Source of the DNA: an uncultured Clostridia bacterium
Lineage (GTDB): Bacteria; Bacillota; Clostridia; Christensenellales; Borkfalkiaceae
Assembly: GCA_947629535.1 (NCBI GenBank)
Contig: CANREC010000001.1
Coordinates: 22,460-86,459, forward strand
Length of the DNA stretch: 64,000 nt
Reading direction: 5' to 3'
Positions 1 to 64,000 of the stretch are shown piece after piece. The stretch's first letter is position 1. Each line of letters opens with the position of its first letter. The notes below the pieces were generated by a model. That model saw only the letters and a program-made list of their open reading frames with translations, was not told the origin of the DNA and searched no databases. The position numbers were made by a program, and so were the translations under genes.

Positions 1-1
1 T

Positions 2-892
2 CTCAAAAACTATATCGACGCCCACGGCAAGGAGCTCGGTATCCTCAAAGCGATGGGTTATTCAAGGTTTTCGGTCGCCAGACGCTTTTGGATCTTCGGC
101 CTCAGCGTGCTCTCGGGCGCTTTGATCGGTTTTGGTGTGGCTTATCTCTATATGCCGACCTTCTACCGTGTCCAAAATGCGGACGGAATTTTGCCGAAAA
201 TCGCAGTAGGTTTTCACTTCGAACTATTACTTTGTCTTGTCGTATTGCCGACGCTTGTGTTTGCGGGACTTGCGGTTTTATATGCTTTTTATAAGCTGAA
301 AGCTCCCGTGTTAAATTTATTGCGGGAAAGCCAAGAAAATACGATCAAAGCGCGCAGGGAAAAAGAGGGGCCTTTTTTGAAAGGGCTGAGGCTCGCAACA
401 TTGAAAAGTAAAAAATTACTCGTATTTTTGATCGCTTTTTCAGCATTTTGCTTTTCATCGATGGTACAGATGTCCCTCTCAATGCCCGATCTCGCAAGCG
501 AAACGTTTGCGTGGATGATCCTCATGATAGGGTTGATCTTGGCGTTCATGACGCTTTTGATGTCTCTTTCAAGCGTCGTAAAGGGGAACGCAAAGACGAT
601 CGCCATGATGCGTATCTTCGGATATGGATACGGCGTCTGTTCCGATCGGATCCTCGGCGCATACCGCCCGTTTGCCTATGTGGGCTTTGCTGTCGGAACG
701 GTTTATCAATTTATACTTTTGAAACTTATGCTTGGTTTGTTCTTTTCCGACGTCAATGTTCCCGCTTATACGTTCGATTGGAAAGCGCTGCTCATTGCAT
801 TATTTGCTTTTGTTGTCATGTACGAGTTCATTCTATTTTTATATGCGCAAAAAATCAAAAAGCTCTCGCTGAAATCGGTTATGGGGGAATAG
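2..892 (+). CDS. ABC transporter permease, FtsX/MacB-like, C-terminal part (5' truncated by window edge)
   Basis: The reading frame is open from base 2, so the first ATG in the ORF track (53) is internal and the gene begins before the window. About 296 codons are visible. The phrase KELGILKAMGYS is typical of the cytoplasmic turn after the first transmembrane helix in FtsX-type permeases, where it signals a repeated permease domain. At least six hydrophobic segments follow, with a charged cytoplasmic stretch (KARREKEGPF) between the halves. The protein ends LKSVMGE, as these permeases often do. An ATP-binding partner is presumably encoded upstream. The substrate cannot be told; lipoprotein, peptide or bacitracin-type export are all possible. 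A strong hairpin terminator follows. Confidence 0.75.
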   Translation, partial: LKNYIDAHGKELGILKAMGYSRFSVARRFWIFGLSVLSGALIGFGVAYLYMPTFYRVQNADGILPKIAVGFHFELLLCLVVLPTLVFAGLAVLYAFYKLKAPVLNLLRESQENTIKARREKEGPFLKGLRLATLKSKKLLVFLIAFSAFCFSSMVQMSLSMPDLASETFAWMILMIGLILAFMTLLMSLSSVVKGNAKTIAMMRIFGYGYGVCSDRILGAYRPFAYVGFAVGTVYQFILLKLMLGLFFSDVNVPAYTFDWKALLIALFAFVVMYEFILFLYAQKIKKLSLKSVMGE

Positions 893-926
893 GGACGGGC
901 CGTTCATACATATCATCCAATATAAT

Positions 927-955
927 GAAAAAGCGGCAAATTTGCCGCTTTTTTG
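927..955. terminator. Bidirectional intrinsic terminator
   Basis: AAGCGGCAAA and TTTGCCGCTT form a perfect 20-bp palindrome with A/T runs on both sides. It lies between the convergent permease (+) and smpB (-) and can serve both. Confidence 0.85.
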
Positions 956-978
956 CATGAAAGATATGATCGATAGCT

Positions 979-1422
979 TTACATCTTTGATTCTCTGTCC
1001 ATGGCGCGTTTCATGTCGCGTTCCTTGATCGCCTGTTTCTTGTCGTAGGTGTGCTTGCCCTTGCAGAGGGCGATCTCCACCTTGACGAGCGCGTCCCGAA
1101 AGTAGATCTTCAGCGGAACGAGGGTATAGCCTCTCTCATTGACTTTACCGACGATCTTTGAGATCTCTATGCGGTGGAGCAGAAGTTTCCTGTCCTTTCT
1201 CGAATCGCGCGTGGAGAAGGCGCCGCTCTTGTCGTAGAGGGCGATGTGCATGTTTTTCAGAAAGATCTCTCCGCCGCGTATCTCGCAGAAACTTTCCCCG
1301 AGAGAGGCGTGCCCCGCGCGCAGTGACTTTACTTCCGCGCCCTCGAGGACGAGCCCCGCCTCATACTTATCACCGATGAAGTATTCGAACGAGGCGGATT
1401 TGTTGACAGCAATGATTTTCAT
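979..1422 (-). CDS. smpB: SsrA-binding protein SmpB
   Basis: SmpB binds tmRNA and delivers it to stalled ribosomes for trans-translation. The 147-residue product has the family's beta-barrel core: EGAEVKSLRAGHASL near the N-terminus, the KNMHIALY segment, and LHRIEISKI followed by GYTLVPLKIYF. It ends with the basic tail KKQAIKERDMKRAMDRE, which becomes helical in the ribosome. The ORF track starts at 1428. The second ATG (1422) is preferred because a promoter TTGACA-N17-TAAAAT ends exactly 6 nt before it. That promoter overlaps the rnr stop codon, and no Shine-Dalgarno sequence is present, so a leaderless transcript is predicted besides read-through from secG-rnr. The order secG-rnr-smpB is conserved in Firmicutes. 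Confidence 0.96.
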   Translation of the reverse strand: MKIIAVNKSASFEYFIGDKYEAGLVLEGAEVKSLRAGHASLGESFCEIRGGEIFLKNMHIALYDKSGAFSTRDSRKDRKLLLHRIEISKIVGKVNERGYTLVPLKIYFRDALVKVEIALCKGKHTYDKKQAIKERDMKRAMDRESKM

Positions 1423-1425
1423 AGC

Positions 1426-1458
1426 CATATTTTACCATAGAGAAAGGGGTTTGTCAAA
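1426..1458 (-). promoter_or_regulatory. smpB promoter, leaderless type
   Basis: Read on the minus strand: TTGACA, 17-nt spacer, TAAAAT, then ATGGCT and the ATG at 1422. The -35 box contains the rnr TGA stop. The expected transcription start lies at the second ATG. Confidence 0.6.
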
Positions 1459-3535
1459 GGATTCCCGAGAGGGAGAACAGCACTCTCCTTGCGCCGCGGT
1501 CCACGCCGACGACTTCGACGAGGAGCTTTTTGCCGAGGCAAAAGGAATTTTTGGTCCCGCGCAGGAGCAAACGTTCTTCAATGAACTCGTAGCTGTCATC
1601 GGGGAGCGTTTCAATGGGGATGAGCCCCTCGATAGAGTTTGGAAGCTCCGCAAAGATGCCGAAGGACGTCACGCCCGACACGGTGGCCTCATACCTTTCC
1701 CCGATCTTATCCTGCATATAGGCGGTGACGTAGAGCGCGTCGACGTCCCGTTCGGCCTCCATGGCGTTCCTTTCGCATGCTGAGGAGCGGATAGAAACGC
1801 TCCCGACGCTGTTTTCGAACGTTTCGCGGGCCGAGGAGGCATTCTTCAGCGCCACCTTGATGATCCGATGGATACAGAGGTCGGGATAGCGGCGGATGGG
1901 GGAGGTGAAGTGGCAATAGCAATCGGAGGCGAGCCCGAAGTGCCCGATATTCTCGGGAGAATAGACGGCCTTCATCATCGATCGAAGCATGACGCGGTTG
2001 ACGACCGTCGCGAGGGGAGATGTGCCGAGGTTATCAAGAAGGGTTTGATAGTCCTGCGGCGACACGTTATCGGGATCGAATCGGGCTGCGACGCCGAGGC
2101 CCTTCAGAAAGGCGAGCAGGGATGCGGCCTTGTCCTCGGATGGTTTTTCGTGCACGCGATAGACGAAGGGCATCTGCATTTCCGTCATGATCGTGGCGAC
2201 CGATTCATTGGCGAGGATCATGAATTCTTCGATCATCTCGTGCGAGATCGTCCTGTTATGTTCGGGAATGGTGATCTTGCCGTCCGAATAGAGGATCTTT
2301 TGTTCCCGTAGGTCCATTTCGATCCCGCCGCGGCGCTTTCGGGCAGCTTTTAAGATCTCGGTGAGCTCCACAGCCGTTTTTACAAATTGAATGAGGTCGG
2401 GATACTCTGTGACTGCCGCCGCCTGCCCCTCTGCGATGGCTGTGACGGTGGAGTAAGTCATTCTGTGACGGGAGCATATGACGGAAGGAACGATCTTCTT
2501 TTGTATGACTTCGCCCTTCCTGTTGACCGTCATGAGACAGGAGAGGGTGAGCCGCGGCACGCCTTCGTTCAGCGAGCAGATGCCGTTGGAAAGGGAAGGG
2601 GGGAGCATGGGGAAAACGCGGTCGGGGAAATAGACGCTTGTCCCGCGCTTGAAGGCCTCTGTGTCGAGCAGGCTGTTCCGCTTGACATAATGCGAGACAT
2701 CTGCAATGTGCACGCCCAAGTGATAGAGTCCGCCCTCTTTTTCGACGGAAATCGCGTCGTCGATGTCCCTTGTGTCCTCGCCGTCGATCGTGATGATGAG
2801 GTTTTTCCGAAAATCGCTCCTTCCTTCGAGAGAGAGAAGGGGATCGGATTTGGCCTGCTTTTCGCCTTCGCGAAGAACGTCGTCGGGAAAGGCCTCAAAG
2901 AGGGAGTGGGCGCGGATGATCGCCTGTTCCTCTGTGAAGAAATCTCCGTCTTTTCCCAAGACCTCAACGATCTCGCCGATGGGCTGCCGTCCGCTGTACG
3001 ACTTGATCTCGGCGACGACCTTTTCTCCGCCGCGGCATCCCATAGATTTCCCGCGCGGGATCAAGACGTCCTCGGTGTATCTTGTATCGTCCGATGAGAC
3101 AAACCCGCCTGTCCTTTCGAAACGGAAGGAGCCGACGACTTCGCGGATGCCGTGTTCGATGATGGCAAGGACTTCGCCTTCGTCGCCGTTTCTGCCCCCG
3201 ACGCAGTAGCAGAGCACGTCGTCGCCGTGAAGGGCGTCTTTCATGGCTCTGCGGGGAAGAAAGAGCTTTTGCGATCCGTCATCGGGCAGAAAGAACCCGA
3301 AACCGCGCGCATTTCCGACGATCCTGCCGCGTTTGGCGCCGAATTGTTCGGCTGTCCCGAATCTTCCTTCGCAGTCTGACAAAAGATCTCCGCTGCGGAC
3401 GAGGGAGTAGAGCATGTCTTTCAGGGCGAGCGATCCGGCTCGCCCGAGACGAAGTTTACGCGCGATCTCCTCCGCCGTTCCAAGGGCGAAGGTGCCGTCC
3501 GTGATTTTTGTGAGGAGTATGTGTTTTACGTTCAA
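1454..3535 (-). CDS. rnr: Ribonuclease R (RNB-family 3'-5' exoribonuclease)
   Basis: This is a processive 3'-5' exoribonuclease that degrades structured RNA and works with tmRNA/SmpB, encoded next door. Domains in order are an N-terminal winged helix, a cold-shock OB fold (RGFGFFLPDDG), the RNB catalytic domain with the acidic cluster DTRDIDDAIS that binds Mg2+, and a C-terminal S1 domain (VSGVTSFGIFAELP). The ORF track starts at 3610, but a strong AAAGGAG lies 5 nt before a TTG at 3535 (MNVKHILL), giving 693 residues. The protein ends right after S1 and lacks the Lys-rich tail of many RNase R proteins. It is cotranscribed with secG upstream and smpB downstream. Confidence 0.95.
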   Translation of the reverse strand: MNVKHILLTKITDGTFALGTAEEIARKLRLGRAGSLALKDMLYSLVRSGDLLSDCEGRFGTAEQFGAKRGRIVGNARGFGFFLPDDGSQKLFLPRRAMKDALHGDDVLCYCVGGRNGDEGEVLAIIEHGIREVVGSFRFERTGGFVSSDDTRYTEDVLIPRGKSMGCRGGEKVVAEIKSYSGRQPIGEIVEVLGKDGDFFTEEQAIIRAHSLFEAFPDDVLREGEKQAKSDPLLSLEGRSDFRKNLIITIDGEDTRDIDDAISVEKEGGLYHLGVHIADVSHYVKRNSLLDTEAFKRGTSVYFPDRVFPMLPPSLSNGICSLNEGVPRLTLSCLMTVNRKGEVIQKKIVPSVICSRHRMTYSTVTAIAEGQAAAVTEYPDLIQFVKTAVELTEILKAARKRRGGIEMDLREQKILYSDGKITIPEHNRTISHEMIEEFMILANESVATIMTEMQMPFVYRVHEKPSEDKAASLLAFLKGLGVAARFDPDNVSPQDYQTLLDNLGTSPLATVVNRVMLRSMMKAVYSPENIGHFGLASDCYCHFTSPIRRYPDLCIHRIIKVALKNASSARETFENSVGSVSIRSSACERNAMEAERDVDALYVTAYMQDKIGERYEATVSGVTSFGIFAELPNSIEGLIPIETLPDDSYEFIEERLLLRGTKNSFCLGKKLLVEVVGVDRGARRVLFSLSGIL

Positions 3536-3597
3536 GATATCTCCTTTCAGGGCAAAGAAATAGGGCGACCAAAGCCGCCCCAAGGAATTTCCTTTGT

Positions 3598-3921
3598 TCA
3601 AATCGACCAAATGGCATCGATCTGCAAAATAAAGAACACGATCGCAAGAACGCCGAGCACGCCCAGACAGATATATGTCCAGAGCTTGAGCTTTGCTTCC
3701 GTCGATTTTCCTTTGTTCTTACCGTAGAATGTTTCGCTGGAGCCGCCGAGGGCGTCGATACCGTTGGAATTGCCGGGGGTAAGCATGACGAGGATGAGCG
3801 CCGCGACAGCCGCAACGAACATCAGAGCGATGAATACAAAACTGACGACCTGATAGGTATAATACGTCGACCAGTCCGGCGAGGGTTTGAGGAGGCTTGT
3901 GATGAAAGAAACAACATCCAT
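3598..3921 (-). CDS. secG: Preprotein translocase subunit SecG
   Basis: This small inner-membrane subunit of the SecYEG channel has 107 residues. Two hydrophobic helices (about residues 25-47 and 83-103) flank a cytoplasmic loop with the family signature GGSSETFYGKNKGKS. The N-terminus is about 20 residues longer than usual and contains a proline/tryptophan-rich stretch before the first helix. A GAAGGA motif precedes the start. The gene is first in a secG-rnr-smpB operon. Confidence 0.93.
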   Translation of the reverse strand: MDVVSFITSLLKPSPDWSTYYTYQVVSFVFIALMFVAAVAALILVMLTPGNSNGIDALGGSSETFYGKNKGKSTEAKLKLWTYICLGVLGVLAIVFFILQIDAIWSI

Positions 3922-4167
3922 ATTTCTTTATCCTTCTGAATTTTTACTTGATTCGTTAAAAAGTATACCATAGCAAAAAATAAATTGCAAGTTATTTTCA
4001 TTGAATTTCCGAAATTTCTTGTGAAAAAGAAGGTCTTTCCGACGATGAGATGGGGGAACGTCATGCCATATCGGGCACTTCTTTTTTGGTCTCTTTGCTT
4101 TCGTTTCCGTCCTCGGAAAAAAATGGTAAGGATTTTGTGAAAAATTTCGCAAACGAAAGTCCCGAAG
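3922..4167. other. Intergenic region, no gene seen
   Basis: About 250 bases between divergent secG and aroK. The only forward ORF here (from 4050) runs through the aroK promoter and has no coding-like composition or family match before aroK. No RNA gene was recognised. Confidence 0.5.
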
Positions 4168-4196
4168 TTGACAAATCTTTGCGCATATACTATAAT
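4168..4196 (+). promoter_or_regulatory. aroK promoter, leaderless type
   Basis: TTGACA (4168-4173), 17-nt spacer, TATAAT (4191-4196), then only 6 nt to the ATG at 4203. This is a full consensus sigma-A promoter with no room for a Shine-Dalgarno sequence in the transcript. Confidence 0.8.
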
Positions 4197-4202
4197 TCAA
4201 AT

Positions 4203-4712
4203 ATGGATAATTTGATTTTGATCGGAATGCCTTCCGCAGGCAAGAGCACAGCGGGCGTTCTCCTCGCAAAGAGGATCGGATACGGTTTCGTGGACTGCGA
4301 TCTCATGATCCAAGGCGAAGAGAGAAGCCTCCTTTGCGACCTCATCGACGCGAAGGGGACGGACGGATATCTTGAGATCGAGAATCGCATTTGCTCGGGG
4401 CTGTTCGTCTCCCGCTGCGTCGTCGCGACGGGCGGTAGCGTCTGCTACTGCGAAGAGGCGATGGAACACCTCAAATCTCTCGGGACGATCATCTATCTCG
4501 AGATCGGCGCAGAAGAGGCCGAACGCCGTCTTACCAATCTGAAAAGACGGGGCGTCGTCATGCACGGCGGGATCAGGACGATCAAGGAACTCCATAAAGA
4601 GAGGGTCCCTCTCTATGAAAAATATGCCGACATTGTCGTAGACTGCAACGGTCTGACCATCGATGAGACCGTTGAGACGCTTGCCGCCGCGGCGGGATTC
4701 CGCCAGTTGTGA
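4203..4712 (+). CDS. aroK: Shikimate kinase
   Basis: It phosphorylates shikimate with ATP, the fifth step of the chorismate pathway. The 169-residue protein has a Walker A motif GMPSAGKST at residues 8-16, the DCD motif (VDCDLMIQ) that binds Mg2+ and shikimate, and a Walker B-like VATGGSVC. The ATG at 4203 is chosen because the longer ORF from 4050 would include the promoter. The panE GTG overlaps its stop (GTGA). aroA, encoding the next enzyme, is in this window at 17.5 kb but is not linked. Confidence 0.92.
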   Translation: MDNLILIGMPSAGKSTAGVLLAKRIGYGFVDCDLMIQGEERSLLCDLIDAKGTDGYLEIENRICSGLFVSRCVVATGGSVCYCEEAMEHLKSLGTIIYLEIGAEEAERRLTNLKRRGVVMHGGIRTIKELHKERVPLYEKYADIVVDCNGLTIDETVETLAAAAGFRQL

Positions 4713-5677
4713 GGGTCCTTGTCTATGGCGCAGGCGCCATGGGGACGAGCCTCGGCGTCCTTTTGACGCGCGGGGGCGTTCCCTGTGAGCTCGTCACGCG
4801 GAATGCCGCCCACACGGCGGCGATGAGAACGAGCGGCGCAGACCTCATTGAGGGCGGGAAGGAGAGCACGACGGCAGTCTCCGCCTCCCTGCCGCAGGAG
4901 ATGAAGGGGACGTATGACGTCATCTTCCTTGCGACGCGGCAGAAAGAGAACGAAAGGATCGCGCGTTTTCTGTTGCCCTTCCTCGCCGAGGACGGGGCCG
5001 TTGTCACTGTGCAGAACGGTCTGCCCGAAGAGGGACTTGCCGAAGTTTTCGGGCCCGACAGGGTCTACGGCGCAGCGCTCGGCTGGGGCGCAGAGCTCCT
5101 TTCCCCCGCGAAAGTCGTCGTGACGTCCGAGGAGTATGCCCTTGCGCTCGGCGCATTCGGAAAGGGAAATAAAACTTCTGAGATCGCCGCGCTCTTAAAA
5201 AAGGGCGGGATCGGCGTCACGATCGGCGATCTGAAGGAGATCCGCTATTCCAAGCTCGTCGTCAATGCGTCCCTCTCGACGCTGTCGACGATCTCGGGCC
5301 TGACGTTCGGCGTACTCTCCGCGAAATACAAGAAACTCACTTTGGCCCTCATGCGCGAGACCGTCGCGGTCGCGCGGGCGGAAGGGTGTAAACAGCTCGT
5401 GCAGAACGGGCATGACATCGGGAAACTCTTTTCAAGTCCCTTTGCGGGGATCGTTCTTCCGCATGCGATGAAGAAACATCGGAATATCCGCTCGGGCATG
5501 CTCAAGGACATCGGCGCGGGCAGACGGTGCGATGTGGACTTCGTCGCGGGCGCCGTCGTGAAGGCGGGGGAACGGCTGAACGTTGACACTCCGAAACTTC
5601 GTGCGGCGGTCGCGCTCGTCCACGACATCGAAAACGGCCTTGCGGAGCTTTCTCCCGAAACATTAAAATTGATCTGA
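4709..5677 (+). CDS. panE: 2-dehydropantoate 2-reductase (ketopantoate reductase family)
   Basis: It probably reduces 2-dehydropantoate to pantoate with NADPH in coenzyme A synthesis. The 322-residue product begins with the dinucleotide-binding loop VYGAGAMGTSLG. It has FLATRQKENERI and VVTVQNGLPEE typical of ApbA/PanE, and the C-terminal helical domain with KLVVNASLSTLSTI, where Lys and Asn are the usual catalytic and binding residues. GTG is the start and overlaps the aroK stop, so translation is coupled. The family includes related reductases, so the exact substrate is inferred. Confidence 0.85.
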   Translation: MRVLVYGAGAMGTSLGVLLTRGGVPCELVTRNAAHTAAMRTSGADLIEGGKESTTAVSASLPQEMKGTYDVIFLATRQKENERIARFLLPFLAEDGAVVTVQNGLPEEGLAEVFGPDRVYGAALGWGAELLSPAKVVVTSEEYALALGAFGKGNKTSEIAALLKKGGIGVTIGDLKEIRYSKLVVNASLSTLSTISGLTFGVLSAKYKKLTLALMRETVAVARAEGCKQLVQNGHDIGKLFSSPFAGIVLPHAMKKHRNIRSGMLKDIGAGRRCDVDFVAGAVVKAGERLNVDTPKLRAAVALVHDIENGLAELSPETLKLI

Positions 5678-5687
5678 TCGATCCTCC

Positions 5688-5718
5688 CATTGACGCCGTC
5701 CGACGGTCCTTTTTTTGT
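5688..5718 (+). terminator. Possible intrinsic terminator after panE
   Basis: A short GC-rich inverted repeat (GCCGTC/GACGGT) is followed by seven T residues. The hairpin is weak because the loop is tight. Confidence 0.35.
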
Positions 5719-5766
5719 GTAAGGGAGTTGCGGCGGATGGGGAGATCGACAGGAAGGAAACAGACT

Positions 5767-7398
5767 ATGGACTATAAAGCACTTGCGGAGCGTTTGCTCC
5801 CCGGGGATTATCCCGCACTCGCATCCTATGAAGAAAAATACCCGCCGCGCAATTTGCCGAAGGGGGCTCAGGTGACCCGACTTGCTCCCTCGCCGACGGG
5901 TTTCATTCATCTCGGCAATCTCTTTGCTGCCATTGCCAACGAACGCATCGCCCATCAGAGCGGCGGCATTCTGTATCTCCGCATCGAGGATACGGACTTA
6001 AAGCGCAAGGTCGACGGGGCCGTCGAGGCCGTCAAAAATGCGCTCCGCTACTTTGACATCAGGTTTGATGAGGGGGCGGAGATCGACGGGGATAACACCT
6101 ATGCGCCGTGGTATCAGCGCCAGAGGGCGGAGATCTACCGTGCCTTCGTGAAACATCTCATCGAGATCGGCAGGGCGTATCCCTGTTTCTGTTCCGAAGA
6201 AGAACTGGAATGTCTCCGCGAGGAACAGACGGCCAAGAAGGAGATCACGGGCTACTACGGGAAGTATGCCCGTTGCCGCAACCTTTCCGAGGAAGAAATT
6301 TACAAAAAGTTGGACGAAGGCAAGCCCTTTGTCATCCGCTTGCGGTCGATGGGAGATCCCGAGAACAAGATCAAGTTCTGCGACGCGATCAAGGGAGAGA
6401 TCACTGTCACAGAAAACGATCAGGACGTTGTCATATTAAAATCGGACGGCATTCCGACCTACCATTTCGCCCATGCCATCGACGACCACTTCATGCGGAC
6501 GACCCTCGTCATCCGCGGAGAAGAGTGGCTGGCGTCATTGCCCATCCATATCGAGCTCTTCGATGCGCTCGGATTCGAACGTCCCCGTTACGGACACAAC
6601 TGCTCATTGATGAAACAGGACGGCGAGACGAGGAGAAAACTCTCCAAGCGCAAAGACCCTGAGCTTTCTCTCGAATTTTACCGCAAGGAGGGGTATTATG
6701 CCCGCGCCGTCAAGGTGTACATGCTGACGCTCCTCAATTCCAATTTCGAGGAATGGTATCTGAAAAATCCCGACAAGCCGCTTGAAGAGTTCAAATTTTC
6801 GGCGGAAAAGATGTCGAAGAGCGGAACGCTGTTCGACATCGACAAGCTCAACGATATTTCCAAGAACGAGCTCTCCAAACTTTCAGCCGAGGAAATGTTC
6901 AGCTTTTTGAAAACATGGGCGGACGAATTCGGCAGCGAGGAGGAGAAACTTCGTTTCAGCGAAAGTGAAAAAATGCTGAAGGTCCTCACGCTTTGCATGG
7001 GTATCGGCGGGAAGAAACGCAGAAAGGACATCACGACCGCCTCGCAGGCCATGGGGCTTTTGGGATATTTCTTTGAACGGCCCGCAGAATTTGAGGCTTA
7101 CCGCGTGGAAGATGTGGACAAAACGGCGATTTTGAAGGGTTTCCTCGCAAAATATGACGCCAAAGATGATTCGCAGACCTGGTTTGCGAAGATCAAGGAG
7201 ATCGCATCCGAAAACGGCTTTGCCGCGGAGATGAAGGACTATAAAGCTGACCCCGAGGCCTATAAGGGCAGCGTCGCAGACGTTGCCGAGGTCCTGCGCA
7301 TCGCGACGACGGGAAAGGCCAATACGCCCGACCTTTGGACCATTCAACAGATCTTGGGCGAAACAGAGACAAGGGCAAGGATCGCGGCCGCCCTTTAA
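5767..7398 (+). CDS. gltX: Glutamate--tRNA ligase
   Basis: This class I synthetase charges tRNA with glutamate. The 543-residue protein has the HIGH-type motif in PSPTGFIHLGNL, the substrate residues in YLRIEDTD, and the KMSKS-type motif KLSKRKD. A Cys-rich stretch (YPCFCSEEEL) resembles the usual zinc-like insertion. The ORF track starts at a TTG (5728); the ATG at 5767 is preferred because AGGAAGG lies at the right distance. The sequence has several insertions relative to the E. coli enzyme, as seen in a clostridial subfamily. Whether it is discriminating or also charges tRNA-Gln is not visible here. No T-box leader is present. Confidence 0.92.
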   Translation: MDYKALAERLLPGDYPALASYEEKYPPRNLPKGAQVTRLAPSPTGFIHLGNLFAAIANERIAHQSGGILYLRIEDTDLKRKVDGAVEAVKNALRYFDIRFDEGAEIDGDNTYAPWYQRQRAEIYRAFVKHLIEIGRAYPCFCSEEELECLREEQTAKKEITGYYGKYARCRNLSEEEIYKKLDEGKPFVIRLRSMGDPENKIKFCDAIKGEITVTENDQDVVILKSDGIPTYHFAHAIDDHFMRTTLVIRGEEWLASLPIHIELFDALGFERPRYGHNCSLMKQDGETRRKLSKRKDPELSLEFYRKEGYYARAVKVYMLTLLNSNFEEWYLKNPDKPLEEFKFSAEKMSKSGTLFDIDKLNDISKNELSKLSAEEMFSFLKTWADEFGSEEEKLRFSESEKMLKVLTLCMGIGGKKRRKDITTASQAMGLLGYFFERPAEFEAYRVEDVDKTAILKGFLAKYDAKDDSQTWFAKIKEIASENGFAAEMKDYKADPEAYKGSVADVAEVLRIATTGKANTPDLWTIQQILGETETRARIAAAL

Positions 7399-7422
7399 GG
7401 CCGCGGATACAGAGGAGAACCT

Positions 7423-8253
7423 ATGAGCAGGGCAGACCGCATCTTCATCGAAAACTGCAGAGACATTCTCGAAAACGGTGTTTGGGACACCAATGCGGAA
7501 GTTCGTCCCCATTGGGACGACGGCACGCCCGCCCATACGGTCAAGAAGTTCGGCGTCGTCAACCGCTACAATTTGCAGGAAGAATTTCCCATTTTGACCC
7601 TTCGCCGTACGGCCATCAAGAGCTGTATCGACGAAATTCTCTGGATCTGGCAGAAAAAGAGCAACAACATTCACGACCTTCATTCCCACATCTGGGACAG
7701 TTGGGCGGATGAGAGCGGCAGTATCGGCAAGGCCTACGGCTATCAGCTTGCACAGAAGTCGAAGTACGCGGAAGGGGAGTTCGATCAGGTCGACCGTGTG
7801 CTGTTCGATCTGAAACATCACCCCGCGTCGCGCAGGATCTTGACAAATCTGTATAATTTCAGCGATCTGTATGAAATGCACCTGTATCCGTGCGCATATT
7901 CCATGACGTTCAACGTCTCGGGGGATACTCTCAACGGCATTCTGAATCAACGTTCCAACGACGTTTTGACGGCCAACAACTGGAATGTCGTGCAGTACGC
8001 GATCCTCCTCATCATGTTTGCACAGGTGAGCGGTCTCAAGGCAGGGGAGCTCGTGCACGTCATTGCCGACGCCCATATCTACGACCGCCACGTCGATATC
8101 GTCAAGGAGATCATCGAAAGAGAGCCTCTTCCCGCGCCAAAACTCATCGTCGACTCCGATATCAAAAATTTCTACGATTTTACAGTGGATTCCTTCAGGT
8201 TAGAAGGGTATCAATTTCACCCCCTCGATAAGAAAATCCCCGTCGCAATTTGA
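7423..8253 (+). CDS. thyA: Thymidylate synthase ThyA
   Basis: It converts dUMP to dTMP using methylenetetrahydrofolate, producing dihydrofolate that the adjacent folA product recycles. The 276-residue protein shows the active-site segment LYPCAYSMTFNV with the catalytic Cys, QRSNDVLTANNWNVVQYA for dUMP binding, and the C-terminal FHPLDKKIPVAI. Asn in SNDVLTANNWN replaces the more usual SxDxxLGxPFN arrangement, as in the longer Firmicutes ThyA subfamily. GAGGAGA precedes the start. The gene lies 24 nt after gltX. One of the dispersed palindromes separates it from folA. Confidence 0.94.
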   Translation: MSRADRIFIENCRDILENGVWDTNAEVRPHWDDGTPAHTVKKFGVVNRYNLQEEFPILTLRRTAIKSCIDEILWIWQKKSNNIHDLHSHIWDSWADESGSIGKAYGYQLAQKSKYAEGEFDQVDRVLFDLKHHPASRRILTNLYNFSDLYEMHLYPCAYSMTFNVSGDTLNGILNQRSNDVLTANNWNVVQYAILLIMFAQVSGLKAGELVHVIADAHIYDRHVDIVKEIIEREPLPAPKLIVDSDIKNFYDFTVDSFRLEGYQFHPLDKKIPVAI

Positions 8254-8278
8254 CGTTTTCGACATTTTGCATAGTACT
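8250..8278 (+). promoter_or_regulatory. Possible folA promoter
   Basis: TTGACG (8250-8255) is followed after 17 nt by AGTACT; TACTAT, two bases further on, is an alternative -10. The dispersed palindrome covers the -10 and start region, so a bound protein would block this promoter. Confidence 0.35.
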
Positions 8279-8293
8279 ATGTCAGACATAATA
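8270..8293. repeat. Dispersed palindrome copy 1 (thyA-folA gap)
   Basis: Core TATGTCAGACATA (8278-8290) is a perfect palindrome about one central base (8284). The left arm extends to CATAGTACTATGTC; the right arm ends GACATAATA. It begins 17 nt after the thyA stop and abuts the folA ribosome binding site. Confidence 0.85.
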
Positions 8294-8310
8294 AAGGAGA
8301 AAAGCCAAAA

Positions 8311-8805
8311 ATGAAGGCAATTTTCCACTGTGACAAGCATTGGGGCATCGGGAAGAGCAACGATTTGATGTTCTCGCTCCCCAAGGACATGAAGTTCTTC
8401 CGCGAGACCACGACGGGAAAAATTGTCGTCATGGGACGGAACACACTTTTCTCTTTTCCGAACGGAAAACCCTTAAAAAACCGCATCAATATCGTGCTCT
8501 CCCCGAATGACATCGACGGGGTCAGGACAGCCCATGACCTTGACGAACTCTTTGAGGAAATAAAAAAATACCCGCCCGACGACGTCTTTGTCATCGGCGG
8601 CGCAAGCGTTTATCGAACGTTGATCCCATATTGCACGGAAGTTTTGGTGACAAAAGTGGACGCAGACGGCGGGGCGGATGTCTTTGTTCCCGACCTCGAC
8701 CTCGATCCGAACTTTGAATGTTTTTCCGAAAGCGACCCCGTCGAGGACAACGGTTACATTACCCGTTACTGTCTCTATAAAAATCAATTTGTAAAGTCAT
8801 TTTGA
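8311..8805 (+). CDS. folA: Dihydrofolate reductase
   Basis: It reduces dihydrofolate to tetrahydrofolate with NADPH. The 164-residue protein has WGIGKSNDLMFSLPKDMKFF (substrate and nicotinamide loop), VVMGRNTLFSFP (NADPH phosphate binding) and VIGGASVYRTLIP (dinucleotide contact). The acidic residue of the active site is the Asp in KSND/LPKD. The start is fixed by AAAGGAGA. The protein functionally pairs with thyA directly upstream. The dispersed palindrome sits between its promoter candidate and the Shine-Dalgarno sequence, so its expression may be separately controlled. Confidence 0.94.
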   Translation: MKAIFHCDKHWGIGKSNDLMFSLPKDMKFFRETTTGKIVVMGRNTLFSFPNGKPLKNRINIVLSPNDIDGVRTAHDLDELFEEIKKYPPDDVFVIGGASVYRTLIPYCTEVLVTKVDADGGADVFVPDLDLDPNFECFSESDPVEDNGYITRYCLYKNQFVKSF

Positions 8806-8810
8806 AAGCA

Positions 8811-8843
8811 GAAACCCGTTTGCATGACAGCGAACGGGTTTTT
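8811..8843. terminator. Intrinsic terminator after folA
   Basis: AAACCCGTT and AACGGGTTT form a 9-bp stem with a 12-nt loop, followed by T residues. It lies in the convergent gap between folA and the ASCH gene. Confidence 0.8.
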
Positions 8844-9183
8844 AGCAAAGTTCGATTTTTATCCCGACGACGCCGTACATTTTCTGCCGTTCGGGCGAGT
8901 AATAAACCTCCATATCCCTGTAAGATGCCGTTTCAAGCGTTTCTTCGGTATATCCGCAGTCAAGAAGAGGCAGGTTTGCATAGAGCTTTTCGAAGGAGGG
9001 GAAGATATTCAAACCGAGGATCTTTGCCTTTAGTTTCTTTCCGTTTTTGGTATTGACGAATTCGATTTTATCGCCGACCTTCATTTTCTGCCGCTTTTCG
9101 TCATAGAGGCGAAGTTCGATCGTCTTTTTCCCGCTTTCGATCATTGCAAACGGGATGGGAGCGAGATCCATTGTGTGTATCAT
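8842..9183 (-). CDS. ASCH-domain protein (putative RNA-binding)
   Basis: The product is 113 residues. The pattern of an N-terminal strand, PIPFAMIESGKKTIELRLYDEKR, MKVGDKIEFVN and later KAKILGLNIFPSFEKLY is that of the ASCH fold, a PUA-like beta-barrel proposed to bind RNA or modified nucleotides. GKKTIELRLYDEKR matches the family's conserved GxKxxExR segment. The cellular role is unknown. No Shine-Dalgarno sequence is present. TTGTTT-N17-TATAAT ends exactly 6 nt before the ATG at 9183, so the mRNA is probably leaderless. Confidence 0.8.
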   Translation of the reverse strand: MIHTMDLAPIPFAMIESGKKTIELRLYDEKRQKMKVGDKIEFVNTKNGKKLKAKILGLNIFPSFEKLYANLPLLDCGYTEETLETASYRDMEVYYSPERQKMYGVVGIKIELC

Positions 9184-9189
9184 AAGAAA

Positions 9190-9218
9190 ATTATAGCATA
9201 ATGTTCTTCCAAAAACAA
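9190..9218 (-). promoter_or_regulatory. ASCH gene promoter, leaderless type
   Basis: On the minus strand TTGTTT (9218-9213), a 17-nt spacer and TATAAT (9195-9190), then TTTCTT and the ATG. The -10 box is a perfect consensus. Confidence 0.7.
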
Positions 9219-9311
9219 GATGTATGGGGAAAATTTCCGATTGGCCCCGTTTTTTTGTTGTTTTTTTTGGGCGGATGTATTATAATCACCTGTGGAATTC
9301 AAGAGGATATT

Positions 9312-11141
<1,830 letters not shown>

Positions 11142-11172
11142 GGCGATTTTCTTGCAGATAAAATTTCAGTAC

Positions 11173-11213
11173 AAGATAAAAAGGACGGGGATTTTTCCCG
11201 TCTTTATCTTTTT
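11173..11213 (+). terminator. Intrinsic terminator after typA
   Basis: AAGATAAA..GGACGGG pairs with CCCGTC..ATCTT across a GATTTTT loop, followed by a T run. Confidence 0.8.
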
Positions 11214-11215
11214 CG

Positions 11216-11244
11216 GCATGAACTGCCCGAGAGATTCATATATT
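11216..11244 (+). promoter_or_regulatory. Candidate sigma-E-type sporulation promoter for yabP
   Basis: GCATGAA, 14 nt, CATATATT. The -10 matches the Bacillus sigma-E consensus CATACANT at seven of eight positions; the -35 matches KMATATT at four of seven. It ends 5 nt before the yabP ATG. Confidence 0.45.
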
Positions 11245-11249
11245 TTACC

Positions 11250-11504
11250 ATGCGTGAAGAAGTCAAAGAAAGCGTTCTCACAGTCGAACAGCAAAAGAAA
11301 ATTACCATGAGCGGCGTTTCGGGCGTCGATTCGTTCTCGGAGACCTGCATCCTGCTGACCGTCAACGGCAAGCGGGTCAAGATCGAAGGGAACAAGCTGA
11401 AAGTGATCTCCTTTTCCGAGGGGAGCGGGAATTTTGCGGCAAGCGGCGAGGTCACGCTCATCAGATACGGCGCTGCGGGGAAACTCTCCCGTCTCTTTAA
11501 GTGA
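11250..11504 (+). CDS. yabP: Sporulation protein YabP
   Basis: The 84-residue product has the YabP/YqfC pattern: a leading basic helix, EQQKKITMSGVSGVDSFSETCILL, an internal VNGKRVKIEGNKLKVISFSEGSGNFAASGEVTLIRY, and a short C-terminus. In B. subtilis yabP is expressed in the mother cell under sigma-E and lies beside yabQ and divIC, exactly as here. The molecular function is not known. There is no clear Shine-Dalgarno sequence; a sigma-E-like promoter abuts the start codon. The gene supports the inference that the organism or its recent ancestor forms endospores. Confidence 0.88.
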   Translation: MREEVKESVLTVEQQKKITMSGVSGVDSFSETCILLTVNGKRVKIEGNKLKVISFSEGSGNFAASGEVTLIRYGAAGKLSRLFK

Positions 11505-11857
11505 TGCAGCTGCGCATCTTTCTCATATGTCTCTTTATCGGCGTCCTCGGCGGGTTCGTCTATGACGTCTTTTTCCTTTTACGGAATTTTTACAGGAAAC
11601 AATGGTTTCGCGTCCTCTGCGACGTCTGTTTTTGTCTTTGTTTCGGCGTATTCTATTTTTTTCTTTCCGTTTCCCTTGCGCTCCCGCCGCTGAGGGGCTA
11701 TCATCTGCTCGCATGCGTCATCGGATTGACGCTCTATCTGAAAAGTTTCCACAAAATCGTTGCATTTTTCGCAGATATGCTGTATAATAAGCTTATCGGA
11801 AAGCACAAAAGGAATACGAAACATGGACGAAGCAACAAAAGAGCAAAAGCAGGATAA
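11504..11857 (+). CDS. yabQ: Sporulation protein YabQ
   Basis: This small membrane protein of 117 residues has three hydrophobic segments (about 4-22, 35-60 and 65-85) and a basic C-terminal tail (GKHKRNTKHGRSNKRAKAG). YabQ is needed for spore cortex formation in B. subtilis and localises to the forespore membranes. The motif GGFVYDVFFLLR near the N-terminus is typical of the family. The start ATG overlaps the last base of the yabP stop; a GTG three bases earlier is an alternative. Its 3' end overlaps the next gene by 35 bases. Confidence 0.8.
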   Translation: MQLRIFLICLFIGVLGGFVYDVFFLLRNFYRKQWFRVLCDVCFCLCFGVFYFFLSVSLALPPLRGYHLLACVIGLTLYLKSFHKIVAFFADMLYNKLIGKHKRNTKHGRSNKRAKAG

Positions 11858-12098
11858 AAATCGCAGGATCGCAGTCGGAGCGACGGTGGGCGGCGTTCTC
11901 GTTGTCTTTTTCCTTCTCATTGTGCTCATCATTCAATTCGTGCAGATGGGTGTTCTCAATTCGGAGAGCCGCGAGCTCGACAGGAGCATTACGGACTACC
12001 AGCAAAAGATCCAAAACGAAGAGGGGATCCTTGATGAATATCTCTCGGGAGACGCTCTCTATTGGCGTGCCGTCATGCAGGGTTGGAAAAAACAGTGA
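11823..12098 (+). CDS. DivIC/FtsB-like septum protein
   Basis: The 91-residue protein has a charged cytoplasmic N-terminus (KEQKQDKNRR), one transmembrane helix (about residues 19-41) and an extracytoplasmic coiled coil with heptads (LNSESRELDRSITDYQQKIQNEEGIL). This bitopic layout and its place after yabPQ match DivIC, which acts with DivIB and FtsL in the division complex. Sequence similarity is low, as usual for the family, so the assignment rests on topology and synteny. AAAAGGAA precedes the start, which lies inside the yabQ frame. The stop overlaps the GTG of the next gene. Confidence 0.7.
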   Translation: MDEATKEQKQDKNRRIAVGATVGGVLVVFFLLIVLIIQFVQMGVLNSESRELDRSITDYQQKIQNEEGILDEYLSGDALYWRAVMQGWKKQ

Positions 12099-12949
12099 AG
12101 TACGCGATCATTGATATCGGTTCCAATTCCGTTCGCCTCATGCTTTGGGCGGACGGAAAAACTTTATATAAAAAGGTCAAAACCACGCGGCTCGGCGAGG
12201 GGCTTGACGGAAACGGACTTCTGTCGGAAACTGCCGTCGAGAGAACGGCCCTTGCCGTTGAGGAATTTGCCGTGGAAGGACAATCGGAACGTGCGGCCGT
12301 CCTCGCCTTTGCGACCGCTGCGGTCCGTTCAGCCGTAAACGGCGGCGCTTTTTGCCAACGGATCAAAAAGTTCTGCGGAATAAAGGTCGACGTTGTCTCG
12401 GGGGAAGATGAGGCCCGTCTCGCCGTGCTCGGCGCTTTGGGAAAACGGGACGGCGGGATCGTTGACATCGGCGGCGCAAGCACGGAAATTTGTCTCGTCG
12501 AGGGCGGAAAGTCTGTCTTTACGCGGAGCATCGGGATCGGCGCCGTACGTTTGCATGATGCTTGCGGCCAAGACACCGAAAAACTTGCAAGGCGCATCGG
12601 AGCGGAAACGGCGGACCTGCCGTCGGCTGCTGGGAAGAAAGTATTCGCTGTAGGCGGAACGGCCTCCACACTCGCGAGCTTGAAGTGCGAACTCTCAAGC
12701 TACGACCCCTCGATCTTACAGGACATGCCCCTTGATCTTTCGTGGGTGAAGAAGGAGACGGATCTGCTCTTTTCTTTGCCCGTAGGCGAGAGGAGAGGGT
12801 TGAAGGGCATGGATCCTGCCCGCGCCGACATTTTGCCGGGCGCATCGCTCCTCCTTCGGACGGTCATGGAAAAAATGGGTCTGAATGTGGTCAGATTTTC
12901 AGATCGGGACAATCTCGAGGGCTATCTTGCCCTCAAAGGACTGGAATGA
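12095..12949 (+). CDS. Ppx/GppA-family phosphatase (exopolyphosphatase-like)
   Basis: This member of the sugar-kinase/Hsp70/actin superfamily hydrolyses polyphosphate or pppGpp. The 284-residue protein shows the first phosphate loop IDIGSNSVRLMLW, the catalytic-region SGEDEARLAVLGAL and the second phosphate loop DIGGASTEICLVEGG, then AVGGTASTLASLK. It corresponds to the short two-subdomain form without the C-terminal HD extension. The GTG start overlaps the previous stop (GTGA) and its own stop overlaps the next ATG (ATGA), so the three genes are translationally coupled. The precise substrate is not determinable from sequence. Confidence 0.85.
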   Translation: MKYAIIDIGSNSVRLMLWADGKTLYKKVKTTRLGEGLDGNGLLSETAVERTALAVEEFAVEGQSERAAVLAFATAAVRSAVNGGAFCQRIKKFCGIKVDVVSGEDEARLAVLGALGKRDGGIVDIGGASTEICLVEGGKSVFTRSIGIGAVRLHDACGQDTEKLARRIGAETADLPSAAGKKVFAVGGTASTLASLKCELSSYDPSILQDMPLDLSWVKKETDLLFSLPVGERRGLKGMDPARADILPGASLLLRTVMEKMGLNVVRFSDRDNLEGYLALKGLE

Positions 12950-13776
12950 GCGGAAAAACCAAGAGAAACATATATAATATTTTGAGCTTTGTGCTTTGGT
13001 GCGGTTCGATCGCGGGAGTTGTTCTTCTCTTTCTCCTTACGGCTCCCCGCCCCGCGGGAGTTGCGGAGTATTTGGTCTTGAACATGGTCATTCTTGCCGT
13101 GCTTCTTCGCATTCCCGCCGTGTTGCACGAGATCGGCCATCTGCTCTTCGGGTGGCTTGTCGGAATGAAGTTCGTCGGGGCTACGTTCTCATATTTCAGG
13201 ATCTCGGGCGGGAAGATCAGGCTCGTCAACCCGAATTATGCGGGTGAGACGGAGATGTTCCCCAAAAAGAAGGAGAACGTTCGGGCAAAGGCCTTTGTTT
13301 TCGCCTTGGGCGGAGCGATGCTCTGCCTCGTGCTCGGCGGTGTGCTCCTTACGCTTTACCTGTACCTGCCTTACCATGCGGGGCTGATGTTCGGCGCAAT
13401 GATGGGCGTCATGCTCCTCTATGAGGGGGCCATCGCGCTCTATCCCGTGGAACTGCCTGTGGGGAAAACGGACGGCGCTGTGCTTTTGGGTTTTTGCCGC
13501 CATGCGCCCGACGAAGAAGTCATGCTGCGCGTCCTCACGGCGCAGGCGATCCTGTTTCGCGGAACGTATCGGGACGTCGGCCGTGACTTGCTTTTTTCCG
13601 CTCCCGTCGTACGGGAAGACCTGCCCGCCTACCATGCTTTGCTTTTTTTGCAGTTAAATTATCTCAAAGAGATGGGGGAGAGCGAAGAGGCGGAGCGCGT
13701 GTTTGCGCGGCTCCTTTCGCTGAAAGAATACCTCACCGAAGAGGAGAGGGCCGAACTGGAAAAATTTCAGGCATAA
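12946..13776 (+). CDS. Membrane protein with M50-type HExxH motif
   Basis: This 276-residue membrane protein has four or five hydrophobic segments. The second contains HEIGHLLFGWLVG, the zinc motif of site-2-protease (M50) peptidases. Downstream NPNYAGETEMFPKKKENVRAKAFVFALGGAM may supply the second metal-ligand region, though the typical NPDG motif is not seen. The last 90 residues look like a soluble helical, TPR-like tail (LKEMGESEEAERVFARLL). Similar predicted peptidases occur in Clostridia without an assigned role. Its coupling to the Ppx gene and a sporulation/division cluster is suggestive only. Catalytic activity is inferred from the motif. Confidence 0.65.
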   Translation: MSGKTKRNIYNILSFVLWCGSIAGVVLLFLLTAPRPAGVAEYLVLNMVILAVLLRIPAVLHEIGHLLFGWLVGMKFVGATFSYFRISGGKIRLVNPNYAGETEMFPKKKENVRAKAFVFALGGAMLCLVLGGVLLTLYLYLPYHAGLMFGAMMGVMLLYEGAIALYPVELPVGKTDGAVLLGFCRHAPDEEVMLRVLTAQAILFRGTYRDVGRDLLFSAPVVREDLPAYHALLFLQLNYLKEMGESEEAERVFARLLSLKEYLTEEERAELEKFQA

Positions 13777-13813
13777 AAAAATCCGCCTCACGGGGCGGAC
13801 AGTTCGGATTTTT
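13777..13813 (+). terminator. Intrinsic terminator
   Basis: AAAAATCCG and CGGATTTTT form the outer stem, with an inner CCGCC/GGCGG hairpin, closing the yabP-to-M50 operon. Confidence 0.8.
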
Positions 13814-13871
13814 TCATGATGAATTTCCGCGTCAGACTACGGCGCCATACAATCTCCAAAAAACGAAAAAA

Positions 13872-14075
13872 TCATTCGGCGAGACCGAGCAAAAAGTCGC
13901 TGCTCACATTGAAGTAGCGCGCGAGCTTGGCAATGTTCGATGCGGTAGGGTCGCTTTTGTTTCTCTCCCAGTAACAAACAATTCCAAGACTGACACTCAA
14001 GTCTCTTGCGACGGTGGCCTGAGAAAGACCACGCTCCCTTCTAAGCTCCAAAAGCCTTTCAGAAAATATTTTCAT
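13872..14075 (-). CDS. XRE-family HTH transcriptional regulator
   Basis: This minimal 67-residue Cro/C1-type protein has the helix-turn-helix RRERGLSQATVARDLSVSLGIVCYWERNKSDPT followed by NIAKLARYFNVSSDFLLGL, the standard signature ending. It has no sensor domain. The ORF track's 317-residue frame starting at 14825 is mostly antisense to other genes; the true start is the ATG at 14075. TTGCAA-N17-TATACT ends 6 nt before it, so the transcript is predicted to be leaderless. It is divergent from the low-molecular-weight phosphatase gene, and AT-rich inverted repeats lie between them. It may regulate itself and that neighbour. Confidence 0.88.
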   Translation of the reverse strand: MKIFSERLLELRRERGLSQATVARDLSVSLGIVCYWERNKSDPTASNIAKLARYFNVSSDFLLGLAE

Positions 14076-14081
14076 GTCTAT

Positions 14082-14110
14082 AGTATAACATGGAAAATTG
14101 TAAATTGCAA
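14082..14110 (-). promoter_or_regulatory. XRE gene promoter, leaderless type
   Basis: On the minus strand TTGCAA, 17-nt spacer, TATACT, then ATAGAC and ATG. Confidence 0.7.
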
Positions 14111-14135
14111 CACTTTTTAGTAAGAAATTTTCATT

Positions 14136-14185
14136 TTTCACAAAAATATTGCGTGAAATTTTCAAAATTAACAATTTTTTGAAAA
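14136..14185. repeat. Inverted repeats in XRE/phosphatase divergent region
   Basis: TTTCAC (14136-14141) pairs with GTGAAA (14153-14158), and TTTTCAAAA (14159-14167) with TTTTGAAAA (14177-14185). They lie between the divergent XRE and phosphatase genes and are candidate operators for the XRE protein. Confidence 0.4.
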
Positions 14186-14198
14186 TTAAGGACATTTT

Positions 14199-14666
14199 AT
14201 GTACAGAATTTTGTTCGTTTGTCACGGAAATATCTGCAGATCGCCCATGGCGGAGAGCGTCATGGCGGACCTTATCGAAAGGAACGGCTACGGAAATTTT
14301 GTGGCCGTTTCCTCTGCGGCGGCGCATACGGATGAGATCGGCTCCCCGCCGCATCGCGGGACGGTGGAGATCCTGCGGCGGAAAGGGGTCCCGCTCGTTC
14401 CCCACATCGCACGGCTGATGACGGAAAGGGACGGCGAGGATTATGACCTGCTCATCGGGATGGACCGTTGGAACGTAGAGGACATGAAAGAGATCGTCGG
14501 GGAGAAAAACGCGAACAAGGCCCATATGCTGCTCGAGTTTTCCGACCGTCCCCGCTCCATCTCCGACCCGTGGTATACGGGCAACTTTGACGACGCTTAC
14601 AGGGATATCGCCGAGGGCTGTGAGGGGCTCATCGCCTATCTCAGAAGGGAGAAGATCGTTGGCTGA
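14199..14666 (+). CDS. Low-molecular-weight protein-tyrosine-phosphatase family protein
   Basis: The 155-residue protein starts with the phosphate-binding loop VCHGNICRSPMAESVM, the CX5R(S) signature with nucleophilic Cys and Arg. It carries the general-acid Asp in SDPWYTGNFDDAY near residue 125, so it should be catalytically active. Substrates in bacteria include tyrosine-phosphorylated proteins and arginine phosphate; these cannot be distinguished here. AAGGA precedes the start. It is divergently transcribed from the XRE repressor. Confidence 0.9.
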   Translation: MYRILFVCHGNICRSPMAESVMADLIERNGYGNFVAVSSAAAHTDEIGSPPHRGTVEILRRKGVPLVPHIARLMTERDGEDYDLLIGMDRWNVEDMKEIVGEKNANKAHMLLEFSDRPRSISDPWYTGNFDDAYRDIAEGCEGLIAYLRREKIVG

Positions 14667-14757
14667 CCTTTTCGTACTTTCAACTTCCCTTTTGAGCTCG
14701 ACTTCCCGATGCGTTTGAATATAGAATGATAGAACACGAAAAGAGTTTGGGGGATCT

Positions 14758-17052
14758 ATGGATCTGAAATTTACAGCGCTGCGCGTGACGTTGAAGGACG
14801 CTTGGTGCGTCAATGCGCTCGACAAAGAGGCCGACTACCTCATCTCCATCGACGAAAACAGGCTGCTTGCAGGTTTCTATGAGAATGCAGGGATCCGAAC
14901 GCCCTTCGTCCGTTACGGCGGATGGGAGAGCGGTCTCATCGGGGGCCACACGCTCGGGCACTTCCTTTCGGCGCTCTCCTACGCGTCCACGAATGCGGGC
15001 ATTGCGGCGGATAAACGGGGCGTGCTCAAGCGAAAACTCGAAAGGTGCGTTTCCGCTCTGTCCGAATGCGCGGAGAAGGGCGGCACGGGCTTTCTCTTCG
15101 GTGCGTCTCCGACGAAGGAGAACTATCCCGAATCGCAGTTCGACAATGTGGAAAAGGGCAGGACAAACATCAAGACAGAGGCTTGGGTCCCTTGGTACAC
15201 AATGCACAAGATCCTTGCGGGCCTGTTGGACGCCTATTCGGTCGGAGGCATCGGCGGGGCGCTCCCCGTTGCCTCGGGATTGGGAGATTGGGTCTATTCA
15301 CGCGTTTCGAAGTGGGACAGCCGTCTCCAAAGGAAAGTTCTTTCGGTGGAATACGGCGGAATGAACGACGCGCTCTATATGCTTTACGCCTTGACGGGGA
15401 AGGAAGAGCATGCGGTCGCTGCCCATCGGTTCGATGAGGAGACCCTCTTCGACGCCATCCTGACGGAGGGGAAGGACGTCCTCAACGATCTCCATGCCAA
15501 TACGACGATCCCCAAGGTCCTCGGCGCCCTGAAACGGTATATCGTCCTTCACGATCGGGTCATATCGGGCAAGCAGGTGGACGCCGAACGCTATCTTCGT
15601 GTGGCGGTGGCTTTTTTCCGTATGGTCACGGAGCGGCATACCTATGTCACGGGCGGGAATTCCGAGTGGGAGAGATTCGGCGCCGACTACGTTCTCGACC
15701 GTGAGCGTACCAACTGCAACTGCGAGACCTGCAATGTTTACAACATGCTCAAGCTCGCGCGTCTCCTCTTTGAGATCACGGGGGAGAAGATCTATACCGA
15801 TTACTACGATAACGCCTTCACCAACACGATTCTTTCTTCGCAAGATCCCGAAACAGGCATGACGACCTATTTTCAGCCCATGGCAAGCGGGTTTTTCAAG
15901 GTCTATTCGACGCCGTTCAACAGTTTCTGGTGCTGTACGGGGAGTGGGATGGAATCCATGTCGAAACTCGGCGACAGCGCATTCTATCGGAAGGATGACT
16001 GCGTTTGCATCGAGCAATATCTCTCCTGCGAGGCCGAGACGGACAGTTTTGCCCTTTCGGTCGAATGTAATTTTCCTATGACGGAGCGCGGGATAATCCG
16101 CGTCAAGCGGGCAAATGGACCGCTCAAGCTCAGATTGCGTATCCCCGACTGGGCGGACGGCGAGATGGCTGTCGGAAAGAACGGGGTGCGGCTCAGTTTC
16201 ACAGAAGAGGACGGTCACGCCGTGCTCGATGCGGCGGAAGGGGACGTCTTTGTCTTTATGATCCCCGTTACGGTCTCATTGAAGGGACTTCCCGATGGCG
16301 GCGCCCTTGCCTTCCGTTACGGGGGAGCCGTTCTTTCGGCCGATCTCGGCACCGAGGACATGCAGGAGACGACGACGGGCGTGGATGTAACCATTCCCGC
16401 AAGAAAACTCGGGGACGACAGAGTATATTTTGAAGATCTTTCCCGCGTATTGGAGTATCCCGCGCGGTATATGAAGAAACATGGGGAAACCTTTACCCTT
16501 GAGGGCGGAGATGTGCCCGTGGATTTTTCTCTCCATTATCGGCGGCATTCTGGACGGTATGCCGTTTACATGCGGCTGATGGAGGGGAAACGCACGGATG
16601 AAAGTACGGAAGAGATCCCTTTCGATACGGTGCAATGCGGCTATGGACAGTATGAATCGGACGGACTTCACGAACTGGCGGAGCAGGATTCCGTCAGCGT
16701 GACGGCGGGCGGCTCGGAGAGAAGGGCAAAACGCGGAGAATGGTTCTCCTATGACCTCAAAGTCGATCCATCGCGGAGAAACTTCCTCGTCTTTTCACTC
16801 AAGGCGTCCGAGAACGGAAAAACGCTGAAAATTTCTGTCGGGGGCAAGACCTTCTTCGAGGAGCGGCTCTCCTATTTCATGGGAGAAAAGTATTATCAGA
16901 AGAAGGCGGAGATCCCTGCAGAGCTCCTGTCGCTCGCCCGCGAGAAAGTCGTGGACGGTAAAAAATATCATGTTCTTCGGATACGGTTTGAAGGGGGGAA
17001 CGGGAGAGCGAGCGCAAGTATTTGCGGCTTTTTATCCATATTTTTGAAATAA
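14758..17052 (+). CDS. Glycoside hydrolase family 127 (DUF1680), beta-L-arabinofuranosidase-like
   Basis: This 764-residue, apparently cytoplasmic enzyme has no signal peptide. GH127 enzymes release beta-L-arabinofuranose from plant hydroxyproline-rich glycans. The (alpha/alpha)6 barrel shows GGWESGLIGGHTLGHFLSAL, WVPWYTMHKILAGLLDAY and ERTNCNCETCNVYNMLKLARLL, where the Cys cluster and a nearby Glu (TGGNSEWERF) form the zinc-thiolate catalytic site. A second Cys pair FWCCTGSGMES completes the usual ligands. Beta-sandwich domains follow. GGGGGAT precedes the ATG. No transporter is adjacent, so it stands alone between unrelated genes. It suggests use of plant arabinosides. Confidence 0.9.
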   Translation: MDLKFTALRVTLKDAWCVNALDKEADYLISIDENRLLAGFYENAGIRTPFVRYGGWESGLIGGHTLGHFLSALSYASTNAGIAADKRGVLKRKLERCVSALSECAEKGGTGFLFGASPTKENYPESQFDNVEKGRTNIKTEAWVPWYTMHKILAGLLDAYSVGGIGGALPVASGLGDWVYSRVSKWDSRLQRKVLSVEYGGMNDALYMLYALTGKEEHAVAAHRFDEETLFDAILTEGKDVLNDLHANTTIPKVLGALKRYIVLHDRVISGKQVDAERYLRVAVAFFRMVTERHTYVTGGNSEWERFGADYVLDRERTNCNCETCNVYNMLKLARLLFEITGEKIYTDYYDNAFTNTILSSQDPETGMTTYFQPMASGFFKVYSTPFNSFWCCTGSGMESMSKLGDSAFYRKDDCVCIEQYLSCEAETDSFALSVECNFPMTERGIIRVKRANGPLKLRLRIPDWADGEMAVGKNGVRLSFTEEDGHAVLDAAEGDVFVFMIPVTVSLKGLPDGGALAFRYGGAVLSADLGTEDMQETTTGVDVTIPARKLGDDRVYFEDLSRVLEYPARYMKKHGETFTLEGGDVPVDFSLHYRRHSGRYAVYMRLMEGKRTDESTEEIPFDTVQCGYGQYESDGLHELAEQDSVSVTAGGSERRAKRGEWFSYDLKVDPSRRNFLVFSLKASENGKTLKISVGGKTFFEERLSYFMGEKYYQKKAEIPAELLSLAREKVVDGKKYHVLRIRFEGGNGRASASICGFLSIFLK

Positions 17053-17078
17053 AATGATAAAAATTTTCTTTTTGGCTC

Positions 17079-17107
17079 TTTACAAATGAAAAATGATATC
17101 GTATAAT
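17079..17107 (+). promoter_or_regulatory. Promoter of DtxR-type regulator
   Basis: TTTACA (17079-17084), 17-nt spacer, TATAAT (17102-17107). Confidence 0.7.
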
Positions 17108-17127
17108 GAAAAAAATGAGGTGACGAC

Positions 17128-17490
17128 ATGAGAACGCATGAATCACAAGAGATGTATTTGGAGACGATCTTGCTCCTTCGCAAGAAGAGGTCTTCCGTGC
17201 GTTCTGTCGATATCGTGGAAGAGCGCGGATATGCAAAGTCGAGCGTTTCCCGTGCCGTCAATCTGCTCTTGAAGGACGGGCTCGTCAATGTCGATCAAAA
17301 CGGAGAGATCACACTGACTGCCGAGGGCCTGAAAAAGGCTGAGGACGTCTATGAAAAGCACCGTGTGTTCACGGAGGTGTTCATGCACATGGGGGCGGAC
17401 AGGGAACTCGCCGAGGACAATGCTTGCCGTGTGGAGCATGTCATCTCGGACGATCTGTTCGTCATTCTCAAGAAATACCTTGAAAAATAA
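17128..17490 (+). CDS. DtxR/MntR-family metal-dependent regulator
   Basis: The 120-residue product has an N-terminal winged helix (MRTHESQEMYLETILLL, RSVDIVEERGYAKSSVSRAVNLLLKDGLV) and a dimerisation helix region with metal-ligand-like residues (HRVFTEVFMHMGADRELAEDNACRVEHVISDDLF). Glu and His in CRVEHVIS match the MntR metal site. It lacks the SH3/FeoA-like C-terminal domain, so it is of the short MntR type. Iron or manganese homeostasis is likely. No metal transporter is adjacent. GAGGTGA precedes the ATG. Confidence 0.87.
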   Translation: MRTHESQEMYLETILLLRKKRSSVRSVDIVEERGYAKSSVSRAVNLLLKDGLVNVDQNGEITLTAEGLKKAEDVYEKHRVFTEVFMHMGADRELAEDNACRVEHVISDDLFVILKKYLEK

Positions 17491-17524
17491 AAAAGAGCCT
17501 CGTCCTTGCGGCGAGGCTCTTTCA
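17490..17524. terminator. Bidirectional intrinsic terminator
   Basis: AGAGCCTCG and CGAGGCTCT form a 9-bp stem between the convergent DtxR-type gene and aroA, with T runs on both strands. Confidence 0.85.
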
Positions 17525-17534
17525 TACGATTTGG

Positions 17535-18797
17535 TCATTCTGTGAGTGAGCGGACGATCTCGAAGAAATTCGGGAAAGTTTTTGCGCAGCAGGCGGGATC
17601 GTCGATCTCAACGCCGACCTTAAGGCCTGCAAGCGCGAATGCCATTGCGATACGGTGATCTCCGAACGTTCGAATGATGCAAGGATGGGCGGGGGCGGGC
17701 TCGATGAAGATGTCGCCGCCGATCGTGAACGCGCGGATGCCGAGGGCGTTCAGATTTTCAACGATCGCGCTGACCCGATCGCATTCCTGCGAGCGGATGT
17801 GCGAGACCCCTCTTAAAATGGATGGGGATGCGGCAAAGGCGGCGAGGACGGCAAAAGTCATCGTTTGGTCCGAAAAGTCCGTCATTTCCTCGTCGATACC
17901 GTTGTAAAAGGGGATGCGGCTGCCGTCTGCGACGATGCCGTCCGACTCGTCGAGGATGCGGACGCCCTTTTTCCGCAGAAGATCCAAAAAACGGATGTCA
18001 CCCTGCAATGTGGGGCGATGGACGCCATTGACCTTGACGACGGCATTGCAGAGGAGGGAGAGCGCGTAGAAGTAGCAGGCCCCGGAGACGTCGGGCTCCA
18101 CGGAATAACGCTCCGTCGGGGTCGAGACGTGGGTGACAAGGAAACCTTTCCGCCCTTGAAGGGGCTCGCATTTTCCGCCGAAACTTCGGATAAGCGCGGC
18201 AGTCATCATGAGGTAGCTCCCGTCCGTGCGCTCCCCCGAGAGGCCGATCTCGACCTTCTTTCTGCCAAGCGCGGCGGCGAGCATGAGGCCGCTTGCATAC
18301 TGTGTACTGACGTCGGTATCGGCGGTCACTCTGTCGGCGTCGATCCCTTCGGAACGCATCAGAAAGGGGAAATGCCCGTTTTCATGAAAATATTCGATGT
18401 CTGTACCGAGCGAGGAGAGTAGGGAAAGGATCTCCATGGGGCGGGCTGTCATCTGTGACGAGGCATGAAATTCGTATTCGCCGCCCCAAAAAGCGAGGAT
18501 CGCTGTCAAGAAACGTGCAGCGGTGCCCGCACTTCCGACTTCTAGTGTGGCTTTTCGCCTGAAATTTCTCGTTCCGTGGACAAGAAGACCGTCATCCGTC
18601 CTTTCCGTCTGGATACCGAGCGAGGAAAGACAGCCGATGAGGGAGCGGGTATCCTCCCCGAATGTGCCGCAGGATAGACGGGTATCTCCTTCAGTGAATG
18701 CGGAGAGCAGGAGCGCCCGATTCAGAATGCTCTTCGAGGCAGGGACTTCCACCGTAATATTTCTTTGTTTCAAAGGCTTGACTGCAAATCCGTCCAT
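17535..18797 (-). CDS. aroA: 3-phosphoshikimate 1-carboxyvinyltransferase (EPSP synthase)
   Basis: It transfers enolpyruvyl from PEP to shikimate-3-phosphate. The 420-residue protein has the two inside-out alpha/beta domains, with VPASKSILNRALLLSAF at the substrate site, EVGSAGTAARFLTAIL in the PEP loop, DVSTQYASGLMLAA, the catalytic DFSDQTMTFAVLAAF and RTFGDHRIAMAFALAG near the C-terminus. The PEP-loop alanine (GSAGTAAR) departs from the more common GNAGTAMR; class II and related EPSP synthases vary here. There is no Shine-Dalgarno sequence. TTGACT-N17-TACTAT ends 6 nt before the ATG, predicting a leaderless mRNA. It is divergent from the YgjP-like gene, with adjacent promoters. Confidence 0.93.
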   Translation of the reverse strand: MDGFAVKPLKQRNITVEVPASKSILNRALLLSAFTEGDTRLSCGTFGEDTRSLIGCLSSLGIQTERTDDGLLVHGTRNFRRKATLEVGSAGTAARFLTAILAFWGGEYEFHASSQMTARPMEILSLLSSLGTDIEYFHENGHFPFLMRSEGIDADRVTADTDVSTQYASGLMLAAALGRKKVEIGLSGERTDGSYLMMTAALIRSFGGKCEPLQGRKGFLVTHVSTPTERYSVEPDVSGACYFYALSLLCNAVVKVNGVHRPTLQGDIRFLDLLRKKGVRILDESDGIVADGSRIPFYNGIDEEMTDFSDQTMTFAVLAAFAASPSILRGVSHIRSQECDRVSAIVENLNALGIRAFTIGGDIFIEPAPAHPCIIRTFGDHRIAMAFALAGLKVGVEIDDPACCAKTFPNFFEIVRSLTE

Positions 18798-18803
18798 AAA
18801 GAG

Positions 18804-18832
18804 ATAGTATCATATTTTCGGAATGAAGTCAA
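18804..18832 (-). promoter_or_regulatory. aroA promoter, leaderless type
   Basis: On the minus strand TTGACT, 17-nt spacer, TACTAT, then CTCTTT and ATG. Confidence 0.7.
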
Positions 18833-18837
18833 GAAAG

Positions 18838-18866
18838 TTGCACTTGGCGATGAAAAGTGCTATACT
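18838..18866 (+). promoter_or_regulatory. Promoter of YgjP-like gene, near-leaderless
   Basis: TTGCAC (18838-18843), 17-nt spacer, TATACT (18861-18866), then 9 nt to the ATG at 18876. It lies back to back with the aroA promoter. Confidence 0.65.
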
Positions 18867-18875
18867 TTTTTTGTC

Positions 18876-19502
18876 ATGGAATATTCTATTGTGAGGAGCG
18901 ACCGAAAAACGGTCTCGCTCTGTGTGCGTGGCGGGAAGGTCTTGGTCCGTGCGCCGTTGCGCCTTTCCGAGGAGAAGATCGCCGAATTTGTCCATAAACA
19001 TGAGCGCTGGATCGCCCGTCGCATTGCGATCCAGACGCGGCCGCTACCCGATTTTTCGGACGGGACGTCGATCGAGCTCAACGGGATAAAAAGAAGGATC
19101 AAGACGGGAAAGACACTTCTGACGGAGAGCATTTTGTATCTTCCCGCGGAGGGGCGGGAGACCGTGCTCAAAGCGCTCATGAAAAAACTCACCTTGGAGC
19201 GTATGGCGGCGCTCACGAGGGAGATCGCCTCAATCTACAAGTTCCGCTATGAGAAGATCGTCATCACATCCGCCCACACGCGGTGGGGATCCTGCAATAC
19301 GAAGGGGACGATCGCCTATACCTTCCGTTCGGCATTTTTGCCTGACAGCCTCGCGGTCTATCTTGCTGTCCATGAGCTCTGCCACACGCGGCATATGAAC
19401 CACGGAAAGGCCTTTTGGGCGCTTGTTCAAAAAATTCTCCCCGATTACAAGGAGAGGAGAAAGGCTCTGAAAGAGTATTCATGGGCTATGAAATGCCTTT
19501 GA
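18876..19502 (+). CDS. YgjP-like (WLM/M48-type) metallopeptidase
   Basis: The 208-residue protein belongs to the SprT/YgjP-like DUF45 family of predicted zinc peptidases. An N-terminal beta domain (RSDRKTVSLCVRGGKVLVRAPLRL) is followed by the family's RWGSCNTKGTIAYTFRSAFLP and the metal site AVHELCHTRHMNHGKAFWALV (HExxH plus a downstream His). The phrase ITSAHTRWGSC is diagnostic. The function is uncertain. The ORF track starts at 18765; the ATG at 18876 is chosen because a promoter immediately precedes it. A dispersed palindrome follows its stop by 22 nt. Confidence 0.85.
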   Translation: MEYSIVRSDRKTVSLCVRGGKVLVRAPLRLSEEKIAEFVHKHERWIARRIAIQTRPLPDFSDGTSIELNGIKRRIKTGKTLLTESILYLPAEGRETVLKALMKKLTLERMAALTREIASIYKFRYEKIVITSAHTRWGSCNTKGTIAYTFRSAFLPDSLAVYLAVHELCHTRHMNHGKAFWALVQKILPDYKERRKALKEYSWAMKCL

Positions 19503-19524
19503 AATCTCGTTCTTGACATTTATT

Positions 19525-19550
19525 CATAGTATTGTGTCAGACATAGTATA
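19525..19550. repeat. Dispersed palindrome copy 2 (after YgjP-like gene)
   Basis: TGTGTCAGACATA around centre 19539, with outer arms CATAGTA and TAGTATA. One core mismatch (TGTGTC). It starts 23 nt after a stop codon. A TTGACA at 19513-19518 lies just before it. Confidence 0.75.
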
Positions 19551-19568
19551 TTCATTATTTTGAAAATG

Positions 19569-19598
19569 TTATGAAATCGGTTTCAGATGCGCTATAAT
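19569..19598 (+). promoter_or_regulatory. Possible promoter of YwiB-like gene
   Basis: TTATGA (19569-19574), 18-nt spacer, TATAAT (19593-19598), then 7 nt to the ATG. The -35 is weak, the -10 perfect. Confidence 0.5.
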
Positions 19599-19605
19599 TG
19601 GCGGG

Positions 19606-19995
19606 ATGAGATCGCAGATTGAGATCGAGACGCGAACTCTCGGAAAGACTTCCCGTTTTCGGGCGATCGGGGATATAGACCGCATAGCGGAGGGTGCGGC
19701 GATCACATATCCGATCGAGGGAGATGTTTCCAAACTTGAGTTTTTTCGGGATCGTATCATTTTGACAAGAAGAGGGCATACCAGTTTCGATGCAGTTTTT
19801 AGTTTAGGACAAATTTCCGCCTTTCGTTTTTCTGACGGAGACAATTTTTCAGAACTTTCCGTCCTTACATCTGTTTGCAAAAGCTTTTTTTCCGGTTCCG
19901 AGCTCCATGCACGGCTCGGTTATGATTTGGGGACCGGCCCTTCACAACATTTTTCTTTAAGGATCAAAATCAAAGTTCTTTCGGAGGATCAATGA
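19606..19995 (+). CDS. DUF1934/YwiB-like small beta-barrel protein
   Basis: The 129-residue protein is built of repeated short strands. The layout (IEIETRTLG, AITYPIEGDVSKLEFFRDRIILTRRGHTSFDAVF, then LHARLGYDLG.. HFSLRIKIKVL) resembles DUF1934, a calycin/lipocalin-like family that includes B. subtilis YwiB. The role of the family is not known. There is no Shine-Dalgarno sequence, and the -10 box ends 7 nt before the ATG. The stop overlaps the next gene's start (ATGA). The family assignment is by pattern only. Confidence 0.6.
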   Translation: MRSQIEIETRTLGKTSRFRAIGDIDRIAEGAAITYPIEGDVSKLEFFRDRIILTRRGHTSFDAVFSLGQISAFRFSDGDNFSELSVLTSVCKSFFSGSELHARLGYDLGTGPSQHFSLRIKIKVLSEDQ

Positions 19996-20639
19996 AAATA
20001 AACTATATCGGGCACTCTTGTTTTCTCTTGAAAAACGGGAGTACAAGCCTTGTGACCGACCCGTTCGGAGACGTTGGGCTCCCTTTTCCACGCCTTGAAT
20101 GTGACGTCGTCACTGTCAGCCACGGTCACTATGACCATTGCAACGTCCGTGCGCTCGTCGGAGAGCCTGCCGTTTTTTCCCGAGCGGGGAAATTTTCCGT
20201 CGCGGGGACTGAGATCTCTGCCGTAGAAAGTTTTCATGACGATGCAGGCGGAACAAAGCGCGGGAATAATCTGATCTTTTCCTTTTTCATGGACGGCGTC
20301 CGCGTGTGTCACCTCGGGGATCTCGGCCAAAAGATGGATGAAGGGATCCTGCAAAAGATAGGGAAACCCGACGTTCTGCTCATTCCCGTCGGCGGTAATT
20401 ATACGATCGACGGCGATGAGGCGGCAAAGTATGTCAAGGCCATTTCTCCCGCCGTCGTCATTCCCATGCACTACCATGTGAAGGGGCTCAAGGTCGATAT
20501 CGGGGACGAAACGCGATTTTTGAGGGCCATGGGGGGAACTTTTGTACGGCAAAGGGAGATAGAATTGGATAAGGACCATCTCCCGAAGGAAACAAAAATC
20601 ATTGTTATGGAGAGAATCAATGAATACGGAAAACCTTGA
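19992..20639 (+). CDS. UPF0173-type metallo-beta-lactamase-fold hydrolase
   Basis: The 215-residue protein begins MKINYIGHSCFLL, the usual start of the UPF0173 (YtkL-like) family. It has the metal-binding SHGHYDHCN, HLGDLGQ and VIPMHYHVKG. These supply the His and Asp ligands for two metals. The substrate is unknown; relatives in the fold act on phosphodiesters or lactones. CGGAGGA precedes the ATG, which overlaps the YwiB-like stop. The 3' end overlaps the start of rho by 20 bases, so the YwiB-like, hydrolase and rho genes form an operon. Confidence 0.85.
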   Translation: MKINYIGHSCFLLKNGSTSLVTDPFGDVGLPFPRLECDVVTVSHGHYDHCNVRALVGEPAVFSRAGKFSVAGTEISAVESFHDDAGGTKRGNNLIFSFFMDGVRVCHLGDLGQKMDEGILQKIGKPDVLLIPVGGNYTIDGDEAAKYVKAISPAVVIPMHYHVKGLKVDIGDETRFLRAMGGTFVRQREIELDKDHLPKETKIIVMERINEYGKP

Positions 20640-22059
20640 AAGCGACTACAGGAATTATCTTGAAACCCTTCCGATCGTCTCCTTGCGTGTGCTCGGCAGA
20701 ACGAAGGGCATCGCACAGGTCTGCGTCTCGAACAAGGAAGCTCTCATTGACGGGATCCTCGACATTCTGATGGAACGCGTTCCCCCCGTGATCAGGACGC
20801 GGCGCGGCGCTCCCCCCAAGCAGACCTATCTCGATCCCGAGATCTTGGAGAAACTCGAGAAAATCAAGCGCATGCACATGGGGTCGGGGCTGAGTTATAC
20901 TGTCGCGTCCCCCGATTATGAGGATCGTCCCTTCGTCGGGGATGTTCCCCTTTACAAGGGGATCCTCGAGATCACGTCGTCAGGCTATGGATTCTTGCGC
21001 TCGAAGAACTGTCAGCCCTCCATGGACGGGAGCGATGTCTTTATTCCTGCGCCTTCGATCCACAGTATGAAACTTCGCGTGGGGGACTATGTCACCTGTA
21101 CGGCCTGTCCGCGGCAGAAGAATGATTCTCCCGCCATAGATCTGCTCGGTTCGGTGAACGGAAAGATGGTCGGCTCATACGAAAAACGTCCCTTCTTCGA
21201 CAGTTTCACGGCACAGTATGCAAACGAAAAGATCTGTCTTTCGCAGAACAACGACGAACTTTCCATGCGGCTGTTGGATCTCTTTGTCCCGATCGGAAAG
21301 GGCCAGAGGGGACTTATCATCGCGCCGCCCAAGGCAGGAAAGACGACGCTCCTCAAAAATATCGCCCGTTCCATCAGCGAAAATCATCGGGAGATCGAGT
21401 TGATCGTCCTTCTCATCGACGAACGGCCCGAGGAAGTGACAGACTTTCAGACGAGTGTTCCGAATGCCAAAGTCATTTATTCCACCTTTGACGAGGGGGC
21501 GGAACGTCATGTCCGCGCCGCCTCGCTCACCGTGGAGCATGCGAAACGTCTCGTTGAGATGGGAAAGGACGTCGTCATACTCCTTGATTCGCTCACGAAA
21601 CTGACGCGTGCCTATAACTATCAGACGGAGAGCACGGGAAAAACGCTCTCGGGCGGTCTCGACGCGGGGGCTCTCGGGGAGCCCAAACGGTTCTTCGGCG
21701 CTGCAAGAAATACCGTCGAAGGGGGGAGCTTGACCATCCTCGCAACGGCGCTCGTCGATACGGGCAGCCGCATGGACGACATCATCTACGAGGAGTTCAA
21801 GGGAACGGGCAATGCCGACATCTTCCTCTCGCGGGAACTTGCCGAGCGCAGGATCTTTCCCGCGATCGACATCCGAAGGTCGGGGACGCGGAAGGAGGAG
21901 TTTCTCCTCTCCGAAAATGAACTCAATGCCGTCTATAAGATGCGGGAGAGGGGGCTCACGGACAATGTCGTCGGACTTGTCGATATGCTCAGGCGGACAA
22001 GGGACAACGCGGAGTTTATCAGCCGTCTCCCCGAGTGGATGAAAGTGTACAAAGCATAA
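20620..22059 (+). CDS. rho: Transcription termination factor Rho
   Basis: Rho is a hexameric RNA helicase that terminates transcription. The 479-residue protein has an N-terminal helical region, a cold-shock RNA-binding domain ([13 protein letters not shown]), Walker [16 protein letters not shown], Walker [17 protein letters not shown], the R-loop/Q-loop region and [22 protein letters not shown]. There is a Lys/Arg-rich segment around residue 60 ([10 protein letters not shown]). The ATG at 20620, preceded by GGAGAG, is chosen over the ORF-track start at 20602. It is the last gene of the operon and has a strong terminator. Confidence 0.96.
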
Positions 22060-22060
22060 G

Positions 22061-22092
22061 AAAGCGCCGTATCGAAGAGATACGGCGCTTTT
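22061..22092. terminator. Bidirectional intrinsic terminator after rho
   Basis: AAGCGCCGTATC and GATACGGCGCTT form a 12-bp stem with T runs on both strands, between convergent rho and the PadR-membrane gene. Confidence 0.9.
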
Positions 22093-22105
22093 GCTATCAT
22101 TCAGA

Positions 22106-24214
22106 TCATTTCTTGGGCCTGACTTGAAGGAAGTAGCAGATCCCGAAGATGAGCACTCCCACAAAGTAGATGGCGGGAAGGATGACGAATGTCATGAGTT
22201 CGGAGATGTTCTCGAAATCGATGCGGACAGAGAGAGCGACGATCAGAGAAACGATCACGATGAGCGCATAGACAACGATCGCATTGATGAATGCAATGGA
22301 TGACTTTCGGAGCGTGCCTTCGCCGAAGTGGTTGGCGTAGAGCAGGCCCGTCACGAGCAGTAAGACGAGCCCGATGCACCACATCAGATAGGGGAAGAAA
22401 ACGGGGAGCGTAAGGGTGCTTTCCAGACCCATCGTAATGCCGCCGATGATCACGCACCAGAAGAAAGCGACGATCGCGCTGAGGAAGAGCGCTTTTCCCT
22501 TATGGACGACTGTGTCGCCGCCGTCGGAACTTTCCGTTGCGGCAGGGCTCTCTCCGCCGACTGTTTCGACGCGCAGGCCGTCGCGGGAGGCTCGTTTTTG
22601 GATATCGCGAAAGTCGATCCCGTTCACGGGCGTCGCCGCACTGTCCTCCGAAGAACGGGAAGAGGGGCGAACGGTATTTTCGTAGAGACGGCCGACGACA
22701 TTGCGGTAATCTGCGCCCGATTGCGTCTCCTCGGAAACGGACTGTTGGGCGTACGCGGGCTGTACCTGCTGGTTAGAGGGTTCAACGAGCGAAATGTAGT
22801 TGCGGTGGATGATCTGTTTTTCTCGTTCCGCCATCTCGAGTTCCATCTGCCTGCGCTGTGCGTCGAGTTGATCGGCAAGCGCCTGTTCATAGCGGGCACG
22901 GTCCTCTTTGATCTGTGCCTCGTGACGCTTTGCCTCATCCGTAAGTGCGTCATTGAAACGCATTCTTTCCTCGTTCAACAACTCATTGTAGCGCTTTTGT
23001 TCGTTCTGCAGGCGTGTTTCTTGAAGATCAGCCTCATTCTCGCGGGCGAGACGGACGGCTTCTTCTTTCTCGCGCCGTGCATTATCCTGCATGGTTTCCA
23101 TCTCACGGCGATGCTTTTCGGAAAGCTCCTTCAGTTCGCTTTCGTGGGATTCCTTTTCAGCCTTGAGTGCGGCGTCGCTCGATTCACGCTGCTCTGTGAG
23201 GGCCTGTTCGTTGGCCTCTTCGAGCGCACGGATGGCCCGCGCATGTTCCTCCGATTCCTCGAGATTCTTCTGTTTCTGGAGCTCGAGCTCGTTTTTGAGA
23301 GACTCATCGGCCGCCGCCTGCGCCTCGGCGTTTTCCTGTTTTTCGGCGAGGAGCTGTTCGCGTTCTTCTGCGATCTCACGCTCGAGCTCTTCTCTCCGCG
23401 AGAGAAGAAGGGCCTCTTGCTGCTCTCTGATGAGAGCGAGCTGCCGCAGGTTGGATTCATAGGAATCGTTGAGCGCCTTTTCCCTTGCGAGCATTTCCTC
23501 TTCAAGCCGCGCCTTCTCCGATTCAAAGTCCGCGCGTTCCCTGTCGAGCGACGCAAACTTTTCGGCATACTCGTCCTCAAGCGCCTTGAGTTTCTCGTTA
23601 TACGACGCGTCGAGCTCGTCCTGTTTCCGTTTTGCGTCCTCTTCAAGACGTTCACGCAGGGCAGAATCGTCGAAAGAAGGTTCAAAGTCGAGCTCTTCCT
23701 CGCCTTCCCCGTCCCGCGGGGGGACGCGAGAGGTCGATCTCCTCAGAACGCTCATATCGACGGCGGTGGGGGCGGGACGGTTGAAATCGAAGTCGCGGTC
23801 GGAGATCAGAGAATCGATGATTGTGCGGGAATATTCCCACTCGGCCTGATTCTGTTCGGAGACCGCCTTGCCCTCATCGGTGAGAGAAAAGTACTTTCTC
23901 CTTCCGCCGCCGACGGAGCCGCCCCAATAGGAAGTGATGTAACCGTCCTTCTCGAGACGCTTGAGCGCGGAATAGAGGGAGGGCTGTTTGAGAGAATATT
24001 GCCCCGAGCTTTTCCGCTCGATCTCGGCAATGATCTCATAGCCGTATTTGTCTCCGTCGTACAGAGAACGGAGAATGATCGTATTGATATGACCGCGGAT
24101 GAGATCGGAGCTTACGCCTTTTTCGGCTCTTTCGTCGTCGCCCGCATCCGGTGCAACGTCCGACGAAGCGCTTTCGTCATCCTCAGGCTGCATGGTCAAA
24201 GTTTCTTCGTCCAT
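22106..24214 (-). CDS. Membrane-anchored PadR-family DNA-binding protein with long coiled coil
   Basis: This 702-residue protein has an unusual layout. Residues 1-36 are acidic. Residues 37-130 are a PadR winged helix (LIRGHINTIILRSLYDGDKYGYEII, QPSLYSALKRLEKDGYI, GGGRRKYFSLTDEG). Residues 183-473 are an almost unbroken Glu/Lys/Arg/Gln-rich coiled coil. A flexible Ser/Thr-rich linker follows, and residues 571-702 hold four predicted transmembrane helices. PadR proteins are normally 100-200-residue soluble repressors. The start at 24214 is fixed by AAAGGAGG; the ORF-track start (24250) lies in the promoter. A consensus promoter precedes it, and a palindrome with PadR-like ATGT/ACAT half-sites lies just upstream. 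It may tether DNA to the membrane or act as a membrane-bound regulator; both are inference. Confidence 0.85.
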   Translation of the reverse strand: MDEETLTMQPEDDESASSDVAPDAGDDERAEKGVSSDLIRGHINTIILRSLYDGDKYGYEIIAEIERKSSGQYSLKQPSLYSALKRLEKDGYITSYWGGSVGGGRRKYFSLTDEGKAVSEQNQAEWEYSRTIIDSLISDRDFDFNRPAPTAVDMSVLRRSTSRVPPRDGEGEEELDFEPSFDDSALRERLEEDAKRKQDELDASYNEKLKALEDEYAEKFASLDRERADFESEKARLEEEMLAREKALNDSYESNLRQLALIREQQEALLLSRREELEREIAEEREQLLAEKQENAEAQAAADESLKNELELQKQKNLEESEEHARAIRALEEANEQALTEQRESSDAALKAEKESHESELKELSEKHRREMETMQDNARREKEEAVRLARENEADLQETRLQNEQKRYNELLNEERMRFNDALTDEAKRHEAQIKEDRARYEQALADQLDAQRRQMELEMAEREKQIIHRNYISLVEPSNQQVQPAYAQQSVSEETQSGADYRNVVGRLYENTVRPSSRSSEDSAATPVNGIDFRDIQKRASRDGLRVETVGGESPAATESSDGGDTVVHKGKALFLSAIVAFFWCVIIGGITMGLESTLTLPVFFPYLMWCIGLVLLLVTGLLYANHFGEGTLRKSSIAFINAIVVYALIVIVSLIVALSVRIDFENISELMTFVILPAIYFVGVLIFGICYFLQVRPKK

Positions 24215-24238
24215 GATTTCCTCCTTTGCATTTTCCTT

Positions 24239-24267
24239 ATTATAACACAAAACTCAATTTTTGTCAA
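24239..24267 (-). promoter_or_regulatory. Promoter of PadR-membrane gene
   Basis: On the minus strand TTGACA (24267-24262), 17-nt spacer, TATAAT (24244-24239): a perfect sigma-A promoter. The palindrome centre (24286) lies about 54 bases before the expected transcription start. Confidence 0.85.
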
Positions 24268-24272
24268 TAGGC

Positions 24273-24298
24273 AGAGTACTATGTCTGACATAATTTTT
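24273..24298. repeat. Dispersed palindrome copy 3 (PadR-membrane gene/YkvI-like gap)
   Basis: Core TATGTCTGACATA (24280-24292), perfect about 24286, with outer GAGTAC on the left and AATTTT on the right. It is the only copy lying between two divergent start codons, next to the gene for its likely binding protein. Confidence 0.85.
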
Positions 24299-24336
24299 TA
24301 AGAAAATACAAATTTTTTTTCATAAAATACCTCTGC

Positions 24337-25410
24337 GTGACATATTACACTGCTATGGGAGTACTGCGCGGGGCATTTTTCATCGTTGGGGGTACGATCG
24401 GAGCGGGATTTATCACGGGAGCAGAGCTTGTCCGTTTTTTCGGCGCGGACAGGTTTATGCTCCCTTTGGTCTGTTCTTGTGCGCTCTTTTTTGTTCTGAC
24501 ATATCTTTTTTTGAGGCTCGGCAGGAAGTACGGGGGATATGACGGCGTTCTGGAGATCTTCGGCCGCGGCGCCGTGGCGGTGAAGGGAGCGTTTTTGCTC
24601 TGTTCTTTTATCTCGTCGGCGGGCATGCTTGCGGGGCTTGACCTGCTCTGTCCCGAATGGACGCCGCTTTTATCAATGCTCGGCCTTGCGGGCAGTTGTT
24701 TCTTTCTCGAAAAGGGCATGGACGGCATTTCAAAGTTGAATCTCGTGCTCGTGCCGATCCTTCTCGGATCTGTCTTGTTCTATGCCCGCGATCTCTCTTT
24801 CTTCTATCCGCGGACGGGGTCGAAATTTCCTTGGTGGCTCTTCTATGCGGGGATGAACGTTTTCTTCCTCGCCCCCGTATTGATGGATGCGGGGAGAGAT
24901 ATGCGCCGTCCGATCTGTTCTTCCTTTTTCGCCGCGTTCATTGTCTGTATTGCGGCCGTCTGCGTCTTGGGGAGCGTCTATCGGGCGGGGGCGAACGCTC
25001 TGCACGCCGATATGCCTTTTTTGAAGGTCGCAGACGGAAAGGTCTTTTCCGTTGCGGTCGGCCTTGCGATCATGACTTCGCTCGTCTCATCGCTCTATAC
25101 GCCCTACTCCGCATGCAACGTCTTTTCGGGCAAAAAGAAAACAGCCGCAAAGGGGATAACGCTCCTTGCGGCTTTTTGTCTTTCGCGGATCGGCCTCAGC
25201 GGTATCGTCGAATTTCTCTATCCGTTTATCGGCGGTGCGGGCCTGTTCTTTTCAGTTCTTTGCATCCTTTACGATCAGCTTTTCGAGCAGCACGACGAGA
25301 AAGTACATTCCCGCCGCCAGAATGCAGAGGATGCAGGTCGCGCTCATCACCAAATCGAGCTTAAACACCTGTCCGCCGTACACGATGAGGTATCCGAGCC
25401 CCGCCCTTGA
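24337..25410 (+). CDS. YkvI-like membrane carrier protein
   Basis: This polytopic membrane protein of about 357 residues has eight to ten hydrophobic helices. The start GAFFIVGGTIGAGFITGAELVRFF resembles the GTxIGAGFxSGxE motif of YkvI and related APC-type transporters, where the unwound first helix binds substrate and sodium. The substrate is unknown. The start is GTG at 24337 or ATG at 24355; neither has a clear Shine-Dalgarno sequence. After the last helix (about residue 312) a hydrophilic 45-residue tail runs 159 bases into the convergent permease gene with no terminator between. That tail is probably read-through created by a deletion. Confidence 0.7.
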   Translation: MTYYTAMGVLRGAFFIVGGTIGAGFITGAELVRFFGADRFMLPLVCSCALFFVLTYLFLRLGRKYGGYDGVLEIFGRGAVAVKGAFLLCSFISSAGMLAGLDLLCPEWTPLLSMLGLAGSCFFLEKGMDGISKLNLVLVPILLGSVLFYARDLSFFYPRTGSKFPWWLFYAGMNVFFLAPVLMDAGRDMRRPICSSFFAAFIVCIAAVCVLGSVYRAGANALHADMPFLKVADGKVFSVAVGLAIMTSLVSSLYTPYSACNVFSGKKKTAAKGITLLAAFCLSRIGLSGIVEFLYPFIGGAGLFFSVLCILYDQLFEQHDEKVHSRRQNAEDAGRAHHQIELKHLSAVHDEVSEPRP

Positions 25411-26058
25411 GACGATGTACTCGCCCATGATGGACCCGATCCACGCCATGCCGACGTTCACCTTCAGCATGGAGATAAAGGAGGGCAAAGAGGACGGGAT
25501 GACGAGCTTTGACAGGATCTGGAATTTGCTTGCTCCCATGGAGCGGAGAAGTAAGATCTTGTTGTCGTCGGTCGCCATGAAGGCATTCAGCATGTGGAGC
25601 GTCGCGACGATGATGCCGACGAGCACCGTCATGAACACGATCGCCTCGCTGCCCGTGCCGAACCAGATGATGATGAGGGGTCCGAGGGCGATCTTCGGAA
25701 GGGCGTTGAGCACGACGATGTAGGGCTCGAGCACCTTTTTCAGTGTCTCGCTCCACCACAGAAGAAGGGCGATGATGCAGCCGAGCGCAACGGCGATGAC
25801 GAACCCGATGAGCGTTTCCAGTAAGGTAACGCCGATGTGGTAGAAGAGAGAACCGTCGAGATACAGAGAGGCGATGGTCTTACCGATGCGGGAGGGGGAA
25901 CTTGTCAGAAAGGGGTCCACCCAGCCGAGCGCCGTCACCATCTCCCACAGCCCCAAAAGCAGGACGAGAATGCCGATGCGGCATGCCCATACGACGGCAA
26001 GTTTCCTTTTCTTTTTGGCAAGATACCGTCTGTGTTCTTCGGAAAATTGCTTTTTCAT
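25252..26058 (-). CDS. NitT/TauT-type ABC transporter permease
   Basis: The 268-residue inner-membrane permease has six helices and the BPD_transp_1 EAA motif region (LLRSMGASKFQILSKLVIPSSLPSFISMLKV). The family includes SsuC, TauC and ThiX. The ATG at 26058 is chosen over 26076 because GAAGGAG sits before it and it overlaps the ATPase stop (ATGA). Together with the two genes upstream it forms a complete importer. Its 3' end is overlapped on the other strand by the YkvI-like gene. Confidence 0.9.
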   Translation of the reverse strand: MKKQFSEEHRRYLAKKKRKLAVVWACRIGILVLLLGLWEMVTALGWVDPFLTSSPSRIGKTIASLYLDGSLFYHIGVTLLETLIGFVIAVALGCIIALLLWWSETLKKVLEPYIVVLNALPKIALGPLIIIWFGTGSEAIVFMTVLVGIIVATLHMLNAFMATDDNKILLLRSMGASKFQILSKLVIPSSLPSFISMLKVNVGMAWIGSIMGEYIVSRAGLGYLIVYGGQVFKLDLVMSATCILCILAAGMYFLVVLLEKLIVKDAKN

Positions 26059-26792
26059 GTGTTCAACTCCTTCCATAGTATCTCAAACCATGCGGAAAAC
26101 TGGGGTTTCTCCCGCCGTTTGATGGGACGGTTTTCATCGCCGAAGTCGAGTTCATGCTCAAAGGCCACCCTTGCGGGACGCTTGGTGAGGACGATGATCC
26201 TGTCGGCCAAGGAGACTGCCTCGGAGATGTCGTGCGTGATGAGAATGGCCGTCTTTTCCTCGCTCCGAATGATGGACGAGACGTCTTCGCAGACGTTCAG
26301 ACGGGTCTGGTAGTCGAGGGCGGAGAAGGGCTCGTCGAGGAGAAGGATGTCAGGCTCCGTCGCAAGCGTCCGTATGAGCGCCGCTCTCTGTCGCATTCCG
26401 CCCGAGAGCTGAGGGGGATAGCTGAGCAGGAAATCCCCGAGCCCGTATTTCTTGGCCAAGCCGATCGCACGTTCCCGCCGCTCCGCGGTGTTCTGCCGCT
26501 TGATCTCAAGGGGCAGGAAAATGTTCTTTTCGATGGTGCGCCACGGGAAAAGTTCATCCTTCTGCAGCATGTAGCCGCAGCTGCCGCGGCGTGTCACTTC
26601 ACCCGAAGAGGGGGTCAGAAGTCCCGCCGCGAGGGAAAGAACGGTGGTTTTCCCGCAGCCCGAGGGACCGATGACGGCGACAAATTCGCCCTCTCTGACG
26701 GAGAAGGTGAGCGCGTCCGTTGCGGTCGTTTCCCCGCGTTTTGTGTGATAGGTCAGCGTTACGTTCTCAAAGCGCAGAATTTCGTTTTTCAT
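26055..26792 (-). CDS. NitT/TauT-type ABC transporter ATP-binding protein
   Basis: The 245-residue ATPase has Walker A IGPSGCGKTT, the Q-loop LQKDELFPWRT, signature LSGGMRQRAALIR, Walker B ILLLDEPFSALD and the switch His in ITHDISEA. It energises the importer formed with the adjacent permease and binding protein. It lies 22 bases after the binding-protein gene and overlaps the permease by four bases. Confidence 0.93.
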   Translation of the reverse strand: MKNEILRFENVTLTYHTKRGETTATDALTFSVREGEFVAVIGPSGCGKTTVLSLAAGLLTPSSGEVTRRGSCGYMLQKDELFPWRTIEKNIFLPLEIKRQNTAERRERAIGLAKKYGLGDFLLSYPPQLSGGMRQRAALIRTLATEPDILLLDEPFSALDYQTRLNVCEDVSSIIRSEEKTAILITHDISEAVSLADRIIVLTKRPARVAFEHELDFGDENRPIKRREKPQFSAWFEILWKELNT

Positions 26793-26814
26793 AGGCGTGC
26801 CTTCCGTTCAGCCG

Positions 26815-27810
26815 TTAAAAGAGCTCTTCGTATACTTCCTTGACGAGGGTATTGTCTGCGATCGTCGTAAAGGGGATCCGCTCGGTGAGTTCGCCCGCCT
26901 CTTCGATGATGTCGAGAAGGCGTTTGTAACTTGCCTCGGTGATCTGCATGTTTTCCGCCCACGCGTCGATCCCCTGATAGCTGCGGATACTCGTTGCAAG
27001 AGATGCTTCGGTCGTATCGGGGAACGCTCCCGTGAGGCCCTTCGCGATGGTCTCGGGGGATTCTTCCATGGCGTATTTCACTGCCTTGAGCATCGCGCGG
27101 AGAAATCCCTTCACCGTATCTTTATTGGAATCGATCCAAGATTTCTTGGCGATGTAGCTTGTGTAGGGGACTTCGCCGCTCGCCGCGCCGACTGCCGCGA
27201 CGATGTAACCGTTCCCTGCAGCCTGCACCTCGGAGGCGACGGGTTCGAACATCGTACAGTAGTCGGCCGTGCCCTCGATGAAGGCAGCGGTCATGTTGTT
27301 GAAAGCCACGTCGAAATTCAATGTATAGTCTTTTACGTTATGTTCTTTCAGGATGTATTCAAAGGTCATTGCGGGAACGCCGCCCTTTCTTCCCGCCAGT
27401 ATCTGTTTTCCCGACAAATTTTCCCATTTGAAATCGGGCTCCTCATGCCTTCCGACAAGGAAAGAGCCGTCGCGCATGGTGAGCTGAGCAAAGACGGTGG
27501 GAGTATCGCTCGTGCCGCCTGTTGCGACATAAAAGGCCGCCTCGGGGCCGCAGAATCCGATGTCGGCATCCCCCGAAAGGACGGCCGTCATGACCTTGTC
27601 TGCACCGCCGCCGTTGACAAGCTCTATCTCGATGCCCTCATCCTCAAAATAGCCGAGAGAATCGGCGAGGTACATGGGTGCATAGAACACCGAATGGGTC
27701 ACTTCGTTGAGGCGGACTTTTTTGAGCCCGCCGTCCGTTTCCCCGCCGCAGGCGGAGAGAGAAAGGAGCGCAAAGAGCGCCGCTCCCAGGGTTGCAAAAA
27801 TTTTTTTCAT
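26815..27810 (-). CDS. ABC transporter substrate-binding lipoprotein, NMT1/THI5-like
   Basis: The 331-residue precursor has a signal peptide ending in the lipobox LSAC, so it is anchored outside the membrane. The mature part shows the NMT1/SsuA-type pattern KVRLNEVTHSVFYAPMYLA, ADIGFCGPEAAFYVA and FIEGTADYCTMFEPVA. Ligands of this family include pyrimidine precursors of thiamine, sulfonates, nitrate and riboflavin. No biosynthetic gene is adjacent to settle which applies. CGGAGTG precedes the ATG. The gene is first in its operon and divergent from valS. Confidence 0.88.
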   Translation of the reverse strand: MKKIFATLGAALFALLSLSACGGETDGGLKKVRLNEVTHSVFYAPMYLADSLGYFEDEGIEIELVNGGGADKVMTAVLSGDADIGFCGPEAAFYVATGGTSDTPTVFAQLTMRDGSFLVGRHEEPDFKWENLSGKQILAGRKGGVPAMTFEYILKEHNVKDYTLNFDVAFNNMTAAFIEGTADYCTMFEPVASEVQAAGNGYIVAAVGAASGEVPYTSYIAKKSWIDSNKDTVKGFLRAMLKAVKYAMEESPETIAKGLTGAFPDTTEASLATSIRSYQGIDAWAENMQITEASYKRLLDIIEEAGELTERIPFTTIADNTLVKEVYEELF

Positions 27811-27862
27811 AATTCACTCCGTAAAAATAAGGATAATACATTGTATGCCATGCCGACTTTTG

Positions 27863-27891
27863 TTGACAACGACGAAAAAAAAGGGTATAAT
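27863..27891 (+). promoter_or_regulatory. valS promoter
   Basis: TTGACA (27863-27868), 17-nt spacer, TATAAT (27886-27891). The -35 lies in GTTGACAAC, whose other strand supplies a TTGTCA that with TACAAT can drive the ABC operon, so the divergent promoters overlap. The leader of about 36 nt is too short for a T-box. Confidence 0.75.
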
Positions 27892-27933
27892 GACGGATGT
27901 TCACATTTGTGAAACGAAAGAGACGGGTGTCAT

Positions 27934-30558
27934 ATGAAAGAAATGCAGACAACATACGATCCGAAGGACTTTGAGGACAGGATCTATGAAAAGTGGATGC
28001 GGGAGAACTGTTTCCGCGCCGAGATCGATCCTTCGAAGGTCCCTTTCACCGTCATGATGCCGCCCCCCAATATCACGGGGAAACTCCACATGGGGCACGC
28101 CATGGATGAGACGATGCAGGACATCGTCGTCCGTTTCAAGCGCATGCAGGGCTATTCCGCCCTCTGGCTTCCCGGGACCGATCATGCCTCCCTTGCAACG
28201 GAGCACAAGATCGTCGAAAAGCTCCATGAGGAGGGAACTTCCAAGGAAGAGCTCGGCAGGGAAGAGTTTTTGCGCCGTGCGTGGGCATGGAAAGAACAGT
28301 ACGGCGACGCCATCGTTGGGCAGCTCAAGAAACTCGGTTCCTCCTGCGACTGGTCGAGGCTCACCTTCACGATGGATGAAAAGTGCTCCAAGGCCGTGCG
28401 TGAGGCCTTCTGCCGTCTCTATGAAAAGGGGCTCATCTACCGCGGCAGCCGCATCATCAACTGGTGCCCCGATTGCAGGACGGCGCTCTCCGACGAAGAA
28501 GTAGAACACACCGAGGACGCGGGGTATTTCTGGCATTTCGCTTATCCCGTCGAGGGCTCGGACGAGAGGATCGTCATCGCGACGACCCGTCCCGAGACCA
28601 TGCTCGGCGATACCGCCGTGGCCGTCAACCCGAGTGACGAAAGATACAAAAACTTTGTCGGTAAGACGCTCCTTCTGCCGTTGACTGGCAGAAAGATCCC
28701 CGTCGTCGCCGATGAATATGTCGATCCCGAATTCGGGACGGGCGCCGTCAAGATCACGCCCGCCCACGATCCGAACGACTTTGAGGTCGGTCTCCGCCAC
28801 AGCCTTCCCTCGATCCGCGTGATGGGGGACGACGGCTCGATGAACGAACTCTGCGGCGAATTCGCGGGTCTCGACAGATATGAGGCGAGAAAACGCATCG
28901 TGGAGAAGATGAAGGAGCTCGGCCTTCTCGTAAAGATCGAGCCGCACTCTCACAATGTCGGTCATTGCCACAGATGCCATGCCACGGTGGAGCCCATCGT
29001 CTCCAAGCAGTGGTTCGTCAAGATGGCTCCGCTCGCAAAACCCGCTATCGATGCGGTCGTCAAAAACAAGACAAAGTTCGTGCCAGACCGTTTCGCCAAG
29101 ATCTACTTCAATTGGCTCGAAAATATCCGCGACTGGTGCATTTCCCGTCAGCTCTGGTGGGGGCACCGCATTCCCGTTTGGTACTGCGAGTGCGGCGAGG
29201 TCATTTGCTCGAGAGAGGACCCGACCGTCTGCCCCGTATGCGGAAGCACCCATCTCAAACAGGAAGAGGACTGCCTCGACACATGGTTTTCCTCAGCGCT
29301 CTGGCCGTTCTCGACGCTTGGCTGGCCCGACAAGACGCCTGATTTCAACTATTTCTATCCCACAGACGTCCTCGTCACGGGCTATGACATCATTCCGTTT
29401 TGGGTCATGCGCATGATGTTCTCGGGGATCGAATATACCGAAAAGGTCCCGTTCCATGACGTCCTCATCCACGGGCTCGTGCGCGATGAGCTGGGGAGAA
29501 AAATGTCGAAGTCTCTCGGGAACGGCGTGGATCCCTTGGAAGTTATCGCAAAGTACGGCGCCGATTCGCTTAGGCTCTCCCTCGTGACGGGGGTCGCGCC
29601 CGGGAACGATACCCGTTTCACCGAGGGAAAGGTCGAGGCCGCCCGCAACTTTATCAATAAGATATGGAACGCCTCGCGTTTCGTGCTCATGAATGTCGAC
29701 TGCGACGTTCCCGCCTTCGGGAACATCCGCCTTCAGCCCGCCGACCGATGGATCATTTCACGCCTCATGGCGACCATCCGTGAAGTCACGGTCTCCCTGC
29801 AAAAATATGACTTGGGCATCGCAGCGGACAAGCTTACCGACTTTACCTGGAATGATTTCTGCGATTGGTATATCGAGCTTGTCAAACCCTCGCTCTACGG
29901 CGGCGATCCCGAAAAGAAGAGATCCGCGCTCGGCGTTCTCATCTTTGTGCTTGAAAACATCTTAAAACTCCTGCATCCCTTCATTCCCTTCGTTACGGAG
30001 GAAATTTGGAGTTTCCTTCCCGGGGAGAGGGGGAACATCATCTCGGAAGAGTATCCGCGCTACAATACCAAGCTATCGTATAAGAAAGAGGCAAAGACCT
30101 TCGAAGGGATCATCGACCTCATCAAGACTGTCCGCGCGATGAAGGTGGACGTCAATTGCCCGCCCTCGAGGAAGGTCCATCTTTTCCTCATCGCCGAGCA
30201 GAGGCGGCTCGTCTCCGTCAACAAGCAGTCCATTCTGCGCCTTGCGGGGGCAAGCGAGATCGAATTTATCGAAAAGGGCGAGCAGGCAGGGGAGAAAACG
30301 CTCTCGCACGTCTGTGAGATCGGGCATCTGTTCGTTCCGCTCGGAGACCTTGTCGATATCGAAAAGGAGAAGGAACGCCTCAAAAAGGAACTCGAACGGG
30401 TCACGGGTGAGATCGCGCGTGCGGACGGCAAGCTCATGAACAAGAACTTTGTCGCAAAGGCGCCAAAGAAACTTGTCGACGATGAGAGGGCAAAGAAAGA
30501 GAAATATCTCGACATGAAACAAAAGATCGAAGAACAGCTCCGCCTGCTCGACGACTGA
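27934..30558 (+). CDS. valS: Valine--tRNA ligase
   Basis: This class I synthetase charges tRNA-Val and edits misactivated threonine. The 874-residue protein has HIGH in PPPNITGKLHMGHA, the CP1 editing domain (TTRPETMLGDTAVAV, GTGAVKITPAHDPNDFEVG), a zinc-like Cys cluster (CECGEVICSREDPTVCPVCG), KMSKS in RKMSKSLGNGVDP, the anticodon-binding domain and the ValRS-specific C-terminal coiled-coil arm (IEKEKERLKKELERVTGEI). Start ATG 27934 or 27943. A strong terminator follows. Confidence 0.97.
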   Translation: MKEMQTTYDPKDFEDRIYEKWMRENCFRAEIDPSKVPFTVMMPPPNITGKLHMGHAMDETMQDIVVRFKRMQGYSALWLPGTDHASLATEHKIVEKLHEEGTSKEELGREEFLRRAWAWKEQYGDAIVGQLKKLGSSCDWSRLTFTMDEKCSKAVREAFCRLYEKGLIYRGSRIINWCPDCRTALSDEEVEHTEDAGYFWHFAYPVEGSDERIVIATTRPETMLGDTAVAVNPSDERYKNFVGKTLLLPLTGRKIPVVADEYVDPEFGTGAVKITPAHDPNDFEVGLRHSLPSIRVMGDDGSMNELCGEFAGLDRYEARKRIVEKMKELGLLVKIEPHSHNVGHCHRCHATVEPIVSKQWFVKMAPLAKPAIDAVVKNKTKFVPDRFAKIYFNWLENIRDWCISRQLWWGHRIPVWYCECGEVICSREDPTVCPVCGSTHLKQEEDCLDTWFSSALWPFSTLGWPDKTPDFNYFYPTDVLVTGYDIIPFWVMRMMFSGIEYTEKVPFHDVLIHGLVRDELGRKMSKSLGNGVDPLEVIAKYGADSLRLSLVTGVAPGNDTRFTEGKVEAARNFINKIWNASRFVLMNVDCDVPAFGNIRLQPADRWIISRLMATIREVTVSLQKYDLGIAADKLTDFTWNDFCDWYIELVKPSLYGGDPEKKRSALGVLIFVLENILKLLHPFIPFVTEEIWSFLPGERGNIISEEYPRYNTKLSYKKEAKTFEGIIDLIKTVRAMKVDVNCPPSRKVHLFLIAEQRRLVSVNKQSILRLAGASEIEFIEKGEQAGEKTLSHVCEIGHLFVPLGDLVDIEKEKERLKKELERVTGEIARADGKLMNKNFVAKAPKKLVDDERAKKEKYLDMKQKIEEQLRLLDD

Positions 30559-30583
30559 TCCTTATTTAGATCCCAAAAACGGC

Positions 30584-30625
30584 ATGCACCCCGAAAGTCA
30601 GACGCTTTCGGAGGTGCATATTTCT
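30584..30625 (+). terminator. Intrinsic terminator after valS
   Basis: ATGCACC..CGAAAG pairs with CTTTCGG.GGTGCAT (one bulge, 7-nt loop), then a T-rich stretch. Confidence 0.75.
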
Positions 30626-30654
30626 TATGCAGGGCCTCTGTGTCCGCGCCCCTG

Positions 30655-30684
30655 CGTCATCCCGAATGTATGTGAGGGATGACG
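30655..30684. repeat. Intergenic palindrome CGTCATCCC/GGGATGACG
   Basis: Perfect 9-bp inverted arms around a 12-nt loop, without a T run, between the valS terminator and the adhE promoter. It resembles small dispersed palindromes of the GTCATCC type seen in many bacterial genomes. Only one copy was seen in this window. Confidence 0.55.
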
Positions 30685-30773
30685 AAGAACGAAGTCCATA
30701 ATTCCAAAAGAAAGAAGGGGAGAGTGATGTGGAGCAAACTTGCGAAAGAGACTTGAAAAATGATGTGTGGATA

Positions 30774-30802
30774 TTGACTTTTTCGGGAATATTTGGTAAG
30801 AT
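30774..30802 (+). promoter_or_regulatory. adhE promoter
   Basis: TTGACT (30774-30779), 17-nt spacer, TAAGAT (30797-30802). Confidence 0.6.
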
Positions 30803-30835
30803 AAAAGTAAGCATATGTATAAGGTCGGAGGCAGT

Positions 30836-33457
30836 ATGAAGGATTTTATTGTAAATGACGAAGATTCATTGAAAAAACTCCTCACGAGGGTACGCGCCGC
30901 ACAGGACATCTATGCGACATACTCGCAGGAGCAGGTCGATAAAATTTTCTTTGAGGCCGCAATGGCCGCCAACAAAGCCCGCATCCCGCTCGCAAAACTG
31001 GCGGTCGAGGAGACGGGCATGGGCGTCGTGGAGGATAAGGTCATCAAGAACCATTATGCCTCAGAATATATCTACAACGCCTACAAGGACGCCAAGACCT
31101 GCGGCGTCATCGAACACGACGAGGGATTCGGCATCACAAGGATCGCAGAGCCCATCGGTGTGCTCGCGGCCGTCATTCCGACGACGAATCCGACGTCGAC
31201 AGCCATTTTTAAGTGTCTCATCTCCTTAAAGACAAGGAACGGGCTCATCATTTCGCCGCATCCCCGCGCAAAGCGGTCAACGATCGAGGCGGCGAAGATC
31301 GTGCTCGAGGCGGCCGTGAAGGCAGGCGCTCCCGAGGACATAATCGGATGGATCGACCAGCCCAACGTTCCGCTTTCGGGGATCATCATGCACGAGGCAG
31401 ATATGATCTTGGCGACGGGGGGACCCGGCATGGTGAAGGCGGCCTATTCTTCGGGGAAACCCGCCATCGGTGTCGGCGCGGGAAACACGCCCGCCGTGAT
31501 CGATTCGACGGCAGACATCAAGCTTGCGGCGTCGTCTATTCTGCACTCCAAGACCTTCGATAACGGCATGATCTGCGCATCCGAGCAGTCGGTCATCGTG
31601 TTGAAGGACGTTTACGACGCGTTTAAGGCCGAAATGCAAAAACGGGGGGCCTATTTCCTCACTCCCGAGGAGACCGAACGCGTCAGAGAGACGATGTTCA
31701 TCAACGGTGCGCTGAACTCGCGGATCGTGGGCCAATCTGCCGCGGCGATCGCAAAACTCTCGGGATTCGAGGCGCCTGCGGGTACAAGAGTTCTCGTCGG
31801 CGAGGTCGAGAGCGTAGAGCTCTCCGAACCGTTCGCGCACGAAAAGCTATCTCCCGTGCTTGCGATGTACAGGGCCGAGGACTTTGACGACGCAGTTGCA
31901 AAGGCGGACAGGCTCATCCGCGACGGCGGGCTCGGCCACACTTCTTCTATCTATCTCGATGTGCGGAAGGGGAAGGAAAAGCTCGAAAAATTCGAAAACG
32001 TCATGCGGACATGCCGCATCGTCGTCAACACGCCTTCCTCGCATGGCGGCATAGGAGACTTGTATAACTTCAAGTTTGCGCCTTCGCTCACCCTCGGCTG
32101 TGGATCGTGGGGCGGGAATTCCGTTTCGGAGAATGTCGGCGTCAAGCATCTCATTCAAATCAAGACGGTTGCAGAAAGGAGAGAAAACATGCTTTGGTTC
32201 AGAGCGCCCGAAAAGGTCTATTTCAAGCGCGGCTGTCTCGGCGTAGCCCTCAAAGAGCTCGGCGAGCAGGTCTATCACAAGAAACGCGCATTCATCGTCA
32301 CTGATAAATTCTTATATGAAAGCGGCTTTACCGCTCACATCAACGAGATCCTTCACGAGGAAGGCATCGAACATGAGACTTTCTTCGATGTAACGCCCGA
32401 CCCGACACTCGCATGCGCCAAGAAGGGGCTCGAGATGATGCGGAGCTTTGCGCCTGACGTGATCATTGCTGTCGGCGGAGGTTCTCCCATGGACGCCGCG
32501 AAGATCATGTGGGTCATGTATGAGCATCCCGACGTTGACTTTGAAGGGATGGCGATGCGCTTTTCCGACATACGGAAACGCGTCTATCAGTTCCCGCACA
32601 TGGGCGACAAGGCCCTCTTTGTCGCTATTCCGACAACGGCAGGCACGGGGAGCGAGGTCACGCCCTTTGCCGTCATCACCGACGAGACGACGGGCACGAA
32701 GTATCCGCTTGCCGACTATGAGCTCATGCCAGATATGGCGATCGTCGACGCCGACCTCATGATGAATATCCCGAAGGGGTTGACGTCCTGCTCGGGCATC
32801 GACGCTGTCAGTCATGCGCTTGAAGCCATCGCCTCGGTCATGGCGACCGATTTCACGAACGGACTTGCAAAAGAGGCGCTGCGACTGCTCTTTACCTATC
32901 TTCCTTCGGCCTATCAAAACGGCGCGGCCGACCCCGAGGCGAGAGAGAAGGTCGCAAATGCGGCCACAATGGCAGGCATGGCCTTTGCGAACGCTTTTCT
33001 CGGCGTGTGCCACTCTATGGCGCACAAGCTCGGGTCCTACTTCCACATCGCGCACGGCATGGCCAATTCTCTCATGCTCGAAGAGGTCATCCGTTTCAAC
33101 AGCGCCGAGGCGCCCACGAAGATGGGGACCTTCCCGCAATACGCCTATCCGCAGTGCATGGCGCGTTACGCGGACGTTGCACGGTATCTCGGCTGTTCGG
33201 GGAAAACGGACGAGGCGACTGTGGAGGCGCTCATCAAAAAGCTCCGCGCTCTTCAGGATGAGATCGGCCAGCCGCGGACCATCAAGGAGGCCCTCGAGGG
33301 GAAATTCACCGAAGAGGAATTCCTCTCAAAGCTCGACAAGATGACAGAGGATGCCTTTGATGACCAATGCACGGGCGCCGATCCCCGCTATCCGCTCATG
33401 TCCGAGATCAAGCAAATGTATCTGAACGCCTATTATGGAAAGAGGGAAAAGGTCTGA
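30836..33457 (+). CDS. adhE: Bifunctional acetaldehyde-CoA/alcohol dehydrogenase
   Basis: This fermentative enzyme reduces acetyl-CoA to ethanol in two NADH-dependent steps and forms filaments (spirosomes). The 873-residue protein has an N-terminal aldehyde dehydrogenase domain with the acylated Cys in NGMICASEQ and a linker around residue 440. The C-terminal iron alcohol dehydrogenase domain has GGGSPMDAAK, PTTAGTGSEVTPFAVI and the metal-ligand region with GVCHSMAHKLGSYFHIAHGMAN. The ATG at 30836 is chosen over 30815 because GGAGG lies directly before it. It signals ethanol-producing anaerobic metabolism. Confidence 0.96.
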   Translation: MKDFIVNDEDSLKKLLTRVRAAQDIYATYSQEQVDKIFFEAAMAANKARIPLAKLAVEETGMGVVEDKVIKNHYASEYIYNAYKDAKTCGVIEHDEGFGITRIAEPIGVLAAVIPTTNPTSTAIFKCLISLKTRNGLIISPHPRAKRSTIEAAKIVLEAAVKAGAPEDIIGWIDQPNVPLSGIIMHEADMILATGGPGMVKAAYSSGKPAIGVGAGNTPAVIDSTADIKLAASSILHSKTFDNGMICASEQSVIVLKDVYDAFKAEMQKRGAYFLTPEETERVRETMFINGALNSRIVGQSAAAIAKLSGFEAPAGTRVLVGEVESVELSEPFAHEKLSPVLAMYRAEDFDDAVAKADRLIRDGGLGHTSSIYLDVRKGKEKLEKFENVMRTCRIVVNTPSSHGGIGDLYNFKFAPSLTLGCGSWGGNSVSENVGVKHLIQIKTVAERRENMLWFRAPEKVYFKRGCLGVALKELGEQVYHKKRAFIVTDKFLYESGFTAHINEILHEEGIEHETFFDVTPDPTLACAKKGLEMMRSFAPDVIIAVGGGSPMDAAKIMWVMYEHPDVDFEGMAMRFSDIRKRVYQFPHMGDKALFVAIPTTAGTGSEVTPFAVITDETTGTKYPLADYELMPDMAIVDADLMMNIPKGLTSCSGIDAVSHALEAIASVMATDFTNGLAKEALRLLFTYLPSAYQNGAADPEAREKVANAATMAGMAFANAFLGVCHSMAHKLGSYFHIAHGMANSLMLEEVIRFNSAEAPTKMGTFPQYAYPQCMARYADVARYLGCSGKTDEATVEALIKKLRALQDEIGQPRTIKEALEGKFTEEEFLSKLDKMTEDAFDDQCTGADPRYPLMSEIKQMYLNAYYGKREKV

Positions 33458-33477
33458 ATTTGAAAAAAGATATTTTG

Positions 33478-33501
33478 CATAGTATTATGTCAGGCATAAT
33501 A
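33478..33501. repeat. Dispersed palindrome copy 4 (after adhE)
   Basis: TATGTCAGGCATA (33486-33498) about centre 33492 with one mismatch; left arm CATAGTATTATGTC. It begins 21 nt after the adhE stop in a convergent gap with rplI. The flank ATTTTG before it is shared with copies 1 and 5. Confidence 0.8.
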
Positions 33502-33516
33502 CGGATTATTTCATGA

Positions 33517-33545
33517 GAAAAGGGCGTCCCGCAGGGGACGCCCTT
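33517..33545. terminator. Bidirectional intrinsic terminator adhE/rplI
   Basis: AAGGGCGTCCC and GGGACGCCCTT form an 11-bp stem between the convergent genes. Confidence 0.85.
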
Positions 33546-33560
33546 GTGTATTTTGTTATT

Positions 33561-34004
33561 TTACTGTGCGACGACGTTTACCTTGATCGTTGAGATCACG
33601 CCTTCCATGAGACGGACATCGACGTCATAGGTACCGACGTTCTTGATGGGATCCTTGAGGAGCACTTTCTTTTTATCAACGTCAAAACCTAGTTCGGAAA
33701 GGGCAGAGGCGATGTGCTGTGACGTCACGGAGCCGAACGTTTTTCCGTTTTCGCCCGCGCGGATGACGAGATCGATCCCCGTGCCCGTGAGCTTTTCGGC
33801 CAACTCCTTTAAGGCCTTGACGTTTTCGGCCTTGTGGAACTCTTCGGCCTTCTTTTTCTGTTTCATTTCGTTGACTGCATTCGCCGTCGCCGCTTCGGCG
33901 AGGCCCTTTTTGATGAGGAAGTTCCTCGCGTAGCCGTCCGAAACTTCTATGATGTCGCCGCGCTTTCCGCTGCCTTTGACATCTTCTTTCAGGATCACTT
34001 TCAT
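33561..34004 (-). CDS. rplI: 50S ribosomal protein bL9
   Basis: The 147-residue ribosomal protein bL9 binds 23S rRNA. Its N-terminal domain [36 protein letters not shown] is diagnostic; it continues through the long connecting helix to the C-terminal domain ([16 protein letters not shown]). The ORF track extends the start to 34082; the ATG at 34004 has AAAGGAGAAG before it and matches the family start. It stands alone rather than in the usual dnaB or rpsF-rpsR context. A minus-strand TTGACA-N17-TAAAAT provides a promoter. Confidence 0.97.
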
Positions 34005-34111
34005 ATTTTTCTTCTCCTTTTTCTCTATTTTACAATTTTTCCCGATTTTTGTCAATATCAAATGCCGATAATTTTTGTGCAATGCGATATACTGACGATA
34101 AGGAGGAGCAT

Positions 34112-34270
34112 ATGGAACACAATATCAACTGCGGCGTTTCGTGCGGGGTCACGGAATGCAAGTATAATCGCGACGGTATGGCGTGCGAACTCGCAAAGAT
34201 CCATGTAGGTAACACCTGCGACTGCGAACATTGCACCTGTTGCGACAGTTTCGAGAACCGCAAGGGCTGA
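34112..34270 (+). CDS. DUF1540 small Cys-rich protein
   Basis: This 52-residue protein has nine Cys residues. The pattern [23 protein letters not shown] followed by CCDSF is the DUF1540 signature common in Clostridia and spore-formers; metal binding is assumed but unproven. The ORF-track start at 34049 is replaced by the ATG at 34112, which has a perfect AAGGAGGA at proper distance. The gene is monocistronic and divergent from rplI. Two hairpins follow it. Confidence 0.88.
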
Positions 34271-34330
34271 TTGCATAATCGCGTGTTTGTGACACAATCT
34301 ATCATTAAGCGGTGATCGCTTTGATATAGA

Positions 34331-34390
34331 GCCTCTGCCGTAAACACGCATGCGCGGCAGAGGCGCGGAGGGGACGCTACGGCGTCCCTT
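34331..34390. repeat. Two GC-rich hairpins in tandem
   Basis: GCCTCTGCCG/CGGCAGAGGC (10-bp stem, 14-nt loop) is followed 6 nt later by GGGACGC-TACG-GCGTCCC with a TTCTTG tail. Together they may terminate the DUF1540 transcript; the pair is more elaborate than other terminators here. Confidence 0.5.
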
Positions 34391-34429
34391 CTTGCATGCC
34401 GGGGGGATTTTTCTAATACAATAATTTAT

Positions 34430-35320
34430 ATGAAAGTCCTCTCAAAGATATTGCCCTTTGCACTCATTGCTGTGCTCCTTGTCCTTCTTTTGTGCCTGCC
34501 GCGCGGCGATGACGGCGTTTCGGCGTCCGAAAAGACCGTGGTAGAGATCTGGAACGTGGATACCTTCGAGGGCGGAAAGGGGTCCCGAACGGCCTTTTTG
34601 AATCGGACCGCGGCATTGGTAGAAGAAGAAAATGTCTATTTCTACGTTCTCAGCTATACTGCCGAAGGGGTAAAGGACGCCTTTTCGCGCGGGATCTATC
34701 CCGATATGATCTCTTTTGGGCTCGGGCTCGACGGGATCGCGGAAAAGGCTATTCCGCTGCCGTATTCGGACGCAGGCGGTGACGCGGGCGGAAAGTGCCT
34801 CGCGGTCCCGTGGGCTGCGGGAGAATATTTTCTCTTTTCGCTTGATGATGACCTTTCGGAAGAGGAGAGCACGGCAATTTCATGCGGCGGAAATAATCTT
34901 CCGTCCGTCGCAGCAAAGTTCCACGGGACCGTCGGGGAGGAATTGCCATCGGGGGAGGCCTATGTACGGTTTCTGGGCGGAGAATACCGCCATCTCTTGG
35001 GAACACAGCGGGACGTTTGCCGCTTTCAGGCGAAGGGCGTGAACGTCTACCGCAAAGAGCTCACAAAGTATTGCGATTTATTTCAATATATTTCAGTATT
35101 TTCAAGAGAAAAGAGGGGAATCTGCCTGAAATTTCTCGAAGAACTGCTCTCCGAGAGGACGCAAAGCGACTTATCCCGCATCGGAATGTATCCGATAAGG
35201 GAGCGGAAGGACGAATTCACCCCGAGCGTCTTTACCTCGGCAGAGGGGCTGAAGGAGATCGCGGATGCGGCGGGACGGGACGATCTAAAATTTCTCGAAA
35301 AATATCTGAAATCCCGTTGA
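34430..35320 (+). CDS. Solute-binding-like exported protein of unknown function
   Basis: This 296-residue protein has an N-terminal hydrophobic segment (about residues 6-24) acting as signal or anchor, without a good lipobox. VEIWNVDTFEGGKGSRTAFLNRTA followed by GIYPDMISFG resembles the first lobe of family-1 sugar ABC binding proteins, but no permease is nearby and the protein is short. It may be an orphan, repurposed binding protein. There is no Shine-Dalgarno sequence; a TACAAT lies about 7 nt before the ATG. Its end overlaps the probable murB promoter. The assignment is tentative. Confidence 0.55.
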   Translation: MKVLSKILPFALIAVLLVLLLCLPRGDDGVSASEKTVVEIWNVDTFEGGKGSRTAFLNRTAALVEEENVYFYVLSYTAEGVKDAFSRGIYPDMISFGLGLDGIAEKAIPLPYSDAGGDAGGKCLAVPWAAGEYFLFSLDDDLSEEESTAISCGGNNLPSVAAKFHGTVGEELPSGEAYVRFLGGEYRHLLGTQRDVCRFQAKGVNVYRKELTKYCDLFQYISVFSREKRGICLKFLEELLSERTQSDLSRIGMYPIRERKDEFTPSVFTSAEGLKEIADAAGRDDLKFLEKYLKSR

Positions 35321-35360
35321 AATGTGGAAAAGAATATGTTAAAATAGAAGGAGATAAAAA

Positions 35361-36254
35361 TTGGGTGTTTGTGCGCTTTTGAGGGATAAATTCCCTGCGA
35401 TCGGGATGGAAAGAAATTTTTCTCTTTCCCATCACACGACCATCGGTTGTGGAGGGAGCGTTGCATGCTCGGTTTCTCCTTCCGACGCGGAAGAGGCCGC
35501 CGCGCTCTGCGCCTTCCTCGGAAAGCGACGTATTTCGCACGCTTTTTTGGGCGTTGGCGCGAATACTCTTCCCCAAGACGGGGAGATGGACGCCGTTCTG
35601 GTCCGTTCCGACCTGCTGAAAGGGCTTGTCTTTGACGGAAACGCTCTCTTTGCGGGCGCGGGCGTCACGGGCGGCGCACTTCTGAAGTTTGCCGCCGACC
35701 ATGGGCTCGGGGGATTCGAACCCTTTGCGGGCATACCGATGTCCGTCGGCGGGGCTTGCGTGATGAATGCGGGCGTGAGGGAAAGGCACATCTCTGATGT
35801 CGTCTTGCGGGTTTTGGCCGTGAGCGGCGGAAGGATCATGAGTTTTTCGCCCGCTAGCTGTCGTTTCGGGGAAAAGATGAGCGTCTTTCAGGAGGGGATC
35901 TTCGTCGTCGGAGCGCTTTTCCGCGCCGAGCATTCCCCAAAAGAAAAGATTTTAGGCAGAACCGCCGATTTTCTCGCCCGCAGGGCTGCTCTTCCCAAGG
36001 GAAGGAGCATGGGCTGTACGTTCGTCAATCCCGAAGGGGAAAGCGCGGGGGAGATCATCGACCGATGCGGGCTCAAGGGACTTTCCGTCGGCGGGGCCCA
36101 CGTCTCAAGGATCCACGCAAATTTTATCATCAACGAGGGCGGGACTTCCGCGGACGTCTCGCGGCTCATCGAAATTGTCAAAGAAGAGGTCCTTTCAAAG
36201 ACGGGGATCCTGTTGAGAGAGGAAATCAGAAGATTGACTCTTCAGGGTACATAG
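35361..36254 (+). CDS. murB: UDP-N-acetylenolpyruvoylglucosamine reductase MurB
   Basis: This FAD enzyme reduces UDP-GlcNAc-enolpyruvate to UDP-MurNAc in peptidoglycan synthesis. The 297-residue protein has HHTTIGCGGSV at the FAD site, GVGANTLPQDG, GFEPFAGIPMSVGGACVMNAG, the Ser/Arg region RSMGCTFVNPEG with the catalytic serine replaced or shifted by Cys, and SRIHANFIIN near the end. TTG at 35361 is the likely start because AAGGAGA precedes it by 6 nt. A promoter TTGAAA-N17-TAAAAT overlaps the upstream gene's end. It heads a murB-PHP-whiA-dnaE run. Confidence 0.92.
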   Translation: MGVCALLRDKFPAIGMERNFSLSHHTTIGCGGSVACSVSPSDAEEAAALCAFLGKRRISHAFLGVGANTLPQDGEMDAVLVRSDLLKGLVFDGNALFAGAGVTGGALLKFAADHGLGGFEPFAGIPMSVGGACVMNAGVRERHISDVVLRVLAVSGGRIMSFSPASCRFGEKMSVFQEGIFVVGALFRAEHSPKEKILGRTADFLARRAALPKGRSMGCTFVNPEGESAGEIIDRCGLKGLSVGGAHVSRIHANFIINEGGTSADVSRLIEIVKEEVLSKTGILLREEIRRLTLQGT

Positions 36255-36275
36255 CAAGCTATTTACGGAGCGGTC

Positions 36276-37046
36276 ATGAAACTTACTGCAGACTATCATA
36301 CGCATACACCGTATTCCCATGGGAAAAATACGGTCTTGGAGAATGCGAAACGGGCGGAAGAGCTCGGTCTTTCTGCCGTTGCGATCACCGACCACGGCTT
36401 TTCCCATGTCATGTTCGGCGTCAAACACAAGGACGTCCCGAAGATGGTCGAGGAATGCCGCGCCGCCGAGAAGGAGACGGGTATCCGCGTTCTCGCAGGA
36501 ATGGAATGTAATATCCGCGGCGTTTCGGGCTTGACATGTTTCCGTGAAGAGGATCTTCCCGTGTTCGATATCTTCCTCGCAGGCATCCATGTCATGGCAA
36601 GTTACGAAACATGGCCCGATTACAAGCTCGGATGGCAGAGCTGGTGGAAAACGCTCCTCCACGGCAAGCCCTCGCAGAGGCTCGTCAAGGATACGACAGA
36701 GGCCTATATCAACACCGTCAAGCGCAATCCCGTCGACATCATCACGCATCTGAATTTCCAATGTTTTGCGGACGCCGTGGAAGTCGCCAAATGCTGCCGC
36801 GACTATGGGACCTATCTCGAGATCAGCTCCAAAAAACAGCATCTCACCGATGAAGAGCTCGACAAAGTCGTGCAGACGGGCGTCCGTTTCGTCATCAATT
36901 CGGACGCACACAGCATCGACCGTATCGGAGATACGCTCCTTGCCGAAGAACAGATCAAGCGCGTCAGTGTTCCGCTGGACCGCATCGACAACATCGACGG
37001 AAGGCAACCGACGTTCCGTTTTGAGGAATTCAAAAAGCATCTTTGA
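36276..37046 (+). CDS. PHP-domain phosphoesterase, YcdX-like
   Basis: The 256-residue protein begins ADYHTHTPYSHGKNTV, the first metal motif of the PHP superfamily, followed by ITDHGFSH, AGMECN and a C-terminal INSDAHSIDRIG. These supply ligands for a trinuclear metal site. YcdX-like enzymes hydrolyse phosphate esters; in this position in Clostridia the protein is often annotated as a histidinol-phosphatase-like hydrolase, but no his genes are here. It sits between murB and whiA where rapZ and yvcK usually occur. Confidence 0.85.
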   Translation: MKLTADYHTHTPYSHGKNTVLENAKRAEELGLSAVAITDHGFSHVMFGVKHKDVPKMVEECRAAEKETGIRVLAGMECNIRGVSGLTCFREEDLPVFDIFLAGIHVMASYETWPDYKLGWQSWWKTLLHGKPSQRLVKDTTEAYINTVKRNPVDIITHLNFQCFADAVEVAKCCRDYGTYLEISSKKQHLTDEELDKVVQTGVRFVINSDAHSIDRIGDTLLAEEQIKRVSVPLDRIDNIDGRQPTFRFEEFKKHL

Positions 37047-37049
37047 GAT

Positions 37050-37919
37050 ATGAGTTTTACGACCGAGATCAAGAGAGAACTCGTACGCACCGTGCCCGAG
37101 GATGTGCGGGGCCGACTTGCACTGCTGCGGGCGGTCGTCGTCACGAGCGGAACGCGTACATCGGACGGATTTTCCTTCGTCAGCGAAAATGAATCCGTCG
37201 CGGCCTACGTCATCGGCGTCGCCGAGACGCTCGGCTTGCGCATGACCCTCACCGAGGCCGTCCGCGACCCCAAGCACGGGCGGGACAAGCTCACTTTCTC
37301 CTGTTTCGGGGCAGAGAGGGGGGCGGAAGAGATCTTTTCGGTGCCCGTCGATTCGGACGAAAAGGCCCTCGCCTTTCTGAAAGGCGCCTTTCTCGGCGGC
37401 GGGAGCTGTATTTTGCCCCGCGGAGAGAAAAGGACGGGCTATCATCTCGAATTTGTCTTTCAGAATATGGCCGACGCAGATCTCTTCATGGAAGCCTCGG
37501 ACAGGTTCCATCTCCTCGGCGGGCTCGTTCCCCGCGGCGAAAAGTATGTTCTATATTGTAAGAGCCGCGAGGGCATCTGTGACTTCTTGTCCGTGTTGGG
37601 CGCGGATAATTCCGTGCGGACTCTCGAAAAGACGGCCGCCGCCCGCGATGAAAACAACAACCGCAACCGCCTCGAAAACTGCATGGCGGGCAATGTGGAC
37701 AGGTCCGTTACGGCGAGCGCCTGCCAGATCAAATTCTTGACGTCGCTCACCGAGACGAGCCTCAATGCTCTTCCCGTTTCCCTCAGAGAGACGGCCGAGG
37801 CGAGGATCCAAAACCCGACGCTGACATATTCCGAACTTGCAAAACAGCTCGGCATCTCGAGAGGGTGCCTGCAATACCGTCTGAAAAAACTTATGTCGCT
37901 CCAAGGAGAACAGCCGTGA
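37050..37919 (+). CDS. whiA: DNA-binding protein WhiA
   Basis: The 289-residue WhiA has an N-terminal LAGLIDADG-like domain without nuclease residues (LKGAFLGGGSCILPRGEKRTGYHLEF) and a C-terminal helix-turn-helix (RIQNPTLTYSELAKQLGISRGCLQYRLKKLM). In Firmicutes it influences division and chromosome segregation; in Actinobacteria it controls sporulation genes. It starts three bases after the PHP gene. Its stop overlaps the GTG of dnaE. Confidence 0.95.
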   Translation: MSFTTEIKRELVRTVPEDVRGRLALLRAVVVTSGTRTSDGFSFVSENESVAAYVIGVAETLGLRMTLTEAVRDPKHGRDKLTFSCFGAERGAEEIFSVPVDSDEKALAFLKGAFLGGGSCILPRGEKRTGYHLEFVFQNMADADLFMEASDRFHLLGGLVPRGEKYVLYCKSREGICDFLSVLGADNSVRTLEKTAAARDENNNRNRLENCMAGNVDRSVTASACQIKFLTSLTETSLNALPVSLRETAEARIQNPTLTYSELAKQLGISRGCLQYRLKKLMSLQGEQP

Positions 37920-40900
37920 CAGATTTCGTACACCTTCATCTTCATACCGAATACAGCCTGCTCGACGGGGCAGTGAAGGTGGACGATCTTGTCCGCCACT
38001 GCAAGGAGAACAACATCGACACCGTCGCGGTGACCGACCACGGCAACATGTATTGCTCCTTGAAGTTCGCCGAAAAATGCAAGAAAAATCACATCAAAGC
38101 CATCATCGGCTGCGAATTTTATGTCGTCGAAGATCATCGTGACCACATCGACCAAAAGGCGGACCACCTCATCCTTCTCGCCAAAAACAAGGCGGGTTAT
38201 ATCAATCTTGTTCAGCTCGATTCTCTTGCCTTCGTGGACGGCTATTATTATCGTCCGCGCATCGACTATAAAGTATTAAAAGAGCACACGGACGGCGTCA
38301 TCTGCCTTTCCGCATGCCTTGCGGGGCGCATTCCGCGCCTTCTCCTTGCAGGGGAATATGAGAAGGCAAAGGAATTTGCCCGATACCTTCAGAGCCTCTT
38401 CGGAGAGGATTTTTATATCGAGATCCAAGACCACGGTATTCCCGAGCAGAAACAGATCCTCCCCGGGCTCATCCGCATCGCGCGGGAGATCGGCGCACAG
38501 CTCGTTGCGACCAACGACGTGCACTATCTCAAAAAAGAGGATTGGGAGATGCAGGACGTTCTCATGTGCATCCAGACCAAGCGGACGCTTGACGACCCGA
38601 CGCGCATGAAGATGCAGACGCACGAATTCTACATGAAAACGGGCGATGAGATGGCCGCCATCTTTCCCGATCTGCCGGAGGCTATCTCCAATACCCGCGT
38701 CATTGCCGATAAGGTCTCCGACACCGATACGCCCTTCAACCTGAAAGAGGACGGCTCGCCCGTTTACGATAAATCGCTCATTCCGCTCTATACGGCGGAC
38801 GACGGGACGCCTTCGCCAGAATATCTGACGAGACTGACGTGGGAGGGGTTGCCCAAACGGTATCCCGACCTCACGGAAGAAATCAAAAAGAGGGCGGAGT
38901 ACGAACTTTCCGTCATCATCAAGATGGGCTTTGCCGACTATTTCCTCATCGTCTGGGATTACATCAATTGGTCGAAGTCCCACGATATCCCCGTCGGTCC
39001 CGGCCGCGGATCGGGCGTCGGAAGCATCGTCGCCTATGCCATCGGTATCACCAATGTCGATCCGCTCCGCTACGATCTCCTTTTCGAACGTTTTCTGAAC
39101 CCCGACCGCGTCAGCATGCCCGACTTCGACGTCGATTTCTGCACGGAACGGAGAGGGGAGACCATCGAGTATGTGCGGAAACGCTATCATCCCGAAAATG
39201 TCGCCCAGATCGTCACCTTCGGTACGCTTGCCTCCCGCGCCGTCATCAAGGACGTCGGGCGGGTCATGCGCGTGCCCTATTCGGACACCGACCGCGTCAC
39301 CAAGCTCATGGACGGTAAGTCTACCATCCGAGAGCTCCTCGGTCTCGACATCGAAAGCCGTCGCACGAAGGTCGTTGATGCCGAACGGGCTGTCGCGGCG
39401 ATGCATGCGGGGACGGTCACGACCGACGAGGACAAGATGAAACTTGCCGATCTAGAGGGGAAACTCGACGAGGCAAAAAAGAAACTTGCCGACCAAGAGA
39501 GCAAGCGCAACGGGGAATTCATCGAGATCTACGAATCAGACGAGACCTTGAAGCGGGTCATCGACATGGGCCTCAAGCTTGAGGGCATGCCGCGCAACAC
39601 CTCGATGCATGCGGCGGGCGTCGTCATCTGCAGGAAAAAGATCGCCGACAACGTCCCACTCTCCCGCAACGGCCCCGACGTCACGACGCAGTTCGACATG
39701 AAAGAAGTCGAGTCCATCGGCATGCTGAAAATGGACTTCCTCGCGCTCACCACCCTCACGGATATCAAAAAGACCCTTGACTACATCTATGAGGACTATG
39801 GCGTACACATCGAGTTCGGACAGGCCTGCGACGATCAGGGAGCCTACGATCTCATCGCCGAGGGCGATACGGACGCCGTGTTCCAGCTTGAGCAAGGGGG
39901 GATGAAACGGTTCATGAAACAGCTTCGTCCCACCTGCCTCGAGGACTTGATCGCGGGTATTTCACTCTATCGCCCGGGGCCCATGGATTTCATCCCGTCC
40001 TATCTGAAAAACAGGGCCGAACCCGACAAGATCCAATATCTCACGCCCCTTTTAAGGCCCATTCTTGAAAAGACATACGGCGTCATCATCTATCAGGAGC
40101 AGGTCATGCAGATCTTCCAGAACCTTGCTGGGTACTCTTTGGGGCAGGCAGACCTTGTCCGCCGCGCGATGGCGAAGAAACATCTCAACGAGCTGATGGC
40201 GCAAAAGGACAAATTCATCTACGGCGACGTCGATAAAGTCGTCGGGCATGACAAGGACGGCAAGCCCGTCTACGGCAACATCACGGGCTGTCAGGCGCAC
40301 GGCGTACCGCCCGAGGTCGCGGCGGAACTCTTCGCGCAGATGGAGAGTTTTGCGTCCTACGCCTTCAACAAGTCCCATGCGGCGGCATACGCTGTCGTCA
40401 CCTATGAGACGGCCTTCCTGAAAAAATATTACCCGAAGGAATTCCTTGCGGGCGTTCTCAACAACCGCATCACCAAGATCGACGAGATCGCAAAGTACAT
40501 CGTCTACATGAAGGAGAAGAACATCAGGATCCTTCCTCCTGATGTCAACCGCTCCAAGGCATATTTCTCTGTGGAAGGGGACGGTATCCGCATCGGGCTC
40601 TGCGCCCTGCGCGGCGTCGGGATCGCGGCGATGGAGAGCGTCGTAGAAGAGCGGCAGAAGAACGGTCAATTTGCGGACTTTTCCGATTTCTTGATGCGCT
40701 GTATCTCCTTCATCAACAAGAAGATGGTCGAGGCGCTCATTTTGGGCGGCGCATTCGACAGTATGGGGCACTACCGTTCGCAGTATGCGGCCGTATACGA
40801 GGACCTCATGCGGCGCATGCAGAGCCTCGAAAAGCAGAAAAACAGCATGCAGATCTCTCTCTTCGGCGACTTTATCCATGAGGACGCCCCGAAGGCAGAA

Positions 40901-41587
40901 TATCCGCCTATCCGCGAATGGGAGAAAGAGGATCTGCTCTCGAAGGAGAAGTCCATTCTCGGCGTGTACGTCAGCGGCCATCCCTTTGAAAAGTATTCCC
41001 ACAGATTCAGCGATTGCACGTTCAACACGGGAATGCTCACCGACTTCGAAGAGGACGAGGAGACGCACGACAGGACGTACAATCTCGTGAAGGCAGGGGA
41101 TCCCGTCATGATGGGGGGCATCATTTCGGCTGTAAAGAAGATCAGCACCAAATCGGGCGGTTTCATGGCGTTCATCACAGTAGAGGACTTGTATGGGAGC
41201 GTCGAATGCCTCGCGTTCCCCAAGATCTATGAAAGGACGCGTTCGGTCATCAAACAGGATGCTGTCGTCCGCATCAAGGGAAAGATCGACATTCCCGCCG
41301 AAAAGGCGCCCGTTGTCATCATCGATACGCTTGAAGCGCTGCAGCCCGACGACGCCCCGACCCCTTCTGTGCCCGAATCTACCGAGGAAGTCCTTTGGCT
41401 CGACGCACGCAAGCTCACCGAGGAGGATTTCAACGACCTCATCGACATGCTCGGCGACTATCAGGGCGGCACGAAGGCAAAGATCCTGTTCGGGGGAAAA
41501 CGCTTTGAATACAGCGTCAGGCTGTCGCGGGCGCTCATTGCGGAGGTCAGGATGTTCCTTCCCGATCCCTGTATTAAAATTGTTTGA
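37916..41587 (+). CDS. dnaE: DNA polymerase III alpha subunit DnaE
   Basis: This C-family replicative polymerase has 1223 residues. It begins with a PHP domain (FVHLHLHTEYSLLDG, VTDHGNMY). The palm carries the catalytic Asp pair in PDFDVDFC, with the RGSGVGS motif before it, and the fingers carry YQEQVMQIFQNLAGYSLGQAD. A helix-hairpin-helix and a C-terminal OB fold follow (VMMGGIISAVKKISTKSGGFMAFITVED). The ORF track's 37865 is replaced by GTG 37916, which has AAGGAGA and overlaps the whiA stop (GTGA). A charged, helical insertion of roughly 50 residues lies around residues 475-535, between the palm motif region and the conserved HAAGVVI segment. Confidence 0.96.
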   Translation: MTDFVHLHLHTEYSLLDGAVKVDDLVRHCKENNIDTVAVTDHGNMYCSLKFAEKCKKNHIKAIIGCEFYVVEDHRDHIDQKADHLILLAKNKAGYINLVQLDSLAFVDGYYYRPRIDYKVLKEHTDGVICLSACLAGRIPRLLLAGEYEKAKEFARYLQSLFGEDFYIEIQDHGIPEQKQILPGLIRIAREIGAQLVATNDVHYLKKEDWEMQDVLMCIQTKRTLDDPTRMKMQTHEFYMKTGDEMAAIFPDLPEAISNTRVIADKVSDTDTPFNLKEDGSPVYDKSLIPLYTADDGTPSPEYLTRLTWEGLPKRYPDLTEEIKKRAEYELSVIIKMGFADYFLIVWDYINWSKSHDIPVGPGRGSGVGSIVAYAIGITNVDPLRYDLLFERFLNPDRVSMPDFDVDFCTERRGETIEYVRKRYHPENVAQIVTFGTLASRAVIKDVGRVMRVPYSDTDRVTKLMDGKSTIRELLGLDIESRRTKVVDAERAVAAMHAGTVTTDEDKMKLADLEGKLDEAKKKLADQESKRNGEFIEIYESDETLKRVIDMGLKLEGMPRNTSMHAAGVVICRKKIADNVPLSRNGPDVTTQFDMKEVESIGMLKMDFLALTTLTDIKKTLDYIYEDYGVHIEFGQACDDQGAYDLIAEGDTDAVFQLEQGGMKRFMKQLRPTCLEDLIAGISLYRPGPMDFIPSYLKNRAEPDKIQYLTPLLRPILEKTYGVIIYQEQVMQIFQNLAGYSLGQADLVRRAMAKKHLNELMAQKDKFIYGDVDKVVGHDKDGKPVYGNITGCQAHGVPPEVAAELFAQMESFASYAFNKSHAAAYAVVTYETAFLKKYYPKEFLAGVLNNRITKIDEIAKYIVYMKEKNIRILPPDVNRSKAYFSVEGDGIRIGLCALRGVGIAAMESVVEERQKNGQFADFSDFLMRCISFINKKMVEALILGGAFDSMGHYRSQYAAVYEDLMRRMQSLEKQKNSMQISLFGDFIHEDAPKAEYPPIREWEKEDLLSKEKSILGVYVSGHPFEKYSHRFSDCTFNTGMLTDFEEDEETHDRTYNLVKAGDPVMMGGIISAVKKISTKSGGFMAFITVEDLYGSVECLAFPKIYERTRSVIKQDAVVRIKGKIDIPAEKAPVVIIDTLEALQPDDAPTPSVPESTEEVLWLDARKLTEEDFNDLIDMLGDYQGGTKAKILFGGKRFEYSVRLSRALIAEVRMFLPDPCIKIV

Positions 41588-41669
41588 GAATTCCCCGAAA
41601 AGAATTTCCCAAACCTCTTTCCTTTTTGAAAAGTATGTGGTATAATATGGTAGAAATACGGAGGTTGAT

Positions 41670-42632
41670 ATGAAGAGAATCGGTTTACTCACCAGTGGCG
41701 GCGATGCACCCGGTATGAACGCAGCGATCCGCGCGGTCGTCCGTACGGCCATCTACTTCGGCATGGAAGTTTACGGGATCGAACGCGGCTACGCGGGTCT
41801 CATTGAGGACAGCATGCGCCAGATGGAGATGCGTTCCGTCTCGGACATCGTGCAGAGAGGGGGGACCATCCTCCGCACCGCAAGGTGCCTTGAGATGCTG
41901 ACCGTCGAGGGCCAGAAACAAGCTGTCGCCACGCTCGAAAAGCACGGGATCGAAGGGCTCGTCGTCATCGGCGGTGACGGAAGTTTCCGCGGGGCAAAGT
42001 GCCTCACCGAGGACTACGGCATCCCCACGATCGGCATTCCGGGTACGATCGACAACGATCTTCAGTACACCGATTATACGCTCGGATTCGATACGGCAGT
42101 CAATACCTGCCTTGAGATCATCAACAAACTTCGCGACACGATGAATTCCCACGAACGCATCTCCGTCGTCGAGGTCATGGGCCGCCACTGCGGCGACATC
42201 GCCCTGTATGCGGGCATCACGTCGGGTGCCGAGATCATTGTCGTCCCTGAGATCGCATATGACCTTGAGGACATCGTCATGCGCATCAACCGTTCCCGTG
42301 CCAACGGGAAACGCTCCAATATCATCGTCGTTGCGGAAGGCGCCGTGACGGCCGACGCTTTCGCCAAGAAATTGCAGGAAGTGACGACCTATTCCGTCCG
42401 TGCCACGACGATTGGGCACATCCAGCGCGGCGGTTCGCCCTCCATGGCGGACAGAATGCTCGCTGCCCAGTTCGGCAACAAGGCGGTGCGTCTCCTGAAG
42501 GACGGCATCGGCAACCGTGTCGTCGGCATTCACAAGAACGAGATCATCGATATGGATATCATTGAAGCCGTCTCCATGAAGAAGAAGTTCAATTATGAAC
42601 TCTATGAGACCCTTCAGATGATCTCCATGTGA
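41670..42632 (+). CDS. pfkA: ATP-dependent 6-phosphofructokinase
   Basis: It phosphorylates fructose-6-phosphate in glycolysis. The 320-residue protein has the ATP loop GLLTSGGDAPGMNAAIRAVVR, GGDGSFRGA, the catalytic GIPGTIDNDLQYTDYTLGFDTA and VEVMGRHCGDIAL. Gly rather than Lys in GGDGS is the mark of an ATP-using rather than PPi-using enzyme. ACGGAGG precedes the ATG, and a TATAAT lies about 25 bases upstream of the start. It is followed 61 bases later by a PfkB-type kinase. Confidence 0.96.
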   Translation: MKRIGLLTSGGDAPGMNAAIRAVVRTAIYFGMEVYGIERGYAGLIEDSMRQMEMRSVSDIVQRGGTILRTARCLEMLTVEGQKQAVATLEKHGIEGLVVIGGDGSFRGAKCLTEDYGIPTIGIPGTIDNDLQYTDYTLGFDTAVNTCLEIINKLRDTMNSHERISVVEVMGRHCGDIALYAGITSGAEIIVVPEIAYDLEDIVMRINRSRANGKRSNIIVVAEGAVTADAFAKKLQEVTTYSVRATTIGHIQRGGSPSMADRMLAAQFGNKAVRLLKDGIGNRVVGIHKNEIIDMDIIEAVSMKKKFNYELYETLQMISM

Positions 42633-42693
42633 CCGATCGAGAATTTTCGCGGCTGTTTCAAAGGGGGGATGGCCCGCGGAGGGGGAATAAGAA

Positions 42694-43617
42694 ATGATTT
42701 TAACTGTCTGCATGAGCCCGAGCGTAGATGTCACCATCGAGCTTGATTCACTGAACGTCGGCAAAGTCAATGTCGTCAAGTCCAAAACGCTCTCCTTTAC
42801 GGGGAAGGCGCTGAACGTCGCCATCGGCATCGCAAGACTGGGCGGGGAATCGCTCGCTACGGGTTTCATGTATAACGAGAACGGCCAGATGTTCATCGAC
42901 GCGCTCGACCGTGAAGGGGTACGGTTCTCTTTCGTCTGGAACAGCGGCCGCGTACGCGAAAACTACAAATGTATCGACAAACGCTCGATGCTCACCGAGA
43001 TCAACGACGTCGGCGGCAGAGTGGAGAGCGAGAAACTCATCGAACTTCTGCACATGATCCAATCGTCCTCGTCCTCGGCGGATGTCACTGTCATATCGGG
43101 CAGCCTTCCGCGCGGCGTGGACGACGGGTATTATCGGGAACTCTTCCGCTCGGTCGATCCGAAGTCGCTCCGCATCGTCGATACGGAAGGGGACAGATTG
43201 TTTGCCGCACTTGAGGCGGGGGTCGATCTCGTGAAACCCAATCTCGAGGAGCTCGAGAACACCTTGGGACGCAAACTCAAAACGAGGACGGAGATGCTTT
43301 CGGGCTGTCATGAACTTCTTGACCGCGGCGCGAAGAGCGTTCTTCTCTCCCTCGGCGGGAACGGTGCGATCCTGACGAACGGCACCAAGAACTATTATTG
43401 CAAGAGCATCAACGTGGCGGTCAATTCCACCGTCGGCGCGGGAGATGCGATGGTCGCGGCGGCCGCGAACATGATGCGGCAGGGCGCCGATCTGCCCGAG
43501 ATCCTGCGTGCGGGCGTCGCTGCGGGGACCGCGGCGGTGACGACGTTCGGGACGATCTCCTTCACAAAGGAAAAATATGAGGAGATCCTGAGCAATCTCC
43601 GCGTCTCCGAATTCTGA
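42694..43617 (+). CDS. PfkB-family sugar-phosphate kinase (1-phosphofructokinase-like)
   Basis: The 307-residue ribokinase-fold enzyme begins ILTVCMSPSVDVTIEL. It has the sugar-site GKALNVAIGIARLGG, VISGSLPRGV, KPNLEELENTLG and the anion hole/catalytic base NSTVGAGDAMVAA. These fit the FruK/LacC/PfkB branch, most like 1-phosphofructokinase or tagatose-6-phosphate kinase. No PTS or fru regulator is adjacent; its neighbour is pfkA, so a role in central hexose phosphate metabolism is inferred. GAGGGGGA precedes the ATG. Confidence 0.82.
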   Translation: MILTVCMSPSVDVTIELDSLNVGKVNVVKSKTLSFTGKALNVAIGIARLGGESLATGFMYNENGQMFIDALDREGVRFSFVWNSGRVRENYKCIDKRSMLTEINDVGGRVESEKLIELLHMIQSSSSSADVTVISGSLPRGVDDGYYRELFRSVDPKSLRIVDTEGDRLFAALEAGVDLVKPNLEELENTLGRKLKTRTEMLSGCHELLDRGAKSVLLSLGGNGAILTNGTKNYYCKSINVAVNSTVGAGDAMVAAAANMMRQGADLPEILRAGVAAGTAAVTTFGTISFTKEKYEEILSNLRVSEF

Positions 43618-43714
43618 GCGAGGACGGCACACACTATTTTGAAAATGAATGCGTTTTCCGTGTAACAAATGCGCCGTCTGTTTCATGCGCATAATTCGCC
43701 ATAATTCGGCACAA

Positions 43715-43762
43715 CCACAATATATAGTGGTCGACGAAAAAATTTTTATCAAAATGTTGTGC
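43715..43762 (+). promoter_or_regulatory. Tandem NrdR boxes upstream of nrdDG
   Basis: Box 1 CCACAATATATAGTGG (43715-43730) closely matches the NrdR consensus. Box 2 TATCAAAATGTTGTGC (43747-43762) matches about 10 of 16 positions. Their starts are 32 bases apart, three helical turns, the spacing NrdR needs. Confidence 0.8.
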
Positions 43763-43769
43763 CAAACAC

Positions 43770-43798
43770 TTGACTTCTATTCGAATATGTTGTATGAT
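43770..43798 (+). promoter_or_regulatory. nrdDG promoter candidate
   Basis: TTGACT (43770-43775), 17-nt spacer, TATGAT (43793-43798), just downstream of the second NrdR box. Confidence 0.6.
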
Positions 43799-43801
43799 AA
43801 G

Positions 43802-43828
43802 AGCGTTCCCTTCGGGGAACGCTTTTTC
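43802..43828 (+). terminator. Hairpin with T run at the nrdDG transcript start
   Basis: AGCGTTCCC-TTCG-GGGAACGCT followed by TTTT. It could stop read-through from the PfkB-type gene or act as an attenuator; the predicted start of transcription falls inside its left arm. Confidence 0.6.
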
Positions 43829-43871
43829 GCCCTTTCGGGGGAAAGTACGGGAACAGAGCAAGGAGATTTTT

Positions 43872-46040
43872 ATGAAGATCATCAAAAGAAACGGGGCAGA
43901 AGTCAGTTTCGATATTCAAAAGATCGTCAGTGCGATCCGCAAGGCAAACAACGAAGTCAGTGCCGACAACCGTCTCAGCGAGGGGCAGATCCGCTCGATC
44001 GCGGAGAAGGTCTCTGCGCTTGCGGGAGATCTCAACCGCGCGGTCAACGTGGAGGAGATACAGGACTTTGTCGAGAACCAGATCATGGATCAGAAGGCGT
44101 TTGCCGTGGCGCGCAAATATATCACCTACCGCTATTCCCGTGCGCTCATCAGGAAGGCCAATACCACCGATGAGAGGATCCTGACGCTCATCGAATGCAA
44201 CAACGAGGACGTCAAGCAGGAAAATTCCAATAAAAATCCCACCGTCAATTCCGTCCAGCGCGACTATATGGCGGGTGAAGTCAGTAAGGACCTCACCAAG
44301 CGCCTTCTTTTGCCCCGCGAGATCGTCGAGGCACACGAGGAGGGGCTCATCCACTTCCACGACGCCGACTATTATGCACAACACATGCACAACTGTGACC
44401 TCGTCAATCTTGAGGACATGCTCCAGAACGGTACGGTCATCTCGGGGACGTTCATCGAGAAACCGCATTCCTTCTCCACGGCATGCAATATCGCGACGCA
44501 GATCATCGCACAGGTCGCTTCCAACCAATACGGCGGGCAATCCATTTCTCTTACGCACCTTGCGCCCTTCGTCGATATCAGCCGCCAGAAGATCCGTGCT
44601 GAAGTCGCCGAAGAGCTCTCCGATGTCGCCGTCATGGAGGATACGATCAACCGCATCGCCGAGAAGAGACTGCGCGAGGAGATCAAAAAGGGCATTCAGA
44701 CCATTCAATATCAAGTCGTGACCCTTCTCACGACGAACGGGCAGGCGCCCTTCGTCACCGTCTTTATGTACCTCGGCGAGGCAAGGAACGAGCGGGAGAG
44801 GGAGGACCTCGCCATGATCATCGAGGAGACGCTCAACCAGCGCATTCAGGGCGTCAAGAACGAATCGGGCGTCTGGGTAACGCCTGCCTTCCCCAAGCTC
44901 ATCTATGTGCTCGAAGAGGACAACGTCCGCGAGGGGAGCAAATACTTTTATCTCACCGAACTTGCGGCCCGTTGCACGGCAAAACGTATGGTCCCCGATT
45001 ACATTTCCGAGAAGAAGATGCTTGAATACAAGGTCGACCGCAACGGGGAAGGGCACTGCTATACCTGCATGGGCTGCCGCAGTTTCCTGACGCCCTATGT
45101 GGACGAGAACGGCAAGCCCAAGTATTACGGAAGATTCAACCAAGGCGTCGTGACGATCAATCTCGTCGATGTAGCGCTCTCTTCGGGCGGGGATATCGAT
45201 AAGTTCTGGAAGATTTTCGATGCGCGGCTCGATCTCTGCTACAGGGCTTTGATGTGCCGTCATGAAAGATTGAAGGGGACGCTCTCCGACGCTGCGCCCA
45301 TTCTCTGGCAGTACGGTGCGCTTGCAAGGCTCAAAAAGGGAGAAAAAATCGACAAATTGCTCTATGGCGGGTATTCGACGATCTCCCTCGGCTATGCGGG
45401 CCTCTATGAATGCACGAAATTCATGACGGGAAAATCTCATACCGATCCCGAGGCGAAACCCTTTGCGCTCTCCGTCATGCAGCACATGAACGATAAATGC
45501 AAGGAATGGAAACAGAAACACAATATCGATTTCTCGCTCTACGGTACGCCGCTTGAGAGCACGACCTATAAATTCGCCAAGTGCCTGCAGCAGCGGTTCG
45601 GCATCATCCCTGGCGTTACAGACAAGAATTACATCACGAACAGCTATCACGTCCACGTCACAGAAAAGATCGACGCCTTCACAAAGCTCAAGTTTGAGAG
45701 CGAGTTTCAGCAGCTCTCCCCCGGCGGCGCGATCTCATATGTGGAAGTCCCCAACATGCAGGACAATATTCCCGCCGTCATCTCGGTCATGCAGTTCATC
45801 TATGACAATATCATGTACGCTGAACTCAACACCAAGAGCGACTACTGTCAGGTATGCGGCTATGACGGGGAGATCGTGACGGTGGAAGAGGACGGAAAGT
45901 ATATCTGGGAATGCCCGCATTGCCACAACCGTGACCAAAGCAAGATGAATGTCGCCCGCCGTACCTGCGGCTACATCGGTACGCAGTACTGGAATCAAGG
46001 CAGGACGCAGGAGATCCGCGAAAGGGTATTACATCTCTGA
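43872..46040 (+). CDS. nrdD: Anaerobic ribonucleoside-triphosphate reductase, class III
   Basis: This glycyl-radical enzyme makes dNTPs without oxygen. The 722-residue protein has an N-terminal ATP-cone (KIIKRNGAEVSFDIQKIVSAIRKAN) for allosteric control, the ten-stranded barrel with active-site Cys residues (CYTCMGCRSFLTPY), a C-terminal zinc site (CQVCGYDG..CPHCHN) and the glycyl-radical loop RRTCGYIGTQYWNQGRTQEI. The ORF track's 43770 is replaced by ATG 43872 with AAGGAG. It is cotranscribed with its activase nrdG. Tandem NrdR boxes upstream indicate dNTP-sensing repression. Confidence 0.97.
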   Translation: MKIIKRNGAEVSFDIQKIVSAIRKANNEVSADNRLSEGQIRSIAEKVSALAGDLNRAVNVEEIQDFVENQIMDQKAFAVARKYITYRYSRALIRKANTTDERILTLIECNNEDVKQENSNKNPTVNSVQRDYMAGEVSKDLTKRLLLPREIVEAHEEGLIHFHDADYYAQHMHNCDLVNLEDMLQNGTVISGTFIEKPHSFSTACNIATQIIAQVASNQYGGQSISLTHLAPFVDISRQKIRAEVAEELSDVAVMEDTINRIAEKRLREEIKKGIQTIQYQVVTLLTTNGQAPFVTVFMYLGEARNEREREDLAMIIEETLNQRIQGVKNESGVWVTPAFPKLIYVLEEDNVREGSKYFYLTELAARCTAKRMVPDYISEKKMLEYKVDRNGEGHCYTCMGCRSFLTPYVDENGKPKYYGRFNQGVVTINLVDVALSSGGDIDKFWKIFDARLDLCYRALMCRHERLKGTLSDAAPILWQYGALARLKKGEKIDKLLYGGYSTISLGYAGLYECTKFMTGKSHTDPEAKPFALSVMQHMNDKCKEWKQKHNIDFSLYGTPLESTTYKFAKCLQQRFGIIPGVTDKNYITNSYHVHVTEKIDAFTKLKFESEFQQLSPGGAISYVEVPNMQDNIPAVISVMQFIYDNIMYAELNTKSDYCQVCGYDGEIVTVEEDGKYIWECPHCHNRDQSKMNVARRTCGYIGTQYWNQGRTQEIRERVLHL

Positions 46041-46065
46041 GTTTACGGCAGTCCCGAAAGGGGGA

Positions 46066-46599
46066 ATGAGAAAATTTTACGCCATGAACTACGCCGAAAT
46101 CAAAAAATATGATATTGCAAACGGAGAGGGAGTCAGAGTCTCCCTCTTTGTTTCGGGTTGCAGGCGGCACTGCAAGGGTTGTTTCAATTCTGTCGCGTGG
46201 GATTTTTCTTACGGAAAACCCTTTACCGCCGACACAGAAGAGGAGATCTTTGAGGCACTTTCGCCCGATTATATTGCGGGGCTGTCTCTTCTCGGCGGAG
46301 ATCCATTTGAACCGGAGAATCGGGCCGCTCTTCTTCCTTTCCTCCAAAGAATGCGGCAAAAGTTCCCGCAAAAAGATGTCTGGTGCTATACGGGCTATAC
46401 ATACGAAAACGGTTCCTTGAAGGAGATGAACGGAGATGGGATAGGGGAGATGCTCTCCTGCATCGACATTCTCGTGGACGGACCCTTCATCGAGGCGCTG
46501 AAGGACATCCGACTGAAATTCCGAGGCTCATCCAACCAACGGGTACTCGATTTGAAACGCACAATTAAGGAGAATAGCATAGTACTATATCTGACATAG
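46066..46599 (+). CDS. nrdG: Anaerobic ribonucleotide reductase activating protein
   Basis: This radical-SAM activase generates the glycyl radical on NrdD. The 177-residue protein has SGCRRHCKGCFN with the CxxxCxxC [4Fe-4S] motif, LLGGDPFEPENR for SAM binding, and VDGPFIEALKD near the end. Start ATG 46066 follows AAGGGGG closely; ATG 46084 (MNYAEIKKYD) is an equally likely start by family alignment. The last codons and the TAG stop lie inside copy 5 of the dispersed palindrome, so the C-terminal residues (VLYLT) are repeat-encoded. Confidence 0.94.
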   Translation: MRKFYAMNYAEIKKYDIANGEGVRVSLFVSGCRRHCKGCFNSVAWDFSYGKPFTADTEEEIFEALSPDYIAGLSLLGGDPFEPENRAALLPFLQRMRQKFPQKDVWCYTGYTYENGSLKEMNGDGIGEMLSCIDILVDGPFIEALKDIRLKFRGSSNQRVLDLKRTIKENSIVLYLT

Positions 46600-46606
46600 T
46601 ACTATG
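46578..46606. repeat. Dispersed palindrome copy 5 (across nrdG stop), most complete
   Basis: Left arm CATAGTACTATATC (46578-46591), centre T, right arm GACATAGTACTATG (46593-46606): 14-bp arms with a single mismatch. The nrdG TAG is at 46597-46599 within it. The reverse-complement flank ATTTTG is shared with copies 1 and 4. Confidence 0.9.
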
Positions 46607-46663
46607 CAAAATGGCGAAAATTTGAGATTTCGATATCAATTTTTCGCTTTTTTCGTTATGCGG

Positions 46664-46691
46664 TTGACTTTGGAAAAAAATGGGTTATAAT
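46664..46691 (+). promoter_or_regulatory. Promoter of M29 aminopeptidase gene
   Basis: TTGACT (46664-46669), 16-nt spacer, TATAAT (46686-46691). Confidence 0.7.
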
Positions 46692-46732
46692 AATAGGGTA
46701 ACATTTAACATTTTAATAAAGGAGAAAAGGCA

Positions 46733-47962
46733 GTGAACAAGTTACAGCTCAGAAGATATGCGAAACTTCTCGCAAAAACGGGCATCAACGTCAAAAAAGG
46801 GCAATGGGTCGTCGTACAGGCGGAGCTCGATCAGCCCGAATTCGTGGAAATGGTCGTAGAGGAACTCTACCGCGCGGGGGCGGGGAAAGTCACCGTCGAC
46901 TGGTCGCACCAGCCGCTCGTTTCCACACATTACAAGTATCAAAAGCAAGATCTGCTCGAATCTTTCGCAAAATGGGAGATCGAGAAACTCGAATACAGAA
47001 AGGAACAGCTTCCCGCGATGCTCTATCTTGAATCGGCCGATCCCGATGGGCTCAAGGGGCTTGACCAAGAGAAGTTTACGGCCGTGAGAATGGCCCGCTC
47101 GAAGGTCATCAAGCCCATCCGTGACGAGATGGAAAACAAATACCAGTGGTGTATCGCCGCCGTTCCTTCCAAGGCGTGGGCGAAGAAGGTATTTCCCGAC
47201 GCTCCGACTTCGAGCAGCGCCGTCGAGAGACTTTGGGACGCCATTTTGACGGCCTCCCGCGCGGACGGCCCCGATCCCGTGAAGGATTGGCATCGTCACA
47301 ACGATGAACTTGCCGAAAAATGCGACTATCTCGACAGACTGAAACTTGTCTCTCTCGAGTATAAAGCCAAAAACGGCACGGATCTGAAGGTCGGCCTCAT
47401 CGACGGCAGCAGATTCTGCGGCGGTGGCGAAGAGACGCTTTCGGGCGCATATTTCAATCCCAATATCCCGAGCGAGGAGATCTTCATCTCCCCCAAGGCA
47501 GGGCAGGCAGAGGGCATCGTCTATTCCACCAAACCGCTCTCCTATCAGGGCGAGCTCATCGAGGACTTTTCCGTCCGTTTCGAGGGCGGCAAGGTCGTCG
47601 AGGTCAAGGCGAAAAAGAACCAAGAACTGCTCGAAAAGATGATCTCGATGGACGAGGGCTCCAAGATGCTCGGCGAATGCGCACTCATTGCCTATGATTC
47701 TCCCATCAACAATACGGGACTTCTCTTCTACAACACGCTCTTTGACGAGAACGCAAGCTGCCATTTGGCCCTCGGGAGAGGATTCAACGAGTGCGTCAAG
47801 GGCTTTGAGGACATGACGAAGGAACAGCTCAAGGAGAAGGGGATCAACGACAGCATGATCCATGTCGATTTCATGATCGGGAGCGAGGACCTCGATATCG
47901 TCGGCGTCACGAAGAGCGGCGAGCGGGTGCAGATCTTCAAAAACGGCAGTTGGGCATTCTGA
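46733..47962 (+). CDS. M29-family aminopeptidase (AmpS/PepS-like)
   Basis: This cytoplasmic metallo-aminopeptidase trims N-terminal residues from peptides. The 409-residue protein shows the family's RRYAKLLAKTGINVKKGQWVVV start. It also has VDWSHQPLVSTHYKY, FNPNIPSEEIFISPKAG with the metal-ligand Glu, and a C-terminal SEDLDIVGVTKSGERVQIFKNGSWAF. GTG start with GGAG at 8 nt. It has its own promoter and is probably monocistronic or leads into the CobW genes 37 bases downstream. Confidence 0.93.
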   Translation: MNKLQLRRYAKLLAKTGINVKKGQWVVVQAELDQPEFVEMVVEELYRAGAGKVTVDWSHQPLVSTHYKYQKQDLLESFAKWEIEKLEYRKEQLPAMLYLESADPDGLKGLDQEKFTAVRMARSKVIKPIRDEMENKYQWCIAAVPSKAWAKKVFPDAPTSSSAVERLWDAILTASRADGPDPVKDWHRHNDELAEKCDYLDRLKLVSLEYKAKNGTDLKVGLIDGSRFCGGGEETLSGAYFNPNIPSEEIFISPKAGQAEGIVYSTKPLSYQGELIEDFSVRFEGGKVVEVKAKKNQELLEKMISMDEGSKMLGECALIAYDSPINNTGLLFYNTLFDENASCHLALGRGFNECVKGFEDMTKEQLKEKGINDSMIHVDFMIGSEDLDIVGVTKSGERVQIFKNGSWAF

Positions 47963-47999
47963 TGTCAAAGAGGCAATTTCATAGAAAGAAGGCATTAAA

Positions 48000-49064
48000 A
48001 TGATAAAAATCGATATTTTTTCGGGTTTTTTGGGCGCTGGAAAGACGACGCTCATCAAAAAACTTATCAAAGAGGCCTATTGTGGAGAAAAGGTCGTTCT
48101 CATCGAGAATGAGTTCGGCGAGATCGGCGTCGACGGAGGATTCCTTAAGGAAGCGGGCATTGAGATCACTGAAATGAACTCCGGGTGTATCTGCTGTTCG
48201 CTCGTCGGAGACTTCGCCGAGGCGCTCAAAAAAGTCGCCGCCGAATTTTCTCCCGACCGCATCCTCATCGAGCCTTCGGGCGTCGGCAAGCTCTCCGACG
48301 TCATCAAGGCCGTACAGAGGGCAAACGTGCCCGACAGCGTTCTCAACGCTTTCTGCACCGTCGTTGACGCGAAGAAGTGCAAAGTCTACCTGCGCAATTT
48401 CGGTGAATTTTTCCTCGATCAAGTCGAGAATGCAAGCTGTATCGTGCTCTCGCATACGTCCGATCCCGAAAAGACGGTGGAAGCGGTCTCTCTGTTGAAG
48501 GAACACACGCAGGCCACGGTCATCACGACGGACTGGAACGAGCTCGACGGCGGGGAGATCCTTCTCGCCATGCAGCAGACGGACAGCCTCAAGGCCGAGC
48601 TCGACAAACTCGCCGCCGAGGCCCACGAGGAAGATGACGACGATGATGACGAATGCGGATGCCATCATCACCATCACGACCATGACCATGATCATGAAGA
48701 TGACGACGATGATGACGATGACGAATGTGAATGTCATCATCACCACGACGGGGAAGAGCATGAGCATCATCACCATCACCACCATCATCACGCGGACGAA
48801 GTGTTCACCAGTTGGGGCGTGGAGACGGCAAAGATATTCTCTGTGGAGAAACTTGAAAAGGCGCTTGACGCGCTCTCATCGGGTGAGTTCGGGCAGGTGC
48901 TCCGCGCCAAGGGTTATGTGAACGGCGGAGAACAGTGGATCTATTTCGATTACGTTCCCGGGGAGCCCGATATCCGAACAGGTTCGCCCGCCGTCACGGG
49001 CAGGCTCTGCGTCATCGGCTGCAAACTCGACGAAGAAAAGCTGAAAGCGCTGTTTTTGGGGTAA
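48000..49064 (+). CDS. CobW/COG0523 G3E GTPase with His/Asp-rich metal-binding stretch
   Basis: This 354-residue putative metallochaperone GTPase has Walker A SGFLGAGKTTLI, NEFGEIGVDG, the CxCC metal motif in SGCICCSL, and the E-P-S-G and nucleotide motifs of the G3E class. Between the GTPase and the CobW C-terminal domain (residues about 211-263) lies a striking run of Asp, Glu and His with a few Cys (such as ECGCHHHHHDHDHDH), typical of zinc or nickel storage/delivery. It is followed four bases later by a second CobW-like gene. GAAGG precedes the ATG. Confidence 0.93.
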   Translation: MIKIDIFSGFLGAGKTTLIKKLIKEAYCGEKVVLIENEFGEIGVDGGFLKEAGIEITEMNSGCICCSLVGDFAEALKKVAAEFSPDRILIEPSGVGKLSDVIKAVQRANVPDSVLNAFCTVVDAKKCKVYLRNFGEFFLDQVENASCIVLSHTSDPEKTVEAVSLLKEHTQATVITTDWNELDGGEILLAMQQTDSLKAELDKLAAEAHEEDDDDDDECGCHHHHHDHDHDHEDDDDDDDDECECHHHHDGEEHEHHHHHHHHHADEVFTSWGVETAKIFSVEKLEKALDALSSGEFGQVLRAKGYVNGGEQWIYFDYVPGEPDIRTGSPAVTGRLCVIGCKLDEEKLKALFLG

Positions 49065-49067
49065 AAT

Positions 49068-50018
49068 ATGCCGAAGGAAGTTCCCGTCTACCTGTTTTTG
49101 GGCTTTCTCGATGCAGGAAAGACGAAGTTTATCCAAGAGACCTTCGAGGACGAGCGGTTCGATTCGGGCGAAAAGACGCTCCTCCTCGTCTGTGAAGAGG
49201 GCGAAGAGGAATACACGCCTTCTCGCTTTGCCGTGAACAAATATGCCGTCGTCAAGGTGGAGGAAAGCGGCCTCAATATGGCCAACCTTACCAAGATCGC
49301 ACGGGAGAACGGCGCCGAGCGCGTCGTCGTGGAGTGGAACGGCATGATGCTCCTTGATAAATTCTTCGAGGCGATGCCCGATGGCTGGCTCATTGCACAG
49401 GTGATGACCTTCTTTGACGCGAACACTTTTTTGAGCTATAACACGAACATGCGGCAGTTGGTTTTTGACAAGATCACCTATGCCGATATGATCGTTTTCA
49501 ACCGTTTCAACGAGGGGCTCAAGAAGGAAGAATTCCACAAGATCGTCCGTGCGGCCTCCCGCCGTCCCGATATCGTCTATGAATATGTTGGCGGAAGAGC
49601 CGAATATGATGACATCGAGGACCCGTTGCCCTATGACATCAATGCGTCCGTGATCAACGTCGAGGACAGGGACTTTGCCTATTTCTATCGCGACATCCGC
49701 GAGGAGACCGAGAAATACGACGGGAAAACGGTGCATTTCAAGGGCATCGCCGCGGTCGACAGGAAGATGAAGGGGGGGACGTTCGGCATCGGCCGTCTCG
49801 TCATGACCTGCTGTGCCGCCGACATCGCCTATCACGGCCTTGTCTGCATCGGGGACGAAAGTTTCCATGTCAGAACAAACGACTGGCTCACCGTCACGGC
49901 TCGAGTCGATATCGAATATCACAAACTTTACGGAACGAAGGGTCCCGTTCTCAAGATCTTTTCCGCCGAACACACTCTGCCCCTTCCCGAGGGAGAAGAG
50001 GTCGCAACATTCTATTGA
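49068..50018 (+). CDS. CobW-like GTPase fused to a YcgQ/DUF1980-like C-terminal domain
   Basis: The 316-residue protein has an N-terminal P-loop FLGFLDAGKTKFI like CobW proteins but no CxCC motif. Residues about 215-316 (GKTVHFKGIAAVDRKM, FGIGRLVMTCCAADIAYHGLVC, NDWLTVTARVDIEY) match the pattern of the C-terminal domain of YcgQ (TIGR03943/DUF1980), a partner of a permease-like YcgR. In B. subtilis that pair is linked to zinc homeostasis. The Cys pair in VMTCCAAD is the family's hallmark. The fusion links a metal GTPase to this domain in a single chain. It follows the His-rich CobW by three bases. Confidence 0.8.
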   Translation: MPKEVPVYLFLGFLDAGKTKFIQETFEDERFDSGEKTLLLVCEEGEEEYTPSRFAVNKYAVVKVEESGLNMANLTKIARENGAERVVVEWNGMMLLDKFFEAMPDGWLIAQVMTFFDANTFLSYNTNMRQLVFDKITYADMIVFNRFNEGLKKEEFHKIVRAASRRPDIVYEYVGGRAEYDDIEDPLPYDINASVINVEDRDFAYFYRDIREETEKYDGKTVHFKGIAAVDRKMKGGTFGIGRLVMTCCAADIAYHGLVCIGDESFHVRTNDWLTVTARVDIEYHKLYGTKGPVLKIFSAEHTLPLPEGEEVATFY

Positions 50019-50030
50019 TCGGAGCTGCAC

Positions 50031-50504
50031 ATGAAAAAACTTTTGGTTTACTATTCCTTCGGAGGAAACACGCGCACCGTCGCGCGGCGCATCGCCAAAC
50101 AGGTCGGCGCCGACCTTGCCGAGATCCGCACAGTGAAAAATTATCCCGATGACTACGACGTCCTCGTAAGTCTTGGAAAGAAGGAAGTGGAGAGCGGATA
50201 TGTTCCGCAACTCTATCCTCTTCCCGTGAACGCGCAGGAGTACGATACTGTCATCATCGGTACGCCTGTCTGGTGGTACACCTTTGCGCCCGCCGTCAAG
50301 TCCTTTCTGAAAACGGTCGACTGGAAGGGAAAGTCTGTCTATCCTTTTGCGACGAACGGGGGATGGCTCGGCCATACGCCGAGCGACTTCCGTAAGGCGC
50401 TCAAGGGGGCCAAGGTCGGGGACGTATTGAGCATCAAATTCGATGAAAAGACGATGCTGACACCCGCAGGCGCCATTGACGCATGGGCGGAGACCATCAA
50501 GTGA
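50031..50504 (+). CDS. Flavodoxin family protein
   Basis: The 157-residue protein has the FMN phosphate loop VYYSFGGNTRTVARRIA and the isoalloxazine-side TPVWWYTFAPAVKSFL, matching the flavodoxin-4/long-chain NADPH-dependent type common in anaerobes. It is presumably an electron carrier or quinone/disulfide reductase; the partner is unknown. It sits 12 bases after the CobW fusion and its stop overlaps the GTG of the methyltransferase gene. Confidence 0.87.
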   Translation: MKKLLVYYSFGGNTRTVARRIAKQVGADLAEIRTVKNYPDDYDVLVSLGKKEVESGYVPQLYPLPVNAQEYDTVIIGTPVWWYTFAPAVKSFLKTVDWKGKSVYPFATNGGWLGHTPSDFRKALKGAKVGDVLSIKFDEKTMLTPAGAIDAWAETIK

Positions 50505-51373
50505 ACGGATTGGAGGAGCTCCTTGCGGCGGACTATGGAAAGGAGATCGCTGAGAAGATCGCCGCAGGCTATAGATACGAGCGTCCCGTTACGCTCCGTA
50601 TCAACACGCTGAAAATACCTCTCCAAGAGGGAAAAACCGCCCTTTTCGAGGCGGGTTTTTCGTTTGAAGAGGTCAAATGGTTCGGGAGCGCGCTCATCGT
50701 CAGAGACCGCAGCGAAAGGGATCTTTGGCGCACGCCGCTTTTCGAAGAGGGGAAGATCTATCTTCAAAGTCTTTCGTCCATGCTCCCGCCGCTCTATCTC
50801 GACCCGAAGGAGCGGGAGAGCATTCTCGACATGACGGCCGCCCCCGGCGGAAAGACGACAGAGCTTTTGGCACTCTCGCAGGGAAAGGCGCTCATCACTG
50901 CCTGTGAACGGGACAAAAACCGTTTTCAGCGCCTCATGTTCAACCTTGCGCGGCAAGGTGCGGAACGGGTCGCAGCGCTGTGCCGCGACGCGCTGACGCT
51001 CGACGACAGGCTTTCCTATGACAAGATCCTTCTCGACGCCCCTTGCAGCGGGAGCGGGACGGTGTCTTTTTCGAAACCTGCCCGTATCGACGCCGCATAT
51101 GTGGAAAAATGTGCGAATTTGCAGGAAAAACTTCTCTCAAAGGCTCTAAAACTTTTGAAAAGGGGCGGAGAGATGGTCTATTCGACATGTTCTGTCCTCA
51201 AACGGGAGAACGAAGAGGTCATAAAGCGTACGCTGAAAAAGGGCGGCGCGCATATTCTTCCCGTTGAGGCATTCGAGGGCGTTCCGACGCTCCCGAGCGC
51301 AGAGGGGACGCTCTGCATCCCGCCGACGGAGCTGTACGAGGGATTCTTCCTCGCAAAGATCGTAAAGGAATAA
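50501..51373 (+). CDS. RsmB/RsmF-type RNA (cytosine-5) methyltransferase
   Basis: The 290-residue NSUN-family enzyme has the SAM loop DMTAAPGGKTTELLAL, ACERDKNRFQRL, motif IV LLDAPCSGSGT with one catalytic-cycle Cys, and motif VI YSTCSVLKRENEEVI with the nucleophilic Cys. It contains only the N-terminal segment and catalytic core; the C-terminal PUA-like region of RsmF is absent. The GTG start overlaps the flavodoxin stop. It presumably methylates rRNA, but the exact site cannot be told. Confidence 0.9.
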   Translation: MNGLEELLAADYGKEIAEKIAAGYRYERPVTLRINTLKIPLQEGKTALFEAGFSFEEVKWFGSALIVRDRSERDLWRTPLFEEGKIYLQSLSSMLPPLYLDPKERESILDMTAAPGGKTTELLALSQGKALITACERDKNRFQRLMFNLARQGAERVAALCRDALTLDDRLSYDKILLDAPCSGSGTVSFSKPARIDAAYVEKCANLQEKLLSKALKLLKRGGEMVYSTCSVLKRENEEVIKRTLKKGGAHILPVEAFEGVPTLPSAEGTLCIPPTELYEGFFLAKIVKE

Positions 51374-51398
51374 ATAGGGAATGGCCCGTTTCGGCCGT

Positions 51399-51433
51399 AA
51401 AAAAAGAGGGGAACGATGTTCTCCTCTTTTTTT
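51399..51433. terminator. Bidirectional intrinsic terminator
   Basis: AAAAAAAGAGG.GAAC and GTTCTCCTCTTTTTTT form a stem with A and T runs between the convergent methyltransferase and spoVG. Confidence 0.9.
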
Positions 51434-51435
51434 GA

Positions 51436-51723
51436 TCAATCATCCGAACCGTCTTCGGTGGGCCGCTCGAGAAATGCTTTGTAGCTTTCCAAAATCGTGT
51501 TCTGGATGTATTCCCGAGTTTCGGTATTCAGCGGGTGCGCAATATCCTTGTAGGTGCCGTCGGACGCTTTGCGGCTCGGCATTGCTACGAAACACTCGCC
51601 GTCCCGCTCGAAGATCCTGATGTCGTGCACGACAAAACAATCGTCGATCGTGATCGATGCGACCGCGCGCAGTTTCCCGTCGGTGTGACGCACTTGGCGA
51701 ATCCTGACATCTCCGATTTTCAT
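51436..51723 (-). CDS. spoVG: Septation/regulatory protein SpoVG
   Basis: This 95-residue nucleic-acid-binding regulator is conserved in Firmicutes and was first defined by its effect on spore cortex/septation. DVRIRQVRHTDGKLRAVASITIDDCFVVHDIRIFE and FVAMPSRKASDGTYKDIAHPLNTETREYIQ are diagnostic; the Arg/Lys residues of the PSRK segment contact nucleic acid. A GGGAGG motif precedes the ATG. It is divergent from murC, with a palindrome in the shared upstream region. Confidence 0.97.
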   Translation of the reverse strand: MKIGDVRIRQVRHTDGKLRAVASITIDDCFVVHDIRIFERDGECFVAMPSRKASDGTYKDIAHPLNTETREYIQNTILESYKAFLERPTEDGSDD

Positions 51724-51800
51724 TGGTTGATCCTCCCCTATGTCTTTCTGTTCATAATGTTACCACATTTTCATCAAAACATCAAGAGTTATCGAAAAAA

Positions 51801-51820
51801 TTTAGTTAATTTTAACTAAA
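51801..51820. repeat. Palindrome between spoVG and murC
   Basis: TTTAGTTAA and TTAACTAAA are perfect 9-bp arms separated by 2 nt, just upstream of the murC promoter. It is too tight for an RNA hairpin, so a protein binding site is more likely. Confidence 0.5.
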
Positions 51821-51821
51821 A

Positions 51822-51851
51822 TTCACATAAATTTTTTTCTTTACATACGAT
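51822..51851 (+). promoter_or_regulatory. murC promoter candidate, leaderless type
   Basis: TTCACA (51822-51827), 18-nt spacer, TACGAT (51846-51851), then 5 nt to the ATG; no Shine-Dalgarno sequence. Confidence 0.5.
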
Positions 51852-51856
51852 GCGGT

Positions 51857-53185
51857 ATGGATTTTGCCGAAATTTCCGCCGTTTCAGGCGTTTATTTCAT
51901 CGGGATCGGCGGGGTGAGCATGAGCGCTCTGGCCATGTGCCTCTATGATAAGGGGCTTAAGGTGCGCGGTAGCGACGCGCAGGAGAGCGCTTTTACCCAT
52001 AAACTCCGCGGCTACGGGATCCCTGTATCCATCGGAGAGGATGAGCCAATTTGGGAGGAACTCGTCGTTGTAACGGGCGCCATCCTCCCCGAACACAGGC
52101 AACTTCGGAAAGCGCTCGGGGAGAATAAGAAGATCCTGTCGCGGGCCGAACTTCTCGGAGCGGTAGCGGGAGAGTTCCCGCATACGGTCTCCGTCGCGGG
52201 CTGTCACGGGAAAACGACGACGTGCTGTATGCTTGCGCATATCCTCAAGGAGAACGGAAAGCCCTTTACCTGCCACATCGGCGGGGAGGATCTGGAGCTC
52301 GGGAACTATCACAGCGAGGGGGACGGCTACTTTGTCACCGAGGCATGTGAATTCAAACGCAGTTTCCTGGAGCTGAAGAGCGAGATCGGCGTCGTGCTGA
52401 ACTGCGACAGAGACCATACCGATTGCTACAAGACGAAGGCGGAGCTGCTTGCGGCCTATCGGGAATTCGCCGCGAAGTCGGAAAAGGCCGTCGTCAACGC
52501 CGACGACGTGAATGCCCGCTCCATTCCGCATGTGCTTTCCTTCGGCATGCACAATGGGGACATCCGCGCGACTTCTCTCCGCTGCGACAGAGAGATATAC
52601 ACATTCACCGTCGAGGAGAAGGGGATCCCCGTCGTTCGGATACGCCTCAACGTCGTCGGGATCTTTAACGTGATGAATGCGCTTGCATCCTATGCCTGTG
52701 CGAGATTGCTCGGCCTCTCCGCGGAAGAGATCAAGAGGGGGATCGAGAATTTCCATGGCGTCAAGCGGCGGTTTGAACGGGTCGGGACCTTTTGCGGAGT
52801 GCCGCTCATCTGCGACTACGCGCACCACCCGCGGGAGATCGCCGCGACGCTCTATACGGCACAGCGCATCACCGAGGGAAAGGTACGCCTCGTCTTTCAG
52901 CCGCATACCTATACGAGGACGCGAGACCTCATGGATGAGTTTATCGGAGCGCTGTCAAAGGCTGACGCACCCGTCATCTACAGCACCTATGCGGCGCGGG
53001 AAGGATACGACTTTGAGGGGAGCGCGGTACGCCTCACGGGAATGATCCCGTCCGCCGTCTATATCTCTTCCCCCAAACGGCTTTCCGATTATCTGAAGAG
53101 GAAAGTACAGCCGCGGGATCTGATCTTGGTCCTCGGCGCGGGGAACATCTATGAGATCGCAAGATCCATCGTCGATAAAAAGTAA
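51857..53185 (+). CDS. murC: UDP-N-acetylmuramate--L-alanine ligase
   Basis: It adds L-Ala to UDP-MurNAc in peptidoglycan synthesis. The 442-residue protein has the N-terminal Rossmann domain (VYFIGIGGVSMSALA), the ATP loop VAGCHGKTTTCCML, the central-domain LNCDRDHTDCYKT with the conserved His/Asp, and the C-terminal ligand region RFERVGTFCGVPLICDYAHHPREI. The ATG at 51857 has no Shine-Dalgarno sequence and lies 5 nt after a -10-like box, which predicts a leaderless mRNA. A perfect terminator follows. Confidence 0.96.
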   Translation: MDFAEISAVSGVYFIGIGGVSMSALAMCLYDKGLKVRGSDAQESAFTHKLRGYGIPVSIGEDEPIWEELVVVTGAILPEHRQLRKALGENKKILSRAELLGAVAGEFPHTVSVAGCHGKTTTCCMLAHILKENGKPFTCHIGGEDLELGNYHSEGDGYFVTEACEFKRSFLELKSEIGVVLNCDRDHTDCYKTKAELLAAYREFAAKSEKAVVNADDVNARSIPHVLSFGMHNGDIRATSLRCDREIYTFTVEEKGIPVVRIRLNVVGIFNVMNALASYACARLLGLSAEEIKRGIENFHGVKRRFERVGTFCGVPLICDYAHHPREIAATLYTAQRITEGKVRLVFQPHTYTRTRDLMDEFIGALSKADAPVIYSTYAAREGYDFEGSAVRLTGMIPSAVYISSPKRLSDYLKRKVQPRDLILVLGAGNIYEIARSIVDKK

Positions 53186-53186
53186 C

Positions 53187-53219
53187 ATCTCGGCAAATCT
53201 CGGCCGAGATTTTTCTTTT
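53187..53219 (+). terminator. Intrinsic terminator after murC
   Basis: ATCTCGGC (53187-53194) pairs with GCCGAGAT (53203-53210), 8-nt loop, then TTTTCTTTT. Confidence 0.85.
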
Positions 53220-53251
53220 GAAAAAAGAGGGCAAAAATTTGTATTTTGGTA

Positions 53252-53280
53252 TTGAAAGTACGCGCAAAATATAGTATAAT
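53252..53280 (+). promoter_or_regulatory. Promoter of glycogen operon
   Basis: TTGAAA (53252-53257), 17-nt spacer, TATAAT (53275-53280); leader of about 60 nt before glgB. No other good promoter was seen between glgB and the GH13 gene. Confidence 0.75.
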
Positions 53281-53347
53281 AAGATAGGTCCGAGCGGGAA
53301 AGCATCGCGTCAAATGATTTTCCGATGGATGACTTTGGGAGAAAAAT

Positions 53348-55276
53348 ATGGACAAGACGATGAAAGAGACGGATTTCCCGCTCTATCTGTACCATCACGG
53401 CAAAAACGATCGCATTTATGAGATCTTCGGCGCACACAAGACAGTCAAGGACGGCGCGGAAGGGTACATGTTCCGCGTATGGGCGCCGCATGCCAAGAGC
53501 GTTTCCGTTGTGGGGGATTTCAACGGTTGGGATCCCTCGCGGAACGTTATGGAACGGATGATCGACAATGAGTCCTTCGAACTCTTTCTCCCCGGGCTCA
53601 AACAGTACGATATATATAAATATTGTATTACGGCAGCCGACGGCAGGCAGCTCTACAAGGCAGACCCCGTGGGATTCCATACGGAGACGCCGCCTGAGAC
53701 TGCCTCCAAGCTCTATGATCTCGAGGGATATGAATGGGGGGACAAGGAGTATTTCGATGGCATTCAGAGCCGCAACATCTATTCTTCGCCCATCAATATC
53801 TATGAAGTCAATCTCCTCTCGTGGAAGAAATACGAGGACGGGAACTATCTCTCCTACCGAGATCTCGCGCGGGAGCTCGTCGCCTATGTCAAGGAGATGG
53901 GCTATACGCACGTCGAATTCATGCCTGTGACCGAATATCCCTTCGACGGGTCGTGGGGATATCAGGTGACAGGGTATTTTGCTGTCACGTCCCGTCTCGG
54001 GACGCCGCAGGACTTTATGTACCTCGTCGACTGTTTCCACAGGGCAGGCATCGGCGTCATTGTCGACTGGGTCCCCGCACATTTTCCCAAGGACGCGCAC
54101 GGGCTCTATGAATTTGACGGACAGCCTCTCTATGAGAGCAGCCAGTGGGACAGGATGGAACACAAGAGCTGGGGCACCCGCCGCTTTGACTACGGAAGGG
54201 AAGAGGTCCTGTCCTTCCTCATCTCGGGCGCATGTTTCTTCTTCGATAAATTTCATGTGGACGGGCTGAGGGTCGATGCCGTCGCGTCCATGCTCTATCT
54301 CGACTACGATAAGCGCCCGGGGGAATGGGTCCCCAACATCTACGGCGAGAACAAGAATCTCGAGGCGATCGCCTTTTTGCGCCGTCTCAACGAGGCAGTT
54401 TTCCTGCGTTTCCCGTATGCGATGATGATCGCAGAGGAGAGCACGGCGTGGGGCCTCGTCACCAAGCCCGGTTCGGTGGGAGGGCTCGGTTTCAATTTCA
54501 AGTGGAATATGGGATGGATGAACGACATGCTCTCCTATCTCTGCCTGAATCCCTATTTCCGCATGAACAACCACAATAAACTCACCTTCTCGATGATGTA
54601 TGCCTTCTCGGAGAACTATGTTCTTCCCATCTCGCACGACGAAGTCGTCCACGGGAAGTGCTCTCTGATCAACAAGATGCCGGGGACCTATGAGGAAAAG
54701 TTTGCGGGCGTCCGTGCCTTCCTCGGCTATATGGCCGCGCATCCCGGGAAGAAACTCAATTTCATGGGCTACGAGTTCGGACAGTTCAAGGAATGGAACT
54801 ATAAGGAAGGGCTCGAATTTTTCCTCCGCGACAATTATGAACTGCACGGGAAACTCTCCGTGTACGTCAAGGCGCTCAACAAGTTCTACACGGATACGCC
54901 CGCGTTCTATGAGATCGAGGACAGTTGGGACGGATTCGAATGGCTTGCACCCGACGACGCAGACAGGAACATCGTCGCATTTATCCGCAGGGACCGCGCG
55001 GGAAATGAGATCATCTCGGTAACGTCGTACTCGGGCGTCGACGCCGACGGGTATCTTCTTGGCGTCAACAAGAAGGGAAAATATAAAATTATTTTCAATT
55101 CGGACGAGAAAAAATACGGCGGAGAGGGGAAACTGACAAAGAGGACCTTCTCTGCGGTGAAAAAACCCAGTCATGGGAAACAGTATTCTCTCCAGATCTC
55201 GGTGCCGAAATTGACGACGCTTTATCTCGTCTATGAGCCGTCCGCAACCAAGAGCGGAACGCAAACAAAGAAGTAA
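53348..55276 (+). CDS. glgB: 1,4-alpha-glucan branching enzyme GlgB
   Basis: It forms alpha-1,6 branches in glycogen. The 642-residue protein has an N-terminal CBM48 (FRVWAPHAKSVSVVGDFNGWD) and the GH13 barrel. Barrel motifs are FDGSWGYQVTGYFA, VDWVPAHFP, the nucleophile Asp in DGLRVDAVASML, the acid/base Glu in MIAEEST and LPISHDEVVHG with the transition-state Asp. A C-terminal all-beta domain ends in a Lys/Thr/Ser-rich tail. It is the first gene of glgB-C-D-A-P-GH13, with GGGAG before the ATG. Confidence 0.97.
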   Translation: MDKTMKETDFPLYLYHHGKNDRIYEIFGAHKTVKDGAEGYMFRVWAPHAKSVSVVGDFNGWDPSRNVMERMIDNESFELFLPGLKQYDIYKYCITAADGRQLYKADPVGFHTETPPETASKLYDLEGYEWGDKEYFDGIQSRNIYSSPINIYEVNLLSWKKYEDGNYLSYRDLARELVAYVKEMGYTHVEFMPVTEYPFDGSWGYQVTGYFAVTSRLGTPQDFMYLVDCFHRAGIGVIVDWVPAHFPKDAHGLYEFDGQPLYESSQWDRMEHKSWGTRRFDYGREEVLSFLISGACFFFDKFHVDGLRVDAVASMLYLDYDKRPGEWVPNIYGENKNLEAIAFLRRLNEAVFLRFPYAMMIAEESTAWGLVTKPGSVGGLGFNFKWNMGWMNDMLSYLCLNPYFRMNNHNKLTFSMMYAFSENYVLPISHDEVVHGKCSLINKMPGTYEEKFAGVRAFLGYMAAHPGKKLNFMGYEFGQFKEWNYKEGLEFFLRDNYELHGKLSVYVKALNKFYTDTPAFYEIEDSWDGFEWLAPDDADRNIVAFIRRDRAGNEIISVTSYSGVDADGYLLGVNKKGKYKIIFNSDEKKYGGEGKLTKRTFSAVKKPSHGKQYSLQISVPKLTTLYLVYEPSATKSGTQTKK

Positions 55277-55297
55277 TAACCATGGGGGTTAAGTGAT

Positions 55298-56488
55298 ATG
55301 TTGAGAAAAAAGGAATGTGTGGCAATGCTCCTCGCGGGCGGGCAGGGCTCTCGGCTCTACGCGCTCACGAATAACATTGCAAAGCCCGCAGTTGCTTTCG
55401 GCGCAAAGTATCGGATCATCGACTTTCCGCTCTCCAACTGCATCAATTCGGGGATCGATACGGTCGGCGTGCTCACGCAGTACGAACCGCTTGAGCTCAA
55501 CGAATACATCGGGAACGGACAGCCGTGGGACCTTGACCGTGCGTTCGGCGGCGTGCATATTCTCTCGCCCTATCAGGCGAAGAAGAAACAGTCGTGGTTC
55601 GAAGGGACGGCCAATGCCATCTACCAGAACATTTCCTTCATGAAAAAATACAATCCCGATTATGTGCTCATCCTGTCGGGCGACCATATCTACAAGATGA
55701 ACTATGCCGAGATGCTCCGCGCACACAAGGCGACGGGGGCCGATTGCACGATCGCGGCCATCGAGGTCCCGATGAAGGAGGCTTCCCGTTTCGGCATTCT
55801 CAACACGCGTGAGGACGGTTCCATCTACGAGTTTGAGGAAAAACCCAAACAGCCCAAGAGCAACCTCGCGTCCATGGGCATCTATATCTTCAATGCCGAG
55901 AAACTCTTCAAATATCTCGAGGCGGACGACGCCGATCCCAACTCGGAGAAGGACTTCGGCAAGAACGTCCTGCCCGCCATGCTGAATGCGGGCGAAAAGA
56001 TGTTTTCCTACCGTTTCAAGGGCTACTGGAAGGACGTCGGCACAATCTCTTCTCTTTGGGAATCCAACATGGACCTTCTCGAGGACGATCCCGCCTTTGA
56101 CGTGAGCGATCCCGACTGGAAGATACATTCGAGGAACCCGCTCGCACCGCCCGAACACATCGGGGATGAGGCCGTCGTGAGCAATTCGCTCATCGCGCTC
56201 GGGTGTGAGGTCGACGGGTATGTCAAGAACTCCGTCCTTGCATCCAACGTCGTCGTCGAAGAGGGGGCGACCGTCATCGACAGCGTCCTCATGGCAGGCA
56301 CCGTCGTCAGAAAGGGGGCAAAGGTGCTCTACTCCATCATCGACGAAAACGTCACGGTCGAAGAGGGGGCTGAAGTCGGCGAATCCAAGGAGAGCGGCAA
56401 AGGCATCGCCGTTCTCGGCAGAAACATTTCCGTCGCGGGCAAGATCGCGGGCGGAGAGATCATCGATAAGGATCACAAGGGGGAATAA
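55298..56488 (+). CDS. glgC: Glucose-1-phosphate adenylyltransferase GlgC
   Basis: It makes ADP-glucose from glucose-1-phosphate and ATP, the committed step of glycogen synthesis. The 396-residue protein has the nucleotide loop [34 protein letters not shown], the sugar-binding [15 protein letters not shown] with catalytic Asp, [11 protein letters not shown] with the Lys for glucose-1-phosphate, and a C-terminal left-handed beta-helix of hexapeptide repeats. It is paired with glgD directly downstream, as in other Firmicutes. Confidence 0.96.
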
Positions 56489-56492
56489 AGAC

Positions 56493-57608
56493 ATGGCACA
56501 TTCTGCAGTCGGCGTCATTTTTTCAAATATTCACGATGAAAACATTCCCGAACTTTCCCGCCACAGAACGATGGCGTCCATTCCCTACGGCGGGAGATAC
56601 CGTCTCATCGACTTTACCCTTTCCAATATGGTAAATTCGGGCATTACGACGGTCGGGATCGTCACAAAGAACAACTACCAGTCGCTCATCGACCATCTCG
56701 GGAGCGGCAAAGATTGGGACCTTGCGAGAAAGGACGGCGGTATCATCCTTCTTCCGCCTTACTCTGATGAGACGGACGCGCCCTATACGACCCGTCTTGA
56801 GGCACTCATGGGCATCACGGGATTCTTGACGCACCGCAACGAGGACTATGTCGTCATCACGGACTGCGACGGGATCGCGCGGGTCGACCTGCAGGAGATC
56901 CTGCATTTCCATGAGGAAAAGGGAGCCGATATCACCATGGTCTACCATGAGGAAACCGAACCCGCCCAGTCCTCCTACTATATCACCCTTCAGCCCGATG
57001 AAACGGGAAGGGTGAAGGGGCTCAAGATCAATCCGAAACTCAAGAATAGTAAATATGACCTCTACGTCAACGTCATGGTGATGAGCAGGGAATTTCTCGT
57101 CAATACCATACAGGACGCCGTCACGCGCGGCCTTTCGAGTTTCGGCAGGGACATCCTCACCAAGAACGTCGATACGCTCCGCATCTTCGGTTACAAATTC
57201 GGCGGCTACTATGCGACGATCAGCTCGCTGCAAAATTATTACAGCCACAGCATGGAACTTCTTCAAAAGGAAGTCCGTGACGAGCTCTTCGGTGCCCGCG
57301 ACGTCTATACGAAGGTCCGCGATTCCGCGCCGAGCAAGTATATCGAAGGAGCTGTCGTCAAGAATTCCTTGATCTCTGACGGCTGCGTCATCGAGGGCAC
57401 GGTCGAAAATTGCATTCTCTTCCGCGGCGTGAAGGTCGGAAAGGGGAGCGTCATCAAGAATTCCATCATCATGCAGGACACCGTCATCGGCACGAATGTG
57501 AGCCTCGACGCCGTCATCACCGACAAGAACGTCGTCATCCGTGACAGGAGACATCTTGCGGGCTGCGAATCGTTGCCTTATTTCATCGCAAAGGGCAGAA
57601 TGCTCTGA
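56493..57608 (+). CDS. glgD: GlgD, non-catalytic-type ADP-glucose pyrophosphorylase subunit
   Basis: The 371-residue GlgC paralogue begins AHSAVGVIFSNIHDENIPELSRHR, so the Gly-rich PPi-binding loop is missing. IPYGGRYRLIDFTLSNMVNSGI and ITDCDGIARVDL replace the catalytic motifs, and the C-terminal hexapeptide beta-helix is retained. In B. subtilis-type systems GlgD raises the activity of GlgC in a GlgCD heterotetramer. The ORF-track frame from 56205 overlaps glgC; the ATG at 56493 is the real start, four bases after the glgC stop. Confidence 0.93.
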   Translation: MAHSAVGVIFSNIHDENIPELSRHRTMASIPYGGRYRLIDFTLSNMVNSGITTVGIVTKNNYQSLIDHLGSGKDWDLARKDGGIILLPPYSDETDAPYTTRLEALMGITGFLTHRNEDYVVITDCDGIARVDLQEILHFHEEKGADITMVYHEETEPAQSSYYITLQPDETGRVKGLKINPKLKNSKYDLYVNVMVMSREFLVNTIQDAVTRGLSSFGRDILTKNVDTLRIFGYKFGGYYATISSLQNYYSHSMELLQKEVRDELFGARDVYTKVRDSAPSKYIEGAVVKNSLISDGCVIEGTVENCILFRGVKVGKGSVIKNSIIMQDTVIGTNVSLDAVITDKNVVIRDRRHLAGCESLPYFIAKGRML

Positions 57609-57646
57609 AATCATAGAATTGCGAACGCATCACAGGGGGAATCATC

Positions 57647-59194
57647 ATGAGCGAAACAACGAAAAAAAGGGAAACCAAGAAACAAGTATCTCCGCAAACT
57701 CCCGCCGTGGAGGTCGTGGAGCAGGCCGAACAGCCAGTTCTCCCCGAGCAGCCGAAGGTCGTGGCGGAGGCGAAGAAGAAGATCCTGTTCGTCGCGTCCG
57801 AGGCGGCGCCCTTCATTGCGACAGGCGGGCTTGCGGAAGTCATCGGCTCGCTTTCCAAGGCATTGGCGCGGGATGACCGCTATGACGTGCGTGTCATGAT
57901 CCCGCTCTACCAAGACATCAAAAAGGAGTACAGAAAGGACTTCAAATTCCTTGGGAACACTTACGTTGCCCTGTCGTGGAGAAATCAATATTGCGGCGTC
58001 TTTGAATACAAGCAGGACAATGTGACCTACTATTTCCTCGACAATGAGTACTATTTCAAGCGCCCCGGGTGCTACGGGTACTACGATGACGGCGAACGGT
58101 TCGCTTTCTTCTGCCGCGGCGTCATGGAGACGATGAACTTCATCGGTTTCTATCCCGACGTCATGCACTGCCACGATTGGCAGGCGGCGCTTGCGGCGCT
58201 CTATCTCAAGACCATCTACTGTTTCCGTCCCGAATACCAGTTTATTCGCGCATGTTTTACCATCCACAACATCGAATATCAAGGGAAATACTCCCTTGAC
58301 ATCCTCGAGGACCTCTTCGGGATCTCTTATCATTACCAATATCTTGTGGAATACGACCGCTGCATCAATCTGATGAAAGGGGCGATCGAATGCTGCGAGT
58401 GTTTCTCGACGGTTTCTCCTACCTACGCGCAGGAGATCAAGGATCCCTACTATTCGCACGGTCTCGATCCCATCATCCGCCGCAACGAGTTCAAACTCCG
58501 CGGCATTCTGAACGGCATCGACCCCGATTATTACGACCCAGCGACAGACATCGCGCTCTTCCAAAATTACAGCGCCGACGACATGGCGGGCAAGGCCGTC
58601 TGCAAAGAGGAGTTGCAGCGCATGCTCAATCTCCCCGTGAAACCTGACACACCCGTCGTCGCGATGATCACGCGGCTTGTCACGCACAAAGGGCTCGATC
58701 TCGTCAAGGAAGTCATCGAACAGGCCCTTCGGCAGGATATGCAGTTTATTCTGCTCGGCACGGGGGATTCCTCCTATGAGACCTATTTCTCCGACCTCGC
58801 AAGAAGATATCCGGGGAAGGTCGTCTCCATCATTTCCTTCAATTCCGATCTCTCACGCAAGATCTATTCGGGCGCAGATCTCTTCCTGATGCCCTCGAAG
58901 AGCGAACCCTGCGGCCTTTCGCAGATGATCGCCTCGCGGTACGGCACCGTCGCGATCGTGCGTGAGACGGGGGGGCTGCGCGACAGCATCACACCCTTCG
59001 GTGCGGGCGGAAACGGATTCACCTTCCACGACTACAATGCGTATGACATGCTCTATGTCATCAACGAGGCGATCGGCGTCTATCATAACCGTGAGGTCTG
59101 GAATGCACTCGTCCACAAGGCGATGACGACCGATTTCACATGGGCCTCCTCTGCCCGTTCCTATGAGGAAATGTATCTCAGCCTTCTTAAGTAA
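57647..59194 (+). CDS. glgA: Glycogen synthase GlgA (ADP-glucose, GT5)
   Basis: It extends alpha-1,4-glucan from ADP-glucose. The 515-residue protein has the KxGGL-type acceptor loop as ATGGLAEVIGSL, CHDWQAALAALYLKT, TIHNIEYQG, RGILNGIDPDYYDP, MITRLVTHKGLD and the C-terminal Glu motif LMPSKSEPCGLSQMIA. The first roughly 43 residues are an extra Lys/Glu/Pro/Gln-rich linker (KKQVSPQTPAVEVVEQAEQP) not found in standard GlgA; the AGGGGGA before the ATG supports this start. The A in the ATGGLAEV loop replaces the usual Lys of KTGGL. Confidence 0.95.
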   Translation: MSETTKKRETKKQVSPQTPAVEVVEQAEQPVLPEQPKVVAEAKKKILFVASEAAPFIATGGLAEVIGSLSKALARDDRYDVRVMIPLYQDIKKEYRKDFKFLGNTYVALSWRNQYCGVFEYKQDNVTYYFLDNEYYFKRPGCYGYYDDGERFAFFCRGVMETMNFIGFYPDVMHCHDWQAALAALYLKTIYCFRPEYQFIRACFTIHNIEYQGKYSLDILEDLFGISYHYQYLVEYDRCINLMKGAIECCECFSTVSPTYAQEIKDPYYSHGLDPIIRRNEFKLRGILNGIDPDYYDPATDIALFQNYSADDMAGKAVCKEELQRMLNLPVKPDTPVVAMITRLVTHKGLDLVKEVIEQALRQDMQFILLGTGDSSYETYFSDLARRYPGKVVSIISFNSDLSRKIYSGADLFLMPSKSEPCGLSQMIASRYGTVAIVRETGGLRDSITPFGAGGNGFTFHDYNAYDMLYVINEAIGVYHNREVWNALVHKAMTTDFTWASSARSYEEMYLSLLK

Positions 59195-59221
59195 ACTTTT
59201 TTTCAGGAGATAAATCGATCC

Positions 59222-61648
59222 ATGGCAAAATTGACAGAGCAGGAAGCAGAACGTCTGATCGCGGGAAAACTGACGCGCTATTTCGGCGTCAGCGCGCAAG
59301 AGGCGTCAAGAGAGCAGATCTATAAGGCCGTTGTCATGAGTGTGAGGGACATCATGCTCGAGAAACGGCAGAAGTTCCATTTGAAGATCAAGGCCGCAAA
59401 GGCAAAGCGCGTCTATTATCTCTGCATGGAATTCTTGATGGGAAGATCGCTCAAGAACAGTATCTATAACCTCGGCATCGAAAAGCCGATCGCGGGAGCA
59501 TTGAAGTCGCTCAATATAAGTCTCGACGACCTCTATGAAGAAGAACCCGACGCCGGGCTCGGGAATGGGGGACTTGGCCGCCTTGCAGCATGCTTTTTGG
59601 ACGGCCTCGCAACACAGAATTACCCCGCGATGGGTTTCTCCATCTGTTACCAGTACGGTCTTTTCAAACAGAAGATCGTGGACGGCTGGCAGATGGAATT
59701 GCCCGACGTTTGGCTTCCCGGCGGTGAAGCGTGGCTCACGCAGCGGTCCGACAAGCAATTTATCGTCCGTTTTGACGGCGAACTCGAAGAAAAATGGACC
59801 GACCACGGCATGGAGACCGTCTACCACAACGCAAAGGAAGTCGAGGCGATCGCCTGCGATATGATGGTTTCGGGTGCGGATTCAGAGGCGGTCAGCGTGC
59901 TCCGTCTGTGGCGCTCGCGGGCCGTGCAGAAATTCGACATGCAGCTCTTTTCGCAGGGGAATTATGAGGCCGTCATGCGCGACGACAGCGACGCACAGCT
60001 CATTTCCAAGGTCCTTTATCCTTCCGACAATCACTATGAGGGGAAATCACTCAGGCTCAAACAGCAATATTTCCTCGTTTCCGCGTCGCTGCAATGTATC
60101 GTTGCCGACCACAAGCGTCGCTACGGTTCACTGAATCTCCTGCCGCAGATGGCCGCGATCCATATCAACGACACGCATCCCGCGCTCGCCATCCCCGAGC
60201 TCATGCGCATTCTCGTCGACGAGAACTACTACGGTTGGGAAGTCGCATGGAACATCACGACGGCGACCTGTGCCTACACGAACCATACCGTCATGGCGGA
60301 AGCGCTCGAGACGTGGGCGGAGGACCTCATCGCGCGCAGACTTCCCCGCATTTACGGTATTCTGAAGGAGATCAACCGCCGTTTCTGCGACGATCTCTGG
60401 CACAGATTCCCCGGGGACTGGAACAGGATCTCCCGCATGGCGATCCTTTCGCACAACACCGTCCGCATGGCCAATCTCTGCGTCATGGGGTCGCACAGTG
60501 TCAACGGTGTCTCCGCTCTGCACAGCGACATCATCAAGGACAGCATCTTCCATGACTTCTATGAGTATACGCCCGAGAAGTTCTGCAACGTCACCAACGG
60601 TATCGCGCACAGACGTTGGCTCAACCAATCCAACCCCGAGCTCTGCGCTCTTCTGAATGAATGTATCGGCACGGGATATGCCAAAAATGCCGAAAAACTC
60701 GCCGATTTCAAGAAATTTGAAAACGACGAGAGCGTGCTGAAACGGCTCGGCGAGATCAAACAGATCAAAAAGGAACAGTTCGCCGCCTATGCCCAAAAAT
60801 ATCAGGGGGCGCTCGTCGATCCGAACACGCTCTTTGATGTGCAGGCAAAGCGCATGCACGAGTATAAACGTCAGCTTTTGAATGTTCTCCACATCATCGG
60901 GGAGTACAATGCCTTGAAAGAGGACCCGAATCTCGACGTTCAGCCCAAGACATACATCTTCGGCGCAAAGGCTGCCGCTGGGTACGATATGGCCAAGCAG
61001 ACGATCAAACTCATCTGCTATCTTGCCGAGGACATCCGCAAAAATTCGAAGATCAACGAAAAGCTCAACGTCATCTACATGGAAAACTACAACGTGACCA
61101 TGTCCGAAAAACTGATGCCCGCATCCGAAATTTCCGAACAGATCTCCCTCGCGGGGAAAGAGGCGAGCGGTACGGGCAACATGAAGTTCATGATCAACGG
61201 TGCGCTCACGATCGGAACGCTCGACGGCGCAAATGTGGAAATGGCAGAGCGCGTTGGCCCCGAGAACATCTTTATTTTCGGGCTCAAGGCCGATGAGGTC
61301 AAACAGCTCTGGAGCGGCGGCTATAATTCGAGCGCTTACTACAACCAAAATTATCCGATGCGGCAGATCATTGAATCGCTCATCGTCGGTTTCAACGGCT
61401 GTTCCTTCGCGGATATCGCAAATTATCTCCTGCGGAATGCGCCCGTCGCCGATCCCTACATGTGTCTTGCCGACTTTGATTCCTATGTCAAGACGCAGAC
61501 GGCGATGACCGACCTGTATCGCAACGACAAGCTCGCATGGAACAAAAAGTCGCTCAACAATATTGCCGCGGCAGGATATTTCTCCGCAGACAGAAGTGTC
61601 CGCGACTATGCAAATCACATCTGGAATCTGAAACCTCTCAATAAGTAA
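59222..61648 (+). CDS. glgP: Glycogen/maltodextrin phosphorylase GlgP
   Basis: This GT35 enzyme releases glucose-1-phosphate from alpha-1,4-glucans using PLP. The 808-residue protein has YYLCMEFLMGRSLKNSIYNLG, EEEPDAGLGNGGLGRLAACFLD, INDTHPALAIPELMR, VTNGIAHRRWL and the PLP lysine region EASGTGNMKFMINGALTIGTLDGANVE. AGGAGA lies 13 nt before the ATG, which is rather far. Its place at the end of the synthesis genes allows storage and mobilisation from one operon. Confidence 0.97.
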   Translation: MAKLTEQEAERLIAGKLTRYFGVSAQEASREQIYKAVVMSVRDIMLEKRQKFHLKIKAAKAKRVYYLCMEFLMGRSLKNSIYNLGIEKPIAGALKSLNISLDDLYEEEPDAGLGNGGLGRLAACFLDGLATQNYPAMGFSICYQYGLFKQKIVDGWQMELPDVWLPGGEAWLTQRSDKQFIVRFDGELEEKWTDHGMETVYHNAKEVEAIACDMMVSGADSEAVSVLRLWRSRAVQKFDMQLFSQGNYEAVMRDDSDAQLISKVLYPSDNHYEGKSLRLKQQYFLVSASLQCIVADHKRRYGSLNLLPQMAAIHINDTHPALAIPELMRILVDENYYGWEVAWNITTATCAYTNHTVMAEALETWAEDLIARRLPRIYGILKEINRRFCDDLWHRFPGDWNRISRMAILSHNTVRMANLCVMGSHSVNGVSALHSDIIKDSIFHDFYEYTPEKFCNVTNGIAHRRWLNQSNPELCALLNECIGTGYAKNAEKLADFKKFENDESVLKRLGEIKQIKKEQFAAYAQKYQGALVDPNTLFDVQAKRMHEYKRQLLNVLHIIGEYNALKEDPNLDVQPKTYIFGAKAAAGYDMAKQTIKLICYLAEDIRKNSKINEKLNVIYMENYNVTMSEKLMPASEISEQISLAGKEASGTGNMKFMINGALTIGTLDGANVEMAERVGPENIFIFGLKADEVKQLWSGGYNSSAYYNQNYPMRQIIESLIVGFNGCSFADIANYLLRNAPVADPYMCLADFDSYVKTQTAMTDLYRNDKLAWNKKSLNNIAAAGYFSADRSVRDYANHIWNLKPLNK

Positions 61649-61654
61649 CGGCCC

Positions 61655-63490
61655 ATGAGTTTCTACTACGACCCCCTTGACAGCGCATGCAAGAGCGTTC
61701 GCGGAGCCATCCCTTGCGACAGTGTCTTGACGCTCCATCTCTATGATAAAAATGAAAGCGGAGAATGTACATTCTCCGCTCAAACTTGTACCTTGATTTT
61801 GTGGAAAAATGGGGAAGAGGCAAAATTCTTCCCGATGAAACGGGAGACGGACGGCTTTTCGCTCAGTCTCTGTTTTCATGAGGTCGGACTGTATTTCTAT
61901 CACTTTGAGATCGACGGTGCCAAATTCAAGCGCGGCGTACTGCGGCGAGGCGTGTTCGACGGCTGTGCCTGCGATTGGCAGATCACCGTCTTTGACGAGG
62001 ATTACACGACGCCTGCATGGTTCAAGGGCGGCGTCATGTACCAGATTTTTCCCGACCGTTTTTATCGGGCCGATGGGCAGTATCCGATCAAAGAGGGAAA
62101 ATATCTGCGCAACGACTGGGGAGGACTGCCTTCGTTCCGCCCCGACAGCAACGGAAAGATCAAAAACAACGACTTTTTCGGGGGGAATCTGAACGGCGTC
62201 CGTGAAAAGCTCGGGTATCTGAAAGATCTCGGCGTGACGGTGATTTATTTCAACCCCATCTTCGAAGCATTCTCCAACCATCGCTACGACACGGGCGACT
62301 ACATGAAGATCGACTGCCTTCTCGGGACGGAGGAAGATTTCGACGCCTTGGTGCAGGAGGCCGAGCGTTTCGGTATTCGCATCATTTTGGACGGAGTTTT
62401 CAATCACACGGGCGACAACAGCCGCTATTTCAATAAATTTGGGGAATACGATAGCGTCGGAGCCTATCAATCCGTGGATTCGCCCTACGCCGATTGGTAC
62501 AAATTCAAGGAATTCCCCGATCTCTATGAATGTTGGTGGGGGATAAAGATCTTACCTGAGATCAACGAGCAGTCAGCCTCTTATCAAGAATTTATCATGG
62601 GCGAAAACGGCGTTCTCAAGAAATGGCTGCGGCACGGGATCGGCGGATATCGGCTCGACGTTGCTGACGAACTCCCCGATTTCTTCCTCAAAAAACTGCG
62701 TAAAACGGTGAAAGAGACCAAACCGGACGCCGTCATCATCGGTGAAGTCTGGGAGGACGCGTCCAACAAGATTTCCTATGATGTCCGCCGTGAATACCTG
62801 CAGGGCTATGAGCTCGACAGCGTGATGAATTATCCGCTCAAGGACGGGATCATCAATTTTATTCGGACGGGCATGACGTACATGTTGCGGGAAACGATCG
62901 CGATGCTCCTCGACAATTACCCGAAACAGACGCTCGACAGCCTGATGAACATTCTCGGCTCGCACGATACGCCGCGGATCCTGACCGTTTTCGGCGGCGA
63001 GGAATGCCACGACAAGGAAGAGATGGCTGTACGGTTCTTGAGCAACGAAGAGCGGCGGAAGGCCAAGGATCTTCTGAAAATGGCCGCAGTTCTCCAGTTT
63101 ACGCTCCCCGGGGTTGCATGTATCTATTACGGGGATGAGGCGGGAATGGAAGGATATCAGGATCCGTTTTGCCGCAGATGTTTTCCGTGGGACAACATCG
63201 ATACCGAACTCCACGATTTCTATAAAAAGCTCGGCAACATCCGTGCGGGAGAGTTTCGTGAGATCTTTGCGGAAGGGACATACGGAGAAGTATTTGCGGA
63301 TACGGGCTGCATCGTCTTTTACCGTCAATACGCCGAAAAAAGCATCGTTGTATTCGTGAACCGCGGGTCCTGTAAATACAGCCTGCATTTTGACGGAACA
63401 TGGAAAGAATTGCTCTCGGAAGAGGTTTTTGAGGGAAAATATACGGTCGATTCCAATTCATTCGGCATTTTGACCAAATACTATGTCTGA
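61655..63490 (+). CDS. GH13 alpha-amylase/neopullulanase-type enzyme
   Basis: The 611-residue cytoplasmic enzyme (no signal peptide) has an N-terminal beta domain of the CBM34 type (about residues 1-120) followed by a GH13 barrel. The barrel shows YFNPIFEAFSNHRYDTGDY, IILDGVFNHTGDNS, nucleophile GGYRLDVADEL, acid/base VIIGEVWEDAS and ILGSHDTPRI. These fit GH13_20/GH13_39 neopullulanases or cyclomaltodextrinases, which act on maltodextrins or branch points after GlgP. The ATG lies six bases after the glgP stop, so it is operonic. Its final codons and TGA lie inside the first of two palindrome copies. Confidence 0.9.
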   Translation: MSFYYDPLDSACKSVRGAIPCDSVLTLHLYDKNESGECTFSAQTCTLILWKNGEEAKFFPMKRETDGFSLSLCFHEVGLYFYHFEIDGAKFKRGVLRRGVFDGCACDWQITVFDEDYTTPAWFKGGVMYQIFPDRFYRADGQYPIKEGKYLRNDWGGLPSFRPDSNGKIKNNDFFGGNLNGVREKLGYLKDLGVTVIYFNPIFEAFSNHRYDTGDYMKIDCLLGTEEDFDALVQEAERFGIRIILDGVFNHTGDNSRYFNKFGEYDSVGAYQSVDSPYADWYKFKEFPDLYECWWGIKILPEINEQSASYQEFIMGENGVLKKWLRHGIGGYRLDVADELPDFFLKKLRKTVKETKPDAVIIGEVWEDASNKISYDVRREYLQGYELDSVMNYPLKDGIINFIRTGMTYMLRETIAMLLDNYPKQTLDSLMNILGSHDTPRILTVFGGEECHDKEEMAVRFLSNEERRKAKDLLKMAAVLQFTLPGVACIYYGDEAGMEGYQDPFCRRCFPWDNIDTELHDFYKKLGNIRAGEFREIFAEGTYGEVFADTGCIVFYRQYAEKSIVVFVNRGSCKYSLHFDGTWKELLSEEVFEGKYTVDSNSFGILTKYYV

Positions 63491-63517
63491 CATAATTACT
63501 ATGTCAGACATAATAAT
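63479..63517. repeat. Dispersed palindrome copies 6 and 7 (tandem, after GH13 gene)
   Basis: TATGTCTGACATA (63482-63494, centre 63488) and TATGTCAGACATA (63500-63512, centre 63506) lie 18 bases apart. Both cores are perfect. The GH13 stop TGA (63488-63490) is formed by the first copy. Confidence 0.9.
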
Positions 63518-63815
63518 TTCAAGCGGTTTTAGGCGCAAAACAGGGAAAAGTTACGGGAAACTATCCGAAAAAATCCCCAAAAAATAATTTTACGTCGTAG
63601 AAACGTTCCCGAAAATCATGCGGGGAAACGTTTAGCGAACATGTAAAAATCGCCGACGAAAGAATTTCAGCGAAAATGTTCGCTGTCCGAAAAATCGGAA
63701 GATTCCAAAATTCGACTCGAAAAAATTGTCGAAACATTCTACGAGAAAATATTTCAGATCTCCGAAAATGGTCTTATAATAATGTTTTTCCCGCAAAAAT
63801 ACCCTATTTTCAGCC
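63518..63815. other. AT-rich non-coding stretch with CGAAAA-type short repeats
   Basis: No credible ORF. The sequence is rich in CGAAAA and GCGAAA words (at least seven). It contains the inverted repeat AGCGAACAT (63634-63642)/ATGTTCGCT (63676-63684), and similar AAACGTT-CCC/GGGGAAACGTTT segments near 63602-63633. Function unknown. Confidence 0.6.
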
Positions 63816-63817
63816 TT

Positions 63818-63929
63818 AACTATTCGTAAAAGCGTGATTTTGCGAATAGTTCTGTATGTATGTCCGTGTTGTTTCCCTATGCCCCATTGAGGGGTTTTTG
63901 AAAATTTTTCTCTTTAACTATTTGTAAAA
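63818..63929 (+). repeat. Three AACTATTYGTAAAA elements before the last gene
   Basis: AACTATTCGTAAAA (63818-63831) pairs with TTTTGCGAATAGTT (63838-63851) across a 6-nt loop with one mismatch. A third copy AACTATTTGTAAAA (63916-63929) abuts the -35 box of the promoter at 63930. This looks like an operator array. Confidence 0.7.
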
Positions 63930-63958
63930 TTGACACATCCCCCATTTTCGTGTATAAT
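63930..63958 (+). promoter_or_regulatory. Consensus promoter of the window-edge gene
   Basis: TTGACA (63930-63935), 17-nt spacer, TATAAT (63953-63958), then 6 nt to an ATG at 63965 with no Shine-Dalgarno sequence. Confidence 0.8.
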
Positions 63959-63964
63959 GTTTTT

Positions 63965-64000
63965 ATGGTAAAAAAGAGTATCAACTACTATCAGGAACGG
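63965..64000 (+). CDS. Start of an unknown gene, truncated at window end
   Basis: Only 12 codons are visible (MVKKSINYYQER). It follows a perfect promoter by 6 nt, the same leaderless spacing seen for aroK, smpB and others, and is preceded by the AACTATTYGTAAAA repeats. Nothing more can be said about its function. Confidence 0.5.
   Translation, partial: MVKKSINYYQER

Follow-up and report, generated by a model that had tools for sequence, protein, structure and literature searches.

The fusion gene and its surroundings

The window, a stretch of 64,000 nucleotides from an uncultured gut Clostridia bacterium, carries an open reading frame (49068-50018, +) that starts with ATG and encodes a protein of 316 amino acids. 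Based on Pfam, TIGR03943, AlphaFold2 and Foldseek, the product was assigned as a G3E/CobW-type GTPase lacking CxCC, joined to a DUF1980_C domain of the OB-type barrel kind. The P-loop GFLDAGKT was located at residues 12-19 (49101-49124, +) in the translation and in an alignment of 81 sequences. Residues 42-49 read CEEGEEEY (49191-49214, +) and occupy the place of ENEFGExG in CxCC CobW proteins. Alignment with these proteins revealed that the CxCC stretch expected after this position is deleted. A Walker-B-type ExxG motif, EWNG, is present at residues 89-92 (49332-49343, +), with E89, N91 and G92 invariant. The G4 motif is degenerate and reads FNRF, or NRF, instead of NKxD. The DUF1980_C domain spans residues 191-301 (49638-49970, +) and is predicted to form an OB-type barrel, as judged from PF21537, the structure model and Foldseek. 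It contains RLVMTCCAAD at residues 243-252 (49794-49823, +), a Cys-Cys motif that YcgQ has as well: C248, C249 and D252 are invariant in the 81 fusion sequences, and membrane YcgQ proteins contain a motif of the RxxMxCCxAD type.

The original prediction had read this gene as coding for a GTPase of the CobW type with a YcgQ/DUF1980-like domain attached, had pointed to GFLDAGKT and RLVMTCCAAD, and had noted that the GTPase half is without CxCC. The profile searches bore this out. Pfam gave 32.3 bits for cobW (PF02492, cut-off 20.7) over residues 6-153 and 72.1 bits for DUF1980_C (PF21537, E=4.7e-20, cut-off 25.9) over residues 191-301. TIGR03943, which had been proposed as a further check, reached 71.7 bits, short of the 88.8 set for the whole protein, as just the C-terminal part of the model (positions 97-211 of 221) was matched. 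Pfam did not find CobW_C in the fusion protein, and the C-terminal half gave only DUF1980_C above the cut-off. For DUF1980_C, neither outcome named as refuting the original prediction, a score below threshold or an ordinary CobW C-terminal domain, came about. The hydrophobic N-terminal membrane part of YcgQ is absent, residues 6-153 matching the GTPase domain instead, and the sole hydrophobic window of the protein (244-262) lies inside the barrel. A sequence search of solved structures with the fusion protein returned no credible relative, and Rfam gave no match over positions 40000-58000.

An AlphaFold2 model was built from 54 aligned relatives (mean pLDDT 89, pTM 0.63). The model predicts a G domain up to about residue 180, followed by a five-stranded barrel; the relative placement of both domains is uncertain at this pTM. 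Foldseek matches of the G domain included YjiA, HypB, UreG and SRP GTPases. The barrel matched OB folds, for example those of a human CST complex subunit and of aspartyl/asparaginyl-tRNA synthetases.

The gene directly upstream (48000-49064, +) encodes a standard CobW-family GTPase of 354 amino acids (PF02492 119.4 bits, PF07683 33.7 bits). This protein has GCICC and CobW_C as well as a long linker rich in His and Asp, and the stop codon of its gene is 3 nt ahead of the fusion gene. A flavodoxin-family gene (50031-50504, +; PF12682) begins 12 nt past the fusion gene, and given this short gap both may therefore be on the same transcript. An M29 metallopeptidase gene (46733-47962, +; PF02073 541 bits) lies 37 nt upstream of the CobW gene, and this M29 aminopeptidase neighbor recurs in about 11 of the 80 relative loci. 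Inspected by eye, two further frames resemble NrdD, the anaerobic ribonucleotide reductase (43770-46040, +), complete with a four-Cys site of the zinc type, and its activase (45949-46599, +).

The genome of the window (1.70 Mb in 138 contigs, 93% complete) was searched with profiles. DUF1980_C matched a single gene, the fusion itself. No ArsP_1/YcgR permease, no member of the FUR family (Fur/Zur) and no ABC-3/ZnuB family member were found in this genome. Likewise, a congener (G234) and another member of the family (G192), both 99% complete, carry the fusion and gave no ArsP_1 or FUR matches. A ZIP match was detected (L187, G000:C112:1370-1789, -); it covers only model positions 179-322, within an open frame of 537 amino acids. 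Zur boxes had been suggested as a check as well. A scan across the loci gave no signal above shuffles, and the best match of the window, with 7 mismatches to the B. subtilis-type box and overlapping the coding start, is not convincing. As Fur/Zur and ABC-3/ZnuB were undetected, though ZIP gave a match, zinc-starvation control can only be supposed in this genome. Since YcgR, Fur/Zur and ZnuB were all undetected, there is no visible YcgQ/YcgR machine to which metal could be handed directly, as the original prediction had supposed.

Conservation of the fusion and of its gene pair

GTDB species genomes were scanned for relatives, which yielded at least 582 stretches encoding them; the best 80 were kept. 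These best 80 of at least 582 match nearly the whole query with the same GTPase-DUF1980_C architecture. Their sources are uncultured Clostridia, Oscillospiraceae and bacteria of a similar kind, the majority sampled from animal guts. Invariant in the 81 fusion sequences are G12, F13, L14, G17, K18 and T19 of the P-loop, E43-E44-G45-E47-E48-Y49, E89-N91-G92, N145-R146 and G242-R243...M246...C248-C249...D252, while C42 is kept in 78 and T247 in 80 of them. No cysteine other than Cys248 and Cys249 is invariant, and CxCC is absent from the window protein and from all 80 relatives. Judged by this alignment, which shows complete or almost complete conservation of P-loop, CEEGEEEY, ExNG and GRxxMTCCxxD, the fusion architecture is not a chance feature. 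A survey of the phylum found full-length fusions also outside the class (G561, G594), together with frames of permease-fused size (G543, G580, G600). The GTPase-DUF1980_C arrangement is real and widespread, and represents a variant form of CobW metallochaperone. Sequences of this type have already been deposited: the Vescimonas fastidiosa pair is named 'CobW family GTP-binding protein' and 'GTP-binding protein' in RefSeq. The arrangement itself is apparently undescribed, as we found no description in the titles and abstracts of the literature, whose coverage is partial so that absence is no proof.

A CxCC-type, His-rich CobW gene lies directly upstream on the same strand in 79 of the best 80 of at least 582 relatives; the match of the remaining one (L026) begins at a contig edge. 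The spacing between both genes is between -14 and +25 nt in 67 of the 79, with many overlaps of 8 nt (-8). CxCC was present in 76 of 80 CobW sequences from the window and its relatives, the other four being fragments cut at contig ends, and the same 80 sequences, some of them cut in this way, contain 17-58 His. No other neighbor of the pair is conserved among the 80 relatives beyond a minority of loci or close kin. Exceptions to the pairing were observed in the surveyed genomes. Genome G181 has a second fusion copy (L182:4460-5395) without an adjacent CxCC partner, while its other copy (L183) does have one. At L176, the fusion has a different CobW neighbor.

We surveyed 245 genomes of the class with profiles for DUF1980_C, ArsP_1 and the fusion. 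The soluble version, a CxCC CobW with the GTPase-DUF1980_C fusion, was counted by hand in 45 of the 245 genomes, two of these being partial at contig ends. The membrane version (L145-L157) consists of a CxCC CobW, then a GTPase-YcgR fusion of 509-596 amino acids, then YcgQ. The N-terminal half of this fusion is a CxCC-less GTPase and the C-terminal half the YcgR permease. CobW is on the opposite strand in L150 and L151, and no CobW was found within the 10-kb stretch read at L152. Pfam confirmed cobW and ArsP_1 in a single chain at L156 (4520-6100, +); the ArsP_1 half of the remaining permease-fused frames was assigned from the coordinates of the ArsP_1 survey. An unfused layout has a CxCC CobW, a GTPase of 209-218 amino acids and YcgR (L158, L159), in L158 with YcgQ too, and there Pfam confirmed separate cobW-type and ArsP_1 genes. 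YcgR and YcgQ also occur without a CxCC-less GTPase (L160-L162). A standalone ArsP_1 frame of this last group, beside YcgQ in G211 (L162:4365-5333, -), itself contains CxCC. Finally, short DUF1980_C proteins of 152-184 amino acids with one hydrophobic segment and without Cys-Cys were found (L165-L171, e.g. L166:4473-4931, -). Both the soluble and the membrane version are present in genomes G168 and G243.

The prediction that YcgQ/YcgR genes lie beside zinc genes holds for relatives of the window. Two operons with the membrane version were tested for zinc-importer and Fur-family genes by Pfam: upstream of L154 are ZnuA, an ABC ATPase, an ABC-3 permease and FUR, and upstream of L156 are ABC-3 and FUR. 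A ZIP zinc transporter gene lies downstream of one soluble pair (L179). When His residues were counted at the whole-genome loci of the survey, partner CobWs of the soluble version had 28-73, with the exception of L176 with 3, and CobWs at membrane-version loci had 1-16. Among the matches listed, none places ArsP_1 next to the fusion gene in the 45 fusion-bearing genomes. An ArsP_1 match was present in 11 of these 45 genomes versus 105 of the 200 others (p ~8e-4), a hand count that ignores genome relatedness and is weak by itself. The GTPase-YcgR fusions at L145-L157, beside YcgQ and in some loci beside zinc genes, are possibly the more striking finding.

Ancestry of the GTPase

A tree was calculated from 75 GTPase domains, comprising 40 CxCC-less GTPases, of which 25 are fused to DUF1980_C, and 35 CxCC CobWs. 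The CxCC-less GTPases split from the CxCC CobWs with support of 100/100, be they joined to YcgR, joined to DUF1980_C or encoded separately next to YcgR. Those fused to DUF1980_C group together (99/97) and fall within the permease-linked GTPases, although the inner branching order is only moderately supported. Similarly, the fusion barrels formed one group (99/98) beside the YcgQ barrels in a barrel tree.

CxCC was stated to be present in all COG0523 members and is regarded as their metal site (PMC2770081). Our alignment has CxCC in 35 of 35 CobWs, and the stretch is deleted in 40 of 40 GTPases of the CxCC-less set, which includes permease-fused and standalone GTPases without a CC domain in the same chain. 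Because it is absent from all 40 GTPases of the subfamily that were examined, CxCC was probably lost before the barrel was fused. Therefore, it does not follow that Cys-Cys replaced CxCC within the same chain. The simplest reading is a division of labor between the two GTPases. Gene pairing and shared ancestry, taken alone, are claims in which we place high confidence.

A candidate two-GTPase unit for metal handling

Most likely, the window protein derives from a GTPase linked to YcgQ/YcgR, has become soluble and is paired with a CxCC CobW in zinc handling. In a conserved unit of two GTPases, the fusion gene would encode the second. The first, from the upstream gene, would be a standard CobW/COG0523 GTPase that has a His-rich stretch and CxCC as its metal site, and the second a GTPase without a metal site that carries the Cys-Cys barrel of YcgQ in place of the ordinary C-terminal domain. 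The membrane version of the system would comprise CxCC CobW, CxCC-less GTPase, the YcgR permease and YcgQ; the lineage of the window would have lost YcgR and, from YcgQ, the membrane part, with the barrel joined straight onto the GTPase. Both GTPases would bind one another in a GTP-dependent manner. The Cys-Cys barrel would receive or check the metal, most likely zinc, that the CxCC partner carries, ahead of its release to a client. That a GTP-dependent CxCC/CxCC-less pair acts in this way, with the barrel receiving or proofreading the metal, we hold to be slightly better than an even bet. The heterodimer, zinc as the metal and the transfer to Cys-Cys are what we infer from the gene pair and its kin. 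A subset of COG0523 GTPases has been tied to zinc (PMC2770081) and YciC belongs to the Zur response (PMC5007448).

A bolder version treats the pair as a split machine: two G3E GTPases that are unequal, since only the first has the metal site, would form an obligate GTP-dependent pair. In one branch the second GTPase would be built into a permease to give a GTPase-gated zinc transporter, and in the branch of the window it would carry the YcgQ barrel, acting there as a soluble acceptor of metal. We offer this only tentatively. G3E and SRP GTPases work as dimers, and SRP with its receptor has a layout comparable to the proposed unequal pair. The place of the barrel may differ between the branches. 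Most membrane YcgQ proteins have three hydrophobic segments ahead of the barrel. Positive charge is often strongest in the stretch linking segments two and three, and the positive-inside rule would then put the barrel on the outer side of the membrane. For the streptococcal homologue two segments were predicted (PMC5584981). If the barrel is indeed outside the cell in YcgQ, and cytoplasmic in the fusion, the same job cannot be assumed, and the task of the fusion's barrel may then differ from that of YcgQ.

Other explanations were weighed against this proposal. An ordinary CobW with a diverged C-terminal domain and a spurious DUF1980 match would fit the top Foldseek match over the full length, the CobW-family YjiA. 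However, this match has an rmsd of 10.1 and a TM of 0.42 and therefore probably rests on the G domain, while the barrel aligns with YcgQ barrels and has the Cys-Cys motif in common with them. The profile result (DUF1980_C at 72.1 bits versus 25.9, no CobW_C found) ruled this explanation out, and we give it next to no credence. The original prediction went further than the fusion. It proposed that the metal site had moved from CxCC to the protein's own Cys-Cys and that metal goes straight from this one chain to a membrane machine of the YcgQ type. The domain fusion is indeed real, Cys-Cys is invariant where CxCC is missing, and zinc genes adjoin YcgQ and ArsP_1 in relatives. Against a moved site stand the permease-fused and standalone kin, which are also without CxCC, and the partner next door, which keeps it. 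A hand-off is countered by the undetected YcgR, by the lack of another DUF1980_C protein and of the YcgQ membrane half, and by the ArsP_1 counts given above, with no neighboring ArsP_1 among the matches listed. We regard this model as improbable.

A third possibility leaves metal aside: the Cys-Cys barrel would be a thiol-redox or ligand sensor, possibly for nucleic acid, and the fusion GTPase would switch the CxCC CobW on or off. Vicinal cysteines are able to form a disulfide, OB-type barrels are often nucleic-acid binders, and the CxCC-less GTPase retains P-loop and ExxG without a known metal motif. The Foldseek matches of the barrel are OB folds, but such matches reflect a common fold and not function, and the context in relatives is one of zinc import, a Fur-family regulator and a ZIP gene. 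A sensor is thus doubtful, though less so than a moved metal site. We favor the reading of an apparently undescribed two-GTPase metal-handling module, probably with zinc as the metal.

Compared with known COG0523/CobW proteins (YjiA, YciC/ZagA, ZigA; G3E), the fusion is alike in the cobW Pfam domain, the P-loop GxxxxGKT and ExxG, but differs by the CxCC deletion, by DUF1980_C for CobW_C and by NRF for NKxD; a true member is encoded beside it. With YcgQ (TIGR03943/DUF1980, ScfB of streptococci) it has the C-terminal barrel with RxxMxCCxxD in common, without the hydrophobic N-terminal part and without an adjacent YcgR, and its barrel is expected to be cytoplasmic. The cobW-ArsP_1 fusions of other Clostridia, such as that at L156, belong to the same CxCC-less GTPase group and have the same type of CxCC CobW partner. 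Unlike in the window, the permease is the fusion partner of their GTPase, and YcgQ has a gene of its own. In FeoB, a G protein and a metal permease are fused. The layout of the permease-fused kin is similar, with a cytosolic GTPase and a membrane transporter in one chain, but this is an analogy only, as the GTPase and permease families differ and the window protein has no membrane part.

YcgQ and YcgR, named ScfAB in streptococci, are a conserved pair of Gram-positive bacteria with no known function, and they matter for the fitness of Streptococcus pyogenes in mice (PMC5584981). Three gene layouts link YcgQ/YcgR to a dedicated CobW-type GTPase pair, with zinc import and Fur genes in two operons. 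For this membrane pair of unknown function, a testable idea arises: GTPase-assisted metal handling. Free of a membrane part, the soluble version would lend itself to purification and assays. The main interest lies in what the relatives say about YcgQ/YcgR, more than in the single fusion gene.
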